A DNA stretch of 29,812 nt, taken from a virus. The position numbers and the translations under genes are program-made. The stretch's first letter is position 1. Each line of letters opens with the position of its first letter. The notes beneath the pieces were generated by a model. The model worked only from the letters and a program-made list of their open reading frames with translations. It searched no databases and had not been told where the DNA came from. This document shows positions 1-29,812 of this stretch, piece after piece. The stretch is from the IMG/VR virus record IMGVR_UViG_3300032285_001014, positions 1 to 29,812 of that record, one strand, 5' to 3'.

Positions 1-128
1 CAGGTGAAGAGTTCAAATTCTACCGAAAAGAATGGAAAGATGATAAATTAGATATGATAATGGCAAAATTCCATATCAAACCTGAAACAACTACCATTCC
101 TGAGGAGACAGAAGAAAATGTTGAATGA
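1..128 (+). CDS. C-terminal end of an unidentified phage protein (partial)
   Basis: An open frame (codons in register with base 3) runs in from the left edge and stops at TGA 126-128, giving the last 41 residues of a protein. The tail is charged, with a lysine-rich stretch (EFKFYRKEWKDDK) and then an acidic end (EETEENVE). The stop overlaps the start of the next gene at 118 by 11 bases, which is typical of translationally coupled phage genes. The start lies outside the window and the fragment is too short to assign a family. Confidence 0.6.
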   Translation, partial: GEEFKFYRKEWKDDKLDMIMAKFHIKPETTTIPEETEENVE

Positions 129-360
129 AACACAAGTGGGCGATGTCTGGTTAATGTTTATTGAGTACATTGACAAGAAGCAAGTAGAAACTGTAGCAGA
201 ACGTTATATCGATTTGCTGGCCGATTTCGGCATAAGCGATCGTACATTACAAAATGCTACAGGTGTCGACGATGTTCTTGATCAAGCTATTGCGTATTAT
301 CTCAATGAAGATGAAGACGCAGAACCTGAAGACGAAGACTACAGAGAATTGGATTTCTAA
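118..360 (+). CDS. Small acidic conserved-looking phage protein, unknown function
   Basis: This 80-residue protein has an amphipathic N-terminal half (GDVWLMFIEYIDKKQVETVA, residues 8-27) and a strongly acidic tail (NEDEDAEPEDEDYRELDF). No catalytic motif is visible. It starts inside the end of the preceding gene, and its TAA stop shares a base with the ATG of the next gene (TAATG), so the three are almost certainly co-translated. From memory, similar small acidic proteins occur near recombination genes in T4-like cyanophages, but I cannot confirm homology here. Confidence 0.75.
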   Translation: MLNETQVGDVWLMFIEYIDKKQVETVAERYIDLLADFGISDRTLQNATGVDDVLDQAIAYYLNEDEDAEPEDEDYRELDF

Positions 361-815
361 TGGGATGGTATTCAGAAGTTGCTAAAGATATTTCTAACAT
401 ACCCAGTGCGGCAGACTATTTTGAAGCTGAGTTACTCGAAGCTAAGAAAGAATGTCGCATTAGTGGAAATGTAGAACGTGCCGCGGCAAGTATGCCCGGT
501 GTAGTCGAACAACGGTTTGCTCAACTACAAGAAATTGAAGCAATTTTAGAATATCTAAACATTGAATTAAGACGTCTTAAAAGCCAACACTTTCGCAAAT
601 ACTTAGAAAACTATCAACGTGCTCTAAGTAGTAGGGATTGTGAACGTTATGTAGAAGGTGAAGCAGATGTCGTTGACTTTGAAAAAATTATCAACGAATT
701 TGCTTTACTTCGTAACAAGTGGCTAGGCATTACTAAAGCATTAGATCAGAAACAATGGCAAATTACTAATATTGTAAAATTACGTGTTGCTGGTATGGAA
801 GACGCCACACTATAA
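360..815 (+). CDS. Coiled-coil phage protein upstream of uvsW, possible UvsY-like recombination mediator
   Basis: The 151-residue product is helical and charged, with a predicted coiled-coil region around residues 50-95 and a final segment (KWLGITKALDQKQWQITNIV) that loosely recalls the C-terminus of T4 UvsY, the ssDNA-binding mediator that loads UvsX. In T4 uvsY lies close to uvsW, and here uvsW begins about 1.3 kb downstream, which supports a recombination role. The sequence similarity is weak, so function is inferred from size, helical character and position only. It starts on the TAATG junction with the upstream gene and is followed by a strong terminator. Confidence 0.7.
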   Translation: MGWYSEVAKDISNIPSAADYFEAELLEAKKECRISGNVERAAASMPGVVEQRFAQLQEIEAILEYLNIELRRLKSQHFRKYLENYQRALSSRDCERYVEGEADVVDFEKIINEFALLRNKWLGITKALDQKQWQITNIVKLRVAGMEDATL

Positions 816-838
816 TCAATCTGCTCAAACTGACCACT

Positions 839-872
839 ATAGGCCTTAAATAATATTGAGGCCTATTTTTTT
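839..872 (+). terminator. Rho-independent terminator
   Basis: A perfect 8-bp stem, ATAGGCCT (839-846) with AGGCCTAT (859-866), encloses a 12-nt AT-rich loop and is followed by a T tract to 872. It ends the three-gene unit upstream and separates it from the promoter at 881-909. Confidence 0.9.
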
Positions 873-880
873 CTAAATGG

Positions 881-909
881 TTGATTAATGAAAAAAGTTA
901 GTGTATACT
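881..909 (+). promoter_or_regulatory. Sigma70-type promoter for the 405-aa gene
   Basis: TTGATT (881-886), a 17-nt spacer and TATACT (904-909) form a good vegetative promoter just after the terminator. The predicted transcription start is at about 916, which is the A of an ATG in the downstream reading frame, so the message may be leaderless. The spacing matches that of the minus-strand early promoters. Confidence 0.7.
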
Positions 910-915
910 TGCTAT

Positions 916-2118
916 ATGATGACCGTTGATAATCTATTACTAAAAATCGTAAATTTTTCTTCTCCCACAATTGAAGAAATGATTCATTCTAAAGATGCGA
1001 GAGTCCTTAGAAGTCTTGCCACATCGATTAACAGTCATGTGTTTATTACAGAAAATCAAAGCAGACTATTAATGAAAATTCTCCGGGAAAATCAGAAAAA
1101 AATGTCAGTTTTTTCAGAAGAAATTTATACAGTTTTAAATGACCCGTCGTGGTCTAAAAGTTTCCGACACATAGAACAAGTGAAGAAACTGTACATTGGC
1201 AAAAATGAAGACCACGAAGCTATATTGATTTTAGAATTTACCTATAATTCAGAAATTCGTAAAATTATGGGAAATTTGTCGAAAATTGTCGAAAATTTAG
1301 TTCAGGTAAATTCAGGTAAAACATGGACGGCTGAGCTAACAGAGAAGAACATAGTAGCATTGGTCGATCAATTAACACCATTAAACTTTGATATCGACGA
1401 GACTATCAAAAATCACTATCACACCATAAAAGCATGGTCGAAAACTGAGGTCGAACAACAATTTTTCTTGACCTCAATGACCAACGCAAACTTTCATAAA
1501 CACATTACTGCCGACTTAGGTATTGAAACATCAATTGATCAAAATATTATAAACGACAGAAGTGTCAGGTATCAGTATCTTGTAGAAAACCCAAAAAATC
1601 CCGGCGAAAACCTGACAGAATACCTTGCTAACAGACCTGTAACAAAGTTATGGGTTGACAAAAATCAACATACTTTGTCGCAGTTGTTATCCTCACTTAT
1701 CTCACTGAAAAGACTGCCCGTGTTGTTTGTATTTGATAATGTGGTCAATGAAAAATATTATCAAAATTTAGAATTGCTGTCAAAATCCTTGGAAGAAGTT
1801 GGAGTGACAACAGACATTGGAATTTATTTTCGATTGCCCAACGATGACATTGGCAAGCGATTTAACGGCATAATTGCTGAAAAGAAATATAACAGTAGAC
1901 TAGATAGTACATTAAAAGTAGCGGCAGTTATGGGTGGGAAAATACCAAAATTCTTCCTTACCAGCGCCTGGCGACCAATGAGCGTTATTGCCCTAGATAC
2001 TAAGATGGGGTTGCGTCATGGTAAGACTTCAGTGTATACTAACTGCTGTGACTTAATTGTTGAATACTCGGATGAGACAAGTGTTCTAGAAGAACGGAAA
2101 TTAAACATATGGCGGTAA
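916..2118 (+). CDS. Conserved-looking 400-residue protein directly upstream of uvsW, unknown function
   Basis: The frame is open from 901, but the promoter at 881-909 places transcription start near 916, so the ATG at 916 (or 919) is the most upstream usable start, giving about 400 residues. No Walker, nuclease or zinc motif is obvious. The second half has alternating hydrophobic strands (LPVLFVFDNVV, VTTDIGIYF, KVAAVMGGKIPKFFLTSAW, VIALDTKMGLRHGKTSVY, CCDLIVEY), suggesting an alpha/beta domain reminiscent of a degenerate nucleotide-binding or TOPRIM-like fold. The end overlaps the uvsW start by 10 bases, so expression is coupled and a role in replication or recombination is likely. The specific function is unknown. 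Confidence 0.8.
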   Translation: MMTVDNLLLKIVNFSSPTIEEMIHSKDARVLRSLATSINSHVFITENQSRLLMKILRENQKKMSVFSEEIYTVLNDPSWSKSFRHIEQVKKLYIGKNEDHEAILILEFTYNSEIRKIMGNLSKIVENLVQVNSGKTWTAELTEKNIVALVDQLTPLNFDIDETIKNHYHTIKAWSKTEVEQQFFLTSMTNANFHKHITADLGIETSIDQNIINDRSVRYQYLVENPKNPGENLTEYLANRPVTKLWVDKNQHTLSQLLSSLISLKRLPVLFVFDNVVNEKYYQNLELLSKSLEEVGVTTDIGIYFRLPNDDIGKRFNGIIAEKKYNSRLDSTLKVAAVMGGKIPKFFLTSAWRPMSVIALDTKMGLRHGKTSVYTNCCDLIVEYSDETSVLEERKLNIWR

Positions 2119-3578
2119 AATTAGTAATTAGGGACGAAGTTAATATCAAGTTTGAGAACTTGTCTCTAGACGCACGAAAGAAATTAGCTAATACATTCAA
2201 GTACGAAGATCCAACAGCACGTTATCGTCCAGCTTACAAACTTGGACGTTGGGATGGTAAAGTCAGTATGTTTGGACTGGGCGGTAACGGCTATCTTAGC
2301 CAGCTAGAAAAGTGTCTTAATATACTAGGCGACTTAGACATCGATATCTCTGAAATAGAAGATTTGCGTACAACTAGCAAGATTGAATTTACAGAAATTA
2401 CAAATAACTATTGGGCCGACATGGGTAAAGTATGGCCTGCCGGACATAGATTTGCCGGACAACCTATTACATTACGAGACGACCAAGTTGAGGTTGTAAA
2501 CCGCTTTTTTACCAATACACAAGCCTTACAAGAAGTTGCTACAGGTGCTGGTAAAACTATTATGACAGCAACATTAAGTCACTGTGCTGAGAAATATGGA
2601 CGCACTATTGTCATTGTTCCTAACAAAGACTTGGTTGTACAAACAGAAGAAGATTACATTAACGTTGGCTTAGATGTTGGTGTTTATTTTGGTGATCGCA
2701 AAGATCTTAACAAGACACATACCATCTGTACATGGCAATCACTCAACGTCTTAGACAAGAAAAGTAAAAACTGGGACTTAGAAGTTGCCTTAACACTTGC
2801 TGAATTCCTTGACGGTGTTAAGACAGTTATCGTTGACGAAGTTCATATGGCTAAGGCAGAAGTTCTTAAGAATTTGCTAACAATTAACTTATGTAACGCA
2901 CCTATCCGTTGGGGACTAACTGGTACAGTTCCTAAGGATGCGTTTGAAGCTGAACCTATTTTTGCCAGCATTGGCCCAGTAGTTGGCGGCATTAAGGCTC
3001 ACGAATTACAAGAGATAGGCGTGTTAAGCAACTTACACGTAAACATCTTACAACTAATAGATTTACCAGAATTTAAAACATATCAAGAAGAATTAAAGTA
3101 TCTTGTCACTAACAAAGACAGGATGACATATTTTAGTAAACTTGTTCAAGGCTTAGCAGACTCAGGCAATACATTGATACTGGTTAACAGGATCGATACA
3201 GGCAAATTATTAACAGAAATGATAGAAGGCGCCGTGTTTATTTCAGGCGAAGTAAAGGGAACCAAACGTGCAGAAGAATATAAAGAACACGCTACAAACG
3301 ATAACAAGATTACTGTTGCGACTTTCGGGGTCGCGGCTGTTGGAATTAATATTCCTCGTATCTTTAACTTGGTACTGCTGGAGCCTGGCAAATCGTTTGT
3401 CAGAGTTATTCAGTCAATAGGACGGGGAATTCGTAAAGCGGAAGATAAAGATTTTGTACAAATATGGGACGTAACTTCGACTTGTAAATTTGCCAAGCGC
3501 CACCTCACAGCGAGGAAGAAATTTTACAAGGATGCCAAATATCCATTTACTATAGACAAAGTGGACTGGCAAAAATAA
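2109..3578 (+). CDS. uvsW: UvsW-like superfamily 2 DNA/RNA helicase
   Basis: This 489-residue protein has the T4 UvsW layout: a small N-terminal domain containing YKLGRWDGKVSMF (residues 43-55), then an SF2 helicase core. Visible motifs are the Q/Ia region TLRDDQVEVV (121-130), Walker A ATGAGKT (144-150), DEVH box (243-246), motif III LTGTVP (270-275) and motif VI QSIGRGIRK (435-443). T4 UvsW is about 500 residues; it unwinds branched DNA and R-loops, promotes fork regression, and shifts the phage from origin-dependent to recombination-dependent replication. All key helicase residues appear intact. It overlaps the 405-aa gene upstream and is followed 6 bases later by the next gene, consistent with one operon. 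Confidence 0.95.
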   Translation: MAVKLVIRDEVNIKFENLSLDARKKLANTFKYEDPTARYRPAYKLGRWDGKVSMFGLGGNGYLSQLEKCLNILGDLDIDISEIEDLRTTSKIEFTEITNNYWADMGKVWPAGHRFAGQPITLRDDQVEVVNRFFTNTQALQEVATGAGKTIMTATLSHCAEKYGRTIVIVPNKDLVVQTEEDYINVGLDVGVYFGDRKDLNKTHTICTWQSLNVLDKKSKNWDLEVALTLAEFLDGVKTVIVDEVHMAKAEVLKNLLTINLCNAPIRWGLTGTVPKDAFEAEPIFASIGPVVGGIKAHELQEIGVLSNLHVNILQLIDLPEFKTYQEELKYLVTNKDRMTYFSKLVQGLADSGNTLILVNRIDTGKLLTEMIEGAVFISGEVKGTKRAEEYKEHATNDNKITVATFGVAAVGINIPRIFNLVLLEPGKSFVRVIQSIGRGIRKAEDKDFVQIWDVTSTCKFAKRHLTARKKFYKDAKYPFTIDKVDWQK

Positions 3579-3584
3579 GGAATC

Positions 3585-4091
3585 ATGCAGATATTAACAT
3601 TAGATAATGAAACGTTCTCATTGAACAATTTACCAGAAGAGGTAGACGAAAATACAAGGTTTGCGGTGCTAGATAACAGTAATCCACAAGAGCCAGATTT
3701 TTTCTTTATGCCGTTAATATTCCTAGAATCATTTAATGCTCCGGCAATGGTACTGAGAATAGGCGACGATGAGATAGCTATGCCTATAGATTGGAGTATA
3801 GCAGTAGGAGATAGTAGTAGTGCTAGTGACATTGAAATTTTACCTTTAACTAGTCTAAATGACAGGGGGTTTGAAGCACTATGTTTTAATCCGCTAAGTT
3901 CATTTAGAGTCGAATTTAAAAAGATTGAAATTGTAAATTTCTATAACGATGTCAAATGGTACTTTCCAAAAATGAAAAACGGACAACTACTAGCAAGTCC
4001 AATACGTGGCGGAAGTAAACCAGATTGTGTGTACTTTGTTAAAGAAATTAGTAGACAAAGCGAAATTATTCAGCTGGATAAAATATTATGA
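3585..4091 (+). CDS. Unknown T4-like phage protein, 168 aa
   Basis: The start is supported by AAGGA placed 6 bases upstream. The protein appears to be mostly beta structure: alternating strands such as RFAVLDNS, DFFFMPLIFLE, AMVLRIGDDEIAMPIDW and FRVEFKKIEIVNFYNDVKWYF. No catalytic motif is seen. Its last codons overlap the start of the oxygenase-like gene (ATGA at 4088). Between uvsW and the oxygenase-like gene its role is unclear; no function is assigned. Confidence 0.8.
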   Translation: MQILTLDNETFSLNNLPEEVDENTRFAVLDNSNPQEPDFFFMPLIFLESFNAPAMVLRIGDDEIAMPIDWSIAVGDSSSASDIEILPLTSLNDRGFEALCFNPLSSFRVEFKKIEIVNFYNDVKWYFPKMKNGQLLASPIRGGSKPDCVYFVKEISRQSEIIQLDKIL

Positions 4092-4717
4092 CATTAAAGG
4101 TAGCATATTTTCAACCAGTAGTGTTGGCCATAGATAATGTGCCGCCTATTGAGTTTAGTAAAGTTTATTCGTTAGCAGAAAGTCTACACGCACATCCTGA
4201 ATTGAATGACGGCGGAAATCCTAACATAAGTATTCGCGGCGGGCAACAAATACAAGTATACCCCAATGAGCTAGGACTAGATGTAGGCTGGTTAGTAACA
4301 TATTTAGAGTCAATTTGCCGTGGTTATATGGAAATTATAACTCAACAATCAGGAACAGACGAACTTAAACTGTGCGATCCAGAAATAGTTAGCATATGGA
4401 CCATACAGCAACAGCAGGGCAACTACCAAGAAATGCACACACATCCCACCGGGCATATTAGCGGAAACATTTATGTTAGTGCTCCTGAGTTTGATGAAAA
4501 CAGCCAACCAAGCGATGGACAAATCTTGTTCAGGATGCCGCAAACTAAAGATGTTAGTAAGTTTATCATGACTGACACTTGGAAATACAACCCAACTCCT
4601 GGTACTGTTATTATATTTCCAAGTCACTTGCCGCACACTGTATATCCATGGAAAGGCACCGGGACACGCACAGTTATGGCATTTGACGCAAGACTAGTTC
4701 CAAAGGAAAATCGATGA
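4088..4717 (+). CDS. 2-oxoglutarate/Fe(II)-dependent oxygenase-like protein
   Basis: The 209-residue protein resembles the phage 2OG-Fe(II) oxygenase family (2OG-FeII_Oxy_5 type). The signature is an iron-binding segment MHTHPTGHISGNIYV (residues 116-130, H117/H119), a proline-glycine turn and a second ligand segment FPSHLPHTVYPW (177-188, H183), followed by R194 (GTGTRTVMAFD) in the position expected to bind the 2OG carboxylate. Such enzymes are common in T4-like cyanophages and pelagiphages, where the substrate is usually unknown (protein, nucleobase or small-molecule hydroxylation are all possible). It is coupled to its neighbours on both sides by ATGA overlaps. The family call is fairly secure; the substrate is not inferable. 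Confidence 0.8.
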   Translation: MTLKVAYFQPVVLAIDNVPPIEFSKVYSLAESLHAHPELNDGGNPNISIRGGQQIQVYPNELGLDVGWLVTYLESICRGYMEIITQQSGTDELKLCDPEIVSIWTIQQQQGNYQEMHTHPTGHISGNIYVSAPEFDENSQPSDGQILFRMPQTKDVSKFIMTDTWKYNPTPGTVIIFPSHLPHTVYPWKGTGTRTVMAFDARLVPKENR

Positions 4718-4863
4718 AAGATAAAGAATTTGTTGATCAAGTAAGACACGCAGTAGAGTCATATGCCAAGGAAAATGTTTGGGATAATGATGAAGATGTT
4801 GTGCTAACAGAGTTTGTAGAATGGCTGTATAAGCAGTATGGAATTGTGTATGGGAAGTCTTAA
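4714..4863 (+). CDS. 49-aa acidic phage protein, unknown
   Basis: The ATG overlaps the stop of the oxygenase-like gene (ATGA), and the frame runs to TAA at 4861-4863. The product begins MKDKEFVDQVRHAVESY, is helical and acidic in the middle (NDEDVVLTEF), and ends KQYGIVYGKS. No function can be assigned. Overlapping starts on both sides and a phage-typical composition support it as a real gene of the same operon. Confidence 0.65.
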   Translation: MKDKEFVDQVRHAVESYAKENVWDNDEDVVLTEFVEWLYKQYGIVYGKS

Positions 4864-5125
4864 ACCAGGGGCAACTTACGTGTACGAAAGAAATAATGGC
4901 ACAGTTTACGCTAGAGAAGTTGGCGCAGATCCTAGTACACGAAAAGAAATTGGCTGGAACTACGATCCACGTACTAGCGATGGCAGACCTTTACATGATC
5001 ATATAATGGATGACAAAATGTGGGGTGAAATTCGGCGAGAAGCTAAAACCAATGTGACTTTACAAAAGGCCTTGGATCGTGCTATAATGATATACAAACT
5101 AAGCAAGGACAAACTCCGTGAGTGA
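4850..5125 (+). CDS. Conserved-looking 91-aa T4-like protein (MGSLKPGATYVYE type)
   Basis: I choose the ATG at 4850 rather than the one at 4838 because MGSLKPGATYVYERNNG resembles the start I remember for small T4-like cyanophage proteins, but both ATGs are in frame. The sequence contains YAREVGADPSTRKEIGWNYD and a helical end (LQKALDRAIMIYKLSKDKLRE). No enzymatic motif is recognised. It overlaps the 49-aa gene upstream and the GTG-started gene downstream. Confidence 0.75.
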   Translation: MGSLKPGATYVYERNNGTVYAREVGADPSTRKEIGWNYDPRTSDGRPLHDHIMDDKMWGEIRREAKTNVTLQKALDRAIMIYKLSKDKLRE

Positions 5126-5597
5126 AAAAATCGAGTTAAAAGAAAAACTTATTGCTGTAGATCAAAATGTTCGAGAGCTATGGGACGCCATGGATCCGGA
5201 ACAGCAAAAGGCCCTTAAGAGCGAACTTTTTATTCTTAATAGGTATGTCAGTAGTGCGGCCGGGCAAAAGAGAGATATACAAGAGCACTTTGTACTAACT
5301 GTTAATCAATACTTTAATAAAAACTGGAATGATTTACAAAAACATCCTAAACTAATGTGGATGTTATTGTGTATGTGTAGCTGGAACGGCGAGAAAGTAT
5401 TTTGGCATGAGTGGATTGGTTACAAAAGAAAAGCCGGCACAAATACCAAGCGAATTAAATTTTTAGAAGAACTATTTCCTAATCGCAAGCGAGATGAAAT
5501 AGAATTATTAAGCGAACTAAACACTGATAAAGAGATTAAAGAACTAGCAAGACTACACGGCATGGACGAAGCCGAAATTGCTAAGAAATTAAAATGA
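5118..5597 (+). CDS. Unknown 159-aa helical phage protein, GTG start
   Basis: The gene starts with GTG at 5118, overlapping the stop of the previous gene by 8 bases; AAGGAC lies about 10 bases upstream. The product is almost entirely charged helix, with two tryptophan-rich stretches (HPKLMWMLLCMCSWNGEKVFWHEWIGYKRK) and a C-terminal segment (IKELARLHGMDEAEIAKKL) that could be a small helix-turn-helix-like or adaptor module. Its neighbours suggest a DNA-metabolism role, but no family is identified. It overlaps the next gene by ATGA. Confidence 0.75.
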   Translation: MSEKIELKEKLIAVDQNVRELWDAMDPEQQKALKSELFILNRYVSSAAGQKRDIQEHFVLTVNQYFNKNWNDLQKHPKLMWMLLCMCSWNGEKVFWHEWIGYKRKAGTNTKRIKFLEELFPNRKRDEIELLSELNTDKEIKELARLHGMDEAEIAKKLK

Positions 5598-6286
5598 TGT
5601 CATTAGTTACTCAACCTTACATTTGTGGACATTGCGGCAAAGGCTTCATGCAAGAGAAGACTTTGTTTGTTCACGTGTGTGAGCAAAAACGTAGACATAT
5701 GGCGCAAAAGGAAAAACATGTTGTATTAGGATTTGATACTTTTCAAAAATTCTATAAACAAGTACAACCCAATAGTAAAGATAAAACCTATGAAGATTTT
5801 AGTAAAAGCCCTTACTATAACGCTTTTGTTAAGTTTGGCAGTTTCGTTAGTAACGTCAATCCTCTCTATCCACAACAATTCATTGACTGGATTGTACGAA
5901 GCGGTGTTAAACTGGACCATTGGTGCCGAGACGAACTCTACGAACAATACGTCCTCGAGCTCATCAAAAGAGAACCAGTCGAAGTAGCACTGGAACGCAG
6001 TATTAGTCATATGCTATCGTGGGCCAATGATCAAAACGCACAATGGAATCATTATTTCCTATATGTAAGTCTGAGTCGTGCTTGTTATGATATTAAGGAC
6101 GGAAAGATTAGTCCTTGGTTAATTTTAAACAGCGCCAGTGGCAAGGCCATGCTCCAGAAATTTAATGACGAACAACTAGTTCACGTACAAAATGTTATTG
6201 ATCCGCCGTTTTGGGTTAGTAAATTTAAAAAGCTACCAGCAGATGTTGAATTGGTCAAGCAAGTTGTTAAAGAGAGTAATATATAA
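5594..6286 (+). CDS. Zinc-finger-containing phage protein, unknown function
   Basis: The N-terminus carries a single zinc-finger-like motif, C11-x2-C14 followed by H27 and C29/H35 (YICGHCGKGFMQEKTLFVHV), and then about 190 residues of helical sequence without a recognised enzymatic motif. The finger suggests nucleic-acid or protein binding. The gene overlaps both neighbours (ATGA at 5594, shared base at 6286), so it is made together with the DnaE-like protein that follows and could be its partner; that link is inference from coupling only. Confidence 0.8.
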   Translation: MMSLVTQPYICGHCGKGFMQEKTLFVHVCEQKRRHMAQKEKHVVLGFDTFQKFYKQVQPNSKDKTYEDFSKSPYYNAFVKFGSFVSNVNPLYPQQFIDWIVRSGVKLDHWCRDELYEQYVLELIKREPVEVALERSISHMLSWANDQNAQWNHYFLYVSLSRACYDIKDGKISPWLILNSASGKAMLQKFNDEQLVHVQNVIDPPFWVSKFKKLPADVELVKQVVKESNI

Positions 6287-6855
6287 TGCCAGATATCGAC
6301 ATTGACTTTGCCGACAGAACAACAGCGTTAGATGTGTTAAAACATATTGACGCTCGTCTTGACACGGATAAAAAGCACAACACTGGCGTATATTGTACCA
6401 GTGTTCCTTATAATCCTCTTACTGGTATAAGCACATTAAATTATAAAGAAGCGGAAGAAAGAGGATACTTTAAGATAGATTTTTTAAATGTAAGTGTTTA
6501 CGAAGGTGTTAAAAGCAAAGAGCATTTGACAAAGTTATTAGAGACTGAGCCATTATGGGATTTACTTTTAGAAGATGACTTTGTAAACAATCTATTTCAT
6601 GTAAACGGACACGGCAGTATCTTGAGACAAATGAAGCCAGAAAGTATTGAGCAACTAGCGGCAGTACTGGCAATGATACGTCCTGCTAAACGCTATCTAA
6701 TTGGGAAAGATTGGATTACAGTGATGAGCGAAGTATGGGTCAAACCCGAGAATGACGAGTACTATTTTAAGAAGGCACATGCGATTGCCTACGCACATGT
6801 GATTGTAGTACAGATGAATTTAATCTGCGAAGGATTACTTAATCCTGCGAACTAA
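6286..6855 (+). CDS. Minimal DnaE/PolC-like polymerase core protein (189 aa)
   Basis: The protein begins directly at a DnaE palm signature: MPDIDIDFADR, matching the PDFDIDF motif that supplies two catalytic aspartates of bacterial Pol III alpha (here D5 and D7). A second matching block, YFKIDFLNV, places a third aspartate at D65. Further DnaE-like blocks follow in the family order: LFHVNGHGSILRQMKPES with LAAVLAMIRPA (124-134) resembles the DnaE 'F..E..GM..LL..MKP.S...L.AV.AL.RPG' region, and FKKAHAIAYAHV (161-172) resembles 'F.KSHAAAYA'. The PHP, thumb, beta-binding and C-terminal domains of a roughly 1100-residue DnaE are all missing. All three metal-binding residues seem present, so it is not obviously dead, but activity on its own is uncertain. 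Confidence 0.85.
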   Translation: MPDIDIDFADRTTALDVLKHIDARLDTDKKHNTGVYCTSVPYNPLTGISTLNYKEAEERGYFKIDFLNVSVYEGVKSKEHLTKLLETEPLWDLLLEDDFVNNLFHVNGHGSILRQMKPESIEQLAAVLAMIRPAKRYLIGKDWITVMSEVWVKPENDEYYFKKAHAIAYAHVIVVQMNLICEGLLNPAN

Positions 6856-7209
6856 TTGAACACTTTTGCGTTTAACACGTTTTAAAGTTAAGTTCATTAG
6901 ATTAACTACAGGGCCTAGTATAACACGGGTATCTTTGCTATTGAATGTTTTTATAGCATAGGCAAATGGCGTTATTTGGTCCCTACAAAAGATATTAATA
7001 GGAAACTGGCGGTTACTTTCCCACCACCAAGTTTCTCCTATTTCTAGGAATATTGTTTTTTCATCAGGAGTTTTAATGGCATTCAAGTCGTAAAAACTAG
7101 TGACAAACTGATCTTGATTTATTATAATGCCCACGTACTCATCATCACCGTAATTTATAACGCTGATAAAGGGTAGGTTTTGTTCTATATCGTCTCTTAA
7201 TTTTGCCAT
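6835..7209 (-). CDS. Conserved-looking T4-like hypothetical protein on the opposite strand
   Basis: This 124-residue protein converges on the DnaE-like gene with a 21-base 3' overlap and is the only clear minus-strand gene in the left part of the window. It reads like a compact beta-rich domain, with ISVINYGDDEYVGIIINQDQ, FLEIGETWWWESNRQFPINI and a basic C-terminus LKRVKRKSVQLVRRIK. I recall a similar small protein, with the tryptophan-rich ETWWWESNR segment, in T4-like marine phages, but its function is unknown to me. No convincing ribosome-binding site is seen next to the ATG at 7209. A late-type box for the divergent gene lies right at its start. Confidence 0.8.
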   Translation of the reverse strand: MAKLRDDIEQNLPFISVINYGDDEYVGIIINQDQFVTSFYDLNAIKTPDEKTIFLEIGETWWWESNRQFPINIFCRDQITPFAYAIKTFNSKDTRVILGPVVNLMNLTLKRVKRKSVQLVRRIK

Positions 7210-7214
7210 AAATA
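7207..7214 (+). promoter_or_regulatory. T4-late-type promoter box CATAAATA
   Basis: CATAAATA lies 22 bases upstream of the ATG at 7236 and is one base from the T4 late consensus TATAAATA. It overlaps the start codon of the divergent minus-strand gene. It fits a late structural role for the downstream gene. Confidence 0.5.
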
Positions 7215-7235
7215 CTGTATAAAGGTCCTTGCCAA

Positions 7236-8072
7236 ATGCAAAAAATTCAAAGTTATTTATATCCTAATAGAATAATCCTTATAGCCGATTTGGCAGGCTT
7301 TACTGTGGAGAACAAAATCGTGTACACTAGAACTGTGAAAATTTACCAAGGCGTCAATAATGTCATTGAATTTGACATTCAAAATGCCGATCAAAAGCGA
7401 ATAACCCTTGGAGGCGCAGGTCTTAACTCTTTAAAAGTATACGTTATGGACGGCTCAGGAAAGCAGTTGGCCACAAGCCCATATACCGTGACAGCAATGG
7501 ATCAATCGACTCATAAAGGACTAGCAACGGTTACAATTCCAAAAGCGGATATAAATGGCTTGATACCTCAGTTTCTAAAATACAGCGTAGTTGACAGCAC
7601 CAGCAATTCAGTACTTTATAACGACAGTAGATTTAGTGCTTTGGGCACAATGGAATTATTAGAAAACATTACTGGCACATCAAAAGAAGATATTGTCTAT
7701 GATAGATTCCAAGGCGAAATTAATTTCATGGGCAATGTTATCAATCATACTAGCGCAACACCTTGTAAATTCTATGAAGCAAGCCCAACAACTGTAATGA
7801 ACTTTACAGTATCTATGACTGGATTTATTGGCACATTGTATGTTGAAGCTACCGAAGATAGTACGATTAGTGTTGAAAGTTTTAGGGACGCAGATCGATT
7901 ACAATCGCATTCTTGGACTACTCCTTATACTGGAACTTATGTTTTCCCCAATGTGCCAGTTGACAAATACAACTATATGAGAGTCAGTTGGGTATATCCA
8001 AATATAAGCCCTTACAACTTTACAAATCCTAATCCTTACGGAACGGTTGATCAAGTTACCGTTAATCGTTGA
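7236..8072 (+). CDS. Putative virion/baseplate-associated structural protein, 278 aa
   Basis: The 278 residues are almost all beta-strand sequence with many T/S/N residues. The N-terminal part (KIYQGVNNVIEFDIQNADQK, then LKVYVMDGSGKQL) resembles the beta-sandwich found at the start of phage baseplate or receptor-binding proteins (BppU-like). The C-terminal part has two or three more sandwich-like segments (FYEASPTTVMNFTVSMTGF, GTLYVEATEDSTISVES). A late-type box upstream supports late expression. AAAGG precedes the start by about 10 bases. The structural call is moderate; the exact location in the virion is not known. Confidence 0.75.
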   Translation: MQKIQSYLYPNRIILIADLAGFTVENKIVYTRTVKIYQGVNNVIEFDIQNADQKRITLGGAGLNSLKVYVMDGSGKQLATSPYTVTAMDQSTHKGLATVTIPKADINGLIPQFLKYSVVDSTSNSVLYNDSRFSALGTMELLENITGTSKEDIVYDRFQGEINFMGNVINHTSATPCKFYEASPTTVMNFTVSMTGFIGTLYVEATEDSTISVESFRDADRLQSHSWTTPYTGTYVFPNVPVDKYNYMRVSWVYPNISPYNFTNPNPYGTVDQVTVNR

Positions 8073-8097
8073 TTTCTATCAAATAGTCTGTTATAAT
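8069..8097 (+). promoter_or_regulatory. Sigma70-type promoter for the primase gene
   Basis: TTGATT (8069-8074), a 17-nt spacer and a perfect TATAAT (8092-8097) sit right at the 3' end of the upstream gene. Transcription should start at about 8103-8104, at the primase ATG, so the message from this promoter would have little or no leader. Confidence 0.7.
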
Positions 8098-8102
8098 AAG
8101 GC

Positions 8103-9098
8103 ATGAGCCTAATTGCGGACACACTACTAACTTACTTACCCGGAAAACGAAAAACTACCCCTAGTGGGTGGATTAGTTTCAATGCGGTTTGTTGTAGTGA
8201 CGACAGAGGCCGTGGCGGATTTATTGTCAATGCCGGTGATGCTGTAAGCTATCATTGTTTCAATTGCGGATTTAAATGTAGTTGGCAACCGGGTAGACAC
8301 ATAAGCAAAAATATGAATAAGTTCATGCGGGATTTGAATATTCCGGATGATATTATTAGCCAACTTAGACTAGAAGCATTGCGTCTAGACAATAATAGCA
8401 CTACAGAAATTCGTAATGTAATTCCTAAATTCGATGCTAGAGCATTGCCAATGGATGCCCGTAGTTTTGAAGAGTGGCAAACTTTTCTCAAGCTAACTGA
8501 TGAGGATTACGAAGTACCTGCGGCATTTTATAATGTAGTAGAATACCTTGCTCGTCGGAGAATTGATCCGCTTGCTTATCCTTTTTATCATACTAACAAA
8601 ATAGGTTTTAATAATAGAATTATTATTCCGTTCTTGTACAAAGGTGAAATAGTTGGATGGACTGCCCGTGCTGTAAATGATGCTAAACCTAAATATTTGT
8701 CTGAGCAACAGCCTGGATATGTGTTTAATCTAGACAATCAAACAGACGATCGCGAGTTCGTGTTTGTTTGCGAAGGACCCTTCGATGCGCTAAGTATAGA
8801 TTCCTGTGCGTTACTAGGAGCAGAAATTAAAGACAGTCAGCATTGGTTGTTAAAACAACTAGGCAAGGAAATTGTGCTAGTACCTGACAGAGATGCGGCG
8901 GGAAAAGCAACATTAGAGCAAGCATTGGAATTGGGCTGGAGTGTTAGTATGCCCGATTGGCCAGAAGATGTCAAAGATGTAAATGACGCAGTGATTAAAT
9001 TAGGAAAGCTAGCCACTTTGTGGTTAATTGTTAGTGCTAAAGAATCTAACAATCTTAAAATACAACTTAGAGCAAAAAAATGGTTCCAGGAACAGTAA
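8103..9098 (+). CDS. 61: DNA primase, T4 gp61-like
   Basis: This 331-residue protein has the size of T4 gp61 (342 aa). The N-terminal zinc-binding domain shows CC at 30-31 and C52-x2-C55 (YHCFNCGF). The TOPRIM catalytic domain shows FVCEGPFDAL (E224, G225) and the acidic pair PDRDAAGK (D262, D264). It synthesises RNA primers for lagging-strand replication and acts with the gp41 helicase, which is encoded two genes downstream. A sigma70-type promoter ends five bases before the ATG. It overlaps the next small gene by 19 bases. Confidence 0.95.
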   Translation: MSLIADTLLTYLPGKRKTTPSGWISFNAVCCSDDRGRGGFIVNAGDAVSYHCFNCGFKCSWQPGRHISKNMNKFMRDLNIPDDIISQLRLEALRLDNNSTTEIRNVIPKFDARALPMDARSFEEWQTFLKLTDEDYEVPAAFYNVVEYLARRRIDPLAYPFYHTNKIGFNNRIIIPFLYKGEIVGWTARAVNDAKPKYLSEQQPGYVFNLDNQTDDREFVFVCEGPFDALSIDSCALLGAEIKDSQHWLLKQLGKEIVLVPDRDAAGKATLEQALELGWSVSMPDWPEDVKDVNDAVIKLGKLATLWLIVSAKESNNLKIQLRAKKWFQEQ

Positions 9099-9298
9099 AA
9101 ATACCAAAACATGGCGGGCCAGACGGGCAAGGATTGCCTGCTGAAGTTATTGACGAACTAATTGATATTATTAAAAACGGTTTGTTCACTGAACAACAAA
9201 TCAATCAAGCAGTAGAACTTTGCTTGAGTGCAAGCACACAACAACAATGGAACGAAGTATATGCTCCGTTGTTAATTAAAGAATTAAAGGAAGATTAA
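9080..9298 (+). CDS. Small phage protein between primase and helicase, unknown
   Basis: A 72-residue protein starts inside the primase gene and ends exactly one base before gp41. The sequence is helical after residue 20 (VIDELIDIIKNGLFTEQQIN) and acidic at the C-terminus (LIKELKED). Its location between gp61 and gp41 makes a replisome accessory role attractive, but there is no family evidence. Confidence 0.75.
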   Translation: MVPGTVKIPKHGGPDGQGLPAEVIDELIDIIKNGLFTEQQINQAVELCLSASTQQQWNEVYAPLLIKELKED

Positions 9299-10735
9299 AT
9301 GGCGCAAAATATAAATTATGGGTTTGATGTACAAAAATTATATTTGGAGATGATGCTGAGTGATGCGGAAACATTTGTGCGTTGTCAAAGTATTTTTGAC
9401 CACACATTGTTTGATCGCAAGCTACAGGACCCAGCAGACTTTATCAACAAGTATGTTGAGCAGTACAGCGTACTACCTACATTTGACATTGTAAATGCGT
9501 CTGTTGGCGGTAATTTAAAGCCGCCAGAAGGTGTCAAAGAAAACAACTATGATTGGCTCTTAAATGACTTTGAAACATTTATTAGACACAAAGGACTTGA
9601 GAGAGCTATTCTTGAAAGTGCCGACTTGTTAGAAAAGGGCGAGTATGGTCCAGTTGAAGAAAAGATTAAAAAAGCGGTACAAATCGGTTTACAACGGGAC
9701 ATGGGTACAGATTATTTCGAAGACCCAAGAGCACGTCTAGCACGTATTAAGGATAAAAATGGACAAATTTCGACAGGTTGGAAAAGCATTGATGACAAGT
9801 TATATGGAGGCTTTAACCGTGGCGAGCTTAACATTTGGGCGGGCGGTTCTGGTGCTGGTAAATCCTTATTTTTGGCTAATCTTGGTGTCAATTACGCTCT
9901 TGCTGGACTGAACGTTTTATACCTAACACTCGAACTTAGCGAGGACTTAGTCTGTATGCGTATTGACGCAATGACCACTGGTATCCCTACAAGAGAGATT
10001 TTCAAGAGCATTGACGACGTTGAAATGAAGGTCAAGATGATTGGTAAAAAGTCGGGAAATTTACAGGTAAAATACATGCCGAGTGGTAAAACTGCCAACG
10101 ACATTCGTGCTTACATGAAAGAGTATGAAGTTAAACTTGGACACAAGATTGACGTGTTACTAGTTGACTATATGGACTTGATCATGCCATTGAGCAAGCG
10201 TATTAGTGCTGAAAACTTGTTTGTAAAAGACAAGTATGTCAGTGAAGAATTGCGAAATTTGGCGGTAGAAAAGAACTGTGTGTTCGTAACTGCGGCACAG
10301 TTGAATCGCGGTGCTGTTGAAGAAGTCGAGTTTGACCACAGTCATATTTCAGGCGGACTTTCCAAGATTCAGACAGCGGATAACGTGTTTGGTATCTTTA
10401 CAAGTCGTGCTATGCGTGAGCGTGGACGTTATCAAATTCAGCTGATGAAGACACGTTCTAGTAGCGGTGTTGGTATGAAGATTGATTTGGACTTTAATGT
10501 GGACACACTACGTATCAGCGACTTGGATGAGCAAGATAGCTATGGAAATAATAATACACCAAGTGCTGGTTCGAGTTTATTGAACAGCATTAAACAAAGG
10601 CAAACTGTTAATCCTAGTACCGGAGAAATTAGTCCTGTAGATGGTGTGGCTATTCCAAAAATCAAAGGTGCCCAAGTGGAAAGTACCAAGTTGAGAGAGT
10701 TGTTGAATAACTTGCCAGGCGATGACCTAGTGTAA
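9299..10735 (+). CDS. 41: Replicative DNA helicase, T4 gp41-like (DnaB family)
   Basis: The 478-residue protein has a helical N-terminal domain and a RecA-type motor: Walker A GGSGAGKS (182-189), a LTLELS segment (209-214) with the catalytic glutamate, Walker B VLLVDYMDL (286-294), AAQLNRGA and an ISGGLSKIQTADNVFGI sensor region. T4 gp41 is 475 residues. It forms the hexameric 5'-3' helicase at the fork and binds the gp61 primase. AAGGAAG precedes the ATG, which directly follows the TAA of the 72-aa gene. Confidence 0.97.
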   Translation: MAQNINYGFDVQKLYLEMMLSDAETFVRCQSIFDHTLFDRKLQDPADFINKYVEQYSVLPTFDIVNASVGGNLKPPEGVKENNYDWLLNDFETFIRHKGLERAILESADLLEKGEYGPVEEKIKKAVQIGLQRDMGTDYFEDPRARLARIKDKNGQISTGWKSIDDKLYGGFNRGELNIWAGGSGAGKSLFLANLGVNYALAGLNVLYLTLELSEDLVCMRIDAMTTGIPTREIFKSIDDVEMKVKMIGKKSGNLQVKYMPSGKTANDIRAYMKEYEVKLGHKIDVLLVDYMDLIMPLSKRISAENLFVKDKYVSEELRNLAVEKNCVFVTAAQLNRGAVEEVEFDHSHISGGLSKIQTADNVFGIFTSRAMRERGRYQIQLMKTRSSSGVGMKIDLDFNVDTLRISDLDEQDSYGNNNTPSAGSSLLNSIKQRQTVNPSTGEISPVDGVAIPKIKGAQVESTKLRELLNNLPGDDLV

Positions 10736-10766
10736 TCTTATTGGTACTTACTTTTTGTAATAATCT

Positions 10767-10774
10767 AATAAATA
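10767..10774 (+). promoter_or_regulatory. T4-late-like promoter box AATAAATA
   Basis: TAATAAATA followed by C lies between gp41 and the next gene, about 27 bases upstream of its ATG at 10801. It differs from TATAAATA at the first base. Whether it acts as a late promoter is inference from similarity and repeated use ahead of neighbouring late genes. Confidence 0.5.
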
Positions 10775-10800
10775 CGCATATAACATCAAGGTAGCGAGCC

Positions 10801-11244
10801 ATGGAATTACACCACATCAGAGACATCACAGACCCACTAGTCAGAATTATCAAGGACGACCCAGTTCGTCCACATATTCCACTTGAACAGAGAATCAACG
10901 ATGCCGCAGAAATTTTAATCCTTAAAGCAGGAGAAGAAATCCTAGCGGCCACTTGTATGCAATGGCTTAAAGAAGTTCCAGAATCTGAAGAAGATTTAGT
11001 TAGCATGAGCAAGGACAAAGAAGTCGCAGTATTTTATACTATCTGGAGTTATAGTCCTGGAGCAGGCGCAACTTTACTTAGACAAGCGGCAGAATGGCTC
11101 AAAGCAGACTACAAAGACTTGCGAGGTATTGTAACTTTGAGTCCACAGACACCTATGGCACAGCGTTTTCACTTGAAAAACGGCGCTAAAGTGCGCAAAA
11201 CAAACGCCAGTACGGTTAACTACGAGTATTATTTTAAAGAATAA
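10801..11244 (+). CDS. GNAT-like acetyltransferase-type protein, 147 aa
   Basis: The length and the order of elements suggest a GNAT fold. After an N-terminal helix/strand region there is a central strand pair (EILAATCMQWLKEVP and DKEVAVFYTIWSY), then a glycine-containing loop and helix (SPGAGATLLRQAAEWLKA, the acetyl-CoA-binding position), then a strand (LRGIVTLSP) and the helix/strand AQRFHLKNGAKV, where GNATs often have F-x3-GF. The canonical Q/R-x2-G-x-G/A motif is not exact, so substrate and activity are uncertain. A late-like box lies upstream. Confidence 0.7.
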   Translation: MELHHIRDITDPLVRIIKDDPVRPHIPLEQRINDAAEILILKAGEEILAATCMQWLKEVPESEEDLVSMSKDKEVAVFYTIWSYSPGAGATLLRQAAEWLKADYKDLRGIVTLSPQTPMAQRFHLKNGAKVRKTNASTVNYEYYFKE

Positions 11245-11250
11245 GAAAAC

Positions 11251-11258
11251 GGTAAATA
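11251..11258 (+). promoter_or_regulatory. Possible late promoter box GGTAAATA
   Basis: GGTAAATAC occurs 22 bases before the ATG at 11280. It retains the TAAATA core of the other boxes and has the same distance to its gene as the box at 7207. The GG in front weakens it. Confidence 0.4.
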
Positions 11259-11279
11259 CTAGTCATAAGGACTAGAATA

Positions 11280-12728
11280 ATGAGCCGTAGTGTACATTCC
11301 GTAAAACTAAACCCATACCATTCATCACAACTTAGTAGCCTAACCTATAGTTTGGGGGACGTTGTATTTGACCAAGATAACCTTACACTCCGTGTAATGG
11401 ATGGTAATACCTTTGGCGGTTCCACTTTAGCTAATCAAAGCTGGACTACCAGTTATATAAATCAAGTATTTTCACAAGCTGTTATTACTGTTGGAAATAC
11501 TACAAATACCAGCGGAGCATACCCTAGCGGAGCATTGAGAATTGCTGGCGGATTAAGTGTTAAAAAAGACACTTATATGGATGGCGCTCTTACAGTTAAC
11601 GGCGCTCTTAATGCTACAGTTTCAACTAGCGCACAACCAAATATTACTAGTTTAGGAACGCTAACTAGTTTAACTAGCCAGGGCAAGATTATCATTACCG
11701 ATAATACAGCCACTACACAATTAGGTCAAGGTGCTTTACAAGTCAGCGGCGGCGCAAGTATTGCCGGCAATTTATATGTTGGTGGCACACTAAATCTAAC
11801 AGGTAGCCAATTAGATATTGATAGTGCTACATTTAGTAATGGCGTAACTATCAGTGGTTCTACTACTCCTGCTACCGAATATTTTACGATCACAGACGGA
11901 GCAGTAAGTCCGACAACTACATTTAGAGTAGATACTGCTAACGGCAATTTAGTTACAAACGGATCAATAACTGCTTCAAGTTTTGTTGGGGGTGTTGCTA
12001 CAATTAGCGATACTGCCCCAGCATTAACAGCAAGCGGATCTTTGTGGTTTAGTTCAGTAACTGGCGGATTATATTTAAAATATACAAGTGGCGAATGGGT
12101 ACAAGTTTACAATCCGGGCGGTGGTACAAGTTCTGGATCAAGTTCATATGTATTACCAACTGCTACCGCAAAAACAATAGGCGGTGTCAGGGTCGATGGA
12201 ACAACCGTTACTATTACTCCTACTGGAATTATTACAGCGGCGCTTCCAACTGCGGTAAGTCAACTTACTAACGATTCAGGATATGTTACAAGTTCGTCAC
12301 TTACTTCATATGCTCCACTAGCTAATCCTCAATTCACAGGAACTGTGAATATTATTGGTACTACAGTATTACAACAAACTATAGAAAGATTTTCCTCAGC
12401 AACTATTATTTCTAATTCGGTTTTATTGGATTTTACCGCCGGAGCAATATTTTATTTAGGTTCCAATTCTTCAAATATCACAGCAAACTTTACTAATGTT
12501 CCTACAGCTCCCGGGCAAACAATGAGTGTAACACTAGTTATATCTCAAACTGGTACAGCTTATATTCCAAGTGCAATTAATATCAATGCTAGTAGTCAGC
12601 AAATCTTATGGCAGGGAGGTTCTGCTCCATCTGGTAACGCTAATAAAACTGATGTTGTGAGCTTTACTTTTATATGTACAACTTTTAGCACATATACCGT
12701 TCTCGGAACGTTATCAACATACGGATAA
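11280..12728 (+). CDS. Tail-fibre-like structural protein, 482 aa
   Basis: The sequence is rich in S, T, G and N and poor in charged residues, typical of trimeric beta-helical fibre shafts. Repeat-like phrases such as QPNITSLGTLTSLTSQG and VTISGSTTPATEYFTITDG occur, and a short segment TASGSLWFSSVTGGLYLKY resembles modules that carry a tryptophan before a receptor-facing tip. The C-terminal part (residues about 370-480) is a different beta domain (TIERFSSATIISNSVLLDFT onward). AAGGA lies 9 bases before the ATG. Receptor or shaft function is inferred; no catalytic motif is seen. Confidence 0.85.
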   Translation: MSRSVHSVKLNPYHSSQLSSLTYSLGDVVFDQDNLTLRVMDGNTFGGSTLANQSWTTSYINQVFSQAVITVGNTTNTSGAYPSGALRIAGGLSVKKDTYMDGALTVNGALNATVSTSAQPNITSLGTLTSLTSQGKIIITDNTATTQLGQGALQVSGGASIAGNLYVGGTLNLTGSQLDIDSATFSNGVTISGSTTPATEYFTITDGAVSPTTTFRVDTANGNLVTNGSITASSFVGGVATISDTAPALTASGSLWFSSVTGGLYLKYTSGEWVQVYNPGGGTSSGSSSYVLPTATAKTIGGVRVDGTTVTITPTGIITAALPTAVSQLTNDSGYVTSSSLTSYAPLANPQFTGTVNIIGTTVLQQTIERFSSATIISNSVLLDFTAGAIFYLGSNSSNITANFTNVPTAPGQTMSVTLVISQTGTAYIPSAININASSQQILWQGGSAPSGNANKTDVVSFTFICTTFSTYTVLGTLSTYG

Positions 12729-12734
12729 TATATA

Positions 12735-12992
12735 ATGGCATTAACATTTCCTTCATCACCTTCAAATGGACAAGTATACACATCCGGAACTTCTTCGTGG
12801 CGCTGGGATGGTGTATCTTGGAATGTAGTATCTGCGGCTGGATCAATTCCTAGTTTTTCAATAGACACAGACGGCGGAACTGTAGCAGTTACCCAAGATG
12901 CTTTTGGCGTAGAAAATGACGGCACTATACAAATAGTTGACTGTATGACTCCAGGCGCAGTACAAACAAATGATCTAGGAGCACTTCCTTAA
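12735..12992 (+). CDS. Small virion protein with FPSSPSNGQ/WRWDGVSW motif
   Basis: The 85-residue product starts MALTFPSSPSNGQVYTSG and continues with SWRWDGVSW. This phrase is common in phage tail and virion proteins, where it forms a small beta hairpin-type module. The remainder (SFSIDTDGGTVAVTQDAFG) is beta-rich and unassigned. It follows the fibre gene by 6 bases, and no strong ribosome-binding site is visible, so translation may be coupled. Confidence 0.75.
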   Translation: MALTFPSSPSNGQVYTSGTSSWRWDGVSWNVVSAAGSIPSFSIDTDGGTVAVTQDAFGVENDGTIQIVDCMTPGAVQTNDLGALP

Positions 12993-13003
12993 CCACTATT
13001 TTT

Positions 13004-13011
13004 AATAAATA
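13004..13011 (+). promoter_or_regulatory. T4-late-like promoter box AATAAATA
   Basis: TTTAATAAATATAG lies 27 bases ahead of the ATG at 13038, the same arrangement as the box at 10767. Confidence 0.5.
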
Positions 13012-13037
13012 TAGTAACCAATTAGGATCGAGAAAAC

Positions 13038-13610
13038 ATGCCATTACAGCTTCAACTTAGACGTGGTACATCAACACAAAACGATGCATTTACCGGTGCT
13101 GTGGGTGAAATTACCGTTGACACAACTAACCGCACCATCAGAGTACACGATAATTCGACTGCTGGCGGTTCTGCTTTAGTTAGTGTAAGCTCTACCCAAA
13201 CATTAACAAATAAAACACTAACTAGCCCTACAATCGGTGGCCATGCTACTATAGAAGGACAACTACTAACAGGTGTCACTGGTACTGGTAATTTAGTATT
13301 AAGTGCTAGCCCTACATTTACCGGGCATATCACATTAGAAGGCGCAACATTAACTGGAAAAACTGGTACTGGTAATTTAGTACTAGCAAGCTCTCCTTCA
13401 CTATCTGCCCCAACAATTACAACATCATTAACTTACGGCGGAATTACATTAAGTAATGCCGTAACAGGTACTGGAAACATGGTATTGTCAGCCGCGCCAG
13501 CATTAACAGGCACAACTACAGCAGTTAATTTAACAGTTTCAGGAACATTACGAGTTGGCGCAGTTGAAATTAAATCACTAGCAATAGCTATGGCAACAGC
13601 GTTGTCTTAA
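13038..13610 (+). CDS. Tail-fibre protein with Mtd-like N-terminal domain, 190 aa
   Basis: Residues 1-50 (LQLRRGTSTQNDAFTGAVGE, then ITVDTTNRTIRVHDNSTAGG) match the N-terminal attachment domain seen in major-tropism-determinant-type fibre proteins. The middle contains three copies of a TGTGN[LM]VLS[AS] phrase, two of them encoded by an identical 21-nt repeat at 13278-13298 and 13362-13382. The C-terminus is GTL-x-VG-x3-IKSLA-x-AM, shared with the next gene. It is probably a short fibre or adaptor fixed to the virion by its N-terminus. Confidence 0.85.
   Translation: MPLQLQLRRGTSTQNDAFTGAVGEITVDTTNRTIRVHDNSTAGGSALVSVSSTQTLTNKTLTSPTIGGHATIEGQLLTGVTGTGNLVLSASPTFTGHITLEGATLTGKTGTGNLVLASSPSLSAPTITTSLTYGGITLSNAVTGTGNMVLSAAPALTGTTTAVNLTVSGTLRVGAVEIKSLAIAMATALS
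13278..13382 (+). repeat. Two identical 21-nt direct repeats in the fibre gene
   Basis: The 21-nt unit at 13278-13298 recurs unchanged at 13362-13382, 84 bases (28 codons) later and in the same frame; a diverged third copy lies near 13466. The unit encodes the TGTGNLV phrase. In-frame spacing would allow fibre length change by recombination without frameshift. Confidence 0.85.
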
Positions 13611-13622
13611 TCGAGGATATAA

Positions 13623-14372
13623 ATGACGGTCGTTTTTAAATTAAGAAGAGACACATCGTCTAACTGGACTAACATAAATCCAACGTTAGCTCTAGGAGAG
13701 CCAGGTGTCGAAACCGATACGCACCGTACAAAATATGGTGACGGTTTTTCTGCTTGGCGTGATTTATCCTATTCTACAGTAGCATTTCCAGATACAGTAG
13801 CCAACGCAGGAACAGCATTAAACATATCCGGCGGCTTGGCCAATAAGATTGTTTATCAAGTGGGCCCAGGAACAACAGGATTTATACCGGCGCCTGCGCC
13901 TAGCACCACTGCTTATCTAACATATACTGGTACAGCATTTGGTTGGAGTACAACGATTCCAACTAGTGCGTTAAGTGGAAATATATCAACAAACTCATTA
14001 TCTGGTGTAAATCTGCCTAGTGCTATTGTTACAAGTAGTTTGACCAGTGTAGGAACTTTGGTAAACTTAACAGTTACAAATACTATTACAGGCAGTATCA
14101 CAGGAAACGCCGGAACAGCAACAACTTTAGCAACGCCTAGAGCAATCAACGGTATTAATTTTGATGGTAGTTCAGCTATAACCATAGCTGCAGCAGCCGG
14201 CACACTAACTGGCGCTACATTGGCTAGTAATGTACTAAACAGCAGTTTAACCAGTGTTGGTACACTAACTTCATTAAATGTCAGCGGAAATTCAGTGGTA
14301 GCGGGGACATTAAAGGTAGGCGGGTTAAATATTAAATCGTTAGCAGTGGCTATGGGCGCCGCTCTGGCATAA
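13623..14372 (+). CDS. Tail-fibre protein with Mtd-like N-terminus, 249 aa
   Basis: The first 55 residues (VVFKLRRDTSSNWTNINPTL, then LGEPGVETDTHRTKYGDG) form the same kind of attachment domain as in the preceding gene, in the variant typical of marine phage fibres. The shaft carries repeats of the form SSLTSVGTL-x2-L-x-V at two places, similar to a phrase in the 482-aa fibre. The last 23 residues repeat the GTL-x-VG-x3-IKSLA-x-AM tail of the 190-aa protein. GAGGA precedes the ATG by 8 bases. Confidence 0.85.
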   Translation: MTVVFKLRRDTSSNWTNINPTLALGEPGVETDTHRTKYGDGFSAWRDLSYSTVAFPDTVANAGTALNISGGLANKIVYQVGPGTTGFIPAPAPSTTAYLTYTGTAFGWSTTIPTSALSGNISTNSLSGVNLPSAIVTSSLTSVGTLVNLTVTNTITGSITGNAGTATTLATPRAINGINFDGSSAITIAAAAGTLTGATLASNVLNSSLTSVGTLTSLNVSGNSVVAGTLKVGGLNIKSLAVAMGAALA

Positions 14373-14375
14373 ATA
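14368..14375 (+). promoter_or_regulatory. T4-late-like promoter box CATAAATA
   Basis: CATAAATATA overlaps the stop codon of the fibre gene (TAA 14370-14372) and lies 20 bases before the ATG at 14395. The following GGAG is the ribosome-binding site of the 1446-aa gene. Confidence 0.55.
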
Positions 14376-14394
14376 TACGATAACGGAGAATTAA

Positions 14395-17300
14395 ATGGCA
14401 AAGAGTCAAATTAGACAATATGTCTTTACACCAGGAACAGCTGGTAATGGCAAAATCTACTTACAAGGTAAGTATGATCTCAATCAGATTTTATTAATCA
14501 CAAACAGCACAGTAAATTCAATCATTTACAACTTTGCTGATCCTGCGTTTACAGGTACTACAGTAAGTTTTACACGTAACAACGACATTGCTGACGGATT
14601 TTTCAGTACATTAGATGCAGCAGATGGTTATACTACTATTACACTATCTGTAGATACCAGCACAATGTTGTCTACGCACTCTTTACAAATTCTCTACGAA
14701 CGCCCAGAAATGTTAATGCGTATGCCAGAAGTTGGTACAGACGCATTTGAACGTACTCGTGTTTCAGCTCCGCAATCCATGCTTGACGCTGACTTTGAAT
14801 ATGGACTACAACCAACTAAGTGGTTAACATATTCATTAATGCGCGGCTATCCGAGTGTTTATGAAGTTCCAGGTACAGACCAAGCTGTATTATCCGTTAC
14901 AACCGATGCTTCAGCAGGCACTGGCGGCACAGGCGAAAGTTTAATTACTGTGGTTAACTCAACAGCATTTCCAAGTAGCTGGGTCGTAGGTAGTCCAATC
15001 ACTGTTAAAGGTTATTTGAATACAGTTTTAGGATTTGCCCGTGCTGAAGGTTCATTCTTAATCAACTCAATCAGTGGTTCAACACTAACGTATTACGCTA
15101 AGGCTAAAGTAGGTTCAGCTAACGGTGATGTGTTATCTACAACATATACTCAGTTACGTCAAGGTGCTTTTTACACTGGATCAGGCGTTGGTACACCAAC
15201 TTATAGTGTATCAACTCAAGCAACAGCAGTTGGCACAACAACAGCAGGTGTTATTGCTACATCAAGCACAACAGTTACTGGTACAATTAGCGGAACCACA
15301 CTAACTACCAGTGCTGGTAGCCCAGCAATTGGACAAGTATTGTCAGGCGGCGGTGTACTTCCAGGAACATATATTGTCAGCGGTTCAAGTACTACTTGGA
15401 CTCTTAACGCAAGCCAGACTATTTCATCTAGTACTGTATTCACAGCAACAACCAATACTTTTACTGCTAACGCAACTATTACTGGTACATTTGCTGTAGG
15501 TCAAGTATTAAGCGGTACAAACGTTCCTAACGGAGCAACAATTATTGTTTCTGGATCAAGTGCAGCTCCAGGTGTATTCACAGGTACTGGTAGCAACGCA
15601 GGCGGAACATACGCATTATTAGTTGGAGCTGCAGTAAGTAGCACGACTATTGTTGGTACTACTAATTTGGCAATTTGCACAGTAACATTTGCTGCCAACC
15701 ACGGATTTATTCCTGGTAATACAATTATTAGTCAAATTACATCAGACGTATCTGCTGTACAAAACCACGCACTATTACAAGGACCATTCTTTGTTGAAAC
15801 TGTGCCAAGTTTAACTACACTTACATTTACAGCTAGAAATGCTGGACAAATTAGCGGCTCAGTTACTGGTGTGGTTTATGCCCGTCCAGACTCTTTCTAT
15901 TCACACAGACCATTTGACGGTGGTGTTATGCTAGGTACTGGTAGCCCATCACACGGAGCAATGGCTGTACGTATGAGTAAGAAATACATTCGTTATCAGT
16001 CTGGTAAGGCTATTAACTACAATACTGGTGCGCTATTTTCACCTAACTATGATATTCGTAGTCTTGTTGCTACCAACACAACTTCAACAACTTACACAAC
16101 AACATCAACTGGAACTATTAGTTTAGGTTCAACCAGCATTACTATTACTAGTGGTACTAACGCAATTAACGGTATGTTGATTAGCGGAACTGGTATTCCA
16201 ACAGGTGCTTATATTGTTTCAGGCGGTGGTACAACTACTGTAGTAATTAACGTAGCCACTGTTGCTAGTATCAGTGCTGGAACTACTATTACATTTACAC
16301 CTACTATCACTGTTACAACAGACGATACTGACCATGGTTGCCAACCAGGTGCTACAGTCAGCTTGATCGGTGTAACAACATCAGGTTATAACGGTACATA
16401 CACAGTTGGTGCTATTGTCGATGAGCGTAACTTACTTGTAGCAGTTACTCAGACACTAGGTGCTACTCCGGCAGTTATCGGAACACCTTGTGTCATGCAG
16501 ATTGTTTCATGGTGGGGTGCTACTGTACGTGCTGGTACATTTGATGAACAAAACGGACAATTTTGGCAATGGGATGGTACTCAATTGGCCATCGGTCGCC
16601 GTAGTTCAACATTCCAAATTGCTGGTAACGTAACAGTTACGCCTGACTCAAACTCAGTTGTGGGTGTAAGCACAAGATTTACCGATCAACTAGCCGCTGG
16701 TGACCGTGTGGTTATTCGTGGTATGACACACGTAGTTTCACAAGTTGTATCAAATACACAAATTTATGTAACACCTGACTATCGTGGATCAGTTGCTGCC
16801 AGCGGTGTTAAGATAGTTAAAACTATCGACCGTTTAGTACCACAATCACAGTGGAACATGGATCGTTGCGATGGTACCAGTGGTCCGTTTAACCCAAGCG
16901 GTTACAGCATTAACACTAACAAGATGCAGATGATTGGCTTACAATGGACATGGTACGGTGCTGGTTTTATTGACTGGATGCTACGTGGACCAGAAGGCAA
17001 ATACATTACTGTACATCGCTTACGTGGTAACAACTTGAACACAGAAGCGTATATGCGTTCTGGTAACGCTCCAGTTCGTTATGAAGTTGTTAACGAAGGC
17101 GCAAAAACTACATTAAGTGCTAGTGCCACAACTGGTGACACTACACTAAGTTTATCAGACGTTACTTACTTCCCAGCAGCCAGCGCGGCATATCCAGCTT
17201 ACTGCTATGTTGACAACGAACTAATCAGCTATACTGGTAAAACAACTGGCGCAAGCTCAGTTAACCCACTAAACAATCAAATTGTTTATGCTGGTACACT

Positions 17301-18735
17301 AACAGGTGTAAGCCGTACAGTTACTATGCCAGTGTTCGTAGCAGGACAAACACGTTTGTTCTCATCAAACGGCGGATCTGCTCAATCGCACAACGCAGGT
17401 GCTGGTGTTATCCTAGTTGGACAAACTTCTACTCCAAGTATCAGTCACTGGGGTTCAGCGTTCCTGCAAGACGGTGGATTTGACCAAGACCGTGGTTACA
17501 TCTTTAACTATCAAGGTACTAACGTTACGATTAACACTAAAAAGACCACAGCATTTGCTATTCGTCTAGCACCTAGCGTTTCAAACGCTATTGTAGGTGA
17601 CTTAGGTGTACGTGAACTTATCAACCGTGCGCAGTTATTGTTACAGTCTATTGAAATTACAGCTGGTGGTACTGCTAACACTAACTCAGCTTTGGTAATT
17701 GAAGCTATTTTGAATCCAAGTAACTATCCAACTAACGTGGCCAACATTACTTGGAACAGTTTAAGTTCAACAGCACTACCGACTGGACAACCTTCGTTCA
17801 GTCAGATTGCTAACGGTACTAGTGTCACATTCCAAGGTTCAGCAACTAACACAACCACAACAGCTTCAGTTGGCGTTTATTTTAACTCTAACATTGCTGG
17901 TGTAACCATATTGCCAGTTACTAGCACATCAGGTTTGCTTGTGGGTGATGACGTATACGTTCCGGCAGCTCCGGCAGCTATTTACGGTGCTACCAAAATT
18001 ACAGCAATCAACACAGGTGCTACATTCACAGCTACTCTAGCAGTGGCAACTGGTACTACAGCTAGCGCATTGACCAGTACAATCGCCGGTACATTGTTTA
18101 CTATCGGTGGAGCAATTAGTGGTACATTTGCTACAGGTATGGTTCTAAGCGGTTCAGGTGTAACAACTGGTACATATATCATTGGCCCAGGTACTGCGGC
18201 TAACACATGGTATGTTAACGTGGCACAAACTGTTTCAAGCACAACTATTACTGGTACTCCATATGTATTAACTGTAAGCAGTTTAACAGCAGGTACAGTA
18301 GTTGTTGGACAAACACTAACAGGCGGTGCTGTTACTAACACTCCATTGATTATTGGTTATGGTACAGGTACTGGCGGTAACGGTACATATTACATCAACA
18401 CAACTTACACTGGTACTCCAACAGGTGCTAGCGTGGCTGTTCAATATGTAACATTTAACAACCCAGTTCCGACTCCATGGTATGTAGGTACAACAGTACA
18501 GTTCAGTCGTAACACTTATGCGTTACCAGGCGAAACTGTATTCTCGTTCATTAGCTCACCAAGTAACAAGGACTCATTAGATCTAACACCATTTAAGGAA
18601 TTGACTAACACACCAATCGGTGGACGTGGTACATTCCCGAACGGTCCAGACGTGTTGTTCTTCAACGTATACTTAACACAAGGTTCGCCAGTGTTGGCTA
18701 ACTTGGTTCTACGTTGGGGTGAAGCTCAGGCCTAA
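14395..18735 (+). CDS. Large virion structural protein, 1446 aa
   Basis: This is the largest protein in the window. The N-terminus (about residues 1-165) and the region around 810-1130 (for example LQWTWYGAGFIDWMLRGPEG and the NVTVTPDSNSVVGVSTRFTD region) look like the backbone of a large structural protein I remember from T4-like cyanophages. Three blocks of low-charge S/T/G-rich sequence interrupt it at about residues 290-420, 560-640 and 1225-1350. Each is built from a degenerate unit resembling 'G-x-VLSG-x-x-V-x-x-GT-x-IV...G-x-Y', which suggests inserted Ig-like or beta-prism domains for surface adhesion. GGAG precedes the ATG by 8 bases, a late-like box lies upstream and a strong terminator follows. 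Exact virion position is unknown. Confidence 0.85.
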   Translation: MAKSQIRQYVFTPGTAGNGKIYLQGKYDLNQILLITNSTVNSIIYNFADPAFTGTTVSFTRNNDIADGFFSTLDAADGYTTITLSVDTSTMLSTHSLQILYERPEMLMRMPEVGTDAFERTRVSAPQSMLDADFEYGLQPTKWLTYSLMRGYPSVYEVPGTDQAVLSVTTDASAGTGGTGESLITVVNSTAFPSSWVVGSPITVKGYLNTVLGFARAEGSFLINSISGSTLTYYAKAKVGSANGDVLSTTYTQLRQGAFYTGSGVGTPTYSVSTQATAVGTTTAGVIATSSTTVTGTISGTTLTTSAGSPAIGQVLSGGGVLPGTYIVSGSSTTWTLNASQTISSSTVFTATTNTFTANATITGTFAVGQVLSGTNVPNGATIIVSGSSAAPGVFTGTGSNAGGTYALLVGAAVSSTTIVGTTNLAICTVTFAANHGFIPGNTIISQITSDVSAVQNHALLQGPFFVETVPSLTTLTFTARNAGQISGSVTGVVYARPDSFYSHRPFDGGVMLGTGSPSHGAMAVRMSKKYIRYQSGKAINYNTGALFSPNYDIRSLVATNTTSTTYTTTSTGTISLGSTSITITSGTNAINGMLISGTGIPTGAYIVSGGGTTTVVINVATVASISAGTTITFTPTITVTTDDTDHGCQPGATVSLIGVTTSGYNGTYTVGAIVDERNLLVAVTQTLGATPAVIGTPCVMQIVSWWGATVRAGTFDEQNGQFWQWDGTQLAIGRRSSTFQIAGNVTVTPDSNSVVGVSTRFTDQLAAGDRVVIRGMTHVVSQVVSNTQIYVTPDYRGSVAASGVKIVKTIDRLVPQSQWNMDRCDGTSGPFNPSGYSINTNKMQMIGLQWTWYGAGFIDWMLRGPEGKYITVHRLRGNNLNTEAYMRSGNAPVRYEVVNEGAKTTLSASATTGDTTLSLSDVTYFPAASAAYPAYCYVDNELISYTGKTTGASSVNPLNNQIVYAGTLTGVSRTVTMPVFVAGQTRLFSSNGGSAQSHNAGAGVILVGQTSTPSISHWGSAFLQDGGFDQDRGYIFNYQGTNVTINTKKTTAFAIRLAPSVSNAIVGDLGVRELINRAQLLLQSIEITAGGTANTNSALVIEAILNPSNYPTNVANITWNSLSSTALPTGQPSFSQIANGTSVTFQGSATNTTTTASVGVYFNSNIAGVTILPVTSTSGLLVGDDVYVPAAPAAIYGATKITAINTGATFTATLAVATGTTASALTSTIAGTLFTIGGAISGTFATGMVLSGSGVTTGTYIIGPGTAANTWYVNVAQTVSSTTITGTPYVLTVSSLTAGTVVVGQTLTGGAVTNTPLIIGYGTGTGGNGTYYINTTYTGTPTGASVAVQYVTFNNPVPTPWYVGTTVQFSRNTYALPGETVFSFISSPSNKDSLDLTPFKELTNTPIGGRGTFPNGPDVLFFNVYLTQGSPVLANLVLRWGEAQA

Positions 18736-18750
18736 CACAACAGACCAAAG

Positions 18751-18774
18751 AAAGCACCGCAAGGTGCTTTTTTT
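18751..18774 (+). terminator. Rho-independent terminator after the large virion gene
   Basis: AAAGCACC (18751-18758), a GCAA tetraloop and GGTGCTTT (18763-18770) form a perfect 8-bp stem, followed by T residues to 18774. It ends transcription of the 1446-aa gene. Confidence 0.95.
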
Positions 18775-18781
18775 GTGACTA

Positions 18782-18789
18782 CATAAATA
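18782..18789 (+). promoter_or_regulatory. T4-late-like promoter box CATAAATA
   Basis: The box follows directly after the terminator and ends only five bases before the ATG at 18794. With T4 late spacing the transcript would start at about 18795, that is, at the start codon. Confidence 0.55.
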
Positions 18790-18793
18790 TCAT

Positions 18794-19234
18794 ATGCCCC
18801 GTTTATCTTCTCTTACATCCAGACTATTAGCCGGCCGAGCTATTACGATCTCTGCAGCAAGCGGTTTAGTTACCGGTAACATTACTGTAGGATATAACAA
18901 TCTAGTTGGTGACAGATATGGATATCAATCTGGCTTTCCCGGCCCTTATGGATCAGCTAATAATACACCAGTTGGTATTATTCAAGGGTTATTTAGAGAT
19001 GTTAGTTCAAACTATACAGCATTAAGATTTAATGGCGGAACTCTTGGAATATACACTACTGACAGTATGTCAGGGTTAATTAATACTATTACTAGTTTAA
19101 CCGTTAGGCTTGGCGGGCAAACAGCAATTTTAACATCCAGCGGCCCAAGCGCAGGAGGCTATTCAATTACGGGAGATCCATTTAGTTTATTATCAAAGAA
19201 TGGACAAACGTTAACGTTATCAATAAATATTTGA
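18794..19234 (+). CDS. Probable virion or fibre-associated protein, 146 aa
   Basis: The composition is that of a fibre or virion protein: few charges, many S/T/G/N, with strands such as AITISAASGLVTGNITVGY and LTVRLGGQTAILTSSG. No family is recognised. It lies just behind the terminator and a late-like promoter box and has no visible ribosome-binding site. Its TGA overlaps the ATG of the next gene by one base. Confidence 0.75.
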   Translation: MPRLSSLTSRLLAGRAITISAASGLVTGNITVGYNNLVGDRYGYQSGFPGPYGSANNTPVGIIQGLFRDVSSNYTALRFNGGTLGIYTTDSMSGLINTITSLTVRLGGQTAILTSSGPSAGGYSITGDPFSLLSKNGQTLTLSINI

Positions 19235-19491
19235 TGCCCACATACGTCAACTGGGATTATGTTCCCGTTAAACATGATTTTGTTTATACAGCTTCTATAA
19301 AATGGCCCGGACAAGCATATGAACAGTTGGATTGGATTCTGGGCATAACAGATGTGGAAGACTGGTTACTCAAGTACACAGGCCCTAAATATCAACGCTG
19401 GGCATGGAACATGGGTACAGAGTCCTATCAAATATCAGTGGCCTTTAAGTATGACAAACACAAGACCCTGTTCCTACTCAATTACAGCTGA
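19234..19491 (+). CDS. Unknown 85-aa protein in the late block
   Basis: I use the ATG at 19234, which shares a base with the preceding stop (TGATG), rather than the TTG just before it. The protein is rich in aromatic residues (MPTYVNWDYVPVKHDFVY, SIKWPGQAYEQLDWILG, YQRWAWNMGTESYQ), suggesting a compact beta-rich fold. No function is recognised. Confidence 0.7.
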   Translation: MPTYVNWDYVPVKHDFVYTASIKWPGQAYEQLDWILGITDVEDWLLKYTGPKYQRWAWNMGTESYQISVAFKYDKHKTLFLLNYS

Positions 19492-19542
19492 AGGCGGAAG
19501 CAAATTTTTTGAAGAAAGCGAAGCTGCAAGCTAAATTTTCTA

Positions 19543-19583
19543 GCTACGAAGTAGCAAGCGGTAAAACGCGAACTAGCGTTACC
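19543..19583 (+). other. Two adjacent stem-loops in the intergenic region
   Basis: The gap 19492-19609 contains GCTAC-GAA-GTAGC (19543-19555) and, four bases later, a bulged stem GGTAA(A)ACGC with GCGTTACC (19560-19583). Neither is followed by a T run, so a processing signal or weak terminator is as likely as a true intrinsic terminator. Confidence 0.6.
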
Positions 19584-19597
19584 GATACAGTATCTCC

Positions 19598-19605
19598 TAT
19601 AAATA
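19598..19605 (+). promoter_or_regulatory. T4-late consensus box TATAAATA
   Basis: This is an exact match to the T4 late promoter box. It ends four bases before the ATG at 19610, so the predicted start of transcription falls on the start codon. Confidence 0.65.
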
Positions 19606-19609
19606 CATA

Positions 19610-20269
19610 ATGAAAATACGCGAAGTAACAGAACCCCAACCCGTTGCACAGCCTGTACAACAACCACAGCCAGCCCCTGCAGCTCCACAAGCTCAACAGA
19701 CTGCTGATCCTACTCCCGAACAAATGAAACAGGGCGAGCAAATGTTGGGCACTATAGATCCCGCCGTAACACCGCCAGAACAAGCGACTAATAAGTTAAC
19801 AGGATGGCTTAAACAGTATCCCTGGTTAGATCGTGTTACTGACCTATTACCTGCTACTCGTGTGATCAAAGCTGCCGCTAGTGCTATAGATGCTATTCAA
19901 GCTGGAGATCCTAGACAAGCTATTGCTGCCTTAGCTGGCGCAGGAGGTCGTGCTATACAGCAGGCCAACACTATAGCACAAACTGGTACAGCACTGGCAC
20001 AAGGTGATGTACAAGGTGCTGCACTAGCTGCAGGTGGTAAGGTTGGACAAGTGGCACAAGTGGCAAATGTTACTCAAAATCTAGCACAAAACAATCTAGC
20101 TGGCGCTGCACAAGCTGCAGGTGGTACAGCAGCCAAAGTAGCTAACGTAGCACAAAAAGTACAGCAGTATGCTCCACAAGCACAACAAGCTGTACAAACC
20201 GCACTCGCACCACAGCAACAGCCTGTAAGTGAAGTAGCTAGGATTCGTCGTCTAGCTGGTTTGCGTTAA
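19610..20269 (+). CDS. Ala/Gln-rich late protein with C-terminal LAGL motif, 219 aa
   Basis: Residues 10-45 are Pro/Gln/Ala rich (PVAQPVQQPQPAPAAPQAQQ), and a more regular helical region follows (LTGWLKQYPWLDRVTDLLPA). From about residue 90 the sequence is almost only A, Q, G, N, V and T in degenerate helical repeats (GAALAAGGKVGQVAQVANVT, then GAAQAAGGTAAKVANVAQKV). The end, VSEVARIRRLAGLR, is a charged amphipathic helix unlike the rest. A late-type promoter suggests a virion, scaffold or internal head protein; a membrane or surfactant-like function is also possible. No family is assigned. Confidence 0.75.
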   Translation: MKIREVTEPQPVAQPVQQPQPAPAAPQAQQTADPTPEQMKQGEQMLGTIDPAVTPPEQATNKLTGWLKQYPWLDRVTDLLPATRVIKAAASAIDAIQAGDPRQAIAALAGAGGRAIQQANTIAQTGTALAQGDVQGAALAAGGKVGQVAQVANVTQNLAQNNLAGAAQAAGGTAAKVANVAQKVQQYAPQAQQAVQTALAPQQQPVSEVARIRRLAGLR

Positions 20270-20471
20270 CACGATCACAAATCCCTTTAATTAGTCTATG
20301 GCGCTCACTGGAGTCCACACGGCTACGACTAATGCGATTAATATCGTCAATGGCTGTTTCTAGTATAGTAATACGCTCAAGAGCAGTGTAATAGCGATCA
20401 CGTAGCGTTGACGCTTGAAATATGCTTATAATGCCAGTTATGAGTTTAACAAGGTAAATGTGTGTGTTCAT
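20238..20471 (-). CDS. Possible 77-aa protein, convergent with the Ala/Gln-rich gene
   Basis: The frame is protein-like: a hydrophobic N-terminus (IYLVKLITGIISIF), then a charged helical, coiled-coil-like region (LERITILETAIDDINRISRS). It overlaps the 3' end of the convergent gene by 32 bases. No ribosome-binding site or good promoter is visible before the ATG, so this is a tentative gene. The alternative is that this stretch is untranslated. Confidence 0.4.
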   Translation of the reverse strand: MNTHIYLVKLITGIISIFQASTLRDRYYTALERITILETAIDDINRISRSRVDSSERHRLIKGICDRVNANQLDDES

Positions 20472-20481
20472 ACTAGTATAT

Positions 20482-20489
20482 AGTAAATA
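20482..20489 (+). promoter_or_regulatory. Possible late promoter box AGTAAATA
   Basis: TAGTAAATATAAG retains the TAAATA core and ends six bases before the ATG at 20495, with the predicted start of transcription on that codon. It is two bases from the T4 late consensus. Confidence 0.35.
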
Positions 20490-20494
20490 TAAGC

Positions 20495-20650
20495 ATGAAC
20501 GAGTACAAGTACGGTATCAATCCCGATGCTCACGGTAGTTATACAATGGCAAGGGAAGATTGGATATTCATAGGTATACTAGTATACAGTTCAGTTATGG
20601 CATTTGGCATTGGGCTAGCGATTGGGTTCTTGTGGGTCTATTTTTTCTAG
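20495..20650 (+). CDS. 51-aa single-pass membrane peptide
   Basis: The frame from ATG 20495 to TAG 20648-20650 encodes a soluble N-terminal 22 residues (MNEYKYGINPDAHGSYTMAR) and then an uninterrupted hydrophobic stretch (WIFIGILVYSSVMAFGIGLA and onward to FLWVYFF), a clear membrane segment. Such peptides in phages are often holin-like or inhibit host membrane proteins, but nothing here decides the role. No Shine-Dalgarno is visible. Confidence 0.6.
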   Translation: MNEYKYGINPDAHGSYTMAREDWIFIGILVYSSVMAFGIGLAIGFLWVYFF

Positions 20651-21067
20651 CGCAAAAAAAATTTGACCAGTACTTACGCAGAATGGCGGAATAGTTTAGG
20701 GCCGGGACTCAGCCCAAATGGGTTCTGGCGACCCCATTTAGATAGTGCGCGAAAAATTTAAAAGAAGTACTTAAACTTTTAGAGGGGTGTTTTTACTTCG
20801 GTACCCATGCGCTACTAGCTAGTAAGTATTAATTTGTATGTATACACCGGTCGGTGGTCGAAAAAATCTTTTATTATTGTCCCGGTCGGTGGAAATTTTT
20901 CTCAAAAAGAAGCCCTGAGTACCGGGAGCGAATCGGATTTATCTCAGGGCTTACTGGTGGTAGAGTGCCTCTCTACCAAGGAGTCTGCTTGCCGGGAGCG
21001 AATCGTTGGGCAGACTGTCTGCGTACAGCTAGCACTCTATGGCGCTATACTGTACAGCATGCACACC
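20651..21067. ncRNA. Candidate structured RNA region without a convincing gene
   Basis: This 417-nt stretch has no convincing gene; open frames crossing it lack a ribosome-binding site and run antisense into the ATPase gene. It contains, in order: a GGGC/GCCC hairpin (20699-20715); an AAATGGG/CCCATTT hairpin (20716-20739); two copies of CCGGTCGGTGG (20847-20857, 20882-20892); a 10-bp hairpin AAGCCCTGAG/CTCAGGGCTT (20910-20952); an 8-bp hairpin TGGTAGAG/CTCTACCA (20958-20978); a 7-bp hairpin AGTCTGC/GCAGACT (20982-21016); and a GTACAG/CTGTAC hairpin (21023-21055). The first and third of the last four hairpins carry the same loop, CCGGGAGCGAATCG (20922-20935, 20992-21005). TCCCGGT at 20880 is complementary to the ACCGGGA in the first loop, so a pseudoknot is possible. 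Strand and boundaries are uncertain. Confidence 0.6.
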
Positions 21068-21970
21068 TTAGCGGTTGCGCATACATGTCATCTCTGCTAC
21101 AGCCTTCCAGCGGTCTGGGAAGCTAACACGCAGGTCAGCTATCTTCAATACAGTACGCAAGCTGAGCTCACGTAGGCGTGCCGTGTTGTCAGCTACGAAG
21201 TTAACCACATCCAGCTTGGCATGGTCCTCCATATCGTACTCGTCCAACATACCGCACTCAGTAACTACCTGACGGATACGGAGTAGCTTCTCACGCTCTG
21301 TATCAATAGTCAAGTCCAAGTAGTGGCAACGGCTCTCCAATGCTTCCAAGTGATCACGCAACTTCTTTGACTTAACGTGATCGAACTTGATGTTGGTAAT
21401 AAAGATAGCACCACCCTTGAACTCAAAGCTGTCTGGCACGCCTTCACGACGTAGCAAATGGCTGTCAGTGTTCCAATGGATAGTACGCTTCTTTGATGTA
21501 TCCAGGGCCGCTTTGAGAATGTTCAAGCTCAAGTCATCCAACAGGATACTGTCACAGTCGTCAAACACTAGCACGTTCTTCTTGTCGCTGTAGTGGTACA
21601 GCTTTGAGTACAAACCAATGGCACTCATTGCGCCCTTGACTACTTCATACTTCTTGAGCTTCTCGTCCTGTGCTACATTAGCGAAGACATCATGCTTTGA
21701 TAGCACCTTCTCAACACCAAAGGATTTACCAACACCTGGAGGGCCTGTGACAATCATAGCACGAACATCACCCTTCTTGACCGCCCGTGTCATGTCGTCA
21801 AGGATATCAAAACGCTCACGCAAGCGAGCCAGGATGTCTTCGTCTGACTCATTAGCCAGTGCCAAAGCCTTGGCATTAATAAATGCCTTGTCTGTTTCCA
21901 AACTGTTGATCTCTGCCTTAGTGGGTTCTGCCAAAGCCGCCAACATCTTACTAGTAACTACTCGTGCCAT
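21068..21970 (-). CDS. AAA+ ATPase, early gene
   Basis: The 300-residue protein has an AAA+ core: Walker A GPPGVGKS (76-83), Walker B VLVFDDCD (133-140), sensor-1 ITN (191-193) and a candidate arginine finger in ALESRCHYLDL (R214). The N-terminal 65 residues are helical and charged, and the C-terminal lid region ends LRTVLKIADLRVSFPDRWKA. It lacks a recognisable extra domain, so it could remodel a protein complex or load a DNA-bound partner. It is the last gene of the early minus-strand block and has its own promoter (21998-22026) and AAGGAGCGA ribosome-binding site. Substrate unknown. Confidence 0.92.
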   Translation of the reverse strand: MARVVTSKMLAALAEPTKAEINSLETDKAFINAKALALANESDEDILARLRERFDILDDMTRAVKKGDVRAMIVTGPPGVGKSFGVEKVLSKHDVFANVAQDEKLKKYEVVKGAMSAIGLYSKLYHYSDKKNVLVFDDCDSILLDDLSLNILKAALDTSKKRTIHWNTDSHLLRREGVPDSFEFKGGAIFITNIKFDHVKSKKLRDHLEALESRCHYLDLTIDTEREKLLRIRQVVTECGMLDEYDMEDHAKLDVVNFVADNTARLRELSLRTVLKIADLRVSFPDRWKAVAEMTCMRNR

Positions 21971-21997
21971 TGTCGCTCCTTCTTAATTAAAAAAGTA

Positions 21998-22026
21998 ATT
22001 ATAACACAATTGGGCACTGGCGTCAA
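21998..22026 (-). promoter_or_regulatory. Early promoter for the AAA+ ATPase gene, within a stem-loop
   Basis: On the minus strand: TTGACG (22021-22026), 17 nt, TATAAT (21998-22003). A perfect 8-bp inverted repeat, ATTGGGCA (22009-22016) with TGCCCAAT (22027-22034), places the -35 hexamer in the loop. Confidence 0.85.
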
Positions 22027-22043
22027 TGCCCAATCATATCGAA

Positions 22044-22388
22044 TTAGTCCAAACGCGATCCTGCGTAAGCTTCGAAGCCATACCGGCGAAACACCTCTGC
22101 GGCCGCTTGAGCGCCTGCTTCTAGTGTGTCTACGTTCTGAACGCCAAGCCCTGCTGGGTTCCAAATTGAGAACGCCTTAGTGTAGTCTTGCTTGACACCA
22201 GCCTGTTTGAGCATCTTGCCCATCTTGGTGTTGCCTTTGACGCCATAGATGTTAGTCCAAGCAAAGCCGCAGGCGTACTGATCCTTGCCGCCCAGCTTGT
22301 CGTAGAAGAACTTCATTGCGGCTTCGTATGCGGCCTGCTGAGCTTCTTTGACGATTTGGTTAACTTGCTCTTGTGTAGTAACTTGCAT
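22044..22388 (-). CDS. Conserved-looking phage protein, 114 aa
   Basis: The protein has a helical N-terminus (QEQVNQIVKEAQQAAYEAAM), then a compact domain with CGFAWTNIYGVKGNTKMGKM, SIWNPAGLGVQNV and a final YGFEAYAGSRLD. I recall similar proteins in several unrelated phages, all of unknown function. It has its own promoter at 22420-22448 and an AGGAGCGAACC ribosome-binding site directly before ATG 22388. Confidence 0.85.
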   Translation of the reverse strand: MQVTTQEQVNQIVKEAQQAAYEAAMKFFYDKLGGKDQYACGFAWTNIYGVKGNTKMGKMLKQAGVKQDYTKAFSIWNPAGLGVQNVDTLEAGAQAAAEVFRRYGFEAYAGSRLD

Positions 22389-22419
22389 AGGTTCGCTCCT
22401 GTGTGTTGTTTAAGTCTTA

Positions 22420-22448
22420 ATTATACAGTCGTTTGCTCAGAGTGTCAA
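22420..22448 (-). promoter_or_regulatory. Early promoter for the 114-aa gene
   Basis: Perfect hexamers TTGACA (22443-22448) and TATAAT (22420-22425) with 17-nt spacing. The -35 contains the TGA stop of the upstream gene (22445-22447). Confidence 0.88.
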
Positions 22449-22687
22449 GCGACTTCTTTGAATACTCGATAGCCATAGGCTGTCAGTTTCTGTATGGCAA
22501 ACTGGATCTCTTTGTGGGTTGCATCTAGGGCATCCAGAACCTGCTTGGCTTCTTTGATAGTGCTGGCTTGGCAGTCCTGTCCTGAGCGGATGTGACGGCA
22601 ATCATAATAGCGTTCGCCATCATAGTCATCAATGACCAATTGGTATGTGCCAAAGCCCTTGTAGACAATCATTTCGTTTTGCTTCAT
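22445..22687 (-). CDS. Small early protein, 80 aa, unknown
   Basis: An 80-residue protein beginning MKQNEMIVYKGFGTYQLVID, with strands in the first half and a helix (STIKEAKQVLDALDATHKEI) after it. This beta-then-helix pattern recurs in other small early proteins here. Promoter at 22714-22742 and AAGGAGCGAACC before the ATG support the start. Its stop lies in the next promoter's -35. Confidence 0.8.
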   Translation of the reverse strand: MKQNEMIVYKGFGTYQLVIDDYDGERYYDCRHIRSGQDCQASTIKEAKQVLDALDATHKEIQFAIQKLTAYGYRVFKEVA

Positions 22688-22713
22688 GGTTCGCTCCTTG
22701 TTGCTAAGTGTTA

Positions 22714-22742
22714 ATTATACTGTCTTTAGTTCAATCCGTCAA
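22714..22742 (-). promoter_or_regulatory. Early promoter for the 80-aa gene
   Basis: TTGACG (22737-22742), 17 nt, TATAAT (22714-22719), lying within the last codons of the 28-aa membrane peptide. Confidence 0.85.
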
Positions 22743-22812
22743 CCACTAAGATTGCTATGAACATGACAAAGATTGGGCTCATCATAATGGCCAAGTTGAT
22801 CAAGGCCTGCAT
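22726..22812 (-). CDS. 28-aa hydrophobic micropeptide
   Basis: ATG at 22812 shares a base with the stop of the preceding gene (TAATG), with GAGGTG in Shine-Dalgarno position. The peptide MQALINLAIMMSPIFVMFIA continues hydrophobically to VDGLN, long enough for one membrane span. Coupled translation makes expression plausible. Its last 17 nt overlap the next promoter. Confidence 0.5.
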   Translation of the reverse strand: MQALINLAIMMSPIFVMFIAILVVDGLN

Positions 22813-23012
22813 TAGATGAACACCTCTTTGCTGAGGATCCGGTCTTCTACGAGCTTGTGGCAAGTGTTGAGCACCATAAAGGCTATTTGATATGCCTGGG
22901 CCCGTTCCTGCCGATTACTCAAGCCTTCAATGCGACTGAACATGTCCTCTAGAGTGGGTTCAGTAACAAAGAGATCGTTCTTTGGGATTGGGTTCTCTAC
23001 TACATTGTACAT
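22812..23012 (-). CDS. Small early protein, 66 aa, unknown
   Basis: The 66-residue product starts MYNVVENPIPKNDLFVTEPT and is otherwise helical (LEDMFSRIEGLSNRQERAQA). Promoter at 23046-23074 and AAGGAGCGAAAC ahead of the ATG support it. It is coupled to the 28-aa membrane peptide downstream. No function is recognised. Confidence 0.78.
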   Translation of the reverse strand: MYNVVENPIPKNDLFVTEPTLEDMFSRIEGLSNRQERAQAYQIAFMVLNTCHKLVEDRILSKEVFI

Positions 23013-23045
23013 AAGTTTCGCTCCTTATTGTGTGTTGATATGAGT

Positions 23046-23074
23046 ATTATACTGTCTTAAGCCACTTCTGTCAA
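23046..23074 (-). promoter_or_regulatory. Early promoter for the 66-aa gene
   Basis: TTGACA (23069-23074), 17 nt, TATAAT (23046-23051). The stop codon of the gp88-family gene (23057-23059) lies within the spacer. Confidence 0.88.
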
Positions 23075-23761
23075 GCGGATTACGAAGCCACTGTAGTCTT
23101 TTTTGGCACGGCCTTTGGCCTTGAGTCCAATCATGCCCACTTTGGGATCCAAAAAGCGCAGGTCTGTTTCGTCTGCTGAGAACATGCCTTCGGGCAGTTG
23201 ATCGTAGACTGCGGCCACGTTCATGCCTTCACGCACCGCTTGACGGCAATCGCTGTCATTGTTTTCAGCACGGCTAAAGGTCAAGTGATAGTTCTTAATC
23301 TGCTTGACCTTACGACCCAGGATCTTTGTATAGTCATAGAACTGTACATTAGGGAAAGTGTCAAAGATGTTCAAACCATTGCCTTCAACGTCATACTTTT
23401 CAAATGCCAAGTCGCTGGTACCATTGAGGCGGAATACTGGCTTCAAACCCTGCTTCTCAGCGAACTTGATGCCCTTCTCAATGTCTGCTTTCAAATCCTT
23501 CATAAAGCCCGCGCGATCGTTGAAGAAGTATTCAGTCTTGCGAATGCGAGCCTTTTGGATCATGTTAGTGTTCTCGCCCTTGCGGAACATGCCACCACGG
23601 CCTGCGGTGTTAAGGCAAGCGGCAATACAGCCTGGGGTTGCCTTTGGGCATACGTTCTTGCCCGACAGGTCGCTGGGTGCCAAGTGAAGGATGAAGCTGA
23701 GGTAGCCCAGCTTGGTGCCTTTTTGGATTTTGGGATTCGCTGTGGAAAGCAATTTAAACAT
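23057..23761 (-). CDS. Gp88-family phage protein, 234 aa
   Basis: The sequence fits the phage 'gene product 88' family: an N-terminal NPKIQKGTKLGYLSFILHLA, then a cysteine cluster CPKATPGCIAACLNTAGRGG (C38, C45, C49), and RLNGTSDLAFEKY and FYDYTKI strands typical of the family. The cysteine spacing suggests a metal or iron-sulphur site, and a radical-SAM-like barrel has been suggested to me by the pattern, but biochemical function is unknown. Promoter at 23791-23819 and AAGGAGCGAACC before the ATG. Confidence 0.85.
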   Translation of the reverse strand: MFKLLSTANPKIQKGTKLGYLSFILHLAPSDLSGKNVCPKATPGCIAACLNTAGRGGMFRKGENTNMIQKARIRKTEYFFNDRAGFMKDLKADIEKGIKFAEKQGLKPVFRLNGTSDLAFEKYDVEGNGLNIFDTFPNVQFYDYTKILGRKVKQIKNYHLTFSRAENNDSDCRQAVREGMNVAAVYDQLPEGMFSADETDLRFLDPKVGMIGLKAKGRAKKDYSGFVIRLTEVA

Positions 23762-23790
23762 GGTTCGCTCCTTGTTCGTTGTAAGTGTAT

Positions 23791-23819
23791 ATTATAACGC
23801 CTTTTGGGCGGAGTGTCAA
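23791..23819 (-). promoter_or_regulatory. Early promoter for the gp88-family gene
   Basis: TTGACA (23814-23819), 17 nt, TATAAT (23791-23796). The spacer contains a small CGCC/GGCG stem (23798-23810), and the copy of the GACCC/GGGTT element at 23821-23843 lies just upstream. Confidence 0.88.
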
Positions 23820-23820
23820 T

Positions 23821-23843
23821 AACCCTTTAGCAATCAGGGTCAA
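23821..23843 (-). repeat. GACCC...GGGTT inverted-repeat element, copy D
   Basis: Minus-strand GACCCTGATTGCTAAAGGGTT ends three bases before TTGACA of the gp88 promoter. It overlaps the last codons and stop of the 68-aa gene. Related copies are at 24394-24420, 28576-28600 and 29755-29781. Confidence 0.6.
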
Positions 23844-24033
23844 AGCTCATCCACTCGTCATACTCACTGGGTTGGCCATCGTCTTCATCCTCTTCAAGCA
23901 GGATGTCGTTAGCTCGCATCATGTCTGCAACCTCGTCCTCGCTCATATAAGCCAGGGCCATCTCTGCCACCGCCTCTGCGCTGATAAGACCCTCGTCCAT
24001 CATTGCAATCAGTTTGCTAGTCATTTCACGCAT
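23827..24033 (-). CDS. Small acidic early protein, 68 aa, unknown
   Basis: The product is helical (TSKLIAMMDEGLISAEAVAE) and strongly acidic in the second half (ILLEEDEDDGQPSEYDEWMS). Acidic early proteins in phages are sometimes DNA mimics or inhibitors of host nucleic-acid enzymes, but there is no specific evidence here. Promoter at 24067-24095, AAGGAGCGAAAC ahead of the first codons. Confidence 0.75.
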   Translation of the reverse strand: MREMTSKLIAMMDEGLISAEAVAEMALAYMSEDEVADMMRANDILLEEDEDDGQPSEYDEWMSFDPDC

Positions 24034-24066
24034 AAGTTTCGCTCCTTATTTGCTGTTGATGTTAGT

Positions 24067-24095
24067 ATTATAGTCTCTTTTGGGCAGACTGTCAA
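24067..24095 (-). promoter_or_regulatory. Early promoter for the 68-aa gene
   Basis: TTGACA (24090-24095), 17 nt, TATAAT (24067-24072). The stop of the upstream gene (24092-24094) is part of the -35, and AGTCT/AGACT arms (24072-24076, 24086-24090) bracket most of the spacer. Confidence 0.88.
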
Positions 24096-24337
24096 CCCCA
24101 GTCCTTCTTGTCACCATTGGCTTCATTGTAGTCATAACCCGCGTGGTACGCTTCAACTTCATCAGCTGACATCATGTTCATAGCGATGCGGGGCTCATTG
24201 TAAGTGCCATTTGGGTAGAAGTGTGGATCACGTGGGCGACCGTAGTAGGAATCAGCGGATCCACGATCAAATGCATTGCCGTGTGTCTGTTCGTAGGTTT
24301 TGCCGTGTACGGTATAGAGGGTTACTTGATCAAACAT
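24092..24337 (-). CDS. Small early protein, 81 aa, unknown
   Basis: The protein begins MFDQVTLYTVHGKTYEQTHG and is rich in Tyr, Asp, Gly and His, with YYGRPRDPHFYPNG in the middle and EVEAYHAGYDYNEANGDKKD at the end. The end recalls the 'Y-x-AGY' segment of small phage proteins, but function is unknown. Promoter at 24364-24392 and AAGGAG before the ATG. Confidence 0.78.
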   Translation of the reverse strand: MFDQVTLYTVHGKTYEQTHGNAFDRGSADSYYGRPRDPHFYPNGTYNEPRIAMNMMSADEVEAYHAGYDYNEANGDKKDWG

Positions 24338-24363
24338 ATCTGCTCCTTATTGTCTATGTCATA

Positions 24364-24392
24364 ATTATAACACTCAACGCATATCTTGTCAA
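24364..24392 (-). promoter_or_regulatory. Early promoter for the 81-aa gene
   Basis: TTGACA (24387-24392), 17 nt, TATAAT (24364-24369). Copy A of the GACCC/GGGTT-type element lies directly upstream. Confidence 0.88.
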
Positions 24393-24393
24393 C

Positions 24394-24420
24394 AACCTTT
24401 CACTCTGTAGGGTCTTTATA
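24394..24420 (-). repeat. GACCC...GGGTT-like element, copy A
   Basis: Minus strand TATAAAGACCC, then nine variable bases and AAAGGTT, directly before the -35 of the 81-aa gene's promoter. The second arm has GGTT instead of GGGTT, so the inverted repeat is weaker than in the other copies. Confidence 0.5.
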
Positions 24421-24465
24421 GACACGCCCACCGGCGCCGTCCATCCCGTTGCCTTCGAAGTGTTA

Positions 24466-24494
24466 ATTATACAGCCAAAACGAAAGGCAGTCAA
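24466..24494 (-). promoter_or_regulatory. Orphan early promoter after the tRNA
   Basis: TTGACT (24489-24494), 17 nt, TATAAT (24466-24471). The -35 sits within the 3' arm of the terminator-like hairpin after the tRNA. The transcript would run from about 24459 towards 24395 with at most a 14-codon frame (MDGAGGRVYKDPTE, ATG near 24443), preceded by AAGG. Confidence 0.75.
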
Positions 24495-24514
24495 CCTTGC
24501 GATCAACTGCCTTT
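24483..24514 (-). terminator. Terminator-like hairpin after the tRNA
   Basis: AAAGGCAGT (24506-24514, read on minus) and ACTGCCTTT (24483-24491) form a perfect 9-bp stem with a 14-nt loop, followed on the minus strand by CGTTTT. It lies 4 bases beyond the tRNA 3' end. Confidence 0.75.
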
Positions 24515-24517
24515 GTA

Positions 24518-24593
24518 TGGTGGGCCCACTTGGATTTGAACCAAGGACCAAAGGATTATGAGTCCTCTGCTCTAACCACTGAGCTATAGGCCC
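24518..24593 (-). tRNA. tRNA-Ile(CAU), lysidine type, CCA encoded
   Basis: The 76-nt gene folds into a standard cloverleaf: acceptor GGGCCTA with TGGGCCC, D arm GCTC...GAGC, anticodon stem GAGGA/TCCTT with loop CTCATAA (anticodon CAT), T arm CTTGG-TTCAAAT-CCAAG, and an encoded CCA. The CAT anticodon could mean Met, but the body, especially AGCTCAGTGGTTAGAGCA and the ACTCATAATC loop, closely resembles bacterial tRNA-Ile2, whose C34 is changed to lysidine to read AUA. Early co-expression fits a need for AUA-decoding in an AT-rich phage. It lies six bases after a small early gene, so it probably matures from the same transcript. Confidence 0.95.
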
Positions 24594-24598
24594 TTGTC

Positions 24599-24790
24599 TT
24601 AACCTATCAGGCCTTTGTACCTTTTTATTTCTCTCAGATCATCGTCTGTATCCTCTAGGATCCAAATCTCTTCATTGAACTCTAGCAGATCTTCTACAAT
24701 CTGCTCTGCTTCTTTAAGGGTTGGAACGCACTCGAGCAGTTCTTCGTGACCGTCGAGTGAGCCCCAGACTTCGTACTGAATGAATGCCAT
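24599..24790 (-). CDS. Small acidic early protein, 63 aa, upstream of the tRNA
   Basis: The 63-residue product has beta-then-helix character (FIQYEVWGSLDGHEELLECV, then LKEAEQIVEDLLEFNEEIWI). The PTLKEAE phrase also occurs in the MGTRS protein (FPTLKEAEEHY), so the two may share a small motif. It starts two bases after the stop of the 124-aa gene without its own promoter, and its end is 5 bases from the tRNA. Confidence 0.75.
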   Translation of the reverse strand: MAFIQYEVWGSLDGHEELLECVPTLKEAEQIVEDLLEFNEEIWILEDTDDDLREIKRYKGLIG

Positions 24791-24792
24791 GT

Positions 24793-25167
24793 TTAGAAAG
24801 GAATGTTTTCGTCCATGCCTTCAGTTGTGGTAACTGCCTTGGCCTTGGCAGGCGCTTTGGTAGTCTTCGCTACCGGAGTCTTCGTTGCCTTAGCAACAGG
24901 CTTAGAGACCTTAGCCTTAGGAGTGTTGTCTTCGATGTATTCAACGATCGTAGACTGCGCAATAGCATCGCTGAACTCGTCGAGACCCAAGAGGATCTGA
25001 GCAGCTTCTAGCTTGGTAACTGACTGCTCAAGGTCAGCCAAGCGGATGTCTTCATGGCCGCTCTTTGCGAGCACCTTGATGCGCATCATATCATTGGCGA
25101 AACGAATCTTGTACTCGCCGTTGAGTTTAGAAATACCAGCAACTGAAAAAGTCTTATCTGTAGCCAT
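24793..25167 (-). CDS. Early protein with Lys/Ala/Pro-rich tail, 124 aa
   Basis: Residues 1-80 look like a small globular domain (FSVAGISKLNGEYKIRFAND, then MRIKVLAKSGHEDIRLADLE). Residues 85-115 form a basic low-complexity linker (PKAKVSKPVAKATKTPVAKT), and the end is acidic (EGMDENIPF). The acidic tip ending in F recalls the tail of single-stranded DNA-binding proteins, which bind partner proteins through such tips; this is only a resemblance. Its leader is longer than in other early genes (about 55 nt), and its ribosome-binding site, AGAAGGAAAC, differs from the usual AAGGAGCGA. Confidence 0.82.
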   Translation of the reverse strand: MATDKTFSVAGISKLNGEYKIRFANDMMRIKVLAKSGHEDIRLADLEQSVTKLEAAQILLGLDEFSDAIAQSTIVEYIEDNTPKAKVSKPVAKATKTPVAKTTKAPAKAKAVTTTEGMDENIPF

Positions 25168-25228
25168 TTTAAAAGTTTCCTTCTGTGTGTGTTAAAAAAT
25201 ATGAACGCTTTGTTGTGTCCATGTTCTA

Positions 25229-25257
25229 ATTGTACAACTCTTTTGGTTAGTTGTCAA
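25229..25257 (-). promoter_or_regulatory. Early promoter for the 124-aa gene, 63-aa gene and tRNA
   Basis: TTGACA (25252-25257), 17 nt, TACAAT (25229-25234). The stop of the 86-aa gene (25254-25256) lies within the -35. Confidence 0.85.
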
Positions 25258-25514
25258 CCATTTTTCTTTGGTTTTGGACGAATCTTTGGCTGTTGTTTTT
25301 TCACAACACTTCCAAACTCCTTGTTGGAGTAGTATTTGATAAGATTACGCTGAATCATTGTAATCAAATCACCATGATCATCATCCACGACGAACCTTAC
25401 AGGACATGCTCCCCAACTGCCCGTTACCACGAAATTATGGTAATGGAGTCTGTGCTCCTTATCGGAGGGATCAAACACCACATAGGGTCTGCCGAAGAGC
25501 GATAGCCTGCTCAT
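25254..25514 (-). CDS. Small early protein, 86 aa, unknown
   Basis: The protein is beta-like in its first part (RPYVVFDPSDKEHRLHYHNF, VTGSWGACPVRFVVDDDHGD) with a basic Pro/Lys tail (KKQQPKIRPKPKKNG), suggesting a small nucleic-acid or protein-binding protein. It overlaps the 43-aa gene by ATGA, with AAGG upstream, and is the last gene of the operon led by the 88-aa gene. Confidence 0.78.
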   Translation of the reverse strand: MSRLSLFGRPYVVFDPSDKEHRLHYHNFVVTGSWGACPVRFVVDDDHGDLITMIQRNLIKYYSNKEFGSVVKKQQPKIRPKPKKNG

Positions 25515-25642
25515 TTAGCCTTGGTGATCCATTGACGAATCACGGCCTCTAGTTCTTGCCAAGCGTATTGTTTTGGAGCAGGACGCACTCGGGCCTGAGC
25601 CCTAGCATCATACTCCATGTTCTTTTCTTTATTAGTCTTCAT
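25511..25642 (-). CDS. 43-aa early protein, unknown
   Basis: ATG at 25642 overlaps the end of the 198-aa gene, with AGGAAACC immediately upstream. The product is basic and helical (MKTNKEKNMEYDARAQARVR, then WQELEAVIRQWITKAK), and its stop overlaps the next ATG. Overlaps at both ends and a ribosome-binding site support it as real. Confidence 0.7.
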   Translation of the reverse strand: MKTNKEKNMEYDARAQARVRPAPKQYAWQELEAVIRQWITKAK

Positions 25643-26228
25643 TGGTTTCCTCTTGGTTTTCTTCTTCCCACTCGCGCAGGTTCTCTACGATACACATACA
25701 CTCGTCCAACTCTGGGTTGATCACTGCTTCCAGTTCGTCAGCAGTCATGTCCGTGTATTCAATGTAGTCATCACCGTTCTCGTCAAAGATACCAGCGAAG
25801 CACATACCTGGTTCCCAGTAGAACAACTTAACCTTGAATCCTAAGTCCTGGAACTTCTCCATGGCGTTGATGGGAGGTGCCCATGCTGAATCAAACGATA
25901 ACGACAATCTAGTGCCGCCTTCATCTTCCATAGTATGATCAATGGCATCATCGCCGCCCACATCCCACTTGGTGCCCCATTCGTTGACGCAGAAGTCATA
26001 CCATGTGGCATAGCCATGCTTCTCAATGTTAGCCTTCTCTTTGGCTTCTAGCTCATTCTGCTCGGGAGAACCTTTAGCACCTACAGAGCCTGCTACGATG
26101 TGTAGGTCCTCTGGGACGGGCACGAACTCTGCCAACAGCCTACCATCAGCATAGGCCTTCTTAGCACGAGTGATCATTGCTGGGTCTTCGTGTATGAGTT
26201 CCAGTGTGTTATTACACCAATTAGGCAT
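25632..26228 (-). CDS. Api92/YubB-like ferredoxin-fold protein, 198 aa
   Basis: The sequence opens MPNWCNNTLELIHEDPAMIT, the hallmark of DUF1281/Api92-like proteins, and keeps later family blocks: FVPVPEDL, WYDFCVNEWGTKWDV (about 78-92), FDSAWAPPINAMEKF (about 112-126) and VKLFYWEPGMCFAG. Proteins of this family occur on plasmids and phages and are predicted to have a ferredoxin-like fold; function is unknown. The acidic tail (EEENQEETNED) overlaps the next gene. It starts one base after the stop of the 88-aa gene, with GGAG upstream. Confidence 0.88.
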   Translation of the reverse strand: MPNWCNNTLELIHEDPAMITRAKKAYADGRLLAEFVPVPEDLHIVAGSVGAKGSPEQNELEAKEKANIEKHGYATWYDFCVNEWGTKWDVGGDDAIDHTMEDEGGTRLSLSFDSAWAPPINAMEKFQDLGFKVKLFYWEPGMCFAGIFDENGDDYIEYTDMTADELEAVINPELDECMCIVENLREWEEENQEETNED

Positions 26229-26229
26229 C

Positions 26230-26496
26230 TTAGACTCCCATTTCGTAAAAGGTTACTGAAGGATCAATGCTGATGAGTTCTTCAGCACAACGGAACAGAT
26301 AACGCTGTTTCATTTGAAGTTCCGCACCACGCACTTCACCATCACAGGTGAGGTTCTCTGGGCTAAGGTCCGCATCCAGTGAGTTGGCAATTGCCTGGCG
26401 ATCCTTAGCGTTCAACAAGCTCAAAGGCTTAGAACCAAACAGTTTGCCCCAAGCGTTCTTACGCTCTACATACGATTCAATGTTGCTGATATTCAT
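26230..26496 (-). CDS. Small early protein, 88 aa, unknown; leads a four-gene operon
   Basis: The protein (ISNIESYVERKNAWGKLFGS, then LSLLNAKDRQAIANSLDADL) is helical with a more beta-like end (LISIDPSVTFYEMGV). No family is recognised. The gene has the promoter at 26525-26553 and AAGGAGCG before ATG 26496, and is followed closely by the Api92-like, 43-aa and 86-aa genes without further promoters. Confidence 0.78.
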   Translation of the reverse strand: MNISNIESYVERKNAWGKLFGSKPLSLLNAKDRQAIANSLDADLSPENLTCDGEVRGAELQMKQRYLFRCAEELISIDPSVTFYEMGV

Positions 26497-26524
26497 CTAC
26501 GCTCCTTGCTGTGTTTAAGTGTTT

Positions 26525-26553
26525 ATTATACTAGATCTTACGGATCTTGTCAA
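26525..26553 (-). promoter_or_regulatory. Early promoter for the 88-aa gene operon
   Basis: TTGACA (26548-26553), 17 nt, TATAAT (26525-26530). The upstream gene ends inside it (stop at 26531-26533), and AGATC/GATCT arms (26533-26537, 26543-26547) form a small inverted repeat in the spacer. Confidence 0.85.
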
Positions 26554-26773
26554 TAACCATGATGGCTTCCTGGGTATTGTCCAGGCGTGCTTCAATCTCC
26601 AGCTCTTCAGCGCGAAGTTTGAGTTCACGGCTGTAAGCGTCCATCAGCTCTTGGGCATAGACTTTATCGTCTTCGTCTGCCTGTTCGAACCATGCTTTGA
26701 ACTCGTCACCTTTGGTGTTGAGCAAGAACTCCAGGTTATCCCTGTCCCAATCGTTGGTTATGAATCCTTTCAT
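26531..26773 (-). CDS. Small helical early protein, 80 aa
   Basis: The 80-residue product (FITNDWDRDNLEFLLNTKGD, AWFEQADEDDKVYAQELMDA) is acidic and ends in a long coiled-coil-like helix (LRAEELEIEARLDNTQEAIM). It overlaps the 46-aa gene upstream by ATGA and its stop touches the -10 hexamer of the next promoter. No function is recognised. Confidence 0.78.
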   Translation of the reverse strand: MKGFITNDWDRDNLEFLLNTKGDEFKAWFEQADEDDKVYAQELMDAYSRELKLRAEELEIEARLDNTQEAIMVIDKIRKI

Positions 26774-26910
26774 AGCTCGCGTCCTTTGTGTTTGGGTTGA
26801 CGTTTGAATGCCTTCTTGCTCTCTACAACCTTAGGCTTGAAGGGTGTATTTTGGGCAAAGAGAACAAAGTGTTCCCTATGCTTTTTGGGTATCTTAATCG
26901 TAATCTTCAC
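26770..26910 (-). CDS. 46-aa basic early protein, GTG start
   Basis: A longer frame extends upstream, but it would start within the promoter. I set the start at GTG 26908-26910 because AAGGAG lies 6-7 bases upstream and the promoter -10 at 26936-26941 puts the transcript start near 26929. The product KITIKIPKKHREHFVLFAQN is basic throughout and ends QPKHKGREL. Nucleic-acid binding is likely from charge alone. Confidence 0.65.
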   Translation of the reverse strand: MKITIKIPKKHREHFVLFAQNTPFKPKVVESKKAFKRQPKHKGREL

Positions 26911-26935
26911 ATCGCTCTCCTTACTTGATGTCATA

Positions 26936-26964
26936 ATTATAGCATCAATTGGGAAGAGCGTCAA
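26936..26964 (-). promoter_or_regulatory. Early promoter for the 46-aa and 80-aa genes
   Basis: TTGACG (26959-26964), 17 nt, TATAAT (26936-26941), beginning 3 bases after the stop of the 70-aa gene. Confidence 0.85.
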
Positions 26965-26967
26965 CCG

Positions 26968-27180
26968 TTAGGCTCCGAAGTAATCACCCTGATCAAACTC
27001 GTCTGCTTCAAGCTCGTCCCAAGACTCAGCGTCTACATCAGCTGGGTCTACCCCAAATGTGTCTAGCACATCATTGACTTCCTCAACTGGAATGCCCAGC
27101 TGAACGGCAATAGCCTTGGCACCGTAGCCCTCAATGAAAAGGCTTTCGATATCGTAGAACAAATCCTTAACTGCACCCAT
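26968..27180 (-). CDS. 70-aa acidic early protein with HTH-like segment
   Basis: The start is ATG 27180, preceded by AAGGAGAAGACC; the upstream in-frame ATG at 27210 lacks such a signal and lies within the previous gene. Residues about 19-43 (GYGAKAIAVQLGIPVEEVND) look like a sigma-like helix-turn-helix (A-x-x-LG-[IV]-x-x-x-x-V), followed by a very acidic tail. This could be a small regulator or anti-host factor; only the HTH-like pattern supports that. Confidence 0.75.
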   Translation of the reverse strand: MGAVKDLFYDIESLFIEGYGAKAIAVQLGIPVEEVNDVLDTFGVDPADVDAESWDELEADEFDQGDYFGA

Positions 27181-27190
27181 GGTCTTCTCC

Positions 27191-27406
27191 TTAATCGTCG
27201 TAGGCAACATCGCCCATTTCTTTAACTTCTTCTACCGCAACGCCGAGGTCAACGATGCGGGCTGTTTGATCTTCATTGCTCACGCCTTGGAAGGCGGTGC
27301 GGAATGATTGATACTCCCCAAGGAAGTCAAACACATCCTCACGTTCCCATGACTCAGGGACTTCAAGTTCTTGTACCAATACCGTTTCAACAATAACTCG
27401 TTTCAT
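27191..27406 (-). CDS. Small early protein, 71 aa, unknown
   Basis: The start ATG 27406 has AAGGAG 6 bases upstream; the longer in-frame extension to 27472 would overlap the previous gene and has no such signal. The product (MKRVIVETVLVQELEVPESW, then EDVFDFLGEYQSFRTAFQGV) has a beta strand followed by helices and an acidic end. It lies between the MGTRS gene and the HTH-like gene in one operon. Confidence 0.75.
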   Translation of the reverse strand: MKRVIVETVLVQELEVPESWEREDVFDFLGEYQSFRTAFQGVSNEDQTARIVDLGVAVEEVKEMGDVAYDD

Positions 27407-27427
27407 ACCGTACTCCTTAGTCTTATC

Positions 27428-27446
27428 AAGGGCCTGAGCCCTTTTT
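27428..27446. terminator. Palindromic hairpin, terminator-shaped on the plus strand
   Basis: AAGGGC-CTGA-GCCCTT is followed by a T run on the plus strand. On the minus strand, in the leader of the 71-aa gene, there is no T run, so there it may be a stability or attenuation hairpin. As a plus-strand terminator it would stop antisense transcription. Confidence 0.6.
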
Positions 27447-27459
27447 GATTGAAACCCTG

Positions 27460-27918
27460 TCATTCCGCGCACTCAGCTGGGTTGAGCTTACGGATAGCTG
27501 GGGCAAGCTTCTTCCAACGATCGCCGTTGCGCTTGTAATGCCACTCGCCGACTGTGTAGTCGCTTGCCTTAGTGTACTTGAAGCAGTAGTAATAATCGCT
27601 CCAAGTATAGTGCTCTTCAGCTTCTTTAAGTGTAGGGAACACTTGGAACGGAGCGTCTTCGCCTCTGTCACGCGAGTAAAATGTGCAGCTGTCTTCGTGC
27701 TCAGGTGTGCGATTGTCGAAGCTGTGCTGAACGCCAATGTCCTTACCCAAGCTAGACAAGTCGCCCAGGGCAATCAAGTTGTTGACTTTAGGGCTTGCGG
27801 CATAGTGCTTGGCAAGGATAGCACCGTTGTGCTCCAAGTAGCCGTCCCAGTGGCAGTAGACTGCGCGGACTGTTTTGTTGTGTGGGTTCTGAATAGCAAT
27901 CATTGAACGTGTACCCAT
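27460..27918 (-). CDS. MGTRS-type conserved phage protein, 152 aa
   Basis: The protein starts MGTRSMIAIQNPHNKTVRAV and continues YCHWDGYLEHNG, the hallmark of a small protein found in many unrelated phages and some bacteria. The later part has SFDNRTPEHEDSCTFYSRDR and an FPTLKEAEEHYTWSDYYYC segment. Function is unknown; the WDG loop and conserved Arg/His/Asp suggest an enzymatic or ligand-binding site, which is inference. Promoter at 27951-27979; AGGAGC lies before the ATG. Confidence 0.88.
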   Translation of the reverse strand: MGTRSMIAIQNPHNKTVRAVYCHWDGYLEHNGAILAKHYAASPKVNNLIALGDLSSLGKDIGVQHSFDNRTPEHEDSCTFYSRDRGEDAPFQVFPTLKEAEEHYTWSDYYYCFKYTKASDYTVGEWHYKRNGDRWKKLAPAIRKLNPAECAE

Positions 27919-27950
27919 TTTCAGCTCCTAGTGTGTTTGTGTAAGTGTAT

Positions 27951-27979
27951 ATTATAACGCTTTTTGGCTTATTCGTCAA
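27951..27979 (-). promoter_or_regulatory. Early promoter for the MGTRS gene operon
   Basis: TTGACG (27974-27979), 17 nt, TATAAT (27951-27956). The last codons and stop (27969-27971) of the 110-aa gene lie within it. Confidence 0.85.
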
Positions 27980-28301
27980 CCTCTGACTCGCACAAGCCGT
28001 CCTTCTCCATCAAGCACTCAAGCGCATCACGCACCCGATCGCTAGTGTCCAAGTAGATGACATAGTCACCGATCTTGCGCACATCTTCGCTGTCGATGTA
28101 CTCGAACCCGCCATAGTAATTATAGCTTCGAGCATTGCCCTCGTCAACAACGATACAGTCGTTGTTCTCGCCTACATAAGCACGGCCGCATCGCACGTCC
28201 AATCCCAGCTCTGTTGCGCTTACACGGCGCAGGCCCTGTACATGACGCTCCACTTGGTATTGGATCTCGTCAATCATTTCTAGTGTATCTGTGAATTGCA
28301 T
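27969..28301 (-). CDS. Early protein, 110 aa, unknown
   Basis: The N-terminal 30 residues are helical (TDTLEMIDEIQYQVERHVQG). The middle is beta-like with DVRCGRAYVGENNDCIVVDE and YNYYGGFEYIDSEDVRKIGD, and the end is acidic. Three cysteines occur without clear metal-site spacing. Promoter at 28334-28362; AGGAGCGAAAC precedes the ATG. No family recognised. Confidence 0.8.
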   Translation of the reverse strand: MQFTDTLEMIDEIQYQVERHVQGLRRVSATELGLDVRCGRAYVGENNDCIVVDEGNARSYNYYGGFEYIDSEDVRKIGDYVIYLDTSDRVRDALECLMEKDGLCESEVDE

Positions 28302-28333
28302 AGTTTCGCTCCTATTGCTGTGTTGATGTGTAT

Positions 28334-28362
28334 ATTATAACAAATAAAGGAACCATTGTCAA
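28334..28362 (-). promoter_or_regulatory. Early promoter for the 110-aa gene
   Basis: TTGACA (28357-28362), 17 nt, TATAAT (28334-28339). Confidence 0.88.
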
Positions 28363-28364
28363 TC

Positions 28365-28540
28365 TATGTCTACCTATAGCAACGTCTGCTATAGGCCTTG
28401 ACGGTCATTACTGCCCACATACTCCGCCGCTTCTCCGAGCTTACGCCCTGTTTCATGTACTCCGGTCCCCGGAAGCCGTCGCCGCCACTTAGGGATTTCG
28501 TAGTACCTAACGGTGTAGGTAACCTTTATTTCTTATTATG
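28365..28540 (-). ncRNA. Candidate small RNA from an orphan early promoter
   Basis: The promoter at 28546-28574 drives about 170 nt before the next gene's promoter. The RNA would contain ACCTA/TAGGT (28504-28519) near the 5' end, a GC-rich middle (28455-28500) and a strong 9-bp hairpin CCTATAGCA/TGCTATAGG with a five-base loop (28373-28395) at the 3' end. The stem lacks a following T run, so the exact end is uncertain, and a short reading frame (28370-28456) is present. Confidence 0.5.
28370..28456 (-). CDS. Possible 28-aa basic micropeptide
   Basis: A frame from ATG 28456 to TAG 28370-28372 encodes MKQGVSSEKRRSMWAVMTVK followed by AYSRRCYR, a strongly basic peptide. It is transcribed from the promoter at 28546-28574, but GGAG lies only three bases before the ATG, too close for good initiation. 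The alternative is that the transcript is non-coding. Confidence 0.3.
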   Translation of the reverse strand: MKQGVSSEKRRSMWAVMTVKAYSRRCYR

Positions 28541-28545
28541 TCTAT

Positions 28546-28574
28546 ATTGTAACACCAAAGGGCTATCTTGTCAA
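28546..28574 (-). promoter_or_regulatory. Orphan early promoter
   Basis: TTGACA (28569-28574), 17 nt, TACAAT (28546-28551). AAGGG (28558-28562) and CCCTT (28578-28582) enclose the -35. No gene with a good ribosome-binding site follows for about 240 bases. Confidence 0.8.
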
Positions 28575-28575
28575 T

Positions 28576-28600
28576 AACCCTTCAGTCTTACGGGTCTTTA
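28576..28600 (-). repeat. GACCC...GGGTT element, copy B
   Basis: Minus-strand TAAAGACCC, then variable bases and AAGGGTT, right after the stop of the 93-aa gene (28598-28600) and two bases before the -35 of the orphan promoter. This copy is outside coding sequence, which argues for an RNA or DNA function. Confidence 0.6.
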
Positions 28601-28879
28601 CATGGACCAGTAGAGCTCTGAGCTAGGATCGCACGAACGTGGTGTGTCGTGTGGGATCTCAACCTCTTTGCCCGACATCAAGTTCTTCACAGTCTTCATT
28701 GTGGGCACGTACTCAAAGCGGTAGCCCCGCTTTGCTGGGTACATACCCGACAGCTCACCGCACTCGCGCTTCATGCCTTCGTCTGTGCGATCCTGCCAAA
28801 CTGTAGTAGACACAATGCGCTCGCCTGACTTCTTACGGCGATCCCGCTTGTAGATGTACATGGTGTAGGACTGTTTCAT
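28598..28879 (-). CDS. Small basic early protein, 93 aa, unknown
   Basis: The N-terminus is basic (SYTMYIYKRDRRKKSGERIV), followed by STTVWQDRTDEGMKRECGEL and a beta-like end (YRFEYVPTMKTVKNLMSGKE). It could bind nucleic acid. Promoter at 28906-28934 and AAGGAGCG before the ATG. No family recognised. Confidence 0.78.
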   Translation of the reverse strand: MKQSYTMYIYKRDRRKKSGERIVSTTVWQDRTDEGMKRECGELSGMYPAKRGYRFEYVPTMKTVKNLMSGKEVEIPHDTPRSCDPSSELYWSM

Positions 28880-28905
28880 ATCGCTCCTTTGTTGTCTATG
28901 TCTAA

Positions 28906-28934
28906 ATTATACTGCCTTTTGGGCACACAGTCAA
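28906..28934 (-). promoter_or_regulatory. Early promoter for the 93-aa gene
   Basis: TTGACT (28929-28934), 17 nt, TATAAT (28906-28911). The stop of the 72-aa membrane protein (28931-28933) is part of the -35. Confidence 0.85.
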
Positions 28935-29149
28935 CCAAAAGCCTTGAATAACCCTGCGCCGCATATGGCTATTGACACAACGTTTGTAACAGTCTGCGGT
29001 GCGTTTCGTGTACGTATACTCCATGCTAAGTACAAGGCCCCGCCCAGTATGCCCGCAACAATATTGTAGGGGTACATGTTGAACGACATTAATGTGTACA
29101 TACAGAGAAAGCACACCGTTCCTGCCCACTGTAGTGTGTTATTAAGCAT
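28931..29149 (-). CDS. Small membrane protein, 72 aa, two or three spans
   Basis: I start at ATG 29149, which overlaps the stop of the upstream gene and has GAGG at the right distance; the longer frame lies inside that gene. Hydrophobic segments WAGTVCFLCMYTLMSF, NIVAGILGGALYLAWSI and NVVSIAICGAGLFKAFG suggest two or three membrane spans. It resembles small membrane proteins of unknown function seen in other phages. A role in the host envelope is inferred. Confidence 0.78.
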   Translation of the reverse strand: MLNNTLQWAGTVCFLCMYTLMSFNMYPYNIVAGILGGALYLAWSIRTRNAPQTVTNVVSIAICGAGLFKAFG

Positions 29150-29330
29150 CCGCGTCCTCAGGGTTGTTCTCTTGTATAATGTCCAGCAGACGATTTTCAA
29201 TGTCCTCTATTGCATTGTGCAACTCGTAGCACTCGTCTCCAGCCCCTAGTGCTGTTTGCATCGCACAGTTAGCCTCGTGCAACAGATCCACAGCTTTGAG
29301 CATCAGCTCGTTTTGTTTTGCATTAAACAT
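29142..29330 (-). CDS. Small helical early protein, 62 aa
   Basis: ATG 29330 overlaps the end of the 121-aa gene, with GGAGGG upstream, and is preferred over the longer frame from 29372 inside that gene. The protein is helical throughout (NELMLKAVDLLHEANCAMQT, then ECYELHNAIEDIENRLLDII) with an acidic end. No function is recognised. Confidence 0.75.
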   Translation of the reverse strand: MFNAKQNELMLKAVDLLHEANCAMQTALGAGDECYELHNAIEDIENRLLDIIQENNPEDADA

Positions 29331-29688
29331 TTGCACCCTCCAACGTTTTAAATTTATTAATAATACCTGCACTGCACAGGTCCATGCTAACGTAATTGTC
29401 GCCCTGCATACCCTGCTCGCTATAGCTTAAATTTTTAAGCTCGTTAGCTGTAAACCCAAATTGTTGCAGGAATTGTTTAAACTGTTGCATAAACAATTTG
29501 TCTGTGTAAATTAGTCCGTTAGTGTTAACGTCCCAGTCGCTAGTTGCAAAGTAAACACGCAGTTCCCCAAAGTCCTGCTCGTCGTTAATGTACGCAACAC
29601 GCACATCTTCGATCTCTACTTCCGTAGCTTTGTTGGACCAATAGCCCTTGCCATTAGTTTCCAAATAAAAACGCTCTTTATTAAACAT
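29323..29688 (-). CDS. Early protein, 121 aa, unknown
   Basis: The protein has strands (VRVAYINDEQDFGELRVYFA, then SDWDVNTNGLIYTDKLFMQQ) and then a helix (FKQFLQQFGFTANELKNLSY) before SEQGMQGDNYVSMDL. I recall proteins of this pattern in other phages, but not a function. Promoter at 29712-29740, AGGAGCGAAC before the ATG. It leads an operon with the 62-aa and 72-aa genes. Confidence 0.82.
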   Translation of the reverse strand: MFNKERFYLETNGKGYWSNKATEVEIEDVRVAYINDEQDFGELRVYFATSDWDVNTNGLIYTDKLFMQQFKQFLQQFGFTANELKNLSYSEQGMQGDNYVSMDLCSAGIINKFKTLEGANV

Positions 29689-29711
29689 GTTCGCTCCTGT
29701 GTAAAATGTTA

Positions 29712-29740
29712 ATTATAGCGCACTTTGCTCAAACTGTCAA
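29712..29740 (-). promoter_or_regulatory. Early promoter for the 121-aa gene operon, in a stem-loop
   Basis: TTGACA (29735-29740), 17 nt, TATAAT (29712-29717). TAGCGCA (29716-29722) and TGCGCTA (29742-29748) form a 7-bp inverted repeat enclosing the -35. Confidence 0.88.
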
Positions 29741-29754
29741 ATGCGCTATGTATT

Positions 29755-29781
29755 AACCCTTTAGGCTACAGGGTCTTTATA
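29755..29781 (-). repeat. GACCC...GGGTT element, copy C
   Basis: Minus-strand TATAAAGACCC, nine bases, AGGGTT, overlapping the last codons of the next gene and lying about 15 bases before the -35 of the 121-aa gene. Confidence 0.6.
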
Positions 29782-29812
29782 AAGTGCTGTACTATCTTTG
29801 TAGTACTCGTCG
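29761..29812 (-). CDS. C-terminal end of an early gene (partial)
   Basis: A frame enters from the right edge and stops at TAA (29761-29763), giving the last 16 residues DEYYKDSTALYKDPVA. The ending YKDPVA resembles the VYKDPTE end of the 14-codon frame at 24395-24445, because both contain the same DNA element. The start is outside the window. Confidence 0.5.
   Translation of the reverse strand, partial: DEYYKDSTALYKDPVA

Follow-up and report, generated by a model that had tools for sequence, protein, structure and literature searches.

The mRNA of an early-type gene, nrdC.10, ends in two short hairpins that display the same seed in their loops, and the complement of this seed stands in the translation-initiation region of a target gene at another site of the genome. 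The hairpin carriers form a group of large, uncultured, T4-like freshwater phages. From these sequence relationships we propose that the nrdC.10 3' UTR is probably a phage trans-acting antisense RNA that delays or limits the translation of late surface and curli genes.

Results

Two hairpins with a common loop follow nrdC.10 on the minus strand

The window, by which we mean the whole stretch of viral DNA that was analysed (29,812 nt), is a contig fragment of 29.8 kb, and the predicted target sits outside it. A first-pass annotation had described two repeat copies, hairpins of 10, 8 and 7 bp and a further bulged hairpin in a ~400-nt gap at a strand switch of the window, and all of these are where it placed them. 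The conserved element spans only ~20904-21055, on the minus strand. The features of the locus are as follows.

21998..22026, minus strand: sigma-70-type promoter of nrdC.10 (TTGACG, 17 nt, TATAAT), matching the consensus at 11/12 positions
~21971-21981, minus strand: ribosome-binding site (RBS) of nrdC.10, AAGGAGCGACA
21068..21970, minus strand: nrdC.10-like AAA ATPase gene, 300 aa, with the hairpins in its 3' UTR (PHROG 1250, E 3.5e-83)
~21023-21055, minus strand: bulged hairpin directly after the nrdC.10 stop codon; relatives commonly have an upstream stem, with an unshared loop
20982..21016, minus strand: hairpin B, 7-bp variable stem and invariant loop CCAACGATTCGCTCCCGG(C/T)AA (covariation in 36 relatives)
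20992..21005, minus strand: seed copy B, RNA 5'-CGAUUCGCUCCCGG-3', exact complement of late-gene leaders
20958..20978, minus strand: spacer hairpin between B and A, 8 bp, loop varies
20904..20952, minus strand: hairpin A and U-run, intrinsic terminator of nrdC.10 with the seed in a 23-nt loop (74 nonredundant relatives)
20922..20935, minus strand: seed copy A, RNA 5'-CGAUUCGCUCCCGG-3', recurring in viral contigs
22398, 22696, 23023, 23770, 24044, 28311 and 29696, minus strand: early RBS sites

On the plus strand the seed reads as its reverse complement, CCGGGAGCGAATCG, with copies at 20922-20935 and 20992-21005. The stems are AAGCCCTGAG/CTCAGGGCTT (20910-20919/20943-20952, 10 bp), TGGTAGAG/CTCTACCA (20958-20965/20971-20978, 8 bp) and AGTCTGC/GCAGACT (20982-20988/21010-21016, 7 bp). 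The annotation had read the RNA on the plus strand and as one large, ornate molecule. A structured phage RNA it is, in the form of a pair of short hairpins in the nrdC.10 3' UTR, one of them a terminator; the strand has to be reversed, given the position of the U-run, the orientation of nrdC.10 and a minus-strand fold (z -4.06; 0/100 shuffles as good) more significant than that of the plus strand (z -2.40). Hairpin A is an intrinsic terminator with a long loop, having a GC-containing stem followed by a U-run (CUUUUU in the window, mostly 7-9 U among relatives) and a same-strand gene upstream.

Several neighboring elements were set aside. The middle (20958-20978) and bulged (21023-21055) hairpins were not given a shared role, as their loops differ among relatives, and the CCGGTCGGTGG repeats (20847-20857 and 20882-20892) were dropped as part of the RNA because they lie past the terminator and are mostly unconserved. 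The suggested pairing of TCCCGGT (~20880) with the loop was not counted as part of the element either, as this site is also past the terminator and, together with the CCGGTCGGTGG pair, is kept in few listed relatives (e.g. L003, L022, L004 and L038); most other listed relatives have CCCCGACCCC in place of CCGGTCGGTGG. An extra plus-strand hairpin, AAATGGGTTC/GACCCCATTT, lies at window 20716-20739, between the last plus-strand ORF and the CCGGTCGGTGG repeats.

Strict and permissive Rfam searches gave no family at threshold at the locus (permissive hits fell far below) and only a tRNA elsewhere in the window, in agreement with the annotation's view that the RNA belongs to no recognised class. 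The element was also without a homologue by DNA similarity among GenBank phages and plasmids, and a 15-mer scan of bacterial genomes gave no host lead, the matches listed being scattered over unrelated taxa. A likeness to the tRNA T-arm, a guanidine-II-like twin riboswitch and a DNA-level site were dropped as candidates in view of the missing Rfam match, the 3'-UTR position and the opposite-sense partner described below.

Stems covary around an invariant loop

We found the exact twin pattern, unrelated stems around a common loop as first annotated, in 54 viral contig stretches and one copy ahead of a T-run in 107, which argues that the pattern is not due to chance. After removal of redundancy, the relatives supplied 74 A hairpins, whose 5' arms came in 68 versions and every one of which combines a stem of 6 bp or more with a T-run (one row, L336, is really a leader passed by the filter), and 80 B hairpins, with 73 versions of the 5' arm. 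Mean stem length was 11.2 bp for A and 7.4 bp for B, versus 6.7 and 5.0 bp in half-swapped controls.

The annotation had reasoned that variable stems around a constant loop mark the loop as functional, and had named covariation in related phage contigs as the check. Run on a B class of 36 distinct sequences with a six-pair stem, this analysis bore out the prediction of compensatory changes: 216/216 cells were paired, both sides had changed at 6/6 pairs, and 80 cells were double-changed around 20 invariant loop columns, where redundancy was reduced among the compared hairpins and the change counts are not event counts. The covariation score was 1.029 versus 0.265 for shuffled alignments, and 0/500 shuffles attained it. 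The hairpins are thus structured RNA under selection, with stems that vary almost freely yet stay paired and a loop that is invariant. Minimal forms in L121, CCCCCCG[ATTCGCTCC]CGGGGGG and AACCTG[ATTCGCTCC]CAGGTT, define a 9-nt loop core, AUUCGCUCC.

In one B class (L006, L007, L017, L018, L020, L025, L031, L034, L035, L051 and L052), TAAATA lies directly upstream of CCGGGAGCGAATCG on the opposite strand, so that this class looks either like a late leader in inverted orientation or like a late promoter directed antisense to the nrdC.10 3' UTR.

The hairpins end early-type genes

Homologues of the carrier gene in T4-like phages bear the name nrdC.10; its product matched Pfam AAA_16 at 4.6e-07, yet below the Pfam cut-off. 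Wherever a terminator-linked copy had enough upstream sequence to be testable, it sat downstream of nrdC.10 on the same strand (147/147, with overlapping loci of one contig counted separately), at 50-172 nt from the nrdC.10 tblastn match in 146 cases and at 828 nt in 1.

The nrdC.10 promoter lies 28 nt upstream of the start codon and is one of many near-perfect sigma-70 promoters on the minus strand of the window, eight of them perfect (21998-29740). T4-type TAAATA near gene starts was found on the plus strand only, at nine sites (7209-20484). From this split of promoter types by strand we infer that early genes occupy the minus strand and late genes the plus strand. In the window, GGAGCGAA stands right before the start codon of seven minus-strand genes; the early RBS here has the form (A)AGGAGCGAA + 1-5 nt + ATG, and plus-strand genes are without it. 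The early region also contains a phage tRNA-Met (CAT) at window 24518-24593 (minus strand).

In sister phages, the same loop on other stems follows two further small gene families and is itself followed by a separate terminator (L360, L370, L379, L401, L419, L420, L422 and L423). The proteins of one family have ~90-112 aa (KTFKVFNALYNG...) and those of the other ~100 aa (KKFSVAG.STLNGKTK.RF...). Twin hairpins occur in these other-gene contexts in L340 and L144, and L341 is one more context. The presence of the same loop after two other gene families indicates that the element is a dispersed module and not specific to nrdC.10.

The seed is complementary to late-gene leaders of the same phages

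Twenty large records, chosen only by their hairpins or nrdC.10 gene, were checked for further exact copies of the 12-mer. The non-hairpin copies were in the opposite sense and inside the leader of an ORF in 5/5 cases:

L337 and L339: leader of csgF
L338: leader of a 93-aa protein
L336 and L335: leader of a DUF4337 protein

In L335 the exact copy lies ~40 nt upstream, and a second GGAGCGAATC is the Shine-Dalgarno (SD) itself.

Scanning the collection for CCGGGAGCGAATCG followed by 0-7 nt and ATG returned 108 stretches, which include the nrdC.10 hairpins themselves (34 in one listing), versus 7 for the reversed motif. TAAATA occurred within 30 nt upstream in 36/52 distinct non-hairpin hits, versus a background of 0.8%, and the remaining hits of those 52 were chance matches or other hairpins. 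Together with a second scan that required TAAATA, we count at least 76 distinct late leaders, a number that rests on exact-pattern scans and is not exhaustive. In these 76, the T4-type TAAATA lies 8-21 nt (mode 15) upstream of GGGAGCGAATC, with the start codon just downstream. On the late mRNAs the leader takes the form (CC)GGGAGCGAAUC(G)AUG, and the csgF-type leader is CCGGGAGCGAATCGATG.

CsgF (PF10614) is one predicted target, and CsgG (PF03783) follows it in the operon. The 93-aa curli-operon protein (phrog_18771) is another; its homologue lies directly upstream of csgF in the phages Melnitz and HTVC008M. Secreted proteins and the DUF4337 protein are also predicted targets. Some genomes contain a pair of such leaders (G054, G058, G061, G066 and G068). 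At L337:556 and L339:840 (plus strand), a second curli-operon gene, encoding a CsgA/B-like repeat protein, has the SD GGAGCGAATAAAATG, with a shorter match to the loop. The leaders of TNSTSTST-rich secreted proteins (L342, L343, L456 and L466) contain AAGTTGGGAGCGAATCAACT, which could fold into a small hairpin with an SD-bearing loop, and loop-loop kissing between this leader hairpin and the antisense hairpin is possible.

Hairpin and leader occur together in 9/9 records of at least 250 kb (G006, G009, G010, G012, G014, G015, G017, G041 and G042), seven of which had been picked by hairpin or nrdC.10 gene and two by leader. G006 and G014 have one mismatch to the 12-mer, G017 has a matched variant, and in G009 complementarity to the SD copy itself extends over just 10 nt. 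Exact complementary runs within one genome are 10-17 nt long, with duplex energies of -31 to -37 kcal/mol, whereas shuffled leaders average -11. In the near-identical pair G016/G017, which is one lineage, the leader is flanked by GTTG...CAAC instead of CCG...CG and the flanks of the B hairpin agree with it, giving 17 nt of complementarity versus at most 13 with the hairpins of other genomes. For the common CCGG type, a complementarity matrix showed no specificity of a hairpin for its own genome. The AUGG after many leaders is likewise complementary to the B loop CCAACGATTCGCTCCCGG, with one mismatch.

Curli csgF/csgG operons have been described in pelagimyophages and in methylophage Melnitz (PMC7029224, PMC9004378). 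Melnitz and HTVC008M carry predicted target genes, namely csgF/csgG and the 93-aa gene. As GGAGCGAA is absent from both cultured genomes, they were ruled out as hairpin carriers; term searches of the two papers (PMC7029224 and PMC9004378) found no mention of a small RNA or hairpin.

Discussion

We suggest that the early nrdC.10 mRNA provides, through its 3' UTR, a trans-acting antisense RNA, either the UTR as such or a product processed from it, with a 3' fragment presumably released. Both hairpin loops display the seed, and the distal hairpin also serves as the terminator. The seed would meet the leader of late mRNAs from T4-type TAAATA promoters of the same phage and pair with it over ~10-17 nt. 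As this pairing covers the Shine-Dalgarno and the spacer, ribosome binding should be blocked and the effect would be repression. Surface and secretion proteins might in this way be held back until the early RNA has decayed or is outnumbered, which would give the RNA a role in timing. What has kept the loop constant is most likely its complementarity to the Shine-Dalgarno leaders of late genes in the same phages, and not an internal contact.

An alternative is that the loops mainly target early mRNAs through the RBS AAGGAGCGAA(N)ATG and shut off early translation, that of nrdC.10 included, at the early-late switch, like an RNA counterpart of T4 RegB/RegA. The loop core UUCGCUCC does match the general early RBS borne by the seven minus-strand genes above; GGAG-type sites in the loci continue with CGAA in 338/994 cases (34% vs 10.8% background), early-RBS sites number 6-18 per large genome and cluster around the hairpin locus, and the loop of L119 and L120, two distant relatives, agrees with the early form. 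We nevertheless regard this as improbable, since pairing with the early RBS extends over ~8 nt (~-14 kcal/mol), against 14 nt or more and -31 to -37 kcal/mol for late leaders, and the invariant bases beside the core (A before UUCG, C after CUCC) fit the late GGGAGCGAAU and not the early AGGAGCGAAC/A. Regulation of early genes may be a second effect of the loops.

Two further readings dispense with antisense pairing altogether. Twin stem-loops at a 3' end can stabilise mRNA, and hairpin A is a good terminator, so the hairpins might only protect or terminate the mRNA 3' end, with the loop bound by a phage or host protein and the leader match arising from reuse of the sequence. A protein-bound loop should appear in the same sense at both places, yet the partner is the exact reverse complement and is placed at the Shine-Dalgarno of many different late genes, which makes this explanation very unlikely. 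That the same 14-mer stands at distant sites of one genome would also be expected of a site in double-stranded DNA, used by a regulator or in replication or recombination, with its orientation differing between loci by chance. Such a site would explain neither the strict 3'-UTR position before terminators on one side and the SD-to-ATG spacing behind late promoters on the other, nor the compensatory changes in the flanking RNA stems, and we give it hardly any credence.

Antisense pairing with late leaders, the reading we prefer, is of a functional kind that is already known, phage antisense RNA acting at a ribosome-binding site, as with c4 and sar. The loops of c4 contain short sequences that pair with the ribosome-binding region. 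Most of what is known of antisense control within phages comes from temperate immunity circuits and single cases. The c4 antisense RNA of P1/P7 and the sar RNA of P22 are established phage antisense RNAs (reviewed in PMC12197685). Like them, the RNA proposed here would be encoded by a phage and would, by pairing, keep translation of a phage mRNA from starting. They belong to the immunity and antirepressor circuits of temperate phages and have one target each, whereas the present seed has two copies, is found in early-gene terminator loops of large T4-like phages, and matches a leader common to several late genes. Homology to the P1/P7 c4 RNA was not found through Rfam thresholds or through DNA similarity to GenBank phages, and this anatomy, a duplicated seed in early-gene terminator loops and a late regulon with one leader, was found neither in Rfam nor in the literature searched.

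Bacterial sRNAs derived from 3' UTRs use the terminator of the mRNA, the regulatory RNA being the 3' end of a coding mRNA. The present case differs in that the seed is within the terminator loop itself and the system is viral. GOLLD and ROOL are likewise structured RNAs of environmental phages; unlike their fold of several hundred nt, the conserved unit here is a short hairpin with an antisense seed and without an Rfam match.

The RNA family is widespread and strongly covarying, and its predicted target set can be read from sequence alone. The role of curli and surface genes in phages is an open question (PMC7029224, PMC9004378), and the match between hairpin and leader ties early transcription to these late genes. 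A broader picture, for which we see about as much reason for belief as for doubt, is that large T4-like freshwater phages possess a post-transcriptional timer, in which interchangeable seed hairpins on several early mRNAs would silence a late surface, curli and secretion regulon with one operator-like leader, maybe by loop-loop kissing, and maybe also tune early GGAGCGAA RBSs.
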